Assembly: GCA_018004935.1 (NCBI GenBank) | Contig: JAGNBF010000060.1 | Location: 1 to 44,109, forward strand | Source: Chloroflexota bacterium | Lineage (GTDB): Bacteria > Chloroflexota > Anaerolineae > Promineifilales > Promineifilaceae | Reading direction: 5' to 3' | Length of the DNA stretch: 44,109 nt | Shown here: in pieces, positions 1-44,109 of the stretch | How positions within the stretch are numbered: position 1 is the first letter of the stretch | How the letters are laid out: every line of letters begins with the position of its first letter | Position numbers and translations under genes: made by a program | Notes under the pieces: model-generated | Told to the model about the DNA's origin: nothing | Seen by the model: only the letters and a program-made list of their open reading frames with translations | The model's database searches: none

Positions 1-290
1 AAATCGCCCGGTGGACGATTTACCAAATCGTCCTACAAATTTTCATCCCTCTTGGTGCGCCGTAGGCCCATGGGGAACTCCTACGAAAATGTAGGGCGAT
101 TTGGCAAATCGCCCGGTGGACGATTTAAAAAATTGTCCTACAGGTTTTCATCCCTCTTGGTGCGGCCGCAGGCCCATGAGGAACTCCTGCGAAAATGTAG
201 GGCGATTTGGCAAATCGCCCGGTGGACGATTTAAAAAATCGTCCTACAGATTTTCATCCATCTTGGTGCGGCCGCAGGCCCAGGTGTAAC
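1..290. repeat. About 2.7 tandem copies of a 105-bp unit with nested hairpins
   Basis: The stretch holds no credible gene. A unit of 105-106 bp repeats, with the marker tttcatccct at 41, 146 and (as tttcatcca) 252. Each unit carries two adjacent small hairpins, gggcgattt...aaatcgccc and ggacgattt...aaatcgtcc, plus a spacer with the word aactcctgcg. Copies 2 and 3 contain GCGGCCGC (162, 268); copy 1 has gcgccgta at the same place. The short reading frames here are shadows of the repeat. A related unit lies at 12822-12922. Confidence 0.85.
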
Positions 291-296
291 TCTTGT

Positions 297-674
297 TTAA
301 CTGAGCGGCTTGCAGGTGGGACATGAACAGGGCACTGCCGCAAGCATAGGGGAAACGAATAAAGGTATTTCTGTTCTGGTCTGGGCCTGGGCGAAGGCCA
401 GCGTTTGCTCCAGGAGTGTGACCAGATTGGAATTCGCCAGGCGATAGAAGACAAACAAACCATCCTTGCGTTCGGCTAATAAACCGGCTTCTTTCAGCAC
501 ACTCACTTGCTGAGAGATGTACGCCTGCCGCTTGTGCAAAATGGCTTCCAGGTGGCAGACACATGCTTCTCCCTGTCGCAGAATGGTCAGAATTTGTAAC
601 CGCACCGGATGGGCCAAAGCCTTGAAATAGTCGGCTTGTTGGGCAAACGGGTCGGGCGGGGTGTTTGTATTCAT
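297..674 (-). CDS. ArsR/SmtB-family metal-responsive transcriptional repressor
   Basis: This 125-residue protein has the length and layout of ArsR/SmtB winged-helix repressors. The N-terminal helix FKALAHPVRLQIL is the family hallmark (about residues 18-30). ACVCHLEAIL (about 37-46) matches the ELCVCDL-type metal-sensing helix, with two cysteines. The recognition helix QAYISQQVSVLKEAGLL is followed by the wing RKDGLFVFYRL. The C terminus carries another cysteine cluster, CSCPTC, which may extend the metal site. By family behaviour it binds DNA when metal-free and releases it on binding As, Cd, Zn or Cu-like ions; the actual metal cannot be read from sequence. It lies beside copper and cytochrome genes on the same strand. 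An inverted repeat overlapping its start codon suggests autoregulation. The family call is firm. Confidence 0.9.
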   Translation of the reverse strand: MNTNTPPDPFAQQADYFKALAHPVRLQILTILRQGEACVCHLEAILHKRQAYISQQVSVLKEAGLLAERKDGLFVFYRLANSNLVTLLEQTLAFAQAQTRTEIPLFVSPMLAAVPCSCPTCKPLS

Positions 675-685
675 ATTTTTGAATA
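668..685 (-). promoter_or_regulatory. Inverted repeat over the ArsR start codon, possible operator
   Basis: TATTCA (668-673) and TGAATA (680-685) form a perfect 6-bp inverted repeat separated by TATTTT. It spans the ATG of the ArsR-type gene at 672-674. AT-rich TGAATA-like half-sites are usual for ArsR/SmtB operators, so autoregulation is a reasonable inference. The half-sites are short and chance is possible. Confidence 0.35.
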
Positions 686-1039
686 TAGTCTTGTTCGCGG
701 CCGCGAGTTAGTGACACCCATCATCATTCAGGATGACAATTGTCATAAAGAAAGGGGGTGGCCTCGGATATACCCGACGCGGCGATAAGTGTTTAGTTAT
801 CCCGCCCGGCGGTCAAACCGCCGGGCTAAACATACAAAGTCCTGCGGGCTAAAGATTGTGCCCGTTGCCAGTATCGCCTCACTAAACCCGTCGTTGGCGT
901 AACTAAAAAGCTCTCGTTTTGCACGAGAGCTTTTTCATGTGTTTGAGTTGTCACCCAGTGCGGGTTCCATGTTCAGTCGCGGCCGCGATCTTTATGTAAC
1001 ACGGTCATATCGCATTTGCCCCTCAAATCCACAACATGG
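675..1039. other. Gene-free stretch with GC hairpin, terminator and two palindromes
   Basis: No gene was found here. The stretch holds GCGGCCGC at 697 and 979 and a perfect 10-bp hairpin, gcccggcggt-caa-accgccgggc, at 804-826 with partly complementary gtttag/ctaaac flanks. A strong terminator follows at 905-935. The GC hairpin resembles common dispersed elements and no function is claimed. Confidence 0.7.
905..935. terminator. Rho-independent terminator, bidirectional
   Basis: The sequence aaaaagctctcg (905-916), loop ttttgca, cgagagcttttt (924-935) forms a perfect 12-bp stem with A and T runs on both sides. It lies just past the stop codon of the minus-strand heme lipoprotein gene (ending at 1040) and upstream of the ArsR gene, so it probably ends the cytochrome bc transcript. 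Confidence 0.9.
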
Positions 1040-2026
1040 TTAGTCCCATTCCAGGGTTATGACATCGGGAGCATTGGTGTGATCCAGACCACCGCCGTCG
1101 TCCATAAGAGACACACCAAAGGGCACAGGTCGGGGGGGAACAAAAACTACATCGTCATCATGCCCCGTATCTAAGGCCCGCATCATCACCACAACCCAGC
1201 GCCCGTTTTCCCAAAAGCCGATGGCCGAGATGTCCCCCCGCGAACCAACCATAGGGGCAACAATGTAACCCGGTATAACGGTGCCCGGCTCTAACGAACT
1301 GGTGGAAATCGGTACTTCTTCACCTGCAAAGATAAAAAGGGCTTCTAAATCTGCGCCGTGCATCCACAAAGGCCCCGTTCCCTCTTCGTTGATGTTTTGG
1401 ACTTCACCCCCACTCTCCTTGTCATCACCATGATGGGCACTTTCCACATCGGTGGGGTCTGTCTGGGGGCCCATCCATTTATCATCGGCCTGATCATAAG
1501 GATGGGTACGGGCAGATTTCCAATGCCATTGATCGAGGTGCAGGGCTTCCCCCTCTGTGCCCATGTACCAGGTGGCCTCATCGTCGGCCTGGTTGTGGCA
1601 GGCCGAAGCACAGCCCTTGCTGGCAAATTCGGCGTTGTTATCCATGGGAAACATGAACATGAGGCGGTCTTCGTTACCGCTCTTGACAAACTGGGTGCCA
1701 TCCCAGGTCCAGGCATTCTTCATCAGGCTTTCGGTGGCGTCCGCCCACTCAGCCCGAATCACGATGTACTGATCGTCATAGACGGCTTGTAGGGTAAGGT
1801 CGGGGCCATTTTCTTCTTCTTCTGATTGCCCTACGGTAGATACGGTAAGGCGAGGGGCTGAGGACCAGAAGGTCGCGGCCGCGTCAAGTTCCGCCTCATC
1901 AATAGGGATTGCCGTCAGGGTATTGGGTTTACTGGCTTCAGCGGTTTCGGTCTTTGGTTGGCAAGCAACATTTAGCAAAAGCAAGGAAAACAGCAAAATG
2001 ATTAAACCGAGGGACAACTTTTTCAT
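1040..2026 (-). CDS. Heme-binding lipoprotein, ethylbenzene dehydrogenase-like (EB_dh) domain
   Basis: The 328-residue product starts with a lipoprotein signal (MKKLSLGLIILLFSLLLLNVACQ, Cys about 22), so it is probably anchored to the outside of the membrane. The rest resembles the heme b/c-binding EB_dh domain found in gamma subunits of ethylbenzene and DMSO dehydrogenases and in related cytochromes. Support comes from AEWADATES, LMFMFPMDN, and GCASACHNQ (about 137-145). CASACH is a CX3CH variant of the c-heme motif rather than the usual CXXCH. The gene lies 42 bp after cytochrome b, behind the Shine-Dalgarno AAGGAG (about 2035-2040), so it probably carries electrons for this small bc complex. 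GCGGCCGC at 1875 encodes DAAAT. The family call is moderately firm; the partner redox protein is inferred. Confidence 0.7.
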   Translation of the reverse strand: MKKLSLGLIILLFSLLLLNVACQPKTETAEASKPNTLTAIPIDEAELDAAATFWSSAPRLTVSTVGQSEEEENGPDLTLQAVYDDQYIVIRAEWADATESLMKNAWTWDGTQFVKSGNEDRLMFMFPMDNNAEFASKGCASACHNQADDEATWYMGTEGEALHLDQWHWKSARTHPYDQADDKWMGPQTDPTDVESAHHGDDKESGGEVQNINEEGTGPLWMHGADLEALFIFAGEEVPISTSSLEPGTVIPGYIVAPMVGSRGDISAIGFWENGRWVVVMMRALDTGHDDDVVFVPPRPVPFGVSLMDDGGGLDHTNAPDVITLEWD

Positions 2027-2068
2027 GTTCGTTTCTCCTTATCGGACATATCAGATTAATCATTGACC

Positions 2069-3199
2069 CTAAACTGGGGCAGGCAGGGCCGTAAGCGTCA
2101 GGATGATGATGGCGAGAATGTAGATGAGGGCAATGATCATGGCTATTGGTCTGCGCCAGGGGCGACGCTCTTCACTTCTATCCACAAAGGGGAGTAAAAA
2201 GAGTGAGCCGATGACGAGTCCGGGCACAACCTGAGTGGCAATCAGTTCCCAGCGTCCCGGAACCAGGTTGAGAAGTTGGAAGAGGGAAAGGAAGTACCAT
2301 TCAGGGCGCGGGGTGTAGCTGGTGCTGGTGGGATCGGCCATAAACTCCAGGGGCGCACGTTGGTTCCAGCTCAGATAAATCAGGACTGTCAGTAGCAGAA
2401 GACCACTCAGGACGTGAATCAGAACCCGGTTGGGGAAAAAGGGTACAAACTGACGGGCACGGCGATTACCCCGTGGAGTGAGGGCCGCGGCCGCGCCGTG
2501 ACGCAGTTGTGACAGGTGCAACCCCATAATAGCCAGCAAACTCATGGGCATTAACAGTGTATGTACAACAAAAAAGCGCGTCAGGGATGTCTGGCCTAAC
2601 ACGGTTCCGCCCCGCATGAGCCGCATGAGCCATTCGCCTACGATGGGGGTCGAACCGGCAATCTCTGTACCCACGACGGTGGCCCAATACCCTTTTTGAT
2701 CCCAGGGCAATAACGCCCCTGTAAAGGCAAAACCTACGGTTATTAACAGGAGCAGGACACCCGATAACCAGGTGATTTCGTGCGGTTTTTTATAGGCTCC
2801 GGCCAAAAAGGTACGCACCAGATGCAGGAACAGAAAAATAAAAATGGCACTGGCGTTGTAGACATGAATGCCCCGGATGAGCCAGCCTAGCGGGAGTTGG
2901 TAGGTGATGTAATCCACACTGGCGTAGGCACTGTCCAGGCTGGGGGCGTAGTAGAAAAGCATCAAGATGCCACTGATGATCTGGAGCATAAAGCTGGTAA
3001 ACGTGAGACCCCCCAGGGTGTAGAGGATGTTTTTCTGCACTTGTTGGCTGACCGGGTACGTGAGTAGGGCATTGACTGGTTTAACCAGGGGTAGACGCTC
3101 ATCCACCCACGCGGCCGCGTGACTGAGCAGTTGGTCCCGTTGCAGGCGAGTGCGGCGCTGATTCACCGGCTTGGTAACAGTTTCGTCAATCGTTGTCAT
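2069..3199 (-). CDS. Cytochrome b of a bc-type quinol oxidoreductase complex
   Basis: The 376-residue multispan protein has the cytochrome b hallmarks. IRGIHVYNASAIFIFLFLHLVR supplies one pair of heme histidines 14 residues apart. VVHTLLMPMSLLAIMGLHL supplies the other pair. GALLPWDQKGYWA is the helix C/cd segment and PEWYFL (about 300-305) is the quinol-oxidation PEWY signature. About eight hydrophobic spans follow the cytosolic N terminus, so it covers both b6-like and subunit IV-like halves in one chain. Shine-Dalgarno AGGAGG precedes the ATG. The Rieske gene lies upstream and the heme lipoprotein downstream, giving the order Rieske - cyt b - heme carrier. GCGGCCGC at 2487 and 3111 encode Ala triplets. 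Confidence 0.95.
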   Translation of the reverse strand: MTTIDETVTKPVNQRRTRLQRDQLLSHAAAWVDERLPLVKPVNALLTYPVSQQVQKNILYTLGGLTFTSFMLQIISGILMLFYYAPSLDSAYASVDYITYQLPLGWLIRGIHVYNASAIFIFLFLHLVRTFLAGAYKKPHEITWLSGVLLLLITVGFAFTGALLPWDQKGYWATVVGTEIAGSTPIVGEWLMRLMRGGTVLGQTSLTRFFVVHTLLMPMSLLAIMGLHLSQLRHGAAAALTPRGNRRARQFVPFFPNRVLIHVLSGLLLLTVLIYLSWNQRAPLEFMADPTSTSYTPRPEWYFLSLFQLLNLVPGRWELIATQVVPGLVIGSLFLLPFVDRSEERRPWRRPIAMIIALIYILAIIILTLTALPAPV

Positions 3200-3247
3200 G
3201 AATCCCTCCTAAAGATGCTTGTCAGTCATTAGCCAGTCAGCCAAAGA

Positions 3248-3298
3248 TGTAGGGCAATTTGGTAAATTGCCCCGGACGATTTACCAAATCGTCCGACA
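3248..3298. repeat. Double-hairpin REP-like element
   Basis: Between the Rieske and cytochrome b genes lies tgtagggcaatttggtaaattgcccc followed by ggacgatttaccaaatcgtccgaca. These are two adjacent hairpins of the same family as those at 1-290, 4319, 12866 and 33146. It sits inside the putative bc operon and could modulate its mRNA. Confidence 0.8.
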
Positions 3299-3308
3299 AA
3301 TTTTCATG

Positions 3309-3824
3309 CTAGATGAGGGCCTGCAATGTGTCGTTTTCGGTGCGGGTGGTTAATCGGCGCAGGGGTTTGGTAGGTGCGCCGCTGATCACTTCCCCGGCAC
3401 GGGTAAAAAGTCCTTCATGGCAGGGGCAGGCGAAATGATTGCTCTCTTGTTGCCAACGAACCAGACACCCCAAATGGGTACAGGTGGCATCTAACACGGT
3501 GTACTCGATACCATCATCGCTGTAGGCATACAGAATGCCGGTTCGTTGCACCGTGCGCCAGGCATCCTGGCTGTTATAGTTGATGAGGATTTTGTGGACG
3601 GCCCCGGCGGGTAATGTCTGAAGCTGGCCCAGGTTTACCCATTGACCCTCGGCACTTTCCAGGGAGTCTCCTACCAGGAAACGTGTAGCCGAACCACCGA
3701 TGATCAACGCGGCCGCGCCGGTTGTTGTTAGCACCCCGGCCTTCAGAAACTGGCGACGGCTCATCGCCCCTTCGTCCCATGTTCCCTTTTCAGGGTTTAT
3801 TTCCGGCAACTGCTCGCTGGGCAT
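3309..3824 (-). CDS. Rieske 2Fe-2S protein of the bc-type complex
   Basis: The 171-residue protein has a Tat-type export signal, SRRQFLKAG (about 22-30), followed by a hydrophobic anchor (TTTGAAALIIGGSAT). The two cluster-binding boxes are CTHLGC (about 115-120) and CPCHEGLF (about 133-140), with the two Cys and two His needed for a Rieske centre. The domain ends with the usual PLRRL strand. In bc complexes this protein takes electrons from quinol at the cytochrome b Qo site. The start at 3824 is backed by the Shine-Dalgarno GGAGGAG just upstream. GCGGCCGC at 3709 encodes the GAAAL of the anchor. It is the first gene of the cluster. Confidence 0.95.
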   Translation of the reverse strand: MPSEQLPEINPEKGTWDEGAMSRRQFLKAGVLTTTGAAALIIGGSATRFLVGDSLESAEGQWVNLGQLQTLPAGAVHKILINYNSQDAWRTVQRTGILYAYSDDGIEYTVLDATCTHLGCLVRWQQESNHFACPCHEGLFTRAGEVISGAPTKPLRRLTTRTENDTLQALI

Positions 3825-4388
3825 ACGAATCTCCTCCTGCTATCCTGAAAAGGTAAGCGTTGAGTGAGCCGACCGTTGTTTGAACCATCGGGCTAAACGT
3901 ATCAGGCTCCCGGCCTTGGTAATCACAACCTGACCTGTTTTATGGTCGGGCGGTCTGTACCGGGGGTGCTTTTGCCCGGCGCGGCCGCGTGAGCTGTTTC
4001 ACACTGCAAAATTGGGTATAGGGATGGGCACAAATGCACGACAAGGAGATGAGAGTAAGGGGACTGGTTTCCCTCAGTTCTCAGGGTGTATCTATACATC
4101 CTCGCTGGAGAAACCGGGTTTTTGCTTAGGCCAACTCATGCTTTACAAGAGAAAAACCCGGTTTCTGACATGTATAGTACCTCAGGGTTTTCATGCTGTT
4201 GATTGTAATAAAAGGGGCATAATCCGGCGTCATCCCGTTTGGGTGATATGGAAAAGAGAAAGGGGTGATTTTTTACAGTTAGGTGTGGGGCAAAAGTCGG
4301 CAAACGATGCTTGACTTGTTGTAGGGCGATTTTGTAAATCGCCCACTGGACGATTTACAAAATCGTCCTACAGATTCGTAAAACTTAT
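3825..4388. other. Gene-free stretch with long inverted repeat
   Basis: This 560-bp gap upstream of the Rieske gene holds GCGGCCGC at 3981. It also has a 15-bp perfect inverted repeat, agaaaccgggttttt (4109-4123) and aaaaacccggtttct (4152-4166), with a 28-bp loop, and a REP-like element at 4319-4373. A 100-codon plus-strand frame over it is just a read-through of these repeats and has no family likeness. Confidence 0.6.
4319..4373. repeat. Double-hairpin REP-like element
   Basis: tgtagggcgattttgtaaatcgccc plus ggacgatttacaaaatcgtcctaca form two adjacent hairpins. The element sits immediately past the stop of the response regulator gene, where it could act as a 3-prime mRNA stabiliser or weak terminator. 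Confidence 0.8.
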
Positions 4389-5030
4389 CTACATTTGCAA
4401 TAGACCCCGACGTAAGGCGTAAGAAACCAAATCGGAGCGTTCGGTGAGGTTTAGTTTTTGGTAAATGTGGTTGCGATGGGTTTTGATGGTGTTTATGCTC
4501 AAGGTCAGATGGTGGGCAATTACCCGGTTGGACATGCCCTGAGCAATCAACATGAGGATTTCCCGTTCTTTGGGGGTCAACGGATCATCATCCAGGCGTT
4601 TGAGGGGGCGGCTGAGATAATCACGCACCAGAGAACCGGCGAGTTTAGGGGGCAAATAGACACCCCCCTGATAGACGGCCCGAATCGCCCCCAGTAGTTC
4701 GTCGCTACGAGCACCTTTAAGGACATAACCAGCGGCCCCAACCCGTAATGATTCAAAGAAAAAGGCCTCTTCTTCGTGCATGGTGAGGATCAGTACATTG
4801 ACGCCGGGTAGTTCGGCCATGATCTGGGCCGTCACTTCCAGACCGGAGAGATCGGGCATACTGATGTCCAGTAGAGCCACATTGGGGCGTTGTTGTCGGA
4901 TTAGCGTTAAGGCTTCGCGGCCGCTACCCGCCTGGCCGACAACACACAGGTCTGGCTCATCAGCCAACAAACCCAACAGACCTTCGCGCACGAGGGTATG
5001 GTCATCGGCCACAATCAAACGAATCGTCAT
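4389..5030 (-). CDS. NarL/FixJ-family response regulator
   Basis: The protein has an N-terminal receiver and a C-terminal LuxR-type helix-turn-helix. The receiver shows the acidic pair ADDH, the phospho-acceptor in LLDISMPDLSG, the switch Thr in ILTMH and the Lys in VLKGA. The HTH has LTPKEREILMLIAQGMSNRVIA followed by LSINTIKTHRNHIYQKL. I place the start at ATG 5030 (MTIRLIVADD); an upstream ATG at 5057 would overlap the kinase gene and adds nine residues that do not fit the receiver fold. The gene directly follows its kinase (stop 5047) in one transcript, so the two form a cognate pair. GCGGCCGC at 4917 gives SGREAL. Target genes are unknown; the neighbouring bc or copper genes are plausible. 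Confidence 0.92.
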   Translation of the reverse strand: MTIRLIVADDHTLVREGLLGLLADEPDLCVVGQAGSGREALTLIRQQRPNVALLDISMPDLSGLEVTAQIMAELPGVNVLILTMHEEEAFFFESLRVGAAGYVLKGARSDELLGAIRAVYQGGVYLPPKLAGSLVRDYLSRPLKRLDDDPLTPKEREILMLIAQGMSNRVIAHHLTLSINTIKTHRNHIYQKLNLTERSDLVSYALRRGLLQM

Positions 5031-5046
5031 GAGGAATTCCTTTGGC

Positions 5047-6891
5047 TTATTTGCCATTCAGGTGCATGACCGGCAAGGGGACGCTCACCCGGATGATTGT
5101 GCCCTGGCCGGGGGTACTGTCTATCTGCATCTGCCCCCCCATCAGCAAGGCCCGCTCACGCATACCGGCCAGACCTAGCCCCTGCCGCGCACTCACGAGA
5201 GGTTTTATCTGATTCCAGCCTGAGCCATTATCTGTCAGGGTCATGGTGATCAGGCCGTTGTTTTGTGCCAGTTGAATGGCGAGGTGAGTGGCCTGGCTGT
5301 GACGGGCAACATTATTCATGGCTTCCTGGGCAATACGGAAAAGGGTTGTCTCCATTTCTCCCGGCCAACGCCTGGAGGGGGGTACGGCTTCTATGTCCAC
5401 GGTTATGCCCAGGGGGCGCAAGGTATGATCACTAATCCAACGCAGGGCTGAGAGAAGGCCTAATTCATCCAGGATGCCGGGGCGCATGGCGGCAATAATG
5501 CGGTGGAGATCATCCATGGCCTGTTCTAACAGGGTACGCATTTGTTCCAGCCGTTGCTGACTCTCCGCGGCCGCGGGCGTAAGCGTTTTCGCCAGCCGTT
5601 CCATGCCCAATTCCAGGGCGGTGAGCGTCTGACCGATGGCATCGTGCAATTCCCGTGCCAGCCGTGCCCGCTCTTCTTCCTGAGCCGTGATCACCTGACG
5701 CAATAAATGCTGGGTCAGGGCTTGTTGCTGGCGCAAATCTTCTGTTTGCCCCTCAACCCGGCTCTCCAATGTTTCATTCCAATCGGCCAGAGCGTTGATA
5801 TGGGTCAGCAATTGCGTTCGCATATGATCCAGGGCCGTAGCCATCGTGCCGATTTCACCTGTTTGGGCCACACCCAATGGAGTTTGGAGTTCACCGGCGG
5901 CAATCTGTTGCGCGGCCGCGGTCAAATCTTGTACCGGGCGTAACAGGCGGCGCGTACCAAAGAGCGTCACAGTCCACACCCCCAACAAGGCCACGATGCT
6001 TAACAAGGCCAACCCCAGGCGTAAGCGGCGGATACCGCCATAGGTTTCGTCTACGTCACCGCCGACGGCCACCGCCCAGGGAGCCAACTGGAGAGGGGCG
6101 AAGGCCATGACATGCAATTCGCCGATTGTTTCGCCGGGTATGGCAATTTCTACCGGTACGGTTTCGACAACGGGTTGTCCCTGGGCCATCGCCCGGCGGT
6201 AGAAGGTGGCATGTTCGGCCGGTTGCATGAAGGGCAGGGGAAAGGTTGAAGCCAGGGTTAACCCAGCCTGGTTGACGAGGGTGGCATGACCGGTGATGCC
6301 TAACGCGGCCGCTTGTTTTAAGGGCATCATCATGGCCTGACTCTGTAACCGCACCAGGCTGACCACAATCCCGGCCAACTGATCGTTATCGTACAAGGGG
6401 ACGAGAATGGCCGCGGCCGCCTGATCCGGCAAAGGGGCGGTGACAACCATCTCTTGGGATTGGACCTGGTTGATATAAGGGTGGAGAAAGGTGATGGTTT
6501 CGGGCGACATGGGGGGAGAAGCGTAGGCAAGGATGACGCGGCCGCTGAGATCAAGACATGTGATACCCGGAGACAATACGCCCATCGGATTGTCGGCCAG
6601 ATGCAGGGTATCAACGACGGTCAGGAGATCAGGCCGGTAGGCGGTCTCCTGGATTAACTGATAATCCCGGTTGATGTCGGCAACGGCTTCACGCAACAAC
6701 CCATCAATTTGATTGGCGGCCATTTGGGCAATAATCAGCCGCTCTTGCTTCAGGCGTTCTCGCTCGTCGTGGAGTGCCTGCTCCCCCAGAACAGCAAAAG
6801 CGACAAACAGGGCGACAAACCCCAGGCTGATAGCCAGGGCCATACGCGGCCAAAGACCTAGATGAGACACGCGCCACTGAAAATGGGACAT
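5047..6891 (-). CDS. Membrane sensor histidine kinase, HisKA_3 (NarX/DesK-like) type
   Basis: This 614-residue kinase has a TM helix at about 16-35 and an extracytoplasmic sensor of about 250 residues. A second TM follows at about 290-310 (LALLSIVALLGVWTVTLFG), then a HAMP segment and a coiled coil (ESRVEGQTEDLRQQQ). The dimerisation/phosphorylation helix is ARLARELHDAIGQTLTALEL (His about 413). The ATPase domain shows FRIAQEAMNNVARHSQA (N box), TDNGSGW (G1) and GLGLAGMRERA (G2). It is a full paralogue of the kinase at 24141-26039. Six GCGGCCGC sites lie in it, mostly at places where the paralogue has other residues. The ligand is unknown. It is transcribed with the downstream regulator. Confidence 0.93.
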   Translation of the reverse strand: MSHFQWRVSHLGLWPRMALAISLGFVALFVAFAVLGEQALHDERERLKQERLIIAQMAANQIDGLLREAVADINRDYQLIQETAYRPDLLTVVDTLHLADNPMGVLSPGITCLDLSGRVILAYASPPMSPETITFLHPYINQVQSQEMVVTAPLPDQAAAAILVPLYDNDQLAGIVVSLVRLQSQAMMMPLKQAAALGITGHATLVNQAGLTLASTFPLPFMQPAEHATFYRRAMAQGQPVVETVPVEIAIPGETIGELHVMAFAPLQLAPWAVAVGGDVDETYGGIRRLRLGLALLSIVALLGVWTVTLFGTRRLLRPVQDLTAAAQQIAAGELQTPLGVAQTGEIGTMATALDHMRTQLLTHINALADWNETLESRVEGQTEDLRQQQALTQHLLRQVITAQEEERARLARELHDAIGQTLTALELGMERLAKTLTPAAAESQQRLEQMRTLLEQAMDDLHRIIAAMRPGILDELGLLSALRWISDHTLRPLGITVDIEAVPPSRRWPGEMETTLFRIAQEAMNNVARHSQATHLAIQLAQNNGLITMTLTDNGSGWNQIKPLVSARQGLGLAGMRERALLMGGQMQIDSTPGQGTIIRVSVPLPVMHLNGK

Positions 6892-6940
6892 AAGGCAGTT
6901 CTGTTCGTGGCGGAGTTGTCCCCAAACAACTCCTCGGTTT

Positions 6941-6974
6941 AGACCTGACAGGTTTCCGAAAACCTGTCAGGTCT
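6941..6974. repeat. Perfect 15-bp hairpin, dispersed family, copy 1
   Basis: agacctgacaggttt-ccga-aaacctgtcaggtct forms a perfect 15-bp stem with a 4-nt loop. The same arms recur at 12165-12198 and 32376-32409, with shared flanks (agttccg and aaatcggg). A short separate hairpin, ggagttgt...acaactcc, lies at 6912-6933. Downstream T-rich sequence could make it a terminator for the VWA gene transcript. Confidence 0.85.
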
Positions 6975-6994
6975 TGGCGGAACTTAATCTTTTT

Positions 6995-7106
6995 GGGTCT
7001 TTGGGAATTCAGGGGGGTTGACACCAGATGTACGGGCTGGCCTTGTGCCTGCCCTGTGTGGGGCAACCACAAGGGTTGCCCGTACCCCACGAAATCCTGA
7101 AGACCC
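6995..7106 (-). repeat. MITE-like 110-bp dispersed element, copy A (inverted)
   Basis: The element is bounded by imperfect 22-bp inverted ends: gggtctttgggaattcaggg on the left and the complement of gggtcttcaggatttcgtgg on the right. An internal hairpin lies around gggcaacc...ggttgccc. Other copies occur at 11454-11563, 28248-28358 and 38305-38403. It has no coding capacity. The name is descriptive; no transposase for it was seen. Confidence 0.75.
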
Positions 7107-7138
7107 ACCTTTTTCCGACCCTTTTTGCCCGACAATGA

Positions 7139-9424
7139 TTAACCACAAGCAACGATATGGGAAATCTGCTGGTAGATTTCTACAAGATCAGAGGTTGACG
7201 GGGCGGGATAGAAATGGGCGGCGGATGAGGCGACGTTTTGCAGGAGTACCCCATTAACATCAGCGCCAAGGCCGATGGTGTAGATGATGATGCCACTGGC
7301 TTTGGCGGCATCGGCTTGAGCCAGTACGGCCTGTTCGGTGGTTCCATTGGGGACACCATCGGTCAATAGAATCATCGCGGCCGCGTTGTCGGGCCAGTGG
7401 CGCGGGCTGATCAGTTCCAGATGGGCCTCGTGGATACCCAGGTCTATTCTGGTGGCTCCATTCGCTGTCAACGCCTGCGCGGCCGCGATCAAACTCCCGC
7501 GATTGTTACTCAAGACATGAGTTAGTTGGGCCTGGCTGGCAAAGGCGACAATCCCAGCCTGATCACCGGGAAAGGTCAAAAGATTCAGGAAGAGAATGGT
7601 GGCCGACTGCGCGGCCGCGAGTTTGGTTGGCCCGCCTGGTTCCGTGGGATTGCTCATACTTCCCGATGTATCCAACACCAACAACACATCCGCAAAATCA
7701 TAAAGGCTTACACAAGAGCGTCGTATCAAGGGCAGAAAAACCTGGCCTGCCCCTGATGGGGTGGGCGGGGCGATTGGTGTCGCCGTATGGGTCGGCGTGG
7801 GCGTTGACGATGGGGAGGCTGTAGGTGTGGTTGTCCAGGTGGCGGTATTGGGGGCTGTTGTGGCGGTGGGGACGGCTGTCGGTCTGCGGGTTACGGTAGG
7901 TGTATTCGTGGGGATGGGGGTGGGCGTAGCGGTAGCTGTGTGGGTAGCGGTGGCCGTGGCTGTGTGTGTCCAGGTAAGCGTGGGAGTCGAGGTAGCCGTT
8001 GGTGTCGCGGTCGGTGTGTGGGTTGGTGTGGATGTAGCTGTGGGTGTATGGGTTGGGGTGGCTGTGGGTGAGTGGGTGGGTGTGGGGGTGCGGGTTGGTG
8101 TCAGGGTTGGGGTGGCTGTGGCTGTGGGGGTGTGGGTGGGTGTCGGTGTGGGGGTGCGAGTTGGTGTGGGGGTTGAGGTGGGCGTGGCGGTCGGTTCCGG
8201 TACGACTAAAACCGTCACCTGGGCCTCGTCTGTATATCCTTCCTGGCTGTAAACCTGAGCGACATTGAGAACTGTGCCTTGAAAAGTCCCGGTCACTTGC
8301 ACTACCAGGGTAACGCTGGCGGATGCACCAGGGGCCAATGAGCCAATCGGCCAGGTCACGATGCCCTGGCTATCTGGCCCTGTGTGGGGCATTGAGGCGG
8401 TCACAAAGGTGGTTTGCGCCGGAATGGTGTCGCTGATGACGACATTGCTCAGGGTTTCGGTCAGGTAGTTGGTTGCCGTCATCACGAAGGTTACTGATTG
8501 ACCGGAGTAGACGGGGTTAGGGTGGGCGGTTTTTTGTATGGTCAGCAAATGACAGCCCACCAACCAATCCGCAATCATCAACCCGGTTTGCCGGTTGGCT
8601 TGTTTGAGGTAGCCGTTGTCAAAGGTCATCAGCCAGTTGCTATCCCCGGCTAATACGGCACAACCTGCACCCAGATTGAACGCGGCCGCGACCGATTCCA
8701 TGCCTGGGATAGCATTAACGTCGGTAGTGATGGCGGCACGGGCTGACGGAGCCAGCCAGGAACTGCGTAAGAACTCGACGCTGTGAACCGTTTCTAAGAT
8801 GGGATGAGGGGCAAAATTATCGGCCTGATAAATGACCCAGGTAGTGCCTGGCCCCAGGGCGTCATAATTATCCGGATCATTAACAACCGCCGTATCATCG
8901 CCTTGCGGTGCATAGCCAAAGGCTTGAAACAAGGGCATTGTCTGATGCTTGAGAAATCCCCAATCGCTCAGGAGCAAGAGGCCATGGCCTGCCGTTACCC
9001 ATGTTTGAAGCTGATTGGCTTCGGCGATGGTGTAGGCTGAGTTTAAAGGGAAATTATTCGCCAGGGAAGCCACAATCAGCACATCCACACAAGGGGGAAT
9101 CGTGCCTGAACTGATATTGACCGTGCCGACGGTGAATCCTTGCGTGTTCAAATCGGTGAGGAAAGACACCATATCGTTGGCGTTTTGTCCCCGTGAGATT
9201 TCATAACCAATAATCGGTGAGGGCATGGTGGAACAATTGACGGGATCGGTGATGGGCAGGAAAACGTTGCTGGAGATGCGTACCTGCGTTCCCGATCCGG
9301 TGTGCGGATCAAAATCGGCTCGGTCAGAGCTGTTTTGTGCCTTAACCATCTGGCTGGCCAACAGCAAGAAGAAAAACCCAAATAGACCGAGTAGCAAAAA
9401 ATAGACCGGTATGTTTTTTTTCAT
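7139..9424 (-). CDS. Secreted surface protein: DUF11 domain, Thr-Pro linker and VWA domain
   Basis: The product has an N-terminal signal/anchor ([22 protein letters not shown]) and a roughly 250-residue region resembling a glutamine-amidotransferase-like fold (unassigned). A DUF11/CARDB-type domain follows at about 295-410 ([31 protein letters not shown]). Then comes a linker of more than 120 residues of TPTPTxTPT repeats and a von Willebrand A domain from about 580. The VWA has an intact [18 protein letters not shown], plus [10 protein letters not shown]. The start is set at ATG 9424; a TTG at 9433 is in frame. It lies 19 bp after the CopC-CopD gene, suggesting co-transcription. Probable role: cell-surface metal-dependent adhesion or assembly; this is inference. 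Confidence 0.85.
7760..8200. repeat. Low-complexity GT/AC tract encoding the Thr-Pro linker
   Basis: Degenerate repeats of gtgggggt/gtgggtgt on the plus strand encode TPTxTPT repeats on the minus strand. Long plus-strand frames rich in Val and Gly over this tract are shadows. Such tracts are prone to length change by slippage. Confidence 0.85.
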
Positions 9425-9443
9425 GAGAGGCAATTGGGTGCTA

Positions 9444-11342
9444 TCAGTCAGTTGTTGAGAGCGGTTGAGTTTGGGCCGGGGGGGTGGTAAAGAGACCGCG
9501 GCCGCGTCCCATCAATCCTATTACCACCAGCAGTAACAACACGAACGCGGCCGCGACCGTCAGCAACGGTTGCCAGGCGCGATTCGATACCAACACCGGG
9601 CGGACAGGTCGCCCATCCCCTACCACCCAATCAAACGTAGCCACACTGTCTTCCAGCCCCAGACGCCGCACGACGACCGCTATTTGCCAGGCCCCGGACA
9701 GGTTCAACGCATCCCCACCCAGCAGATAACGGCCAGGTTCCATGGCCGTTGTCTCCATCGTCACCAAACCGAAATCCTGGTCTTGATATTGCAGGCGCAC
9801 TAAAACCCGGACTATCTCCGCAGGTGGTGGTCGCCGGGAACTCACCGCCCGTATGTCTAACACGTTTTGGCCGGGTAAATTCGGTTTGATAGCCAGGTTG
9901 ATCACCATATCGTCCACCGTCTGGCTGAGGGCAGTGGGGATCGTTGGGGGGGGCAAAAATTCAGCCCCTTGTGCCGTAGGGGCTGAGGTAATGAACCCCA
10001 CCACGCCCAGGAGTACAAGGCCCAGCAAAACCTCAGCCACCACCAGGCGGGGCAGATGAGCCAGCGTCAAGGGTGTCCAGCCAGGGGGACGCCTGAGCCA
10101 GCGAGCCACGAAGGTTGCCAGGGCGGGATGCAACAGCAGGGCATTGGTGAAACCGACCAGACCCACCACGAGCATCAAACCCACTTTTACCAGAAGGGCT
10201 TGCCCGTAAAGGGTGGAAATGAGGGCATCCAGGGAAACGACCTGGCGACCGGTGCTATACAAACCGGTGGCGATCAAGAGCAGAACGGCCAACAGGGCTA
10301 ATCGGCCAAAGGGGGCCCAACCGGCTTTGATCACCGCTTTGAATTGGGGGCGATGGTGGCGCAATAAAGGCAGTAACCCGATGGCGAGGGCCAGTAATCC
10401 GCCTACCCACACCCCGGCGGCGAGAAGGTGCAGGATGTCAACCAGTAAAGCCAGGGGGAGTTGGTTGGGCAGTGCGGCCGCGTGACTGGTCAATGATTGG
10501 CTAAACAGTAACAGCAAAAGGAGTCCCCAGAGCAGGAGAGGCTGAGGCTGTCGTTGCCGTGACAGAGCCAGGATCAGCACCAGCAAGGCCAGTTGCCGAA
10601 CGCCCCAAAGCACACCCAAACGACTGCTGAGCCAGGCTCCGGTAATAATCAGCAGGGCTGTTCCTTCGGGTAAGGAGCTTTTTAACTGGGTGGTTTGCCA
10701 GGCCAACCACAGCAGACCCACGATCAGCCCGGCCACGCACCACCACCAGCCCCAGTGCCAGATACGTCTCTGTGTCTGGTACAGAATGGAAGCCAGCGGT
10801 TCCGGGGAGTGAGCAGGTTTGAGGACGAAAAAATTGATCGCGGCCGCGCCGATCAGCCCCAGCAAAAAGGTGAAATTGAGCCAACGCAGGGCCACTTCCG
10901 GCCAGGCAATGGGGGTGACGGGGGCGGGGGATGCGGCCGCTGATACATTTGCCCCCGCGCCCACCCCAAACACGAAAAGCCCCTGCGTAAAATGCCCATC
11001 CGCCGTCGAATGGACGCGCCAAAGCACGCTATACACCCCATCCTCAATGGGTGGCAAGCCGATGATGAGCAGATTGTTTTGAGTCTCATCGGTTGCCAGG
11101 TGAATCTCCAGGCGTGTGCCCTCTGTGTCTAACAATTGTGCGCCACTAAACTGGGGCGAGATGGGTTCGGTGAACCAGAGGCGAACCTCTGTAGGGGGGG
11201 CTGACAAAATGGCGTTTTCACCGGGTTCTGAACGAAGCAGGGCCGCGTGGGCTGATACGGGGCGTGTGGTGCTAAGCGTGGTGACGATAACCACCATGAA
11301 CATCATGAACCATTTAGAAAAACGGTTAAAACCTTGTTTCAT
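9444..11342 (-). CDS. CopC-CopD fusion copper protein with C-terminal YtkA/FixH-like domain
   Basis: The 632-residue protein joins a CopC domain to a CopD-like membrane domain. After a signal peptide ending SAHA, CopC shows mature N-terminal [13 protein letters not shown] and, later, [14 protein letters not shown] with candidate copper His residues. About eight TM spans from residue 150 form CopD (copper-resistance membrane domain). The tail ([20 protein letters not shown] to about 600) resembles the YtkA/FixH-like beta domain, followed by a last TM. This CopC-CopD-YtkA order is known from bacterial YcnJ-type copper-uptake proteins. It probably moves or senses periplasmic copper for the nearby copper oxidases. 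It contains five GCGGCCGC sites. Confidence 0.9.
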
Positions 11343-11355
11343 CGTGTGATTAACA

Positions 11356-11438
11356 ACCCCTCACCCTAACCCTCTGCCCCTGGCGAGGGAACCAACTCCC
11401 TCTCCATTTCCGGGAGAAGGATCGGGGATGAGGGTGAA
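11356..11438. repeat. CCCTCACCCTAACC-type dispersed repeat, copy 1
   Basis: cccctcaccctaaccctctg...gggatgagggtgaa is an imperfect inverted repeat with inner arms around gagggaaccaactccct and gggagaagg. Two more copies lie at 24010-24096 and 28520-28599. This repeat type is widespread in bacteria. Confidence 0.8.
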
Positions 11439-11453
11439 TCGTTATTTTAGTTT

Positions 11454-11563
11454 GGGTCTTCGGGATTTCGTGGGGTACGGGCAACCCTTGTGGTTGCCCC
11501 GCCTGGGCAGGCACAAGGCCAGCCCGTACATCTGGTGTCAACCCCCTGAATCCTCAAAGAGCC
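11454..11563 (+). repeat. MITE-like 110-bp dispersed element, copy B
   Basis: It begins gggtcttcgggatttcgtgg and ends cccctgaatcctcaaagagc, with the internal hairpin gggcaacccttgtggttgcccc. It belongs to the same family as 6995-7106, in the opposite orientation. The frame over it is not a gene. Confidence 0.75.
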
Positions 11564-11572
11564 TTTAGTTTT

Positions 11573-12124
11573 TTATTGAACCGGTGAGCCAGAGGCGGGC
11601 GTAACATGCCAGACTCTGGACAACCGGATCAGTCCGGCAATCGCCATGACAAAAATCACCGAGCCACCTAACATCGCTGGCGACGTTCCGGCCTTGTCCG
11701 CCGGGACAGTCACCTGATCCAAATCGGCCGGGCTGATATGTTTGCCGATGGCAAAGACATAACTCCCTTCGCTGATGTCACCATCTACCAGGACGACAAG
11801 CCACTGAACGATGTAGATACCTTCGGGCAGAGTGGGTAGGGTCAGATGCAACGAGGTGTGTTCTGGGTTGTTGAGGTCAACCCCGCCCCGTGCCTGGTCA
11901 ATGGGTTTCCCTTTGGCGTTTAATACGAGCAAGGTACTGGTGGGGCTGATCAACTCCTCGGCAAACCAGAGGGTAATTTCAGCGGGTGACGCGCTGAGGA
12001 TGGCCTGGTTTTCGGGTGAGGTGCGGAGTGGGGTGATGGCGTGCGCGGCCGCGGTCCTCATCCCCAGGATCAGCCCCAACAACACGCCGCCCCAAATCCA
12101 TAACCATTTGCCCTGTTGCCGCAT
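11573..12124 (-). CDS. CopC-domain copper-binding protein with C-terminal membrane anchor
   Basis: About 183 residues: a signal peptide (IWGGVLLGLILGMRTAAAHA), then a CopC fold starting at HAITPLRTSPENQAIL, with ITLWFAEELISPT, YIVQWLVVLVDGDISEGSYVFAIG, and a C-terminal TM (GGSVIFVMAIAGLIRL). The mature N-terminal His is the usual first copper ligand of CopC. The ATG at 12124 follows AAGGGGG; a GTG at 12130 is in frame. It differs from the CopC half of the upstream fusion in lacking a CopD part, so it may be a stand-alone periplasmic copper carrier tethered to the membrane. GCGGCCGC at 12045 encodes the AAA next to the signal cleavage site. Confidence 0.88.
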   Translation of the reverse strand: MRQQGKWLWIWGGVLLGLILGMRTAAAHAITPLRTSPENQAILSASPAEITLWFAEELISPTSTLLVLNAKGKPIDQARGGVDLNNPEHTSLHLTLPTLPEGIYIVQWLVVLVDGDISEGSYVFAIGKHISPADLDQVTVPADKAGTSPAMLGGSVIFVMAIAGLIRLSRVWHVTPASGSPVQ

Positions 12125-12164
12125 GATCACCCCCTTAGGGTCTGTAAAAGATTAAGTTCCGGCA

Positions 12165-12198
12165 AGACCTGACAGGTTTTCGGAAACCTGTCAGGTCT
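12165..12198. repeat. Perfect 15-bp hairpin, dispersed family, copy 2
   Basis: agacctgacaggttt-tcgg-aaacctgtcaggtct lies between the CopC gene and the small anchored protein gene. The flanks agttccgg and aaatcgggaagtta match the copy at 32376. Confidence 0.85.
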
Positions 12199-12226
12199 AA
12201 ATCGGGAAGTTATATTTTATGAACCC

Positions 12227-12727
12227 TTACTGCACGGGTACATTCTCCAAGACAACGCCCCCAATCCGTAACGTCACCGTGTCGCCCTGTTCGATGATGC
12301 CACCGGCATTTAGAATGCGATAACTGTACATCACCCCGGTATGAAGCTGGGGCACATGTGCCCCATGATGTTCGGCACGCCATAACTCTGTCTCGGTAGC
12401 CGTATCGGTGATGGTGGGGAGATCGTTTTCATCGTGAACCCCAAACGCCTTATCCGGGTCTGTGACCTGGTAACGGATGTCAATCATGCCGCCCCCAGCG
12501 GTCAGGGCAACCAGAACAACCCGGATGCCCGCCACATCTGTCAGGGTGGTTTGATTTAGTTCATTGGCGCTGATTGGGCCACGCGGCCGCAATACATCCC
12601 CAAATTCAGCCCAGATAAGCGCCACGGCTACGGCCCCCAAAACAAGAATGCCCATAACCAGCCACATATCCGTTCGATCCCTACGGGAATCAGCGATGGT
12701 TTGTTTACCGGAAATTGATTCAACCAT
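12227..12727 (-). CDS. Small membrane-anchored protein of unknown function in the copper cluster
   Basis: 166 residues: a cytosolic N terminus, one TM helix (WLVMGILVLGAVAVALIWAEF, about 22-42), then an all-beta extracytoplasmic domain ending in RIGGVVLENVPVQ. It contains a His-rich stretch, WRAEHHGAHVPQLHTGVMYSY, that could bind metal. I do not recognise the family. The start is supported by AGGAGG 5-6 nt upstream of ATG 12727. It lies between CopC and the oxidase-like genes on the same strand, so a role in copper handling or oxidase assembly is plausible but unproven. GCGGCCGC at 12583 reads as RPRG. Confidence 0.75.
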   Translation of the reverse strand: MVESISGKQTIADSRRDRTDMWLVMGILVLGAVAVALIWAEFGDVLRPRGPISANELNQTTLTDVAGIRVVLVALTAGGGMIDIRYQVTDPDKAFGVHDENDLPTITDTATETELWRAEHHGAHVPQLHTGVMYSYRILNAGGIIEQGDTVTLRIGGVVLENVPVQ

Positions 12728-12821
12728 CCAGGCCTCCTGTGAAAATAGGTTTCAAGTTCCAGGTTTCAGGTTTCAAGTTCCTCTGAGTTCCTAGAGTTCC
12801 GACAAGTTCCCAGCATTTTTA

Positions 12822-12922
12822 TTCATCTTGGTGTGCGTTCCGCCCATGGGGAACTCCTGAGAAAAGTAGGGCGATTTGGTAAATCGCCCGGACGATTTAC
12901 CAAATCGTCCTACAGGTTTTCA
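12822..12922. repeat. Single copy of the 105-bp unit with double hairpin
   Basis: ttcatcttggtgtgcgttcc, gcccatggggaactcctgag and then gtagggcgatttggtaaatcgccc plus ggacgatttaccaaatcgtcctaca match the tandem unit at 1-290. GCGGCCGC is absent; gtgcgttccgccca stands at that place. Just upstream (12750-12800) are short direct repeats of tttcaagttcc. Confidence 0.8.
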
Positions 12923-12974
12923 TTCCGCGAATTTGTCGGAAACCGGTCAGGCGTCAATATTGACGCCCTTACGG

Positions 12975-14597
12975 TTACGGCGTGATGGTAGGGGGATTTG
13001 GGTGATTACTGGCCGAGCTATAGGTCCAACTAGAACGGATCAGGTTATTAACCGTGTACGAGGGGCTTCCGGCCAGGGTTGTGAAGCGCGTAACGGTACA
13101 CTGCCCGCTGGCATTGGTCGTACATGAGCTACTGCCTCCTGCCCCACCGCTCCAAGACCCACTGACCTGAACCCCCGATAACGGAGCGTGTGTGCTATTG
13201 TGAATGGTAATGGTGACAGAGCGTAAAAAGACTAAACGAAAACCACTCATACCCCCTACGTGCATCTCATTGGTTGGGGCAGGATTCACGGTGATGGTTA
13301 CATTGTCGCCAACGGCATATTGTCCATCGTTGGCCGTAAGGGTGAGGAGATAAGAACCGGCGACGGAGAAAGAGGCGGTGGTATCTTCCGCGGCCGCGTT
13401 GCCAAATGTCACTGTCCCCGGCCCACTGGCTGTCCAGAGAACCGTATAAGGCGCAACGAACCCATCATCCGTAACCGTACCATCGAGCGCGGCCGCGGCT
13501 GGCATCGTCACCACCTGATCCCCACCGGCATTCACCAGGGGTGGCACATTCGACGGCCCCCCGGTACCGGTTATCTCCAGGTAGGTCATCATACCACCAG
13601 GGAAGCTGGTCACATTGGTCAGAGCCATGTGCCGGTTGTAGAGCGGATATTGTTGTCCTATCGTGCCATTGGGAACCGTCGCGATGGTATCCAATGTTTG
13701 CCCCGAGGGGATGCTGGGAACCATCAACTCATACGGGAATGCTTCGGCATACCCATCTTTACCGACGACGGTCTGGTATAGTCCCAGCAGGGACATAGAA
13801 TGATGAATGAGACCGGCATTGACATAGCGGAGCAGGACACGATCATTCGTGTTGGCACCGATGTTGACGGTGTCTGGGAACGCCTGACCGTTGATGAGCC
13901 AATATTTAGGGCTGTAATCCAGTAGATCAAAGCCGCCCGGATTGCTGTTGAAGGCGGGGTCTAATTCGCTGAGGACCAGCACCGCGGCCGCGTCGTAAGC
14001 ACTTGCCGCCGTTCCATAAGCAGTCCCGGGGGCCGCGTGGACGATCAATGCCCCATACAACCCCATCGGCACTTGCCGTTCGGTGTTGACCCCACTTTCA
14101 TAGAGGAATGTGCCCGGATCATTCGTTACCAATGAATAGGTGGTAGAACTGCCTCCGGTAACACCGGTCAGGTCTGGCGCACCGGCTTGCCCCGGAAAGA
14201 CGAGCGAGCTGGTTTCGCTTAATTCGTTGTACAAAGTGATGTTGAGCGTATCGCCCACATTGGCCTCGATAATCGGGCCAGGCAGACCCGCCACAACGGA
14301 GCTATCGGAGCAGGGGACGCCGCTGGGTTTGAGGGCATACCCCCAGATGTCTACCACTGCCGCATCGGGCATGGTGACGGTTCCGGTTTTGGCGCATAGC
14401 TCCACCGTGACGGTAGCGGCCTGGGGAATGGCCGTCGTGCGGGCGGTTGAGGTGATGAGAGAGGGCAGTGCGGCCGCGATCTCCCCATCTCCTGCCTCAC
14501 TGGCTGATCTGGCCTGAATGGCTTGCCCAGAGAGCAAAGCCACCAGCAACAGGAGGCACAGGGTAAAACCTGCATAGCGTGTCATTTTATTCCACAT
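12975..14597 (-). CDS. Multicopper-oxidase-like protein without copper ligands, with PKD-like domain
   Basis: An exported two-cupredoxin protein with a C-terminal extension. The fold is recognisable by alignment with the next two genes: GPIIEANVGDTLNITLYNEL, GTFLYESGVNTERQVPMGLYGALI, YWLINGQAFPDTV, and GGMMTYLEI. Where active relatives have HWHG this protein has SLVFPGQ, and HCH is ESG. HPxHxHG is HHSMSLLG, so no copper site is complete. A PKD/Ig-like domain (VNAGGDQVVTMPAAAALDG, about 360-450) and a Ser/Gly-rich Ig-like tail follow. ATG 14597 behind AAGGAG is preferred; ATG 14618 behind AGGAGG adds seven residues. Probably a structural or partner subunit of the oxidase set. Confidence 0.8.
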   Translation of the reverse strand: MWNKMTRYAGFTLCLLLLVALLSGQAIQARSASEAGDGEIAAALPSLITSTARTTAIPQAATVTVELCAKTGTVTMPDAAVVDIWGYALKPSGVPCSDSSVVAGLPGPIIEANVGDTLNITLYNELSETSSLVFPGQAGAPDLTGVTGGSSTTYSLVTNDPGTFLYESGVNTERQVPMGLYGALIVHAAPGTAYGTAASAYDAAAVLVLSELDPAFNSNPGGFDLLDYSPKYWLINGQAFPDTVNIGANTNDRVLLRYVNAGLIHHSMSLLGLYQTVVGKDGYAEAFPYELMVPSIPSGQTLDTIATVPNGTIGQQYPLYNRHMALTNVTSFPGGMMTYLEITGTGGPSNVPPLVNAGGDQVVTMPAAAALDGTVTDDGFVAPYTVLWTASGPGTVTFGNAAAEDTTASFSVAGSYLLTLTANDGQYAVGDNVTITVNPAPTNEMHVGGMSGFRLVFLRSVTITIHNSTHAPLSGVQVSGSWSGGAGGSSSCTTNASGQCTVTRFTTLAGSPSYTVNNLIRSSWTYSSASNHPNPPTITP

Positions 14598-14630
14598 GAT
14601 TGGTTTCTCCTTGATCATGACGGCGACCTC

Positions 14631-15902
14631 CTATTGACAGCCGCCCGGCGGGTCAATGCGCCAGAGCGTCATCATGCCACCAAACCCTTCGTCAAAGTTT
14701 TGCACTTCATCCAGGGCGTGGCTGTGCCAGGGGAAGTAAAACTCCCCACAGAAGTTGTAATCCACGATAGCGGGGCGACGTAAATCGTTTTTCTCCCCCA
14801 GATACGGGCTATTGCTCCAGAATGTCTGATCATCTTTGTAGACCAGGTTGTAATCACCAGGGAGCTGAACCGGAATGGGGTTGGTGATGGGATCCCACCC
14901 TTCCACATCTTTCCAGGTGACGAGCATATCGAACGATTGCCCGGAACCCACTGTGGCCGTAAACCCTTCCATCGAAACATCTTCCCCAGATGGCCCCTGT
15001 AGCAAACGGCCATCACGGGCGATGATGCGGAGATGGTTGCCGTGGGGGTGGAACGGGTGATCACTCATGCTGGCACTGGCATAACGAATGAGTGCGGGCA
15101 GAGGATTACCGGCTGAGTAGGCCTCGATATCCACCAATCCCCCATACGGTTGGGCGGGTAGCCAGGGGACATTATTGCCATAAACGACATCCGGGAAAGC
15201 CCGCCCATTGATGGTCCAGTAATGGGGATGATATTGGGTGATGTCATACGCCTCCCCCCGCTCAACGGCCTGGTGTAGATAAGGATCGATCTCGTGCAGG
15301 AGCAGGAGAAACTCCCGATCGGGGTTGAATTCGGTGCTGGCGTGGTTGTAGGCGTAGTTGGCCCCCATCGTGGGTCGGATGATGAGTGCGCCATACAGTC
15401 CCATTTGCACCTGTTTGTGGGGGTTGGTGCCACTTTCATACAGATAAGTGCCGGGTTCGCTGGCGGTGAAGGTGTAACGGACGGTTTCGCCAGGGGCGGC
15501 TTCCAGGGTAAACAAGCCGGTTACACCTGATCCGCTGACCATCGCACTGGTGACATTGGCCTGACCAGGAAAAACGATAGAGACCGGTTCGCTCAGATCG
15601 TTGGTGAGGTTCACCTCGACGGTATCCCCTTCGTTGACGCACAGGATCGGGCCGGGCATCTGGAAACTACCGCCGGTGAGGGCAAAGCCCCACATATAAA
15701 TCTGGTTGCCATCGGGCATGATGATGTGCCCATCGGTGGCAGTCAGGTTATAGGTTGGCCCGGCGGTGCATAGAACGGCTAACCCGTCCGCGGCCGCGCT
15801 CTCTTTGCGGGCATTGCCGATGACCAAAAGGGTCATCACCAGAAGGGCCAGAGCCAACAACAAGAGCCTCAGCCACTTTGTTCGACTAACATGGTTTGTC
15901 AT
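14631..15902 (-). CDS. Multicopper-oxidase-like protein retaining only second-domain His motifs
   Basis: The 423-residue exported protein has two cupredoxin domains. Domain 1 has lost its ligands: SIVFPGQ stands for HWHG and YLYESGTNPHKQVQMGL for YxYHCHxxxxxHVQMGM. Domain 2 keeps HPFHPHGNH (His 282, 285, 287, 290) and PWHSHALDE (His 393, 395), but has Ser where a type 1 copper Cys would be. Thus it could donate trinuclear-cluster His only from domain 2. The signal is LRLLLLALALLVMTLLVIGNA. Shine-Dalgarno AAGGAG precedes ATG 15902. Only 12-33 bp separate it from the next gene, indicating co-transcription. Family membership is sure; catalytic activity alone is doubtful. Confidence 0.85.
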   Translation of the reverse strand: MTNHVSRTKWLRLLLLALALLVMTLLVIGNARKESAAADGLAVLCTAGPTYNLTATDGHIIMPDGNQIYMWGFALTGGSFQMPGPILCVNEGDTVEVNLTNDLSEPVSIVFPGQANVTSAMVSGSGVTGLFTLEAAPGETVRYTFTASEPGTYLYESGTNPHKQVQMGLYGALIIRPTMGANYAYNHASTEFNPDREFLLLLHEIDPYLHQAVERGEAYDITQYHPHYWTINGRAFPDVVYGNNVPWLPAQPYGGLVDIEAYSAGNPLPALIRYASASMSDHPFHPHGNHLRIIARDGRLLQGPSGEDVSMEGFTATVGSGQSFDMLVTWKDVEGWDPITNPIPVQLPGDYNLVYKDDQTFWSNSPYLGEKNDLRRPAIVDYNFCGEFYFPWHSHALDEVQNFDEGFGGMMTLWRIDPPGGCQ

Positions 15903-15940
15903 GGTTTCGTCTCCTTATTTGTGTACTGGTATCGGACCCA

Positions 15941-17257
15941 CTACACCCCAAAGGTTTGATTTGGTTCACTCTGGGCGGACAATGGATTTTGATAAATGCG
16001 TATCTCTGTCACCATCCCACCCAGACCAGGCATGTCATTGCTATTGGTCTTGTGATAATTCCGATTTTTGAACAGGTACAGGTTGTAATCTCCCTGTCCA
16101 TCTGTCCCGACAATGGCACTATTGTCAAACGCCGGGGCCACAAAAATGGCGTCACGCGCTTCACCCGGCCCGATGTAGAGGTTGTGGGCGTAATAGGTCA
16201 GGTTGGTTCCATCAGGGCCACGGAGTAACGTCGCATCGTGCCCTACGACCTTCATGGCGATGCCGGTCAACTGCATGGTATGTTCTTCGTAGCCGAGGTT
16301 AGCCATGCGGAGCAAAACCCGGTCGCCAGGATTGGCCTGGATGAGGGATGATATGGGTTGCCGGATCAGGCCATCCAGGGCCAATGAAGGATCGGTACTG
16401 CTTTTAACGGTGTCGGGGTAGACGCGCTGGTTGATGGTCCAATATTGGGGTTTGTAATCAGACCAGACAAACTCTTGAACGGCTTCGAGTTGATCATGCG
16501 GCCGCGTGTCAATTTCATTCAACAACAGGGCAAACTCCCGGTCATAAGCTGTCATGCCGTTGCCATCGTTGTAGACGTACTTGCCCGCCGGGACTGAGCC
16601 GGAGCCATTGTTTTGTTGCGGCCGCACAAACACAATTCCCTGCATCCCCATCTGCACATGCTCCGTATCCTCAAAGTGGCAATGGTACATGTACGTGCCA
16701 GGGTCACGGGGGCGGTAGAAGTAGGGGAAATCACGCCCTACAGGCACGGCAATGGAGACTTCAGGTACACCATCAAACGTGGATAGCGGGTTGCGGAAGC
16801 CATGCCAGTGGATGGTGTGCGAGTCGTCCAGGTCGGGCCGGTATACAAACCCCAGGTTGGTAAGGGTCAGGTAGACATCTTCCCCTTCGGCCACACTGAT
16901 GATGGGGGCGGGTGTCTGTACTTTGCCTTTGTAGGCCCCGATGACACTGTTTACCGGGTCGTTTACGCCCACACTGACAAAGCCAAAGGAGTAAAGGGGA
17001 TCACGGCCCGGCAGAAGTATGTGGCCGTCGGTGGCGGCCAGCCGGATGACGGGGTCTTGCACAACGGTAGCCATAGTGGGCGGCGCGGCCGCGGGAGATG
17101 TTTCTGCCATACCAAATACCTGCCTGGCGACTTGCGCTAACTTTTCGGCGTTGGCCAGCCCGGCGACTGTCAGCAAGGTCATTGCTCCACCGGTGCCAAT
17201 ACCTAGTTTCAAAAAATCACGCCGACTCATTTTGCGTGGAACTCTTTCATCATTCAT
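15941..17257 (-). CDS. Tat-exported multicopper-oxidase-like protein retaining only first-domain copper motifs
   Basis: 438 residues with a Tat signal (SRRDFLKLGIGTGG, about 11-24). Domain 1 has a full set: IHWHG (His 150, 152) and YHCHFEDTEHVQMGM (His 192, Cys 193, His 194, His 200, Met 203/205), fitting a type 1 site plus trinuclear-cluster His. Domain 2 lacks its counterpart: EEHTMQLTG replaces HPxHxHG and no C-terminal HxH is present. This is the reverse of the neighbour at 14631. In two-domain oxidases the trinuclear site lies between domain 1 of one subunit and domain 2 of the next, so a mixed complex is conceivable. Shine-Dalgarno AGGAGG precedes ATG 17257. Confidence 0.88.
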   Translation of the reverse strand: MNDERVPRKMSRRDFLKLGIGTGGAMTLLTVAGLANAEKLAQVARQVFGMAETSPAAAPPTMATVVQDPVIRLAATDGHILLPGRDPLYSFGFVSVGVNDPVNSVIGAYKGKVQTPAPIISVAEGEDVYLTLTNLGFVYRPDLDDSHTIHWHGFRNPLSTFDGVPEVSIAVPVGRDFPYFYRPRDPGTYMYHCHFEDTEHVQMGMQGIVFVRPQQNNGSGSVPAGKYVYNDGNGMTAYDREFALLLNEIDTRPHDQLEAVQEFVWSDYKPQYWTINQRVYPDTVKSSTDPSLALDGLIRQPISSLIQANPGDRVLLRMANLGYEEHTMQLTGIAMKVVGHDATLLRGPDGTNLTYYAHNLYIGPGEARDAIFVAPAFDNSAIVGTDGQGDYNLYLFKNRNYHKTNSNDMPGLGGMVTEIRIYQNPLSAQSEPNQTFGV

Positions 17258-17319
17258 TGTCTTAGTTTCCTCCTGGTACTTTTATGCCTGTTATGAACTG
17301 GATATGTTTGATGGGGTTA

Positions 17320-17352
17320 AGATTGCGCCAGTCTCCAAGACTGGCGCAATCT
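17320..17352. terminator. Perfect 15-bp hairpin between beta-helix gene and oxidase gene
   Basis: agattgcgccagtct-cca-agactggcgcaatct is a perfect stem. It lies 13 bp past the stop of the giant gene and upstream of the Tat oxidase gene. There is no T-run on the minus strand, so partial termination or mRNA protection is more likely than a full stop. Confidence 0.6.
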
Positions 17353-17365
17353 CATGTACGCCTGT

Positions 17366-20300
17366 TTAGGGTAAAGCAAACGCATCCAGATCGTTGGCCG
17401 CAAGACCACTGCCGTCGTAGAAGATGACAAAGCCACCCGGACAGGATGTATTTGTCCCAGTGATAGCCCCCTGACATATCCACACATCATCACCCCCGCC
17501 AGAGAAACTCCCACTGGCAACGCTGTAACCGGTAACGGTGCTCAGGTAAAGATTCCCGCCGGAGAAAGCGACTCCATCCAGGTTTTCATTTTGGGCGGTT
17601 GAAGTGGAACTTAAGCCAATATCAGAGCCATCTACATAGACAGACCAGGTGCAGGTTGTGGCCGGGCCAAATGTGCCAACACAACGCAGGCTATCATGAC
17701 CGACCGCGGCCGCGCCCGGTACTGAGGCACTACCCACGGTAGAGATAACCACACTGCCATCACCGAGAATGGAAAAGGCGTCAATATCTTCATTGGCACT
17801 ATCATCCAGGTCTACCCCAGCATCAGAGCCATCAAAGTACATCGTCCAGGTTCCGGCGTCGTAGCGCACCACATCTTCATCCTGCACCGTGCCCACACCG
17901 GGCACGCTTGTGCCACCATTGGCTTTGAAGGAGAGGTACAGGGTGTCACTGTCTTCTACAAACAGCCCATCCACATCGGCCCCACCGGGTAAACCTGCCC
18001 CACCGGCCCCGGAAGCGTTGAAGAATAGATCAAACCAGTAACCATTCCAGGTGTAGATGTTGGCGTTGTCGCCATCTACCACACCGGGAGGCGTTGTGTT
18101 GCTGGCGGTGGAGAAGTAAAGGATAACGGGTGGTTCACCTGTGCCTTCCGCCTCGTCTGCACCAATGTCGTAGGCTAACCCTTGCGGCCGCCCTTCATCA
18201 TCGTAGTCTGTGGTGACAGTCGCCATCGTTGTGCCTGCGTCAATGGCCGGTGAGCCGCTCGCCAGGTGATAATCGCCCGGCAGGGTTCCATCAATGTTGA
18301 CGGTTACAATAAAAACGGTGACAAAATTGGGTTCCTGACGGAAGGCAACGGCACCTAACGTTGTGGTGTAATCATCCACAAAGCCCGGATCTGTGCCGAT
18401 CAGGTTGCTGGGATCAGCGGCATGGGTAAACGTGCCCCCGCCAAACACTTCCAGGTCTATCACGCTATTGAAGGTGAGCGCCACCCCGTCCCAGGTGAAT
18501 GCCTGGTTATCCCAGATGAGGTTGTTACGCAGGTAGGGATCCGGGAAGCCCACCCCTGCTGACCCATAAGTGTCAATAAGATACGTCTCAAAATCGTTAC
18601 TGTAGGGTTCTACGACAAGTGCGCCTCCATGGGGTAGACCGTCACTATCTTCAGCCGTTGCGGTGTTGGTATTCCTGACAATGGTGTTGTTAAGCATCCA
18701 GACATCTGAAGCATCATCCATCGAAACACCACCGCCAAAATCCGTGGCGACGTTGTTGGCGATGATGTTGTTGTAGATGTCAATGGGATAATCCCACGGT
18801 TGGAGCAGGCGAATCGCCCCACCATCGTCATTACTCAAGTTAGCCTGGATGAGATTGTTGTAAATGGCTAACGCGCCAGAGCCGACCGTCATCACGATTT
18901 CGCCGGGGTCTTCCGTACAGGGGTTGTCGTACTCTACCCCGCCATCGGCCGGTTGGGGCAGACAGAACTGCTCTCCGGCCACCATAATGGCTCCGCCTTC
19001 GTCAAAGGCGTTGTTGTAGTAAAGCCGGTTGTGGTGGATGCTCCCGTCGTGACTGAGGCCGAAGTGGGAAATACCACCACCATACTCGGCGGAGTAGTTG
19101 CCGCAGATTTCGTTGTGATCAATTTCGTAGCCATCGGCCCCGTTGAAGATAGCCAGACCACCGGCCAGGCTGATGCCGCCGTTGTTGAGGATGCGGTTGT
19201 GGTGGATGTGAACATTGTCGTTGTTCATATCCCCTTCATAGGGTTCGCCCAGGACAATGCCGCCGCCGAGGTTGCCGCCGTTGCTCTGGATAACGTTATT
19301 GCTGATTTCCAGGTTTTCGGCGTTGGTTTCGGCGAATACGGCCCCACCGATACTGCCTTCGTCCCGGCCACCGGCGATGCGGAAGCCGTCTATTTGGGGA
19401 TTGAAAGCGGCGCTGAAGGTTCCGGGCGCGGCCGCGGTGACGATCAGCCCTGTACCCGGTGTAAACCGTTCATCCAGGACCGAGCCGCCCGTGCCAAACC
19501 CATCGGGTTGGCCTGGCCCGTGCCCTTGTAACTTCACCCCAGCCTTGTCTAACAGCAGGTTCTCGAAGTACATGCCGGGGGTGGCAATGATGAGGGTGTT
19601 GCTGGTCGCGGCCGCGATTGCATCCTGAAGCGGCGTCCCCAACGGATCAGGCGTTACCACCACCACCGTCGGCGAATACCCCGCCCCAATCTTGTGGAAC
19701 GTGATCCCCGTCTGGCTGGTTTGCCCATTGGCGGAGCGCACCAGCAGTTGATACCGCCCGGCCGCCATACCCGTGGGAATCGTCACCGCTACCTCACCGT
19801 CACTGATCCAGGTCACTTGCCCGGATGGAATCGGTGTGCCATTGGCCAGGACTTCACCCGCCGTGGGGCCAAAATTCTTGCCATACAGCGAGATCGTTTC
19901 TCCACCACTAGAATAAGGCTTCGAGGTGTACCAGAACTCTGGCATTCCATCTGGCGTAATACATTGCGCCGGTTGCCCATACTGTCCACCCGGAAACTCC
20001 ACAAACGCCGTAATCGGGAAGGTGGCTACGTCGGCATAAGTCGTTTTGCCCGGCCAGACATCAAAGATAAAGGTCAACGACTGGTAGTTAGGGTTGTAGT
20101 CCGGGTTAGGATTCGTCGGATCACCGGGGTCATTCGCCACCACCCGGTACATCGCCGGACAAACACCAGCGGGTGTGGGGCAGTTAGCGGTATGAGTCGA
20201 GGGGAGTAACACCTCAAAGATGCCATTCTCATCTGAGTGAACCGTGGCAATCAATCGCCCGGTGAAATCCCGAATACCCACCGGCGTGAAGGGAATCCCC

Positions 20301-22660
20301 CGCTTTTCACCGAAATAAATGCGGTTCGGGTCTGTTTCCACATTCACGTCATCCAACAAGAAGCCGTAGATGCGCCCCGGCATTGGTACGGCGTTTGCCG
20401 TCATCAGGAAAAACTCTGCCCCGGCATTATGCCCGGCCTGGAGTGTCACCAGCCGACGACTACAATCACCATTGGCACAGGGCGGAGCAATGAGTCCGGG
20501 AGGCGGATCATACTCTTCCCCATCTGAGGTATTGATGTCAGCCACGGTGATAGCCTTCATAAAGGCTGGTGACACCACCTCAACCACATAATCGCCTGGG
20601 GGCAAAGGTACTTCCGCCCCGCTTGGGTAGCCCGCAGGGAACATCGTCTCGAAGGCGTAACCGCCATCAAACAGCCCTTCCTTTACCTCGTTGGAGATGT
20701 TGGGCACTTCGATACAGTTGGTTCCCAGGCCCAGTGGATCAGTTTGGGGCACACCATCAGAGTCGGTGTAATCACAATTGGCGGGGTGTTCAAAGGCGTC
20801 GGTCTGCACCTCGTTGAGCAGAACCGTGCCGGTTGCGTCATAAAGCCGCACCGTCACATTGGGTACACCCGGCTCATAATCTTCGGCCCCGGAGAAACGC
20901 AAATCCGTTTCGTTGCGGGTCGTGGCGAAGAAGACGATGCCGGAGATGCCGCCATTCTCACCCGGGCCATAAACGAATTTACCCCAGTCAATCTGGCTTC
21001 GTTTGGCGGCCCAGGTCAAATTAGAGAGGGTGAGAACCCCTTCATAGGGGGTTGTTTGACTGTAATCAAATTCATTGTGGACGGAAGCCCCGGTAAAACC
21101 AAAGCGGCCAAAATCCACTTCAATAACGGCGAATTTTTCCAGTTCCTTCACTTCCGGGAACTCGTAATAGCCGTAGTTATCGGTGAGGGTTCCGTACTGA
21201 ATCGAACCATCCCGGTAGCGGGTCGCCAGAGGAATGCCATCAATCGGCCGCTCGCACGTACTTTCATCGGCCGGGTTGACACAATCGCGGATGCTATTGC
21301 CCGCAATCAGCGCAAACTGGGGCGTACCTGATGCATCCAGACCGTCATCCAGGAAGACATAACCGGCCAACCAGCCAAACCAGCGGGGCACACCCACATC
21401 GCCCATGCTGACGATCTCCCCTTCGGCAACGGTTACGGTGCGGAAGCCCATGATGTAGTCAAGGGGATCATCCCAAATCGCCATCTGGTATGTGCCAGCC
21501 GGGACGTTGCTGACGGTGAAGTTGCCGTCAGCATCCCCCTGGCCCAGATAAACCTGGCGGTCATTGTTGCCAATGTCGGTGAGGGCAATCCACGGTTTAA
21601 ACATGGGTTCGCCGAGTTGGACGGGGTTGTAAGGGGGTGTCCATTCAACGATGGTTTTTACCGTACCCATGATGGTTCCGGTTCCGGCCGTATCGTTGGT
21701 GGGGCAACTGTCCGCCGTATCCCCAAAGGCACAACGTTGCACAAAACCGACCCAAACCATGGCCTGTTGGAACCCTTCACGGGGGCTGAACCCTTGATCG
21801 CCCTCTTCGGCCCAGGCATCAATAATGTGTGTGCCTTCGATGGTGGTGGTCTGAATCCAGTCATTGTCTTCACCATCGGGGGGGAGGGTCAGGGTTTCAT
21901 ATTTGCCACGGGGCAGGTTGGGGATGATGGCATCGCCGTTGGCATCGGTGAAACAGACGCCACCAGTTCCGGGGATGGGATCACCCAGAGGGGTTGAGGC
22001 TCCTACCCCATCATATTCGGTGCAGATGGGGTTGCCATACCAGTCTACGGTCACTTCGCCGCCGGATTCGACGATGACGCGGAACCCTTCGAGGCCAGGT
22101 TCACGGGGGGCATCACCCAGGACGACATCATCTTCGCCGTTGACGGGGAAGTTGTCGCGGAAGACGTGGACACGAACCTGGGCCAGGGGCAGAGGGTCTT
22201 TGACCAGTTCCACGAGAACAGTAATGGCCCCGGTGGTATCGGTGATGACAATGTGTTGACCGCCAAGTTTATACCCATCGGCACGGACGGAAGCCAGGTA
22301 GCGACCATTGACCAGGGTGAGAGTGGCCTCGCCAGGGGCGGTTTCACTGCCCAGCCCGACGACAGGGCTGTAGCTGGCCATGTGTTTGAGGGAAGGATGC
22401 TGGTTGGGGTCAGGGTCGAAGGGGTCGCCGCTGTTATCTTCGTTGATCAGATAATCAAATTCGGCGATGAGGGGGCCGGTTCCGGGGGGCGCACCGGCAA
22501 CGTATTCGCGGACAACCAGGGTGATGTTGGGCGGTTGGGCATTTGTGCCGCGAACGAAGAGGATGCTCATCAGACAAGCCAGAGCGATAAACAGGAAAGG
22601 CCCCAAATGGCTTTGTTTGGGGCTGAGGTGGGCGAGCTTTTCTTGTACATTCGTCTTCAT
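17366..22660 (-). CDS. Giant secreted multidomain protein: Cna-B-like repeats, IPT/TIG, right-handed beta-helix
   Basis: 1764 residues with an N-terminal export signal (FLFIALACLMSILFVRGTNA). Residues about 45-880 are a chain of carboxypeptidase-regulatory/SdrD-B-like beta domains, each with the GxYxFxxVxxG-type strand pattern (GNFTVSNVPAGTYQMAIWDD, YGYYEFPEVKELEKFAV). An IPT/TIG-like domain lies at about 890-980 (GGETISLYGKNFGPTAGEV). A right-handed parallel beta-helix follows (about 1015-1500), with repeating turns such as IHHNRILNNGG, IDHNEICGNYS, IYNNLIQANLS and LNNTIVRNTNT, closed by DIGADE. The tail (1510-1764) has three related WTMYFDGSD-type repeats. It follows the degenerate receiver by 16 bp and precedes the oxidase genes. 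Probably an extracellular scaffold or carbohydrate/metal-binding fibre. GCGGCCGC occurs only in its last third. Confidence 0.85.
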   Translation of the reverse strand: MKTNVQEKLAHLSPKQSHLGPFLFIALACLMSILFVRGTNAQPPNITLVVREYVAGAPPGTGPLIAEFDYLINEDNSGDPFDPDPNQHPSLKHMASYSPVVGLGSETAPGEATLTLVNGRYLASVRADGYKLGGQHIVITDTTGAITVLVELVKDPLPLAQVRVHVFRDNFPVNGEDDVVLGDAPREPGLEGFRVIVESGGEVTVDWYGNPICTEYDGVGASTPLGDPIPGTGGVCFTDANGDAIIPNLPRGKYETLTLPPDGEDNDWIQTTTIEGTHIIDAWAEEGDQGFSPREGFQQAMVWVGFVQRCAFGDTADSCPTNDTAGTGTIMGTVKTIVEWTPPYNPVQLGEPMFKPWIALTDIGNNDRQVYLGQGDADGNFTVSNVPAGTYQMAIWDDPLDYIMGFRTVTVAEGEIVSMGDVGVPRWFGWLAGYVFLDDGLDASGTPQFALIAGNSIRDCVNPADESTCERPIDGIPLATRYRDGSIQYGTLTDNYGYYEFPEVKELEKFAVIEVDFGRFGFTGASVHNEFDYSQTTPYEGVLTLSNLTWAAKRSQIDWGKFVYGPGENGGISGIVFFATTRNETDLRFSGAEDYEPGVPNVTVRLYDATGTVLLNEVQTDAFEHPANCDYTDSDGVPQTDPLGLGTNCIEVPNISNEVKEGLFDGGYAFETMFPAGYPSGAEVPLPPGDYVVEVVSPAFMKAITVADINTSDGEEYDPPPGLIAPPCANGDCSRRLVTLQAGHNAGAEFFLMTANAVPMPGRIYGFLLDDVNVETDPNRIYFGEKRGIPFTPVGIRDFTGRLIATVHSDENGIFEVLLPSTHTANCPTPAGVCPAMYRVVANDPGDPTNPNPDYNPNYQSLTFIFDVWPGKTTYADVATFPITAFVEFPGGQYGQPAQCITPDGMPEFWYTSKPYSSGGETISLYGKNFGPTAGEVLANGTPIPSGQVTWISDGEVAVTIPTGMAAGRYQLLVRSANGQTSQTGITFHKIGAGYSPTVVVVTPDPLGTPLQDAIAAATSNTLIIATPGMYFENLLLDKAGVKLQGHGPGQPDGFGTGGSVLDERFTPGTGLIVTAAAPGTFSAAFNPQIDGFRIAGGRDEGSIGGAVFAETNAENLEISNNVIQSNGGNLGGGIVLGEPYEGDMNNDNVHIHHNRILNNGGISLAGGLAIFNGADGYEIDHNEICGNYSAEYGGGISHFGLSHDGSIHHNRLYYNNAFDEGGAIMVAGEQFCLPQPADGGVEYDNPCTEDPGEIVMTVGSGALAIYNNLIQANLSNDDGGAIRLLQPWDYPIDIYNNIIANNVATDFGGGVSMDDASDVWMLNNTIVRNTNTATAEDSDGLPHGGALVVEPYSNDFETYLIDTYGSAGVGFPDPYLRNNLIWDNQAFTWDGVALTFNSVIDLEVFGGGTFTHAADPSNLIGTDPGFVDDYTTTLGAVAFRQEPNFVTVFIVTVNIDGTLPGDYHLASGSPAIDAGTTMATVTTDYDDEGRPQGLAYDIGADEAEGTGEPPVILYFSTASNTTPPGVVDGDNANIYTWNGYWFDLFFNASGAGGAGLPGGADVDGLFVEDSDTLYLSFKANGGTSVPGVGTVQDEDVVRYDAGTWTMYFDGSDAGVDLDDSANEDIDAFSILGDGSVVISTVGSASVPGAAAVGHDSLRCVGTFGPATTCTWSVYVDGSDIGLSSTSTAQNENLDGVAFSGGNLYLSTVTGYSVASGSFSGGGDDVWICQGAITGTNTSCPGGFVIFYDGSGLAANDLDAFALP

Positions 22661-22676
22661 AAGTTGACTCCTGTTC

Positions 22677-23141
22677 TTAAGGTTGATAGCTACCGATGAT
22701 GATTGTTAATTCGGATATATGCCGAATGGTTAGCCAATGCCGTTCGTAGACCTGGACTTGTTCGGATTGGGGGTTCACTTCAATAATCTGCTCTGGGTAA
22801 TCACCCCTAAAAAGGTAAAGGAGTTCTAGTGCGTTGGTGAGGGTTGATTGTCGGTTAAGAATCACTGTATCTGGTTTAAGCTGGTGGATGGTTTCCAGGA
22901 TTCGGTTTTGGGAGTCAGATTGGAGACCGTGAACTTCGATTGCGGCCGCGTTGCGTAGCAACTGTTCAATACCGGCACTTAATATCATTTCGTTGTCGAG
23001 AATCAATACCCGGATGGGCACACGGAGCCGTTTGGGTGGGTCTGGCATCCTCGCGTAACGGGTTGGAGCTTTAGCCCCATATTGGGCTAACCATTTTGCG
23101 ACCGGGGATGCGTGCCATAACTGGCACATTCTGACAAACAT
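22677..23141 (-). CDS. Degenerate receiver-domain protein (pseudo-receiver)
   Basis: Up to 154 residues. From about residue 40 it follows a receiver fold: RVLILDNEMILSAGIEQLL aligns with LxxxDDHxxxxxGLxxLL, and KPDTVILNRQSTLTNALELL aligns with the phospho-acceptor strand. There, Asp is replaced by Asn (VILN), and the acidic pair is DN. It is therefore unlikely to be phosphorylated. There is no HTH. The start is uncertain: ATG 23048 (MPDPPKRLRV) fits the receiver fold best; ATG 23141 adds an unmatched 31-residue leader. The stop is 16 bp from the start of the giant secreted protein, whose Shine-Dalgarno lies in the gap, so the two are co-transcribed. GCGGCCGC at 22942 encodes NAAAI. Confidence 0.65.
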   Translation of the reverse strand: MFVRMCQLWHASPVAKWLAQYGAKAPTRYARMPDPPKRLRVPIRVLILDNEMILSAGIEQLLRNAAAIEVHGLQSDSQNRILETIHQLKPDTVILNRQSTLTNALELLYLFRGDYPEQIIEVNPQSEQVQVYERHWLTIRHISELTIIIGSYQP

Positions 23142-23525
23142 GTTGGTGGATTCTTAGGGCATAAGGCAGTTTAGAGTTTAGGTGCTGTGGCCGGTGTCCC
23201 CACCGGGCCACAACGCGGGCATAAGGTAGTTACAAAAGATGAAAGGGCGACACTCATTATCCTAAACGGTCTTGCGTTTAATAACATCGGCCCCTACCCA
23301 TGCAGGCAGAACCAAAAAGGTCTCATCTTGGCAGAGAAGTTCCAGGACAATTTAGTACTTTGGTACTAGATGGGGTAGGCCTATTATGGGCCTTGTGGGC
23401 AAATGTAAGTCAGGGGTTGGCTCAAAATGAAGTGGGGTGGCACGGTCAGGAGAACAACCCCGGTTAATATATAACTGTTCAGATAATCATTTGGGGACTT
23501 TTCTTGAAAGCGATAGCGTGCAAAT
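23142..23525. other. Gene-free stretch with GC hairpin
   Basis: No gene was found. It has an imperfect hairpin gtggccggtg...caccgggccac (23187-23211) flanked by two near-identical words, gcataaggcagtt (23160) and gcataaggtagtt (23220). The rest looks plain. Promoters for the downstream minus-strand operon should lie here but no clear -35/-10 was seen. Confidence 0.5.
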
Positions 23526-23981
23526 TTACGGTATGTGAGGCAGGTTTTGTTGTTTTTGATAGGCCTGAATGAGGCTTTGAGCCAGTTTGGGCGATAAATA
23601 AATATGACCGGCGTGGACAGTTTGAATGGCATGAACAAGCTCTTGACTGTCGGAACCTTTCAAAAAATAACCTACAGCCCCTGCGCCCAGGGCGGTAAAA
23701 AAGAAATTATCTTCACCATACATGGTCAGCATAATGATTTTTGTGTCTGGTTTCGCGGCCAGGATGTGGGGAATCGCTTCTAGCCCGTTCATACCCTCCA
23801 TCTTGATGTCCAACAGTACGACATCTGGGTGTGTGGTCTGAATCAGGCTTATGGCTTCCTGACCGTCACTGGCCTGGCCTAGAATTGCCAGGGCAGGCTC
23901 ATCATGAAGGAGGTTTACTAAACCCTGACGAATGATTTCGTGGTCATCAACAATGACGATTTTGATGGGCTGGTTGATCAT
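23526..23981 (-). CDS. Receiver-only response regulator (no DNA-binding domain)
   Basis: About 151 residues from ATG 23981 (MINQPIKIVIVDDH); an upstream ATG at 24017 is in frame. It has a complete receiver: VDDHE, VVLLDIKMEGMNG with the acceptor Asp, IIMLTMYGED and FLKGSD. It matches the receiver of NarL-type regulators and continues through LSPKLAQSLIQAYQ, the linker that in the regulator at 4389 leads to the HTH, but stops there. No HTH was found in any frame downstream, so it is a truncated regulator or a true single-domain phospho-shuttle. It directly follows a kinase gene on the same strand. Confidence 0.85.
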   Translation of the reverse strand: MINQPIKIVIVDDHEIIRQGLVNLLHDEPALAILGQASDGQEAISLIQTTHPDVVLLDIKMEGMNGLEAIPHILAAKPDTKIIMLTMYGEDNFFFTALGAGAVGYFLKGSDSQELVHAIQTVHAGHIYLSPKLAQSLIQAYQKQQNLPHIP

Positions 23982-24009
23982 AATAGGATGAGTAAAGGTA
24001 ACTATGCGG

Positions 24010-24096
24010 CCCCTCACCCTGACCCTCTCCCCACTGGGGCGAGGGAACCAACTCCCTTCTCTCTCAGAGGGAGAAGGGCCGGGGATGAGGGTGAAT
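24010..24096. repeat. CCCTCACCCTAACC-type dispersed repeat, copy 2
   Basis: ccctcaccctgaccctctcc...gggatgagggtgaat is the same family as 11356-11438, between the kinase and the receiver-only gene. Confidence 0.8.
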
Positions 24097-24140
24097 AATT
24101 ACGAGTAAAGTGACAGATGATTTGTTGGTCTATCGGGTTG

Positions 24141-26039
24141 TTATGACAATGTTTCATCTTTATGCAGGGACAGGTTTACCTGGGAGTCAGGGGAAACCGG
24201 CACTGTTACATGGACAAGTGTTCCCATTTGTGGCTGGCTGGTAATTTCCACAACGCCCCCGACAAGGGACGCACGTTCTTGCATACCGGCCAGTCCCAGT
24301 TGTTGGGATACGACGCCCCCATTCAGGGGTCTGCTTTCATAACCAGTCCCATCGTCCTGAATAATGAGGTGCAACTTGTCAGCCTGGGTAGACAACCGGA
24401 TGGAGACGTTTTTGGCCTGGCTATGGCGCACGATATTGTTGACGGCTTCCTGAACAATGCGGAAGAGAATGGTTTCAATGTTTTTGGAGAGATCAGACGG
24501 GAAAGGTTCTACTTGAATCGAAACGTGGATGCCCTGGGGTGCTAAGAATTGCTGGCTGATCCAATGGAGAGAGGCAACCAGGCCAAGCTGGTCGAGAACG
24601 CCGGGACGGAGAGCGGTCACAATACGTCGGAGTTCGGTGATTGATTGGTGTGTCAGTTGGCGGCACTGTTGTATGTTGTTGCTGAGCAGGCCGTTGTGTT
24701 GGGCCGCTTTTTGTTCCAGATGGGTGAGGTTTAGTTCAATGGCGGTAAGGGTTTGCCCAAACTCATCATGTAGCTCACGGGCAATGCGGCCGCGTTCCTC
24801 TTCTTGTGCCGATATGGTGCGATGGAGCAGTTGTTTGGTGAGTTCTTGTTGTTCTTGTAACTCTCTGGTCTGGGCGGTAACGCGGGCTTCCAATACTTCA
24901 TTCCATTGAGATAGCTTCTCGATGTTGGCCAGAAGTTGGCGGCGCATGTTATCCAGGGCCGAGGCCATGACACCGATTTCTCCGCCATCAGTAACATTGA
25001 GTTGCACATCAAGCCGACCGGCGGCAATATCATTGGCGGTGTTTGTCAGTTGTTGTACTGGTCTGACTAAACGATTCGTGCCAATGAGGGTAACGCCCCA
25101 GGTGACGACTAAGGTGGTGAGGCTTAACAAGGCTAACCCAAGACGCAGGCGGTAGATACCGGCAAAGGTCTCACTGCCCACATCACCACCTATGGCGACA
25201 CCCCAGGATGTGGTTTTTAGGGGTACGTAGGCCATGACATGAAGATGACCCAACGGTTCATTGGGCAATTCAAGCTCAAAGGGAACGGTTTGGATGGTGG
25301 GTTGGCCCTGAAGAATGGCTTCCTGATAAAAGCTGAAATGTTCTCCGGGTGATAAAAAAGGCAGGTGAAAGGTGGAAATGAGGACTTTGCCCTGGGCGTC
25401 TACCAGAACAGCATGAGCTGTCTGTCCTAAAGCGGCCGCTTGCACCAGCGGTTGTTTTAAATCGTTGCTGTCCAGATTGATAAGGCCACTAATGAGGCTG
25501 ACGAGTTCTCCCTGGTGCAGGATGGGGATAGTGATGGCAACCACGGGTTGGTTGGTGGTGGCGGAACGGAAGGGATGGGAGATGTTGAGGCTTTGTTGTT
25601 GCATCGCGGCCGCGATGTGACTCTCCACCGAAAGATCATCCGCAACCGTATAAAGACCCGGCGGATTACTCAAAACAACCCGCCCCTGGGCATCCAGAAA
25701 AACAATTCCCGCCGTAAAATGACTGATTTCCCCCAACGTATGCTCCAACACATTAGTTTCGGCCGAAAGGTCGGGATCGGTGGCGTCAAAATCAGCCAAT
25801 ACCATTGCCTGTTCTAGCTCGTGAATGGCCTGTATCAGGAAACCGTCTAGCTGGTTGGCAACCATCTGCGTAATAGCCAACCGTTCAGCCAAAATGCGAT
25901 CCGTGCTTTCTTGTAAAGCTCGTTCGCCCAAGAGCCAAAAAGCCAGGAAGAGCACGATGAAACCAAAAGTGATGGCGAGAGCCATGCGCGGCCAGAGTTT
26001 GAGTTGGAAGGCCCAGGTTCGTAATTGGTTCATAAACAT
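24141..26039 (-). CDS. Membrane sensor histidine kinase, HisKA_3 type, paralogue of the 5047 kinase
   Basis: 632 residues with TM at about 14-35, an extracytoplasmic sensor, TM at about 300-320, HAMP, coiled coil (LEARVTAQTRELQEQQ), H-box EERGRIARELHDEFGQTLTAIEL (His about 423), and ATPase motifs IVQEAVNNIVRHSQ, DDGTGY and GLAGMQERA. It aligns along its full length with the kinase at 5047-6891. Its ATG at 26039 shares bases with the stop of the upstream regulator (TAATG), so the two are translationally coupled. Of its GCGGCCGC sites, 25432 (QAAALG) is shared with the paralogue; 24786 (ERGRIA) and 25606 (IAAAMQ) are not. Its signal is unknown. Confidence 0.93.
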   Translation of the reverse strand: MFMNQLRTWAFQLKLWPRMALAITFGFIVLFLAFWLLGERALQESTDRILAERLAITQMVANQLDGFLIQAIHELEQAMVLADFDATDPDLSAETNVLEHTLGEISHFTAGIVFLDAQGRVVLSNPPGLYTVADDLSVESHIAAAMQQQSLNISHPFRSATTNQPVVAITIPILHQGELVSLISGLINLDSNDLKQPLVQAAALGQTAHAVLVDAQGKVLISTFHLPFLSPGEHFSFYQEAILQGQPTIQTVPFELELPNEPLGHLHVMAYVPLKTTSWGVAIGGDVGSETFAGIYRLRLGLALLSLTTLVVTWGVTLIGTNRLVRPVQQLTNTANDIAAGRLDVQLNVTDGGEIGVMASALDNMRRQLLANIEKLSQWNEVLEARVTAQTRELQEQQELTKQLLHRTISAQEEERGRIARELHDEFGQTLTAIELNLTHLEQKAAQHNGLLSNNIQQCRQLTHQSITELRRIVTALRPGVLDQLGLVASLHWISQQFLAPQGIHVSIQVEPFPSDLSKNIETILFRIVQEAVNNIVRHSQAKNVSIRLSTQADKLHLIIQDDGTGYESRPLNGGVVSQQLGLAGMQERASLVGGVVEITSQPQMGTLVHVTVPVSPDSQVNLSLHKDETLS

Positions 26040-26692
26040 TACTCAGGCAAGTTAAGACGCTGGGCCAGGCGTGCGGCCGCGTACCGGTTTTTCAAATCCA
26101 ATTTTGCCAGAATATTGCTGATATGATTCTTTACCGTGCGTTCACTAATCACCAGCCTGGCCGCGATCTCCTGGTTGGTGGCCCCCGTCCGTATCTGCTT
26201 TAGAACTTCTAGCTCTCGTGCTGTGAGGGTTGCCACAACTTCAGGAATGGCTTCTGCCTGATGATGGGTGTGGTTTATCCGCGCAAACTGCTCTATAACA
26301 CGACTGGTCAAAACCGGGGTGATAGCGGCTTCACCCTGCTGTGTGCCCCGTAGATAATCCAACAATTTAGAAACAGAGACGTTTTTAGGTAAATAACCTT
26401 TGGCTCCGTGTCGTAAAGCGGAAAACAGGCGTTCATCATCGTCATAAATGGTCAAGAAGATAATTTTGATTTCAGGGAGTTGGGCTAATATCTTCTGAGT
26501 TGCTTCCAGACCCGTGCCATCGCTCAACTCAAAATCAATCAGGACAACATCAGGTCGTTTTTCCAGCGTAATTTCTACGGCTTCACATACCGTACCGGCC
26601 ATGCCGACTAATTGCATGTCAGCCTGGGCTTTTAAAAGGCTGGCCAGACCTTCACGGAAAAGCGTGTGATCGTCTACCAAAACAATTTTCAT
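26039..26692 (-). CDS. NarL/FixJ-family response regulator
   Basis: About 217 residues from ATG 26692 (MKIVLVDDHTLFREGL); a TTG at 26743 would add 17 unlikely residues. The receiver has DVVLIDFELSDGTG, IIFLTIYDDD and YLPKNV with the conserved Lys. The LuxR-type HTH is LTARELEVLKQIRTGATNQEIA followed by VISERTVKNHISNILAKL. It overlaps the next kinase gene by one base. Upstream on the same strand is a second kinase (26851), so this regulator could be served by either. GCGGCCGC at 26073 encodes YAAARL near the C terminus. Confidence 0.92.
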   Translation of the reverse strand: MKIVLVDDHTLFREGLASLLKAQADMQLVGMAGTVCEAVEITLEKRPDVVLIDFELSDGTGLEATQKILAQLPEIKIIFLTIYDDDERLFSALRHGAKGYLPKNVSVSKLLDYLRGTQQGEAAITPVLTSRVIEQFARINHTHHQAEAIPEVVATLTARELEVLKQIRTGATNQEIAARLVISERTVKNHISNILAKLDLKNRYAAARLAQRLNLPE

Positions 26693-26850
26693 GGATTCAC
26701 TCAAGGTGGTGTAACACCGAGGTGGCAAGTTGAGAAGCGGCAACGACTAAAATGATGGTGGATGTTTTGAGGTGATGGTTGGCGTCTTTATGAAACGTCA
26801 GTGTAAATGGCAATAGTTACGGCTGATCTTAAACTCCAGTCAGGCAAGTC

Positions 26851-28215
26851 TCACCTACGAGCCGCCAGCAAAGGCTGAGCCAGAGGGGTACGGAGAAGAA
26901 TGGTGGTACCTTGTTGCGGCGAACTGTTTAAAGTAAAGGTAGCCCCAATTTCTTTAGCCCTTTCTTGCATGATCGTTAATCCATAATGGTTTGTGCCCAC
27001 CTTGCCAAAATCGAAGCCTTGCCCATTATCCTGGAGCGTAATGATCAACTCCGTGGATTTCCAATTAAAGTCTAAATGGATTCTGGTGGCATGGGCATGT
27101 TTTTCTATGTTTGCCAGGGCCTCACGAAAAATAGCGTCAATCTGATGTTTCATGTGGGGAGCCAAAGGTACAAGGGGGCCATCACTGGTGGTTGTTACCG
27201 CCAGATTAACTCTTTCGGCTAATTTGTTGACCCGTTTGCATAGACCTGTTTCCAGATCCGTGGCACCTGTTGGTTGCAAAGTCGTCATGGTCATGCGTAT
27301 TTGTTCGTAGGATTCGTTCGCGGCCGCGTACAAGGCCGTTAATTTCTGCCGTAGTTCTGTTCGTGGGACATCCTCTAATTGGTTGGTAGAGCGCAGGATA
27401 TCCAGTTGTAAACAGAGGTAGCTCAGGTTTTGGGCCAGGGTATCGTGGAGATGACGCGCCAGACGACGTTTTTCTGCTTCTGCGGCCGCGCCCCGCAACA
27501 AACCATATCCGTCAGGATGAAAAACCGCAATAGCCGAAGCAATCACCGGCCCAACATTATTTAACATCACAATTTGTTGGGCATTTAGATGTTCTGTCGT
27601 AGGCAAATAAAGATAGATCAACGCCATAGGGGTGTGCCCCTGCACAAAAGGCAGGCCATAGACAAAGTAATTCGACTCCCCTGGCAAAAGGTTCGCCACC
27701 GTATGCGGATGAAGTTTATACAACTGGGTGAATGGGCCAACATGATGTTGCGCCAGGGAAGTTCCCACGGCTGGAATTGTGTATTGAGGATCCCGCCATT
27801 CAATTGCTGGCTTGAACGCTAACTGGAAGCGATCATAAATAAACAATGTCAGTCCGGCAAAAGGGGCAACCCGGTTGAAAAAATGAACGATCTCGGCTGT
27901 CAACTCATCCCAATCCTGGGCATGATTCATTTGTTCAATCAGATTATGCTGTAAACCAAATAAACGTTTGGTGACAACATGATCAGTCTCTATTTTTAAC
28001 AGGGCTGACACAATGTATCCCCCCGCCACAGGAAAGATAAGGCCAAAGATGATGATTTCGCCTAGCGCATGGTAATTCAAATAAAAGCCATTGGGAAACA
28101 TGTCTTCTATCTCAATGGCAATGAAAGAGACGGACATCAGGACGACAAACCACCACCTATGTCTAAGGACGAATCTTTCTATGAAACGTAGAGATGAAGA
28201 TTCCGAAGCAAACAT
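26851..28215 (-). CDS. Membrane histidine kinase with GAF-like region, HisKA_3 type
   Basis: 454 residues. Two hydrophobic spans at the N terminus (WWFVVLMSVSFIAIEIED and IIIFGLIFPVAGGYIVSALL) lack a large outer loop, so the input is probably membrane or cytosolic. Residues about 90-230 look GAF-like. The H-box is AEKRRLARHLHDTLAQNLSYL (His about 253), and the ATPase part shows FREALANIEKHAHA, QDNGQGFDF and YGLTIMQERA. It is 158 bp upstream of the regulator at 26039 on the same strand. It differs in architecture from the two HAMP kinases in this window. GCGGCCGC at 27320 and 27482 encode Ala triplets beside the H-box. Confidence 0.9.
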   Translation of the reverse strand: MFASESSSLRFIERFVLRHRWWFVVLMSVSFIAIEIEDMFPNGFYLNYHALGEIIIFGLIFPVAGGYIVSALLKIETDHVVTKRLFGLQHNLIEQMNHAQDWDELTAEIVHFFNRVAPFAGLTLFIYDRFQLAFKPAIEWRDPQYTIPAVGTSLAQHHVGPFTQLYKLHPHTVANLLPGESNYFVYGLPFVQGHTPMALIYLYLPTTEHLNAQQIVMLNNVGPVIASAIAVFHPDGYGLLRGAAAEAEKRRLARHLHDTLAQNLSYLCLQLDILRSTNQLEDVPRTELRQKLTALYAAANESYEQIRMTMTTLQPTGATDLETGLCKRVNKLAERVNLAVTTTSDGPLVPLAPHMKHQIDAIFREALANIEKHAHATRIHLDFNWKSTELIITLQDNGQGFDFGKVGTNHYGLTIMQERAKEIGATFTLNSSPQQGTTILLRTPLAQPLLAARR

Positions 28216-28247
28216 TAAGAGAAGGTATCCTGTTCACTGAATAAAAC

Positions 28248-28358
28248 GGGTCTTCAGGATTTCGTGGGGTACGGGCTGACCTCGTGCCTGCCCCGGGTGG
28301 GGCAACCCCAAGGGTTGCCTGTACATCTGGTGTCAACTCCTTGAATTCCCCAAGGCCC
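28248..28358 (+). repeat. MITE-like 110-bp dispersed element, copy C
   Basis: It begins gggtcttcaggatttcgtgg and ends ccttgaattccccaaggccc. The inner hairpin is ggggcaaccccaagggttgcc. It has the same orientation as copy B and is about 85% similar by eye. Confidence 0.75.
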
Positions 28359-28519
28359 AATAAAACTTAAGGTTCGTTCGCAAACAGATGGTATCAACTC
28401 GCTGAAATCCTGAAGGCCCACGCTTTTTTTGAGCTGTAGCAGTTTGCCGGAAAAATCCAAAAAGCCTGGGTTTTTGGTAACCGTTCAGTCATGAAGTTGA
28501 ACTTTTCTCTGGTAACTAT

Positions 28520-28599
28520 CCCTCACCCCCAGCCCCTCTCCTGCTTCGGGAGAAGGGAGTTGGTCCCCTTTCCCTGGGGAGAGGGTTAGGGTGAGGGGT
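28520..28599. repeat. CCCTCACCCTAACC-type dispersed repeat, copy 3
   Basis: ccctcacccccagcccctct...gagggttagggtgagggg has inner arms tcgggagaagggagttgg and ccctttccctggggaga. Confidence 0.8.
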
Positions 28600-29049
28600 T
28601 GTATCGTTACAACTTTCGGAAGGCTGAACGGTTACGGTTTTTGACCCTGAGAGGCCATTATCTACACAAATGATTTGTAGCGTTTAACAAGAAAGGTCAG
28701 GCTTTTTAATCGCCTGGTAGATGGGGTTAATCAGTTGAATTGCTTCGATGAGGATGAGGTGTATGGGGTATCTATACAGATGTAGCCTAGCTTGTTCAAA
28801 GTAACACCAGGCTTCGATAAACTCAGCCCTCGAGGGTGTGTATAGTTACTCTGCGGGTATTATAAGAATAATGTACTACTCGCGTCAATGAAAATTGGAT
28901 AAACTGAAGCATCGTAAGATTCATTCCGTTGTAAGATATAGATGTTGTTGCGTGCCGACACCGCAATCCTCTCCCTCATCATCCGGTTACGCCTGGTCAA
29001 ACTCGTTCTCAGGCACAAGTTATTGCCCGTCAAGGAAATGAGGTGCTTT

Positions 29050-29235
29050 ATGCTACTCATTGTTGTTATTACTATCTGGATTCTGTTATCGGTAACTTTC
29101 CTTCTTTTTGCCTGCGTGTTTTCATCCCGGCTTAGTCAACAGGAAGAAATCCCTGTTTCAGAGCGCCAGGTTCAACTTCCCCCACACACCACCCCCTCGA
29201 AATGGGATAAGTCGTCGGCACCCTCGCATGTGTGA
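29050..29235 (+). CDS. Possible small membrane protein (about 61 residues)
   Basis: From ATG 29050 the frame gives one strong TM helix (MLLIVVITIWILLSVTFLLF) followed by a charged, Pro-rich tail ending in KSSAPSHV. A GAGGTG lies 5 nt upstream. ATG 29038 and 28942 are also in frame. No family is recognised and no neighbour supports it, so it may be chance coding. Confidence 0.3.
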   Translation: MLLIVVITIWILLSVTFLLFACVFSSRLSQQEEIPVSERQVQLPPHTTPSKWDKSSAPSHV

Positions 29236-29484
29236 TGAATCACAATGTTGGTACTTTGGGGGTGAAACCGCAGGTGTGCAGAGGAAAAGCTTGGAGAAAC
29301 ACGGTCATTACGTAAGCGTTTAGTTCCCTGAGAGAATGAACCTTCCGAAGGTTTCCGTAAAGGTATTTACCAGTGGTACAAACCTTCGGAAGGCTGAACG
29401 GTTACGTTATTACGCGGCCGCGACCTCTGCCTACAACCTTCACGCCAACGCTCTTGTAACCCAAAAAGCGCCCTTACTTCCTCT

Positions 29485-32259
29485 TTACCACTCGGTCAGT
29501 TTCCACACTTCCGGTTGCCACATCTCCCCATCCCGGCCCAACTCCGCATAAATCGTGACCGATTGTTTTAGTTGCGCCATCGCCCCCTCTTCCTGCCCGA
29601 TGCGGTGGAACAGGTCGGCCAGGTTGTTGTGCAGAGCGGCCTGCCAGTGGCGGTCTCCCCAGGTAAGGCACAGGTTAAGCGCAGTTTCCAGTAATGACTG
29701 GCCTTCGCCGTAATTTCCCGCCGCGGCCGCGAGCAGAGCCAGGTTGTTCAGCGCGGCAATGTGGGCGTCCAGCAGGTTGTGTTGCTGTGAGAGTTCGCGG
29801 CTGGCCTGGAAATGGGTGTGGGCCTCTTGGCTGTTTCCCTGGCGTCGGGCCAGAATGCCCAGGATGTTGTAGCTGTTGGCCTGAGCGAGGGCATCGGTGG
29901 CCTGTTGTTGTGCGCTTTGGGCCAGGCGGCTCGCGGCCGCGATGTCTCCCTGCCGGTAAACGGTGTAGCTCCAGTCGAGATAAAGCTGGCTCGCGGCCGC
30001 GCCATTCCCCCATCCCTGTTCCGCCAGTTCAAAACGGTGCAGGGCCAGCTCCCACTCCCCGCGCCGCAGATACACCTGCCCCACCTTGTGCTCCAGGCGG
30101 GGCAAATCGGCCAGGGGGGCCTGGGTCGAGGCCTGTTCATAAGCCCGCAACGCCGCACCATACTGCCCCAGACGGATATGTAGATCGCCGCAGGTTTCCT
30201 GCAACTTAGCCGCATCGGGATGGCGCAGGGCGAGGGCGGCCTGGTAGTGGGCCAGGCTTTCCCGGTGGGCGAAGAGGGTGCGGGTGTAATCACCGGCCTG
30301 CACGTAGTACGCGGCCGCGTCTTCATTTTGTCCCGCCAGTTGATAATGACGGGCGATTTGCCCGGCTAACAGGAACGGTTGTGCCAGCCGCTTCCCCTGC
30401 TGTTCCAACCGTTCGGCCAGCCGCCGGTGCAACAGTCGCCGCCGCACCAGGCTCATCGTCTCATAGACCAGATCACGCAGTTTGTGATGGCTGAAATCAT
30501 AAGTGGGGCCGTTTTGTTCTAGCAATAAACCTCGGGCCACCAATTCATCCAACCCCATAACCGCTTCATCTTCGCCGCGGCCGCTGACGGTTTGCACCAG
30601 GTCAAAGCCAAAACCACGCCCAATAGCGGCCGCGGTCTGCAAAAGTTGGCGTCCGGTTTCACTCACGCGTAGTAAACGGCTGTGCCACAAGTCCAGGACG
30701 GAAACGGGCAGGTTCCAGATGGAATTGGTTCTGTTTTGTTCGGTGAGGTTGGTCAGGTACGCGGCCGCGAAGTAGGGCAATCCTTCACTTTCGGCATAAA
30801 GACGTTCGGCCAGGGTCAGCGGCAAACCACTATTCTGCAACAGTTGCGTTACCTCTTCAGGCGTAAAACGTTGTAGTTGAATCTGATCCCCATGTCCACT
30901 GCGGCGCGTTTCGGTCAGCAGGCGTACCAGCGCATGGTCGGGCTGAATTTCTTCATCGCGCCAAGCTACCAGGATGAGTAGTGGCCGCTGTTCCAACCGC
31001 CGCACCAGATAAGCCAGCAGTTCCAGTGAGGCCGAATCGGCCCAATGGGCGTCATCGAGAAAAAAGATGCCCGGCTGTGGGATGGTCATCAGTTGGGTCA
31101 ATAGTTGACCTACCCCGGTAAAAAAGCGCACCTGTGCGCCGGGGCCGTCGCTGGGAACGGCTGGCAGATGGGGGAAACGTGCCCCTAGTTCTGGCAGTAA
31201 TCGGGCGGCTTCGGCCAGGACGGTGGGATGGCAACTGGCGAGAATATTTTCGGCTGTGGGCCAGGCCAGAGCCACCTGCAAGGCCTGGACAAAAGGGGCA
31301 TAGGCCAGGTGTTTTTCTCCTTCGTGGCAGGTGATGGTGATGATCGGGTTGGTTGTGGCTGACAAAAAAGTTTCGACAAGCCGGGTTTTACCGATACCTG
31401 CCTCGCCTGAAATCGCCAAAAAGTAACCATCTGGCCCTACCTGGGTGAGTGCCTGTTGCAGGGTTGCCAGCGCACCAGCTCGGCCCACCAGGGGAATCGC
31501 CGGGGGGATGAGAACGAGAACTGGGGCGGGGGGTGGTGAGGTGGTGACAAATAGGTTGGATTCTATTGTTTGCGCCAGGGCGGTGGTTTCGGCCAGGGGG
31601 GAGACACCTAACTCTTCGTTGAGGATAGTCACGCAGGTTTGATATTGGCGCAAGGCGGCCTCGCGCCGTCCCTGTTGGGCATAGATCTGCATGAGGTGGC
31701 GGTGTGCTTCTTCACGCAAGGGGTCTAGCTGGAGCCAACGATGGGCATAGCTGAGGGCGGCTTCCCCTTGCTGATGTTGGGTTAATTGCTGTACCAGGGT
31801 TTCCAGGCAATGTTCTAGCTCTCGTTTGAGGGTTTGGGCCTGAAGCAACTGCCAGTCGTCGAAGGGGATGCTGTCACGCAGGGAGAAGCCGGTCAGGAAG
31901 TCATCGCGGTAGAGGGATGCGGCCGCGTCCCACTTTTGCTCCTTCAGGTAGTGCCGAAACTGGTGTACATCACAGATAAACTGCCCTGGCTCCAGGCCGA
32001 TGATGTCGCGGTTGGTGTGCCAGAGTGCGGCCCCGGTAATGCTTTTGAGGGTGGAGAGGGTACGGCGCAGGGCGGCGCGGCCGCGTTGTTCATCATACTC
32101 CGGCCAGAGCAAAGCTGACAGGGCATCCCGGCTTTGCCGTTCACCGGTCAGGGCCAGGTAAGCCAGCAGAGCCGTGGCTTTACGGGTGTCGGGTTCGATC
32201 AACTGTCCGGCGTACTCAATCCGGGGCGGGCCGAGGAAATAAAGAGCCAGTAAAGGCAT
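29485..32259 (-). CDS. BTAD/AAA ATPase/TPR transcriptional regulator (SARP/LuxR-like large regulator)
   Basis: About 924 residues. The N terminus is an OmpR-like winged helix (LALYFLGPPRIEYAG, RKATALLAYLALTGERQSRDALSALLWP) joined to a bacterial transcriptional activation domain (about 95-245, ending YQTCVTILNEELGVSPLAET). An AAA/NACHT-like ATPase follows, with Walker A SGEAGIGKTR (about 285-295) and Walker B IFFLDDAHWAD (about 400). The C-terminal 350 residues are TPR-like repeats (AHYQAALALRHPDAAKL, ALRAYEQASTQAPL). Such regulators usually control secondary metabolism or stress genes by ligand-dependent ATPase switching. ATG 32259 is preferred over an upstream TTG at 32268. Nine GCGGCCGC sites make it the gene with most copies here. 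Confidence 0.9.
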   Translation of the reverse strand: MPLLALYFLGPPRIEYAGQLIEPDTRKATALLAYLALTGERQSRDALSALLWPEYDEQRGRAALRRTLSTLKSITGAALWHTNRDIIGLEPGQFICDVHQFRHYLKEQKWDAAASLYRDDFLTGFSLRDSIPFDDWQLLQAQTLKRELEHCLETLVQQLTQHQQGEAALSYAHRWLQLDPLREEAHRHLMQIYAQQGRREAALRQYQTCVTILNEELGVSPLAETTALAQTIESNLFVTTSPPPAPVLVLIPPAIPLVGRAGALATLQQALTQVGPDGYFLAISGEAGIGKTRLVETFLSATTNPIITITCHEGEKHLAYAPFVQALQVALAWPTAENILASCHPTVLAEAARLLPELGARFPHLPAVPSDGPGAQVRFFTGVGQLLTQLMTIPQPGIFFLDDAHWADSASLELLAYLVRRLEQRPLLILVAWRDEEIQPDHALVRLLTETRRSGHGDQIQLQRFTPEEVTQLLQNSGLPLTLAERLYAESEGLPYFAAAYLTNLTEQNRTNSIWNLPVSVLDLWHSRLLRVSETGRQLLQTAAAIGRGFGFDLVQTVSGRGEDEAVMGLDELVARGLLLEQNGPTYDFSHHKLRDLVYETMSLVRRRLLHRRLAERLEQQGKRLAQPFLLAGQIARHYQLAGQNEDAAAYYVQAGDYTRTLFAHRESLAHYQAALALRHPDAAKLQETCGDLHIRLGQYGAALRAYEQASTQAPLADLPRLEHKVGQVYLRRGEWELALHRFELAEQGWGNGAAASQLYLDWSYTVYRQGDIAAASRLAQSAQQQATDALAQANSYNILGILARRQGNSQEAHTHFQASRELSQQHNLLDAHIAALNNLALLAAAAGNYGEGQSLLETALNLCLTWGDRHWQAALHNNLADLFHRIGQEEGAMAQLKQSVTIYAELGRDGEMWQPEVWKLTEW

Positions 32260-32375
32260 AAGGATCAAGATGAAGGTGAAGTTATCCGTTCGAGAAAAAC
32301 ACAGAATTGTTCCAAATCAGCAACAAGTTGTAACTATTCAGACCCTAAGTAATCGTCCAAAAATAAGTTCCGCAC

Positions 32376-32409
32376 AGACCTGACAGGTTTTCGGAAACCT
32401 GTCAGGTCT
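32376..32409. repeat. Perfect 15-bp hairpin, dispersed family, copy 3
   Basis: agacctgacaggttt-tcgg-aaacctgtcaggtct has flanks agttccgcac and aaatcgggaagttattttt, matching the copy at 12165 almost base for base over about 62 bp. Confidence 0.85.
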
Positions 32410-32437
32410 AAATCGGGAAGTTATTTTTAGATGTTCA

Positions 32438-32490
32438 CTAAAGGTTTTGACCTCTGGTGATTCTGGCCTCATGTTAATCAAAACCTTTAG
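32438..32490. repeat. 13-bp inverted repeat with 27-bp loop
   Basis: ctaaaggttttga (32438-32450) and tcaaaacctttag (32478-32490) are perfect complements. It lies next to the hairpin above and past the 3-prime end of the broken HEPN part. Function unknown. Confidence 0.6.
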
Positions 32491-32526
32491 GGTCTCTCTG
32501 GCAAAAGTGCCACCTGAATAGTTACA

Positions 32527-33110
32527 ACAAGTTTATCTATGACCGAGGGAGCACCCGCTAACAGCGGTCGCATTTCCGGCCATTTCAGATCGAAACCCTA
32601 TAGATGGCGGGTAAGGTGACGAAAACTACGATACGGCTCTAAGGCTGTGCGTGTTTCAGGTCGTAGAACGCGCGGCCGCACCTCGGGTATTTCCTCACCC
32701 ATTTGGTTCAGCAATTACCGATGCCACTCCGAACCGGAAGGAAGCTGTTCTCGGGTGACACGGGCAATGCGCTGGAAACAGTTTTCGGCCCCCTGATAAA
32801 TGTCCGCCAGATTTCCGGCAATTCCGCGTAGATCACGAATGGTAGAGGGTGATGATTGAACAAAATCAGCCTCATTTGACAAGCCTTCGACAGCGAGATC
32901 GAGGTCGGAATCCGGCTGAATCTCTAGGCCCCAGGCGTAGGAACCAAATAAATAAACGCGACTGACATTAAATTCGGCCGCCAAAAACCGACCTAACCGT
33001 TCTGCTTCAAGGCGTGCTTGTTGCCCAGCCCTTGTTGATTCTGGGCCGGGCTTCAATAGATGTTGCTTCTGCCAAAAAGCACGATAGGGGGTCAAGTTCA
33101 TCTGGGTCAT
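32527..33110 (-). pseudogene. Fused and broken MNT-HEPN toxin-antitoxin gene
   Basis: Residues 1-85 are a minimal nucleotidyltransferase (MNT antitoxin-type): YLFGSYAWGLEIQPDSDLDLAVEG carries GS and DLD. After about residue 85 the sequence changes without a stop to a HepT-like HEPN protein: IAGNLADIYQGAENCFQRIARV...GSEWHR. A TAA at 32715-32717 ends the open frame at 131 residues. The same frame goes on with LLNQMGEEIPEVRP, ETRTALEPYRSFRHLTRHL, a TAG (32598-32600), then GFDLKWPEMRPLL. RHLTRH is the RX4H part of the HEPN motif RX4HXY; the TAG falls on the Tyr codon. Thus MNT lost its end, HEPN lost its start, and two nonsense changes follow. The shortened 32715-33110 frame could still be translated. 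Confidence 0.75.
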
Positions 33111-33145
33111 AAGTTAAGGCATGGTTCAGGTCAGCTTTACAAATT

Positions 33146-33198
33146 TGTAGGACGATTTGGTAAATCGTCTCGTGGGCGATTTGCCAAATCGCCCTACA
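33146..33198 (-). repeat. Double-hairpin REP-like element (inverted orientation)
   Basis: tgtaggacgatttggtaaatcgtc followed by gtgggcgatttgccaaatcgccctaca. The acg and gcg hairpins are in the reverse order compared with 1-290. Confidence 0.8.
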
Positions 33199-33279
33199 AA
33201 GTGTTAAGCATAGTTTGCCAACTTTTGAACCACGCCTAAGTTAATTATAGTCTGGTTAAACAACAATACCCAACCTTGC

Positions 33280-33311
33280 CGTAACGATTTTCGTAACGGT
33301 CAGTAGACGAT
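33280..33311 (+). promoter_or_regulatory. Composite upstream site CGTAACGATTTTCGTAACG-N6-AGACGAT, copy 1
   Basis: The 19-mer at 33280-33298 and AGACGAT at 33305-33311 recur with identical spacing at 42256-42287. CGTAACG is directly repeated at an 12-bp step. It lies about 57 bp upstream of the membrane protein gene at 33369. It could be an alternative-sigma promoter (first GTAACG as -35, GACGAT as -10, 18-bp spacer) or a tandem activator site. Confidence 0.6.
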
Positions 33312-33368
33312 GCAAGCGTAAAGTGTGGACATGAAGCATGAATCAGACAAACAAGGAGCGAAGAAATC

Positions 33369-33815
33369 ATGGAAACAACCACAAAACAGGCACAATCAAC
33401 AGGTGATAAGGCGGTGGATGGTCTGCTGGGGGGATTGGTGGCGGGGCTGGCGATGGCGTTGACGTTGGTGGGGGTAGCCCTGGCTTCCGGAGAGAACCCC
33501 GGAGTGATGATGGGGCGGTTTGATGTGGTGAGTGGCAACGCGGCCGCGACCGGAGCCTTACTCCATCTGGCGGTGTCGGGCATTTACGGGGCCGTGTTCG
33601 CTCTCATTTATTATGGGGTGGTGGGGTTGCGGCCGCGGATTCACGCTTACGGCTGGCTGATGGGGTTGTTGTATGGCCTGCTCCTGTGGGTAGTGGCGCG
33701 AGGGGTGTTTTTGCCTGCGGCCGCGTCTCCCCTGCTCGACATTCCCCCGGTTGGTTTCATCCTGGCCCATGTGGTGTATGGGCTGGTGCTGGGCTACCGG
33801 GTGCAGAAGGCGTGA
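33369..33815 (+). CDS. Small multispan membrane protein of unknown function
   Basis: 148 residues with about four TM helices: GLLGGLVAGLAMALTLVGVALA, LLHLAVSGIYGAVFALIYYGVV, GWLMGLLYGLLLWVVARGVF and VGFILAHVVYGLVLGYRV. The Gly- and Ala-rich helices resemble small YagU/DUF1440-like membrane proteins, but I do not assign a family. AAGGAG 8-10 nt upstream supports the ATG. Its promoter region carries the CGTAACG composite site shared with the phosphatase gene at 42307, suggesting common control. Three GCGGCCGC sites (33540, 33629, 33717) lie within 185 bp. Confidence 0.8.
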   Translation: METTTKQAQSTGDKAVDGLLGGLVAGLAMALTLVGVALASGENPGVMMGRFDVVSGNAAATGALLHLAVSGIYGAVFALIYYGVVGLRPRIHAYGWLMGLLYGLLLWVVARGVFLPAAASPLLDIPPVGFILAHVVYGLVLGYRVQKA

Positions 33816-33928
33816 AAGTTGAACTGAATGGGGATACACTCGCGGCCGCGATGTGACAACTCGTCGCCTTAGCTGTTCCGCCAGAACATATATCCCCTAC
33901 AGCTAAAACAAAACCCAGGACACAAACC

Positions 33929-34447
33929 ATGATCATTTTGGAAACCCCTCGCTTACGGTTACGCCACCCCGTACTTGAAGACCTTGATGCTTACTTCGCC
34001 CTCTACCGCGACCCGGAGATGCGCCGCTATTTTCCTGATGGGGCTTTAACCCTTGAAGAGACCCGCGAGGAAGTCGAATGGTATCTGAATGGTTATCCCG
34101 AACACCCAACGTTGGGTCTGTGGGCAACCATCCACAAAGAAACAGGACAATTTATCGGGCGGTGTGGTTTGCTACCGTGGACAATTGATGGGCAGTTTGA
34201 GGTAGAGATTGCCTACATGATTGACAAAACCTTTTGGGGGCAGGGGCTGGGCACGGAAGCGGCGCGTGGCATTCGTGATTACGGGTTTGAGAAATTAGGG
34301 TTAAACCGGCTGGTCTGCCTGATCACACCCGGCAACCAGGCCTCGATTCGCGTGGCCGAACATATCGGAATGCGTTTTGAGCGTGAAGCGGTTGACGAAA
34401 TAGGGCCATTTCTCCTTTACACAATGACCCGGACGGGTGACGCATGA
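33929..34447 (+). CDS. GNAT-family N-acetyltransferase, RimJ/RimL-like
   Basis: 172 residues matching the RimJ/RimL branch: N-terminal TPRLRLRHPVLEDLDAYFALYRDPEM, motif A FWGQGLGTEAARGIRDYGFEKLGLNRL for acetyl-CoA binding, and motif B NQASIRVAEHIGMRFE. Proteins of this type acetylate alpha-amino groups of proteins or small amines; the substrate cannot be told. It has no GCGGCCGC. It is followed by a broken copy of the KYDAA...WLKP tail gene, not by a functional partner. The ATG at 33929 is preceded by AGGAC. Confidence 0.88.
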   Translation: MIILETPRLRLRHPVLEDLDAYFALYRDPEMRRYFPDGALTLEETREEVEWYLNGYPEHPTLGLWATIHKETGQFIGRCGLLPWTIDGQFEVEIAYMIDKTFWGQGLGTEAARGIRDYGFEKLGLNRLVCLITPGNQASIRVAEHIGMRFEREAVDEIGPFLLYTMTRTGDA

Positions 34448-34465
34448 AAGAAAAAACGCCCGGCC

Positions 34466-34714
34466 CTGACGGGTCTAGCTCTGTTTTCCCCACCAGACCA
34501 GCGAGTACAGAATGTGATTGATCGCCGCTTTTAGCACAAAAAATACAATGCGGAGCAAGCTCTGGCCCGGTTTGCCCAGGTAGCACGGGATGAGGTGGAG
34601 ATGGAGAAGCTCGCGGCCGCGTTGGTTCAGGTCATTCAAGAAACCGTTCAGCCGGAGAAGGTAAACGTGTGGCTAAAACCGACCCCCCCCAGGAGTGTAA
34701 AACGTGATGCCTGA
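34466..34714 (+). pseudogene. Remnant of a KYDAA...WLKP-tail membrane sensor gene
   Basis: In one frame the sequence reads LTGLALFSPPDQRVQNVIDRRF, stop TAG (34532-34534), then HKKYNAEQALARFAQVARDE and on to VNVWLKPTPPRSVKRDA and a stop. Intact relatives read IDRRFYRQKYDAAQVLAQFA there, so TAG replaces a Tyr codon. Everything upstream (the membrane part) is gone. GCGGCCGC at 34613 encodes LAAAL, as in the intact relative at 41276. The last bases overlap the start of the next intact paralogue. Confidence 0.85.
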
Positions 34715-36008
34715 ATATATGAACGCTGAAACTCGGCGCGAAAATAGCCGGTTTACCCCCGCCCAGATTGGCTGGCTGGTCGCCTTCATTTTCTATGGTG
34801 GGCTGTCTATCGCCTCATTGCCCGGTTATATCCGAGGAATCCACGCCCAGGGAATGCCGCTAGACCTCGTTCCTGTGGGTTGGAGTGCCGCCGAAACGCG
34901 GGCTGAACTGGTGGCCTTGGGTTGGCCGGTTGAGGTGTACATCAACGCTTATGCCGTCAGTACAGTTGTTGTTTCTGGTCTGTTCTTTGCCCTGGGGGTG
35001 CTGATCTATGGGCGTAAAACTACCAACAGGATGGCCTGGATTGCTTCATTTACGTTTATGATCAGCGGGGCGGTCACGTTTACCGAACAGGTGGAGCAAG
35101 TGCTCCCCCCAGGTTGGGAAACTCTGAGCGATCTGCTCATTATCATTCCCTCTGGTATCTTACTTCTCCTGCTCCTCTTGCTCTTTCCCAATGGGCGTTT
35201 TGTACCAGGCTGGACGCGATGGATAGTAATTGCTTTTAATGGTGTGCTTGCCGTCAGCCTCTTTTACCCCAACAGCCCATTGTCTGCTTCCGGGTATATC
35301 GGCACATTCGTTACGGTAGGAATATTAGTTTGTGTCATTGGGGCGCAAATGCATCGTTATCGCCAGGTTTCCACACCTGTCGAACGCCAGCAAACACGGT
35401 GGGTGGTGTATGGTATCTCGTTGTTCCTGATGCTGGGTCTGGTTCAAGCTCTGATTGCATCCGTTCTTCCGGGATTGACGGAGCCTGGCGTAGCCGGTTT
35501 GATTGTTCGGGGGTTGGGGGCGCAAATCTGGGGAGGAATTTTCAGTGCTCTCATCCCCCTCTCTTTTACCATCGCCATCTTGCGCCATCGCCTGTGGGAT
35601 ATTGACATCATTATCCGCCGCACCGTGCAATATTCCATCCTGACCGGATTATTGGGTTTGATTTACTTTGGCGGGGTGGTGCTGTTTCAGGGGCTTTTCC
35701 GTACCGCTTCGGGTGAAACTTCCTCACTGGCGGTCGTACTTTCCACCTTGATCATCGCCGCCCTATTTGCTCCCCTGCGTCGCCGTATCCAAAACCTGAT
35801 TGATCGTCGCTTCTTCCGTCAAAAGTACGACGCCGCTAAAGTTTTGGCCGACTTTGCTCGCACCGCCCGCGACGAAACGGACATCAACAAACTAACCGAC
35901 CGGCTGGTACAGGTGGTGCAAGAAACCTTGCAACCAGAACAGGTCAGTTTATGGTTGAAACCAACGTCAATCAAAAGATGGGATCAAGAGGGGAACAAGC
36001 GTGGGTAA
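34704..36008 (+). CDS. Multispan membrane protein with C-terminal coiled coil/GAF-start tail
   Basis: 434 residues with about eight TM helices (for example IGWLVAFIFYGGLSIASLPG, ILLLLLLLLFP, FSALIPLSFTIAILRHRLWD), a ninth and tenth near 320-360, then the tail IDRRFFRQKYDAAKVLADFA...QPEQVSLWLKP. HRLWDIDIIIRRTVQYSILTG and the tail are typical of Chloroflexota/Actinobacteria membrane sensors. GTG 34704, or ATG 34707, follows AGGAG. The tail looks like the N-terminal half of a GAF domain with no second half; the phosphatase at 42307 begins with what looks like the missing half. Its tail DNA is almost identical to that of the gene at 36717. Confidence 0.8.
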   Translation: MMPEYMNAETRRENSRFTPAQIGWLVAFIFYGGLSIASLPGYIRGIHAQGMPLDLVPVGWSAAETRAELVALGWPVEVYINAYAVSTVVVSGLFFALGVLIYGRKTTNRMAWIASFTFMISGAVTFTEQVEQVLPPGWETLSDLLIIIPSGILLLLLLLLFPNGRFVPGWTRWIVIAFNGVLAVSLFYPNSPLSASGYIGTFVTVGILVCVIGAQMHRYRQVSTPVERQQTRWVVYGISLFLMLGLVQALIASVLPGLTEPGVAGLIVRGLGAQIWGGIFSALIPLSFTIAILRHRLWDIDIIIRRTVQYSILTGLLGLIYFGGVVLFQGLFRTASGETSSLAVVLSTLIIAALFAPLRRRIQNLIDRRFFRQKYDAAKVLADFARTARDETDINKLTDRLVQVVQETLQPEQVSLWLKPTSIKRWDQEGNKRG

Positions 36009-36019
36009 GAATCGGTTCG

Positions 36020-36268
36020 TTAAACTGCCAGAGGCATCTGGCGGGTTGTTAGAACATCCAGTGAAGATAAACGTCGTATCTGGTCGGGGCGAACAGTGAA
36101 GAGGGCACGCGTTGTTCCGTCAGGGTTGACAAACTCCACCTCATAAGCCAGGAAAGGGGTGGTGTAAATTTCCACAATCGTGCCTAAATCACCAGCCAAT
36201 ACCTGATGGTCGGGAAAGTTCGTGGTGGTAATGATGGTATCCAATAACTCAATGGCTTTACTGTTCAT
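36020..36268 (-). CDS. DUF4926-family small protein, probable partner of the DUF6883 protein
   Basis: About 82 residues from ATG 36268 (MNSKAIELLDTIITTTNFPDHQVLAGDLGTIV begins here in two segments); GTG/ATG further up at 36301 adds a leader overlapping the upstream gene. The body, GTIVEIYTTPFLAYEVEFVN followed by RALFTVRPDQIRRL, fits the DUF4926 fold (a small beta barrel). Members are commonly found beside DUF6883 proteins, as here. A toxin-antitoxin or immunity role is often supposed but unproven. No GCGGCCGC is present. Confidence 0.75.
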   Translation of the reverse strand: MNSKAIELLDTIITTTNFPDHQVLAGDLGTIVEIYTTPFLAYEVEFVNPDGTTRALFTVRPDQIRRLSSLDVLTTRQMPLAV

Positions 36269-36275
36269 AGGACAC

Positions 36276-36626
36276 TCACTTACGCCTCTGTGCTGGTTCA
36301 ATTGTCACCAGCTCAGCGAAATCCTGTCCGGGGCGGAAAATCCAGACAGTTGTTATCCATCGGGGCTTTCCTACTGGCCCTTGCAACAGGGCCGTGATGA
36401 CATATTTGCGGCCAAATGGCGACGGTTGCCCTGGCTCGGCGGGTTGGGAAAGGTGTTGTTGGCGAATGTCTTGTGCCAAACGCTCCCAAATCTCGACTGT
36501 ATAACCCATTTGAGCAAAGAAGGCGGCTTTATACTGACCGGAACTATGATGCAGATTAAGCGCGTAATCACGCAATTTGCGAGGATCTATGACGACTTTA
36601 CTCGCATTGGGCAATTGCTCCAACAT
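36276..36626 (-). CDS. DUF6883-family protein, possible toxin of a two-gene module
   Basis: 116 residues. The N terminus, LPNASKVVIDPRKLRDYALN, followed by HSSGQYKAAFFAQMGYTVEIW, is the DUF6883 signature. The C-terminal half has ITTVWIFRPGQDFAELVTIEP, a typical closing strand pair. It ends 7 bp before the DUF4926 gene on the same strand. The pair is inserted between two plus-strand tail-protein genes and carries no GCGGCCGC, consistent with a mobile two-gene module. The family call rests on remembered motifs. Confidence 0.72.
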   Translation of the reverse strand: MLEQLPNASKVVIDPRKLRDYALNLHHSSGQYKAAFFAQMGYTVEIWERLAQDIRQQHLSQPAEPGQPSPFGRKYVITALLQGPVGKPRWITTVWIFRPGQDFAELVTIEPAQRRK

Positions 36627-36716
36627 ACCGAGATTATAACAAAGTTGCCTGTCCCGGCTACGAACGATTCCTACCCTTCATTCACATCCCCAAACTCTTT
36701 GGCTTAAGAGGTGAAT

Positions 36717-37292
36717 ATGAGTCCATCTCAACCGGTAAGTGATACGCATTTCAATCGCCAGAGCTACCTGGCTTTATTAGTCGGTGTATGGTTCACTGTT
36801 CTGTCTTTGGCCGTGTTGTTATTGAAATTTGCCCAACCAACCGATGGCTGGTTTTACACCCGAACGGAAGATGGCCTGGCCGAAACCGTCCTGTTTCAGG
36901 GTACAGAGCCAACGCCTCTCCAGGTAGGTGATGTTGTGCGGCAAGTGAAGGGAGAAACATTGAAGTTGACTGGCTCAGTCACAATGCCCCTGGCGATACC
37001 CTTACAAATGGGTCAAACAGTGAACTATACCGTGCAACGAAATGGGCAATTGCAGGATGTTGTGGTGACGCTGATGCCACGGACGCCGCAAAAATACGAC
37101 GCCGCTAAAGTTTTGGCCGACTTTGCCCGCACCGCCCGCGACGAAACCGACATCAACCAACTTACGGCCCGACTGGTAGAGGTGGTGCAAGAAACCCTGC
37201 AACCGGAGCAGGTGACTTTGTGGCTAAAACCAACGATACATAGGGGCTGGAAACCAGAAGATGTCAAATGTGGGCAAGAATCTGTTCATTAG
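36717..37292 (+). CDS. Short PDZ-like membrane protein with the KYDAA...WLKP tail (internally deleted sensor)
   Basis: About 191 residues from ATG 36717 (GTG 36711 also in frame; AGAGG upstream). One TM (YLALLVGVWFTVLSLAVLLLKF) is followed by a PDZ-like region (PTPLQVGDVVRQVKGE, VNYTVQRNGQLQDVVVTL). After MPRTP the sequence goes straight into QKYDAAKVLADFARTARDE and ends in QPEQVTLWLKP. Relatives carry a PDZ and then a many-TM block before this tail, so the TM block appears to have been lost. Bases 37091-37145 nearly match 35822-35876, pointing to recent recombination between the two genes. Confidence 0.75.
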   Translation: MSPSQPVSDTHFNRQSYLALLVGVWFTVLSLAVLLLKFAQPTDGWFYTRTEDGLAETVLFQGTEPTPLQVGDVVRQVKGETLKLTGSVTMPLAIPLQMGQTVNYTVQRNGQLQDVVVTLMPRTPQKYDAAKVLADFARTARDETDINQLTARLVEVVQETLQPEQVTLWLKPTIHRGWKPEDVKCGQESVH

Positions 37293-37354
37293 CGTACCAA
37301 AGACATGTGGCCGACCATCAAGAGCTTTTGCCGCCCGTCAAAACTATGAGATGT

Positions 37355-37813
37355 TCAACCATCTGTAGCCACATTCGGTGGCTGATCGCCTCGGACCGCC
37401 CAGAGAAACGGCAGTGCCTTTGTGATCCGCACACCTTTGTATGAATCTCCCAGTGATCCAATGTGTGGATCATATGTAACCAAGAAATCTGCACCCCCGA
37501 CAAGGGCACAGGCAACAATGACATCATCATCGGCATCAATAATCACGACTCGCTCAATGGCTTCATCTGGCACATGCACCCATTCCGCCAACCTATCGAG
37601 CAAGGCTACGAAAATCTCGATGTCTGCCCGCGCGATTCCGCGCCCGACCAGCTTTTCGATGAGTTCGTCAACGATGGCGTCGCACATCAGCAAAGAAAAC
37701 TCGCCCGCCAACCAGCGATCAATCAGTTCTTGGGTTGGGCTGGTGGGACTGTGGCTTAGATACGCTGACACGAAAACATTCGTATCAAACACAGCGCGTA
37801 ACCGGTTAGTCAC
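37355..37813 (-). CDS. PIN-domain toxin (COG1569-like)
   Basis: About 152 residues from GTG 37813 (VTNRLRAVFDTNVFVSA). PIN acidic residues are visible in VFDTNVFVSA, CDAIVDELIEKL and VIIDADDDVIVACAL followed by DFLVTYDPHIG. PIN toxins are Mg-dependent RNases. Its GTG overlaps the last 8 bases of the antitoxin gene (GTGACTAA), a standard layout for coupled toxin-antitoxin operons. Plus-strand frames over the gene are shadows. No GCGGCCGC. Confidence 0.88.
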   Translation of the reverse strand: MTNRLRAVFDTNVFVSAYLSHSPTSPTQELIDRWLAGEFSLLMCDAIVDELIEKLVGRGIARADIEIFVALLDRLAEWVHVPDEAIERVVIIDADDDVIVACALVGGADFLVTYDPHIGSLGDSYKGVRITKALPFLWAVRGDQPPNVATDG

Positions 37814-38099
37814 CTTCCCAATCTCCCTCGATGGCTGTCCCACTGGTAACGGCTTGATTGCGTATCTTCTCACCGACGGCGCGGAATTGCGTCACGAGTT
37901 GGTCAGGCGACATATTACGCAAAGCCATAACATGCTGACGGGCTGTTCGGCGAATATCGGCTACCGTTCCGGTGGCTCTCTGCTGTTTGAGGAGGGCCAC
38001 AATGTCCAACAAAATGGCTAAATCGTCATCGGGAAGGCTGGCGACTTCGACCACAGTGCGGCGGAACAAAGATTGGTCGGTCACTAGGACAGGGTTCAT
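37806..38099 (-). CDS. Antitoxin partner of the PIN toxin
   Basis: About 97 residues from ATG 38099 (MNPVLVTDQSLFRRTVVEVA), preceded by AAAGGTG; GTG 38108 is an alternative. It has an N-terminal helical part with SLPDDDLAILLDIVALLKQQ and ends in GDWEGD. I do not recognise a named family, but the size, the order (antitoxin first) and the overlap with the PIN gene support the call. Confidence 0.75.
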   Translation of the reverse strand: MNPVLVTDQSLFRRTVVEVASLPDDDLAILLDIVALLKQQRATGTVADIRRTARQHVMALRNMSPDQLVTQFRAVGEKIRNQAVTSGTAIEGDWEGD

Positions 38100-38304
38100 C
38101 AGTTTCACCTTTATTCTTTATGGGTTACTTATATTGCTACAATTTCACTGCCATTATAGCATGAAGGTTCTATGTCCGAAACCCTCGCGCCTTGTGGTAG
38201 GAAAGCCTTAAGAGTTGGTTCAGAATGAGCTTGGATGGCAAGGTGAGGAGATTGTCCACAGCCAACGCAAATCTGTAACACAGGTGAGTTTCATAACCGG
38301 AAAT

Positions 38305-38403
38305 GGGTCTTGGGGATTTCGTGGCGTAGGGGCTACCCGGTCGAGAGCAACCACAAGGGTATACTCCTACACTTACTGTCAACCCCCTGAGTTCCCAAAG
38401 AAC
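38305..38403 (+). repeat. MITE-like dispersed element, copy D, in a 320-bp gene-free gap
   Basis: It starts gggtcttggggatttcgtgg and ends cccctgagttcccaaagaac. The middle is more diverged than in copies A-C. The gap 38109-38427 separates divergent antitoxin and oxidoreductase genes and should hold both promoters; none was clear. Confidence 0.65.
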
Positions 38404-38427
38404 TCAGGATACCCGCATAGGATAAAT

Positions 38428-39882
38428 ATGGTAAGAGAAAAAAAACAATACGACGTTGTTGTGGTGGGTGGGGGGCCAGCCGGGGTGACGGCGGCTCTGC
38501 GGGCCGGGGAACTGGGGGCCAAAGTAGCTCTGGTGGAACGCGGCCGCCTCGGGGGAACCTGCACCAACGATGGCTGTGTCCCGACCCGTGCCCTGGCTAA
38601 AGCCGCCCGCCTGCTCCGCGACGCTGACCAATTTGCCGCTTATGGGCTGATCGGCGCACCCCCGACCGTAGATTTACCGGCTCTGCTGGCCCGCACTCAA
38701 GAAATCGTCTACAGCATCCAGGAGAAAAAACAGCTCATCAAACACCTGGAATCATCGCATGTGACGGTATACACGGAAGTGGGCGCGGCCGCGTTCCAAG
38801 ACCCCCACACCCTCATCACCACCAACGGGACCCGGCTCCAGGCCGACAAATTCATCCTCTGTGTCGGGGGGCAGGCCCGGCGGCTGGATTTCCCCGGCGC
38901 GGAATACGCTCTGACCCACAGCGATGTCTGGACGCTAAAAGCGGTGCCGCGCACGGTAGCCATTGTCGGCGCGGCCGCGACCGGTTGCCAGTTAGCCTCG
39001 ATTTTTGCCGACTTTGGGGCCGAGGTGTGGCTGTTAGAACTGGCCCCCCGCATTCTGCCTGGCGAAGATGTTCATGTCTCCCAGGCCATGAATGCGGCAC
39101 TGGCCCACAAAGGCATCCATGTCGTCACCGGGTTCTCGGGCCTGACCGGGATTGAGCGAGATGAAGACGGTTTGCGCCTCATCACCCCGGCGGGGGGGCA
39201 GGACACCCCCCCGGTTGCGGCGGTCATTTTGGCCGTGGGCTGGCCGGGTAATGTGAGTGGGTTGAACCTCGCGGCCGCGAACCTCACCCCCGAACGTGGT
39301 TTTATTCCCGTCAACGATTATTTGCAGACGCCCGTGCCCCACATCTTTGCCGCCGGGGACATCACCGGGCGCATGATGTTGGTACAAAGTGCCGGGTACG
39401 AAGCCCGCATCGCCGCCGAAAATGCCGTTCTCGGTTTGCAACGCCGTTACCAACACCTGATTGTGCCGCATGGCGGCTTCACCGACCCCGAATATGGCAG
39501 TGTGGGTCTGACCGAAGCCCAGGCCCAGGATGCGGTGACGGCGGTGGTTCCGTTTGCCGCCATTGACCGGGCGGTGATTGATGGGCGCACCGAGGGGTTT
39601 TGTAAGTTGATTGTGGCCCGCCAGACACACCAAATTTTGGGGGCGCATGTGGTGGGAGAGCAGGCGGTGGAGATTGTGCAGTTGGTCGCGGCCGCGATGT
39701 CTGCCGGGAGTCGCATCGAACAACTGGCCGAACTGGAACTGGCCTATCCCACCTACACCGCCATCGTCGGCCTGGCCGCCCGCCGCATCGTTTACGACCT
39801 CAACCTCATCGCCCTATCTCCCCAGTGGCGGGCGTTAGGCCACCAGGCCGCCGAATGGGAACGGAGTGAAGATAAAGAATGA
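38428..39882 (+). CDS. FAD-dependent pyridine nucleotide-disulfide oxidoreductase (mercuric reductase/lipoamide dehydrogenase-like)
   Basis: 484 residues from ATG 38428 (AGGA upstream); a longer frame to 38215 only reads through a repeat. FAD-binding VVVVGGGPAGVTAALRAGELGAKV is followed by the redox-active disulfide GGTCTNDGCVPTRA (Cys pair 5 apart). NAD(P)-binding is VAIVGAAATGCQLASIFADFG, and the second FAD motif is FAAGDITGRMMLVQSA. The dimerisation domain ends with ELAYPTYTAIVG; the catalytic HxH-P-T of lipoamide dehydrogenase reads LAYPT, so it is closer to mercuric-reductase-like or uncharacterised branches. No N-terminal metal-binding domain. The substrate is unknown. Five GCGGCCGC sites are present, three in the NAD and FAD motifs. 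Confidence 0.9.
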   Translation: MVREKKQYDVVVVGGGPAGVTAALRAGELGAKVALVERGRLGGTCTNDGCVPTRALAKAARLLRDADQFAAYGLIGAPPTVDLPALLARTQEIVYSIQEKKQLIKHLESSHVTVYTEVGAAAFQDPHTLITTNGTRLQADKFILCVGGQARRLDFPGAEYALTHSDVWTLKAVPRTVAIVGAAATGCQLASIFADFGAEVWLLELAPRILPGEDVHVSQAMNAALAHKGIHVVTGFSGLTGIERDEDGLRLITPAGGQDTPPVAAVILAVGWPGNVSGLNLAAANLTPERGFIPVNDYLQTPVPHIFAAGDITGRMMLVQSAGYEARIAAENAVLGLQRRYQHLIVPHGGFTDPEYGSVGLTEAQAQDAVTAVVPFAAIDRAVIDGRTEGFCKLIVARQTHQILGAHVVGEQAVEIVQLVAAAMSAGSRIEQLAELELAYPTYTAIVGLAARRIVYDLNLIALSPQWRALGHQAAEWERSEDKE

Positions 39883-39908
39883 TGACAAAACGATCCCCTT
39901 CTTCTCCT

Positions 39909-40001
39909 GCGGAGCAGGTCAGTTTGTGGCTAAAACCAACGACACAGCGGGGGTGGAATAAAGAGGAGATAAAACGTAGTGCTAAATCGGTTAACCAATA
40001 A
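39909..40001 (+). pseudogene. Remnant of a WLKP tail
   Basis: In one frame: AEQVSLWLKPTTQRGWNKEE and then IKRSAKSVNQ, stop. This matches the ends of the genes at 34704 (EQVSLWLKPTSIKRW) and 36717 (EQVTLWLKPTIHRGW). Only the last 30 codons remain, just upstream of the intact tail gene at 40100. Confidence 0.8.
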
Positions 40002-40099
40002 ATGATTTCTAAACGCCTTTTCTCTATGCTCTGATTAACCTGGTGAACAATGAGAGACGAAACCCAGGAAGCCGAAACGTAAGGAAAAGGATAGGTATC

Positions 40100-41386
40100 A
40101 TGCAAATAACCCCTTCTGCCACAACCATTCGCCAGCCCTGGCTTAATCTGGCCCGTATCACCTGGATGCTCCTGTCAACTATGACCACTATCGCCTTTGT
40201 CACCGGTTTTGTACTTTCGCTCCGTGAGCCATTACCAACCTGTGTGGCCGCTGAGGTCGTCTGTGGTCCCTGGCACTTTAGCCAGGAAGATATAGCCCTG
40301 GCCCAACAACAAGGATTACCGGTTCAACTCATGATGGTAATCTACTTTGTCAGTTCGCTTTTGCCCAAACTATGTTTTGTTATGGTGGCCTTGTTTATTT
40401 TCTGGCGTCGCTCCGATGATTGGGTTGCCCTGCTTTTATCGTTGATGATGATCGGGTTTGTGATTGAAGGAGTGCAAAATTTAGGCCCCTTCATGCCTCT
40501 GGTGAATGGGTTGTATGCCCTGATCACCGGTATCTTCATGCTTTTGCCGTTCATCTTTCCCAGCGGTCGCATCGTTCCAGGCTGGTTATGTTGGTTCATC
40601 CCCCCGCTCATCTTGGGGGGTGTAGCCACAACCTTATTACCCCAATTGGGGGTTCCCATGACCGAGCAATTTTTTGCCCTGACCACAATGGTCACGTTTT
40701 CCCTTTGGTTTCTGCTAGGAGGGTACGCGGCGATTTACCGTTATCGGTATGTGTCCAACACCATCGAACGACAGCAAACCAAATGGGTCATAGGGGGCAT
40801 TCTGGGCACATTTACCCTGTTCATTCCTTTTACCATCATTGCCCTTGCCTATCCCCCATCACAACCATCGTCGGCCCGTCTGTCGTTTTTCTTTTTCGTT
40901 TTTCTCCCTATTTATCTTTTTAGCTATTTCTTGTTGCCGGGCAGTATTGCCTTTGCCATTCTGCGTTACCGGTTATACGACATTGATGTCATTATCCGCC
41001 GCACCCTGCAATATTCATTGGTGACCGGTTTGTTAGCTCTGGTTTATTTTGGGGGCGTGGTCGTGTTGCAAGGGATTTTCCGCACTGCGTCGGGGGAAAC
41101 GTCGGCCCTGGCTGTGGTTTTGTCTACTTTGATGATTGCCGGGTTGTTTGCGCCGTTACGCGGCCGCATCCAAACCATCATTGACCGTCGCTTCTACCGC
41201 CAAAAGTACGACGCCGCCCAGGTGTTGGCCCAGTTCGCCCAGACAGCCCGTGATGAAGTGGAGATGGAACAGCTCGCGGCCGCAATCATCCACACCATCG
41301 CAGAAACCATCCAACCAGAGACGGTCTCTATCTGGCTAAAACCGGTTGTCCAAAATAAGCAGAGATGGGAAAAAGAACAGATTTGA
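40100..41386 (+). CDS. Multispan membrane protein with C-terminal coiled coil/GAF-start tail
   Basis: 428 residues from ATG 40100 (AGGATAGG upstream); the longer frame from 40043 has no support. About ten TM helices, with LLPFIFPSGRIVPGWLCWF, YRYVSNTIERQQTKWVIGG, YRLYDIDVIIRRTLQYSLVTG and FRTASGETSALAVVLSTLMI shared with the gene at 34704. The tail is RRFYRQKYDAAQVLAQFAQT...LAAAIIHTIAETIQPETVSIWLKP. GCGGCCGC at 41160 and 41276 lie in the tail region. The next plus-strand gene is the SpoIIE phosphatase, separated only by the inverted protease pair, so these two were probably adjacent once. Confidence 0.82.
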   Translation: MQITPSATTIRQPWLNLARITWMLLSTMTTIAFVTGFVLSLREPLPTCVAAEVVCGPWHFSQEDIALAQQQGLPVQLMMVIYFVSSLLPKLCFVMVALFIFWRRSDDWVALLLSLMMIGFVIEGVQNLGPFMPLVNGLYALITGIFMLLPFIFPSGRIVPGWLCWFIPPLILGGVATTLLPQLGVPMTEQFFALTTMVTFSLWFLLGGYAAIYRYRYVSNTIERQQTKWVIGGILGTFTLFIPFTIIALAYPPSQPSSARLSFFFFVFLPIYLFSYFLLPGSIAFAILRYRLYDIDVIIRRTLQYSLVTGLLALVYFGGVVVLQGIFRTASGETSALAVVLSTLMIAGLFAPLRGRIQTIIDRRFYRQKYDAAQVLAQFAQTARDEVEMEQLAAAIIHTIAETIQPETVSIWLKPVVQNKQRWEKEQI

Positions 41387-41401
41387 CTGGGCGTAATAGG
41401 T

Positions 41402-41821
41402 TCAAACAGATCGTTGACGGCGATTGCGGATACGATTTACCATCACATCATTCAGTAAATCAGTTTGTTGTGACGCACCATCCAAGAATAGGGGCAATTT
41501 GTTCAACACATCACGCCCAAGAATGATGTCATCGCCGTCTTCATCAGCCACAACATAACTACTGGCAAGCGCGAGGTTTTCGACCTGGAAGGCTACAACA
41601 TACAACTGGGCCGGTCTGCTTTCGCCAAAATGACTCCGCACGCGGCCGCTAAATGCCTCTAATGCCTCAATGTCTTCAAGCAAAGCCAACGGCACAAATG
41701 TAACATCTGCGCCCGTATCCAATAAGGCCGGGAACGGCCCTTTGATGGTATCGCCATTACGTAAATAGATCATCAGGGTGGGAAAAGATGGGCGAAAACT
41801 TCGATTATAAGGTGTGCTCAT
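41402..41821 (-). CDS. Retropepsin-like aspartic protease (clan AA)
   Basis: 139 residues. FPALLDTGADVTFVPLALLED has the DTGA catalytic motif (Asp about 36), and DDIILGRDVLNKLPLFLDG is the psi-loop strand IILGRD that follows the flap in single-lobe retropepsins. Such proteins act as homodimers. Its ATG overlaps the stop of the upstream gene (ATGA), so the two are translated together. In many bacteria similar proteins are coded beside small antitoxin-like proteins; their role is unknown. GCGGCCGC at 41642 encodes SGRV. Confidence 0.8.
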   Translation of the reverse strand: MSTPYNRSFRPSFPTLMIYLRNGDTIKGPFPALLDTGADVTFVPLALLEDIEALEAFSGRVRSHFGESRPAQLYVVAFQVENLALASSYVVADEDGDDIILGRDVLNKLPLFLDGASQQTDLLNDVMVNRIRNRRQRSV

Positions 41822-42201
41822 TGGGAATGGAGTAATTGAGGGCGGCGAACCGTATAAGTTGGCAATGGTTCATCTTCAACAAAAGCGATCAAGACAGGCA
41901 CTCGGCCAAATCGGGCTTTAACCCGTTTGACCAGTTCATCCAAATCGCTATCCTGATCAACCACCTGTCCCTGATGGATGGCAACGTGCTGATGGTAATA
42001 ATCCTGCTTCAATCTCGAATGTAACTGGATAAAATGCTGATTTTCTTGCTGAATTTTGTCACGCCGGGCCTGCTGAAGATATTGACGCACCAGTTCATCC
42101 AGAACGTTTTCCACCTTCAGCCCTTGTTCAGCCACAATTTCTTGCAAGGATTCTAGCAAATCTGTTTTTAGGGGTATGGGCGTCAACAAGGCCATATTCA
42201 T
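41818..42201 (-). CDS. Small partner protein of the retropepsin, antitoxin-like
   Basis: 127 residues. The N-terminal part (LLESLQEIVAEQGLKVENVLDELVRQYL) looks like a ribbon-helix-helix or helical dimeriser. The C-terminal part (HQHVAIHQGQVVDQDSDLDELV, RFGRVPVLIAFVEDEPLP) resembles DUF5678-type domains. AAGGAG precedes ATG 42201. It overlaps the protease by 4 bp. Function unknown; the layout resembles toxin-antitoxin modules. Confidence 0.72.
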   Translation of the reverse strand: MNMALLTPIPLKTDLLESLQEIVAEQGLKVENVLDELVRQYLQQARRDKIQQENQHFIQLHSRLKQDYYHQHVAIHQGQVVDQDSDLDELVKRVKARFGRVPVLIAFVEDEPLPTYTVRRPQLLHSQ

Positions 42202-42255
42202 ATTCTCCTTCAGGTTACGTTTATTCTAGCAGAAAGCAGAGGCCAGAGTAATATT

Positions 42256-42287
42256 CGTAACGATTTTCGTAACGATGAGCAGACGAT
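42256..42287 (+). promoter_or_regulatory. Composite upstream site CGTAACGATTTTCGTAACG-N6-AGACGAT, copy 2
   Basis: It is identical in the 19-mer (42256-42274) and in AGACGAT (42281-42287), with the same spacing, to 33280-33311. It ends 19 bp before ATG 42307 of the phosphatase gene. If AGACGAT is the -10, the leader is very short. Confidence 0.6.
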
Positions 42288-42306
42288 TGAACGGTAAGAT
42301 AAGACC

Positions 42307-43902
42307 ATGATCAATTTACGCAAACCCTTCTGGCAAAAACAACTGAAAGCTGACCCGCCCCCAGAACCGGTAGCCGAAACGGTCGCGGCCGCGTTCCCCG
42401 CCGAACCCATCCAGCTAGATATGGCCCCCAATGATCCCTTGCTGGCTTATGTGCAACAAAACCCCGGGGTACTCGATGTCAACCGGTTGAAATTGGATTC
42501 CCCCGCCTTACAGCAGTTGCGCCAGGCCGGTATCCAAATGGTGATCCCCCTCGTCAGCCAGGGTGAACTCATCGGCCTGATCAATCTGACCTCACGGCGG
42601 AGTGAACAAGAATATACGAGCGATGATTACAAACTCCTGGCCGATCTGGCCGTGCAGGCCGCTCCGGCTCTGCGTGTGGCCCAACTGGTTCACCAGCAAA
42701 AATTGGAAGCGGCCGCACGGGAGCGCATCGAACAAGAACTCCGGGTCGCCAAAATCATCCAACAGACCCTTTTACCCCAGGAACTACCCGCTCTGCCCAA
42801 CTGGCAGGTCAATGCCTACTATCAACCGGCCCGTGCCGTGGGCGGCGATTTTTACGATTTTATCTATTTTGAGGATGGGCACGTGGCTTTCATCATCGGT
42901 GATGTGACCGACAAAGGGGTCCCGGCGGCTCTGGTGATGGCCACAACGCGGGCAATTTTGCGTGCGGCCGCGGAACGGCTCGAATCTCCCGGCGCAGTTT
43001 TACAACGCACCAACAACGTCCTGGTCAAAGAAATTCCCCCCAAAATGTTCGTCACCTGCTTCTTTGCCATCCTCAACCCCCAAACCGGCCACCTGCGCTA
43101 CGCCAACGCCGGACATGATGTACCCTACCACGCCACCCGCAACGGCGTCGTCGAACTGCGGGCGACCGGGATGCCCCTCGGCCTTCTACCCGGCATGTAT
43201 TACGAAGAAAAAGAAACCACTCTGGCTCCGGGCGAATATGTCCTGCTTCACAGCGACGGTCTGGTTGAAGCCCACAACCCCCAACGGGAGATGTTCGGCT
43301 TTCCCCGTTTGCAAGCCCTCATGGGCCAGACCCAGGCCGACACCGATTTGAATGCCTTTATGTTAGCCGAGTTGACCGCTTTTACCGGGGCCGGTTGGGA
43401 ACAGGAAGATGATGTCACATTGGTGACACTGCATAACACAACCCCCTACACCGAAGCATCAACTGATACGTGGGAATCTCTGGCCTCTTTTACCCTGCCC
43501 AGTGCCCCCGGCAACGAACGTGAAGCCATGGAACGAGTCGCCGCCCTCATTGCCCCTCTGCCCTTAACAACCAAACAGGTTGATCGGCTCAAGACAGCCG
43601 TAGCCGAAGCGACAATGAATGCGATGGAACATGGCAACCGGTACGACCCCGATAAACCAGCCGCGATCACCGTCGCGGCCGCGGCCAACGCCGTTCGTAT
43701 TTGCATCACCGACCAGGGCGGTGGGCCACCGGTTCCCACCGCCGACGCTCCCGATCTGGAAGCCAAGCTGGCCGGAACCCAATCTCCCCGTGGCTGGGGA
43801 CTTTTCCTCATCAAAAACATGGTAGACGAAATGCACATTCACCACGATGACCACCACCACACCATCGAACTCATCGTCCATTGGCAGAATAAAGACAGCT
43901 AG
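42307..43902 (+). CDS. SpoIIE-type PP2C phosphatase fused to an anti-sigma-like HATPase domain
   Basis: 531 residues. Residues about 35-130 look like the second half of a GAF domain (MVIPLVSQGELIGLINLTSR). A coiled coil (LEAAARERIEQELRVAKIIQQTLLP) leads to the PP2C/SpoIIE domain: ARAVGGDFYDFIYF, FIIGDVTDKGVPAALVMA, YANAGHDVPY, LHSDGLVEAHN, and EQEDDVTLV with metal Asp residues. An RsbW-like ATPase ends the protein: KTAVAEATMNAMEHGNRY, ITDQGGGPP and RGWGLFLIKNMVD. Proteins like this dephosphorylate STAS anti-anti-sigma factors and can phosphorylate or bind them, controlling a sigma factor by partner switching. The gene starting at 44069 may be the STAS partner. Four GCGGCCGC sites. Confidence 0.92.
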   Translation: MINLRKPFWQKQLKADPPPEPVAETVAAAFPAEPIQLDMAPNDPLLAYVQQNPGVLDVNRLKLDSPALQQLRQAGIQMVIPLVSQGELIGLINLTSRRSEQEYTSDDYKLLADLAVQAAPALRVAQLVHQQKLEAAARERIEQELRVAKIIQQTLLPQELPALPNWQVNAYYQPARAVGGDFYDFIYFEDGHVAFIIGDVTDKGVPAALVMATTRAILRAAAERLESPGAVLQRTNNVLVKEIPPKMFVTCFFAILNPQTGHLRYANAGHDVPYHATRNGVVELRATGMPLGLLPGMYYEEKETTLAPGEYVLLHSDGLVEAHNPQREMFGFPRLQALMGQTQADTDLNAFMLAELTAFTGAGWEQEDDVTLVTLHNTTPYTEASTDTWESLASFTLPSAPGNEREAMERVAALIAPLPLTTKQVDRLKTAVAEATMNAMEHGNRYDPDKPAAITVAAAANAVRICITDQGGGPPVPTADAPDLEAKLAGTQSPRGWGLFLIKNMVDEMHIHHDDHHHTIELIVHWQNKDS

Positions 43903-43904
43903 TC

Positions 43905-44025
43905 AGCCGGTCAGCTTGTCAGCTAGTCAGCCAGCGGCCAGCGGCCAGTCAGCCAGCGGTCAGCGGCCAGTCAGCCAGCGGTCAGCGGCCAGTCAGCCAG
44001 CGGTCAGCGGCCAGCGGCCAGCCAC
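43905..44025. repeat. Minisatellite of a 22-bp unit (CAGC-rich)
   Basis: Three exact 22-bp copies of ccagtcagccagcggtcagcgg start at 43945, 43967 and 43989, flanked by partial copies and by shorter gtcagc/ggcc words from 43903. A faint relative (gtcagtcattagccagtcagcc) lies at 3221-3242. It separates the phosphatase from the next gene. Confidence 0.9.
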
Positions 44026-44068
44026 TGAACTGCTGACACGCTACAACGCTTTTCCCACAGGAGACAAC

Positions 44069-44109
44069 ATGGCAGACAAAAACACCCCTTTTCGGGCCAC
44101 CGTGCAACA
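44069..44109 (+). CDS. Start of a gene cut by the window end
   Basis: ATG 44069 is preceded by CAGGAGAC (good Shine-Dalgarno, 5-6 nt spacing) and reads MADKNTPFRATVQ. Only 13 codons are visible. Position after a SpoIIE/HATPase gene makes an anti-anti-sigma factor (STAS domain) a reasonable guess, not a call. Confidence 0.6.
   Translation, partial: MADKNTPFRATVQ

Follow-up and report, generated by a model that had tools for sequence, protein, structure and literature searches.

Three tandem oxidase-like paralogues with complementary copper ligands, a candidate split-site multicopper oxidase

A contig of a Chloroflexota bacterium (JAGNBF010000060.1, assembly GCA_018004935.1) carries three neighbouring genes, here called A, B and C, whose products resemble two-domain multicopper oxidases. 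None of the three supplies both halves of a trinuclear copper cluster, as A has no ligands in domain 2, B has none in domain 1 and C has none in either, and the question raised by the locus is what the three proteins form together. Coordinates refer to the window, the whole stretch of 44,109 nucleotides that was analysed (positions 1 to 44,109 of the contig, forward strand). In the known two-domain oxidases, which are trimers, the cluster lies between domain 1 (D1) and domain 2 (D2) of neighbouring subunits (PMC13151041). It is highly likely that A, B and C form one obligate ABC heterotrimeric multicopper oxidase of this trimeric two-domain type, with a single oxidase centre at the A.D1/B.D2 interface.

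Copper ligands of the three subunits

The three genes lie on the same (minus) strand, and each product has two cupredoxin domains with matches to multicopper oxidase domains of the Pfam Cu-oxidase families (Table 1). The closest comparison is with the type C oxidases mgLAC (2zwn) and the blue copper oxidase of Nitrosomonas europaea (3g5w), which have the same two-cupredoxin fold, with the T1 copper in domain 1 and the cluster ligands split between D1 and D2. In the alignment, A.D1 matches 3g5w and 2zwn at each motif in turn. Read in this way, A supplies the T1 His, Cys, His and Met together with four cluster His, and it is the only one of the three subunits with this T1 site in domain 1. B.D2 pairs with the part of 3g5w domain 2 that bears the HxH (a PDB search with the B profile gave matches mostly to domain 1), and B by its sequence supplies the remaining four cluster His, so that the cluster His of A and B total eight, four from A.D1 and four from B.D2. 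Since A holds the whole T1 site, the A+B pair reconstitutes the site of a type C two-domain oxidase. In C, domain 1 reads SLVFPGQ and FLYESG and domain 2 has no HxH. Counted over A, B and C, one of three possible cluster sites is kept, whereas the known type C oxidases are homotrimers with three identical sites; the proposed complex would have three paralogues and one site per trimer.

Table 1. Features of the oxidase locus and its immediate surroundings in the window
Feature	Positions	Strand	Basis
CopC-CopD fusion, copper handling	9444-11342	-	Pfam
CopC-domain copper-binding protein	11573-12130	-	Pfam
Small membrane-anchored protein, unnamed conserved family downstream of C	12227-12727	-	Loci of several phyla
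Subunit C, 547 aa; two ligand-free cupredoxin domains, then PKD and Ig-like domains	12975-14618	-	ORF, Pfam
Subunit B, 423 aa; other half of the cluster in domain 2; domain 1 ligands replaced by conserved FPGQ / SG	14631-15902	-	ORF, Pfam, alignment
HSH in B.D2; two cluster His, T1 Cys lost	14718-14726	-	Alignment
HPFHPHGNH in B.D2; two cluster His	15033-15059	-	Alignment
YLYESG in B.D1	15429-15446	-	Sequence
VSIVFPGQ in B.D1, where A has HTIHWHG	15561-15584	-	Sequence
Subunit A, 438 aa, Tat signal; ligands in domain 1, none in domain 2	15941-17257	-	ORF, Pfam, alignment
EEHTMQLTG in A domain 2, without HxH	16262-16288	-	Sequence
YHCHFEDTEHVQMGM in A.D1; two cluster His, T1 Cys, T1 His, T1 Met	16643-16687	-	Alignment
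HTIHWHG in A.D1; T1 His and two cluster His	16799-16819	-	Alignment
SRRDFL, twin-arginine motif of A	17210-17227	-	Pfam TAT_signal
Giant surface-type protein; SdrD_B, carboxypeptidase-regulatory-like, TIG, beta-helix, choice-of-anchor Q	17366-22660	-	Pfam

The division of ligands recurs in 60 distinct loci from Chloroflexota, Actinomycetota, Pseudomonadota and Bacillota, a number obtained after removal of exact duplicates that includes loci from near relatives and does not stand for 60 independent events. The ligand columns of A read H/H/H/H/C/H in all 58 readable rows, the second T1 His is present in 59 of 59, and the T1 Met in 58 of 59, with one Leu. The four His of B are found in 60/60, 60/60, 56/56 and 56/56 rows. 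In every readable row B has lost the T1 Cys (HSH or HNH where HCH would stand), with Asn, Ser, Val or Ile and never Cys at that position, and its T1 His is usually gone (14 of 60 retain a His). The initial annotation, which had ascribed to A all domain 1 motifs and none in domain 2, and to B the reverse (SIVFPGQ and ESG in domain 1, HPFHPHGNH and HSH in domain 2), is borne out both in the window and across these rows. For C it had described loss of the ligands in both domains, which holds as well, while the gene end given at 14597 is refined, since the longest ATG frame runs from 12975 to 14618 and 14597 corresponds to an alternative start.

One could read the losses as neutral erosion of redundant paralogues, and a C without any ligand would fit such decay. 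In this form the idea is refuted by the persistence of the complementary pattern, essentially without exception, down to about 32% identity in four phyla, and the motifs that replace the ligands, FPGQ and SG, are themselves conserved; we regard decaying duplicates as hardly credible.

Distribution, gene order and origin

Separate profile searches found A and B in the identical 9 of 400 Chloroflexota genomes, adjacent each time, and at E 1e-60 none of the 400 carried A only or B only, a result bounded by the thresholds used, at which more diverged orphans would escape detection. Within the order to which the window belongs, 56 genomes were searched, with B turning up in 11 and A in 12; the additional A belongs to a locus that runs off the contig end (G023). 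Searches with B alone gave matches in 6 of 248 genomes of an actinobacterial order, 2 of 38 of the family Methylococcaceae and 7 of 399 of Burkholderiales, and all loci retrieved from these groups contain A, B and C. Scanning named genomes with B yielded 26 loci, including some from Methylococcaceae, Oxalobacteraceae, Acidimicrobiaceae, Bacillota and the cultured Humibacillus xanthopallidus; in all of them A lies upstream and, contig ends aside, C follows B on the same strand. The order A-B-C is invariant in every uncut locus, including those from the later genome searches. Each locus encodes A, B and C by three genes of their own; where C is part of a fusion, as in some loci, its partner is the giant surface-type protein and in no case A or B. 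Phage records gave no match. The initial annotation had called for a check of co-conservation, with genomes carrying one of the two genes alone counting against a shared site; no such orphan appeared, and the sole mismatch, 12 against 11, is explained by the contig end.

A chance origin of the ligand pattern is rejected on the fixed ligands in the 60 loci and the co-occurrence of A and B. The same observations bear on the view that the subunits work independently, A being a T1 blue-copper electron carrier, B and C binding copper or having a structural role, and no trinuclear cluster being shared. Single-gene type C oxidases (L003) do occur in the same genome, as this view would allow, but the four cluster His of A and the four of B are invariant and would be needless for a T1 carrier or a lone half-site, and neither A nor B occurs as an orphan, so that independent subunits appear very improbable.

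When A, B and C are placed in a tree alongside type C, type B and NirK relatives of the window's order, a branch with support 100/96 has all three subunits together on one side, and within them B pairs with C as its sister (98/96), i.e. (A,(B,C)). This topology fits two tandem duplications before the spread of the system, followed by complementary loss. Two individual loci deserve mention in their own right. One Chloroflexota genome holds two complete A-B-C triads about 11 kb apart (L068 and L069, G300:C98), and in another locus (L080, G460:C83) B is split over two reading frames by a frameshift or an assembly error.

Predicted arrangement of the subunits

The structural model was built on a locus (L045) in which all three genes share one reading frame, which allowed its natural DNA to be translated straight through from A to C, with glycine in place of the two TAA stops. 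The read-through gives one chain of 1191 residues that stands in for A-B-C and in which the signal peptides act as linkers; both the read-through stops and these linkers could influence the packing in the AF2 model. With an alignment of 47 rows, every one of which was checked to lie on the right subunit, AF2 returned the chain with pTM 0.87 and pLDDT 83.9, and the model is confident in how it sets the three subunits relative to one another. In alignments that combined individual subunits with the A-B-C chain, rows were wrongly assigned to A; these alignments were left out of the folding, and a 13-row run gave a weak model (pTM 0.39) that was kept as a control for the fold search. C matches the folds of 3g5w and 2zwn with Z 30.7 over the C subunit part; the VIA-align rows are covered by the C subunit and are uninformative on ring order.

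Ceruloplasmin, hephaestin and factor VIII likewise consist of three two-domain units with one of three cluster sites surviving. The ceruloplasmin type holds its six domains in one polypeptide, with T1 sites in domains 2, 4 and 6, whereas A-B-C is encoded by three genes with the T1 site in A.D1. Counted in gene order, the A-B-C cluster would join domains 1 and 4 rather than 1 and 6 or 2 and 3 (PMC3600357), which corresponds to the ring order A-C-B. An A.D1-B.D2 contact thus requires a ring order opposite to that of ceruloplasmin, and it was predicted, before the result was read, that a sequential superposition should fail. In the Foldseek search with the model, ceruloplasmin and factors V/VIII rank first by E-value over about 1400 columns with TM 0.20-0.23 and an rmsd of 33 A; all six domains align locally and the sequential ring order of the three units is not matched. 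The three-domain laccase of Thermus aligns with the good model over about 770 columns (TMt 0.69-0.71) and with the poor one at 0.40-0.47. The length of this alignment suggests that B.D1 and C.D2 take the positions of laccase domains 1 and 3, with D1(n) facing D2(n+1). We infer such contacts from the model, as the laccase match and the failed ceruloplasmin superposition, which by itself would fit other arrangements too, agree on them.

Coevolution was assessed by APC-corrected mutual information, taking the top 200 inter-subunit column pairs in 47 triads (Neff about 37). Among the 12 domain pairs, A.D1-B.D2 is the most enriched, 2.7-fold over expectation, and in 75% jackknives it stays at 2.0 +/- 0.24, followed by A.D2-B.D2 at 1.5; the latter pair is likewise enriched, 1.5-2.1 fold. 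No excess was seen for B.D1-C.D2 or C.D1-A.D2 in the 47 triads. The signal points to an A.D1-B.D2 interface. The hetero-oligomeric oxidase of A and B first suggested for this locus is thus supported by the lack of orphans, indirectly by the modelled chain, and by coevolution at A.D1-B.D2.

It could still be argued that the active complex does without C, as a mixed A/B trimer or an A-B dimer, and that C is a separate surface adaptor: the ligands are confined to A and B, and so is the coevolution signal. C nevertheless retains the two-domain cupredoxin fold and always comes after B, and AF2 puts all three subunits in one arrangement with pTM 0.87, which leaves a complex without C distinctly improbable. 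In the ABC heterotrimer, the ring would be closed by D1 of each subunit packing on D2 of the next, giving the interfaces A.D1/B.D2, B.D1/C.D2 and C.D1/A.D2. At A.D1/B.D2, A and B would each contribute four His to hold the trinuclear cluster, which would receive electrons from the T1 copper of A.D1 via the His-Cys-His link, as in a single type C site, while the ligand-free B.D1/C.D2 and C.D1/A.D2 interfaces would be structural.

Genomic surroundings and relation to known metal oxidases

Most loci with an intact upstream side have a large ORF ahead of A, in the window the one for the giant surface-type protein. In Cupriavidus metallidurans CH34, Paraburkholderia and one further locus (L096), C is part of a protein of 2700 residues whose remainder resembles the giant of the window, and this fusion links C to the giant. 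The structural role first suggested for C is in keeping with the fusions in Cupriavidus and Paraburkholderia, which support structural or anchoring work, and C probably tethers the complex to the giant surface protein, to which it would fix the oxidase via its Ig/PKD tail or by direct fusion. In CH34 and L096, type II secretion genes lie immediately upstream. The triad of CH34, which is a laboratory strain, (L089, NC_007974.2 1334914-1353933) is located on the second replicon, and the plasmid collection lists no gene at this region.

The small protein at 12227-12727 belongs to a family that follows C in many loci, again in Paraburkholderia, and that has no Pfam or NCBIfam match; its members, including L090:21688-22176, share the pattern GIRVxLxAVTAxGGxxDxRYxVxDPxKA. 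We propose it as an assembly factor, i.e. it may help to assemble the complex. Chloroflexota and actinobacterial loci can carry CopC/CopD, and proteobacterial loci encode SCO1 together with a cytochrome c that bears a periplasmic-binding domain; copper would be supplied by CopC/CopD in Chloroflexota and by SCO1 in Proteobacteria. MofC-like cytochrome c proteins lie downstream of the triad at L053:9946-11610 and L091:14848-16500, and the L091 cytochrome includes a periplasmic-binding domain, a feature described in MofC-type proteins of Fe(II) oxidisers. Farther out in the window, a Rieske protein, a cytochrome b and an ethylbenzene-dehydrogenase-type haem-binding protein (1043-3824) form a possible respiratory module beyond the copper cluster, and Cache/HAMP histidine kinases with LuxR-type response regulators are found on both flanks (4389-6891 and 23526-28215).

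The shared A-B site might also belong to a copper enzyme other than an O2-reducing oxidase, for example one resembling nitrite reductase or one that passes electrons on to a cytochrome. NirK is among the fold relatives, and the cytochrome c and SCO1 of the proteobacterial loci would suit the latter. NirK has a T1 copper and one type-2 copper, with an Asp where the cluster has its second His. In contrast to NirK, all eight cluster His are kept here, and A has a His at the second HxH position in 58 of 58 rows, which makes a different copper enzyme an unlikely reading.

Returning to an oxidase, the Mnx complex of Bacillus (MnxEFG; 9bxa) is also a multi-subunit multicopper metal oxidase and gives a six-domain fold match. 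Its whole active site lies within MnxG, and the partners of MnxG are not paralogous oxidase halves. MofA/OmpB are large extracellular multicopper oxidases, and some A-B-C loci have a mofC-like cytochrome and SCO1 nearby. Unlike A-B-C, MofA is described as containing all four multicopper oxidase motifs in one protein (PMC8218464).

The closest published counterpart comes from Sideroxydans lithotrophicus ES-1, where He et al. described three tandem multicopper oxidase genes with a mofC-like cytochrome and a copper chaperone (PMC5566968). According to Keffer et al., levels of this cluster (Slit_1812-1818) are higher with magnetite than with Fe(II)-citrate; they reported canonical multicopper oxidase motifs in two of its proteins and adhesin and polysaccharide-lyase-like domains in the third, larger one, and noted relatives in Paraburkholderia and Ralstonia (PMC12016527). 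Like the A-B-C loci, Slit_1812-1818 as presented in the accessible parts of these papers combines three tandem cupredoxin/multicopper oxidase genes, the third of them large, with small proteins, SCO1 and a cytochrome with a periplasmic-binding domain. Matched solely by published description and architecture, it is very probably the same system. Complementary half sites are not mentioned in the accessible parts of either paper (PMC5566968, PMC12016527), and the open-access literature searched contains no report of a split active site of this kind. By analogy, the magnetite response of the Sideroxydans cluster suggests extracellular oxidation of Fe(II)/Mn(II). The complex would then act outside the cell as a metal oxidase for Fe(II), possibly also Mn(II), and would reduce O2; both substrate and O2 use are inferred, and the substrate is the weakest step of the mechanism.

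Taken together, it is likely that A-B-C is the first known hetero-oligomeric multicopper oxidase in which the halves of the trinuclear cluster come from two gene products, an unfused counterpart of ceruloplasmin that occurs in several phyla, is anchored to giant surface proteins and serves the extracellular oxidation of solid or dissolved metal. A motif script that requires a single protein to contain every ligand would rate A and B as incomplete, and such systems may therefore have been overlooked. A-B-C would provide a living example of the long-proposed step towards ceruloplasmin-type oxidases, in which a two-domain trimer was triplicated and redundant sites were lost, and its active site of three proteins is open to testing and gives a mechanistic handle on a gene cluster linked to growth on magnetite.

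Follow-up and report, generated by a model that had tools for sequence, protein, structure and literature searches.

A GAF domain divided between membrane proteins and one phosphatase: sequence evidence for a putative split-receptor signalling system in Chloroflexota and Actinomycetota

Why should a membrane protein end just inside a sensory domain of which the remainder is encoded at the start of a neighbouring phosphatase gene? This question is raised by a window of 44,109 nucleotides (the whole stretch of DNA analysed) from a Chloroflexota bacterium, in which several putative membrane receptors, referred to here as heads, precede a single phosphatase/kinase, the hub, in the following arrangement.

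33280..33298, + strand: exact double copy of a promoter-like element, 70 nt 5' of a gene for a small membrane protein (33369-33815) that precedes the head cluster
34496..34684, + strand: degenerate tail copy with one TAG inside (repeat family D2)
34704..36008, + strand: another intact head, its copy of the tail at 35772-35966 (from the ORF, tail and head matches, and hydropathy)
36711..37292, + strand: short head, with a transmembrane segment and a PDZ-like stretch (PDZ_2, E 3.9e-4, under the cut-off) before its tail, without the usual membrane core
39910..39992, + strand: tail-end remnant, SLWLKPT region (repeat family D4; from sequence)
40100..41386, + strand: head, ORF intact from ATG, for which simple hydropathy gives about 10 hydrophobic segments, followed by the start of a GAF domain
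41153..41344, + strand: C-terminal tail of this head, comprising signal helix, GAF helix 1 and strand 1 (PLRGRIQ...VSIWLK), matching the PrsK profile
41402..41821, - strand: insert gene, retropepsin-like aspartyl protease (PF13650, 30.8 bits against a cut-off of 24.3)
41818..42201, - strand: insert gene, DUF5678 protein (PF18929, 31.2 bits against 23.2)
42256..42300, + strand: promoter-like element before the hub, with CGTAACG twice at period 12, CAGACG in the third register and a TAAGAT box 7 bases 5' of the ATG
42307..43902, + strand: hub, with half-GAF, helical linker, SpoIIE-type PP2C and HATPase_c_2
42415..42672, + strand: half-GAF of the hub (residues 37-122)
42874..43434, + strand: PP2C (SpoIIE) domain of the hub (residues 190-376; 169.6 bits against 25)
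43498..43875, + strand: HATPase_c_2 of the hub, an anti-sigma-type kinase (residues 398-523; 79.3 bits against 27.4)

The two minus-strand genes correspond to the inverted insert that an earlier, sequence-only reading had placed between head and phosphatase, and a STAS ORF follows just past the window end (L053:297-617, from contig base 44296). That reading had also proposed that a GAF domain is cut between the two proteins, each carrying half. The cut itself was confirmed, since the phosphatase reaches 34.0 bits with the Pfam GAF profile PF01590 (cut-off 22.4) over positions 47-133 of 133 only; for the same reason, the lacking part is about the first third of the domain (helix 1 and strand 1) and not a half, and the term half-GAF is retained here as a label. 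The GAF_3 profile is similarly covered from 46 to 127 of 129, and in three other split phosphatases scanned the Pfam GAF match begins at positions 36-50. The window head ends 13 residues past ...VSIWLKP, and gave no Pfam match up to any curated cut-off, Pfam GAF included.

Both pieces do match one known architecture, the single-chain PrsK (TIGR02916, NCBIfam), in which the window tail corresponds to positions 284-345 and the start of the phosphatase to positions 366-468. Because the pieces adjoin in this architecture, their fit reflects more than chance; tails reach E<=0.01 with this profile in 17 of 60 cases, and halves in 37 of 39. The truncation is likewise a regular feature: in the 106 tail-bearing ORFs that share a strand with one of 41 half-GAF phosphatases, the distance from tail match to stop codon is 0-30 residues, with a median of 6 and with 95 of these ORFs at 16 or fewer.

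The fused homologues that the sequence-only reading had suggested looking for do exist. Two single proteins, L054 (1050 aa) and L055 (979 aa), consist of hydrophobic segments (9 and 8, respectively), tail, the rest of the GAF domain, PP2C and ATPase, and their Pfam GAF match runs over the cut-off from position 2 to 130 of 133, across the tail and the phosphatase start. The head profile gave no match to the membrane part of either protein, so they are considered relatives by their tail and not demonstrated head fusions; a head-like match was found in L097. Positions 1-133 of 133 are covered in two further fused forms, over the cut-off in L059 and under it in L060.

The structure predictions agree with a domain in two pieces. 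The split pair of locus L080, joined as one chain with the stop codon read as Gln, was predicted by AlphaFold2 as a GAF fold, in a single-chain model whose alignment contained natural fusions in 3 of its 89 rows. Tail residues 41-60 had a pLDDT of 92-95 and the half-GAF one of 90-98, and the model had 23 PDB matches at E<=0.001, reaching Z 14.0 over 159 residues of PDE2A (1mc0); the 50 matches listed spanned Z 11.5-14.0 and included many GAF and phytochrome structures. The half-GAF modelled alone (mean pLDDT 85.6) formed two strands of at least 3 residues and had no PDB match at E<=0.001; it still resembles part of a GAF domain, its best match being a GAF chain (E 2.2e-3), with Z 5.8 to the PDE2A chain (1mc0). 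As far as single-chain models go, the half-GAF is not predicted to fold independently, whereas independent folding of each part was what the sequence-only reading had named as contrary to it; with both pieces present the domain is, as a one-chain prediction, a member of the GAF fold.

The rival explanation that survives best, unlikely in our judgement, is that the half-GAF closes alone or by strand swap with a second phosphatase copy, while the tails pair within a head dimer and head and phosphatase communicate indirectly or via another surface. Self-closure would fit the fair pLDDT of the isolated half and its weak resemblance to GAF chains, and a strand swap would fall outside models that covered single chains; dimerisation has been proposed for PP2C linkers of this kind (PMC12143880). 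Against this reading stand the two strands and the lack of significant PDB matches of the isolated half, and it offers no reason why strong tails should share genomes with half-GAF and be joined to it elsewhere.

A second rival, which we regard as quite improbable, is that recruitment of the phosphatase is due to the heads, whereas strand 1 is completed or replaced by some other protein, such as a STAS protein or a downstream protein of about 247 aa, the tail being only a membrane anchor. STAS genes do recur beside the phosphatase (a STAS ORF lies near 59 of 65 half-GAF phosphatases), and the protein of about 247 aa, encoded downstream in several loci, is without Pfam match in L078 and L094, where it follows the phosphatase. 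However, the order and spacing of tail and half-GAF fit a single GAF domain both in the fused forms and in PrsK.

The split-domain pattern extends far beyond the window, across bacteria of two phyla. Truncated stand-alone heads were found in the fetched flank of 41 of 65 half-GAF phosphatase ORFs, against none of 11 full-GAF phosphatases; the remaining 24 have no head in the fetched flank, many of these flanks being short, and no head was found at L075 and L103 despite nearly 10 kb or more of flank on both sides. At the genome level, the half-GAF genomes gave 207 tail matches in total (0-19 per genome), coming from 27 of the 28, with a best E value of at most 5.4e-23 in every genome with a match; the one half-GAF genome lacking a tail match, G239, is 84% complete. 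No strong tail was detected in 40 control genomes, 8 of which have a match, all at E of at least 6.7e-13. The heads mostly have 8-10 hydrophobic segments, and those scanned showed no kinase domain and no curated family match.

The suggestion that several heads share one phosphatase is borne out by copy number, with up to 19 tails in a genome and one half-GAF match at E<=1e-53 in each of the 12 genomes checked. In a search of these 12 genomes for other half-GAF effectors, the A4 matches beyond the hub were all weak (E at least 1.5e-14), except for a full-GAF protein of G251 (6.6e-37). Least probable of all is that the tails have no partner, having been left behind by gene fission or by the loss of histidine kinases, and that the arrays are decaying duplicates, as three of the five tail copies in the window (degenerate, short or remnant) might suggest. 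Against this, residues near the stop rank among the best conserved in an alignment of 60 tails (36 loci), with W61 invariant and T52 and P55 almost so; heads are arrayed in rows of 5-8 in Actinomycetota and Chloroflexota; and five heads elsewhere in the genomes carry the exact double promoter-like element.

This element lies before the phosphatase gene and before some of the head genes. In its exact double form it is present in 9 of 14 half-GAF genomes, absent from the other 5, and found in none of 14 controls; in the genome of the window, the copy at 33280..33298 is the only one besides that of the phosphatase. Stop-codon readthrough was also considered as a natural route to the fused protein, given that, among the 36 loci where a head lies upstream, 5 (L029, L066, L068, L077 and L080) have a single in-frame stop between the nearest head and the frame of the phosphatase. 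It was rejected because the intervening stretch holds the promoter-like element in L029, L066, L077 and L080, because the stop varies (TGA or TAG), and because head/phosphatase pairs share a frame in 14 of 36 cases, about the chance level.

Tails of the same locus resemble each other more closely than would be expected from their membrane parts (mean residual +0.112; 17 of 21 loci positive), a trend that the window's own tails do not share (-0.026). In a mirror-tree analysis (31 loci, 79 heads), the partial correlation between tail and half-GAF, given PP2C and ATPase, was 0.22 (p 0.009), falling to 0.15 (p 0.055) with the membrane part also controlled. As membrane part and half-GAF gave 0.20 (p 0.013), and tail and ATPase 0.32, the signal is not specific, and it was set aside as support for the pairing. 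In a quick tree with weakly supported forks, Ktedonobacterial fused forms were nested among half-GAF rows. A tree with 61 half rows on one side was not rejected (p-AU 0.572), in a test that left out 11 rows, mostly long branches but including L101 and L117, two 'other' rows that had grouped with half rows and whose omission favours one clade. A single origin of the split is possible.

The sequences themselves establish that the ends are truncated and fit one domain, that fused relatives exist, that the pieces co-occur in the given copy numbers, and that a promoter-like element is shared; from this we infer binding, activation, the direction of the switch and competition among heads, that is, a receptor that would complete the GAF domain in trans and so switch the phosphatase. 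We consider it probable that this is a split-receptor signalling system, in which a head docks on the phosphatase by completing its GAF fold. Each head, presumably a sensor, bears at its C terminus the signal helix followed by GAF helix 1 and strand 1, and ends in a variable loop past strand 1, while the single phosphatase contains the remaining GAF domain, the helical linker, the PP2C and the anti-sigma-type ATPase. Strand 1 of the head would be inserted into the gap of the phosphatase GAF sheet, in a donor-strand-like complementation. Docking would anchor the enzyme at the membrane, and the sensor would determine the state of the linker and, through it, of the PP2C dimer in a hub common to many heads; as output, the PP2C would dephosphorylate the STAS proteins of adjacent genes, their phosphorylation being the task of the ATPase domain. 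We lean slightly towards a more general reading, in which Chloroflexota and Actinomycetota would share a combinatorial, reversible fold complementation, with interchangeable receptors each contributing a GAF strand and helix to one shared hub, in a regulon with its own promoter element.

If correct, this would be a natural sensory domain shared between receptor and enzyme, allowing as many as 10-20 receptors to feed one output with no duplication of the enzyme, and it would suggest a likely function for a large number of truncated membrane proteins. It predicts a binding site to the residue, would offer a ready-made split domain for receptor engineering, and makes testable how far GAF signalling depends on the placement of strand 1.

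Literature searches on split or partial GAF domains, GAF with PP2C, and partner-switching found no description of such a system, which is weak evidence as they covered open-licence papers only. By the scores given above, the hub belongs to the PF07228 PP2C and PF13581 ATPase families; its PP2C retains the GGDFYD, GDVTDKG, SDG and QEDD blocks, which we take to be those of the metal site, and with STAS encoded alongside the locus is a candidate partner-switching module. PrsK, an XrtA/PEP-CTERM histidine kinase, is alike in that both window pieces match its profile adjacent and in order; it differs in being a single chain with histidine kinase output, the window proteins reaching 24.6 and 25.8 bits where the cut-off is 300. 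In pilus subunits, the missing strand of a fold is supplied by another polypeptide through donor-strand complementation, which there serves assembly and folding, whereas here it is proposed for signalling. Fusions of the Rv1364c type also join a PP2C to an anti-sigma-type ATPase, with a STAS gene near the hub in our case; as described in PMC12143880, Rv1364c has a PAS and a fused anti-anti-sigma domain, whereas the present hub has an incomplete sensor domain and a separately encoded STAS protein. The same source describes RsbT as activating RsbU in trans through a coiled-coil linker in the general stress response of B. subtilis; RsbU is a PP2C whose linker and dimer are set by a partner in trans, as proposed here for the hub. 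RsbT, however, is a separate partner that binds a whole N-terminal domain and linker, whereas here a membrane partner would supply part of the domain itself.

Our analyses support a GAF domain divided between two proteins, a membrane protein presumed to be a sensor (the head) and a phosphatase composed of a half-GAF, a SpoIIE-type PP2C and HATPase_c_2, an anti-sigma-type ATPase. As the sequence-only reading had claimed, the head ends and the phosphatase starts inside this domain, the former stopping 13 residues past VSIWLKP, after a tail of signal helix, helix 1 and strand 1, and the Pfam GAF alignment of the latter beginning at profile position 47 of 133. The features concerned are:

33280-33298 and 42256-42300, + strand: the two exact double copies of a promoter-like repeat in the window's genome
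34496-34684, + strand: degenerate tail
34704-36008, + strand: second intact head
36711-37292, + strand: short TM-PDZ-like-tail version of the head
39910-39992, + strand: tail remnant
40100-41386, + strand: membrane head (ORF)
41402-42201, - strand: inverted two-gene insert between head and phosphatase (retropepsin-like/DUF5678)
42307-43902, + strand: phosphatase, half-GAF + SpoIIE-type PP2C + HATPase_c_2 (ORF, Pfam)

Whole-genome searches returned four strong tail matches, all within this locus, a fifth (E 3.8e-4) inside a 1321-aa frame, and one copy of the half-GAF phosphatase, the second-best phosphatase match (E 2.7e-51) being devoid of the half-GAF. Downstream of the phosphatase lie a STAS gene, from contig base 44296, past the window edge, and then a Ser/Thr kinase; short repeats in the phosphatase-STAS interval (43905-44040), together with an N run and a doubled STAS start (~109-210 of L053, the stretch of this contig that carries the STAS gene), likely reflect a scaffold gap. 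Two further inverted two-gene inserts occur at 36020-36626 (DUF4926/DUF6883) and 37355-38108 (PIN domain and a partner without Pfam match), and all three start 12-63 bases past a stop codon that ends a tail-bearing gene. Judging by the PIN pair and the pyridine nucleotide-disulphide oxidoreductase gene (38215-39882) enclosed between the tail copies at 37086-37292 and 39910-39992, it is as if the tail repeats had served for recombination.

The NCBIfam model of PrsK, a single-chain histidine kinase, aligned with the window tail at 284-345 and with the phosphatase start at 366-468; among 60 tails and 39 phosphatase starts compared with it, 17 and 37, respectively, matched at E<=0.01. Fused homologues, for which the sequence-only reading had proposed a search, were indeed found with the pieces in the same order: L054 (1050 aa, nine hydrophobic segments) and L055 (979 aa, eight) both comprise tail, linker, rest of the GAF, PP2C and ATPase, with Pfam GAF at 2-130 of 133. 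Pfam GAF was aligned at 1-133 in L059 (three hydrophobic segments) and, under the cut-off, in L060 (four), partially in L052, and gave no match in L056. The membrane parts of fused relatives, L097 excepted, had no head-profile match. Between the tail Trp and the half-GAF's (D/N)DP motif lie 22-61 residues in the eight fused ORFs measured (duplicates left out; L058, L097, L123 and L143 not measurable by these landmarks), and therefore the cut sits in a loop that is variable anyway.

Modelled as a single chain, tail and half-GAF are predicted to fit together in one fold. For the split pair of L080, the lone TAG between head and phosphatase was read as Gln and tail, linker and half-GAF were modelled jointly from an alignment of 88 further rows (three fusions, the others lone tails and lone halves). 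The pLDDT was 81-95 in the blocks holding the tail helix (38-53) and strand (57-62), 90-98 across the half and ~50 in the linker. Foldseek matched this model to 23 PDB chains at E<=0.001, including the Lcd1 and PDE5A GAF domains, and VIA-align superposed it on PDE2A (1mc0 215-394) with Z 14.0 and rmsd 3.1 over 159 residues. Independent folding, named beforehand as a refuting outcome, was not favoured for the half-GAF: modelled by itself from 39 rows, the phosphatase start of the window yielded two strands of 7-8 residues each, a best Z of 5.8 (1mc0 273-400) and no PDB match at E<=0.001, the best being a GAF chain at 2.2e-3.

The split arrangement is a conserved system. Loci were sorted with tail, half-GAF, PP2C and ATPase profiles once 16 had been set aside, 14 as duplicates of retained loci and two, L064 and L108, as copies of a single contig-edge locus. 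At least one stand-alone tail-bearing ORF occurred on the same strand in the retrieved flank, often just 1.5 kb, of 41 of 65 half-GAF phosphatase ORFs, and in that of none of 11 full-GAF ORFs, 44 other PP2C ORFs being kept out of this comparison. The 106 heads, some of them fragments, stop 0-30 residues past the tail match (median 6; <=16 in 95), a count excluding one opposite-strand tail-bearing ORF in L094 with 298 more residues. Heads form rows of up to eight (L100, Nocardioidaceae), seven (L081), six (L066, L098) or five (L077, Kribbella), and named hosts include Ktedonobacter racemifer, Kribbella, Blastococcus saxobsidens, Rubrobacteraceae, Acidimicrobiia and Thermoleophilia.

Among genomes and controls picked by hand (G164, G212 and G369 omitted for partial matches), tail matches were present in 27 of 28 with a half-GAF phosphatase, G239 having none, with best E per genome <=5.4e-23. 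They totalled 207, up to 19 per genome, some of which may be fused-protein tails (G251 and G314 also carry fused proteins); at least four of the matches listed lie in open frames >600 aa. Eight of 40 controls had a match, all at E>=6.7e-13 and seven in frames >800 aa, and genomes with fused or other forms had two (G196, G100), one (G265) or none (G279), with best E of 1e-16 to 2e-18. The half-GAF profile gave one match at E<=1e-53 per genome in 12 half-GAF genomes, and therefore a single hub phosphatase is set against many heads, including where heads are scattered, as in L075, with zero heads across 21 kb and six tails in its genome (G092). Copy number thus bears out the earlier proposal of several heads per phosphatase.

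Near relatives of the window phosphatase (L061-L063, L065) bear different N-terminal parts, by eye HAMP-type and receiver-type respectively, and the same PP2C core seems to take various sensor modules. Downstream of the phosphatase in L075, L078, L081, L084, L086, L092 and L094, two small genes and ORFs of ~247 and ~480 aa, as judged from ORF lengths, recur in the same order; in L078 and L094 the former product has no Pfam match and the latter is FAD/amine-oxidase-like, and the two small genes of L078 are STAS. This recurrent set is a possible output of the system.

A direct-repeat element precedes half-GAF genes: CGTAACG with period 12, then (G)GACG, often with a TAnnnT box. GTAACG (chance expectation 0.04 per 270 bases) lies upstream of 54/63 half-GAF, 0/11 full-GAF and 2/42 other PP2C genes, and in 11/87 head stretches. 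Sixteen exact double copies were counted in 14 half-GAF genomes, nine of which carry at least one, and none in 14 controls; the reversed pattern is present once in the former set and four times in the latter. Behind the 16 copies stand six half-GAF phosphatases, five heads and five other genes; in the window and L184-L199 the repeat marks the hub, a number of heads and several other genes, including a trypsin-like protease and small membrane proteins. The repeat may define the system's regulon. The phosphatase apparently has a promoter of its own, and this would account for the lack of evident harm from the insert ahead of it.

Within-locus tail similarity exceeds the prediction from membrane parts in 17 of 21 loci, as expected if tails must fit one partner, although gene conversion would look alike; a mirror-tree test was not specific to the tail/half-GAF pair. 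We consider it probable that the head binds the hub, completes its GAF in trans and so switches the phosphatase, a confidence lowered marginally because the head profile misses the membrane parts of fused forms. The head would contribute helix 1 and strand 1.

We class the phosphatase with the known partner-switching kind. A trans partner of RsbU is reported to order a coiled-coil linker, whereby PP2C dimerises and is activated, a mechanism extended through modelling to GAF-bearing phosphatases (PMC12143880). The output proposed here, linker ordering leading to PP2C dimerisation and activation, would be the same as for RsbU, whereas the input would differ, being a membrane head that completes the GAF; there is a real chance that this coupling principle, in which a receptor would supply part of an enzyme's GAF, is new.
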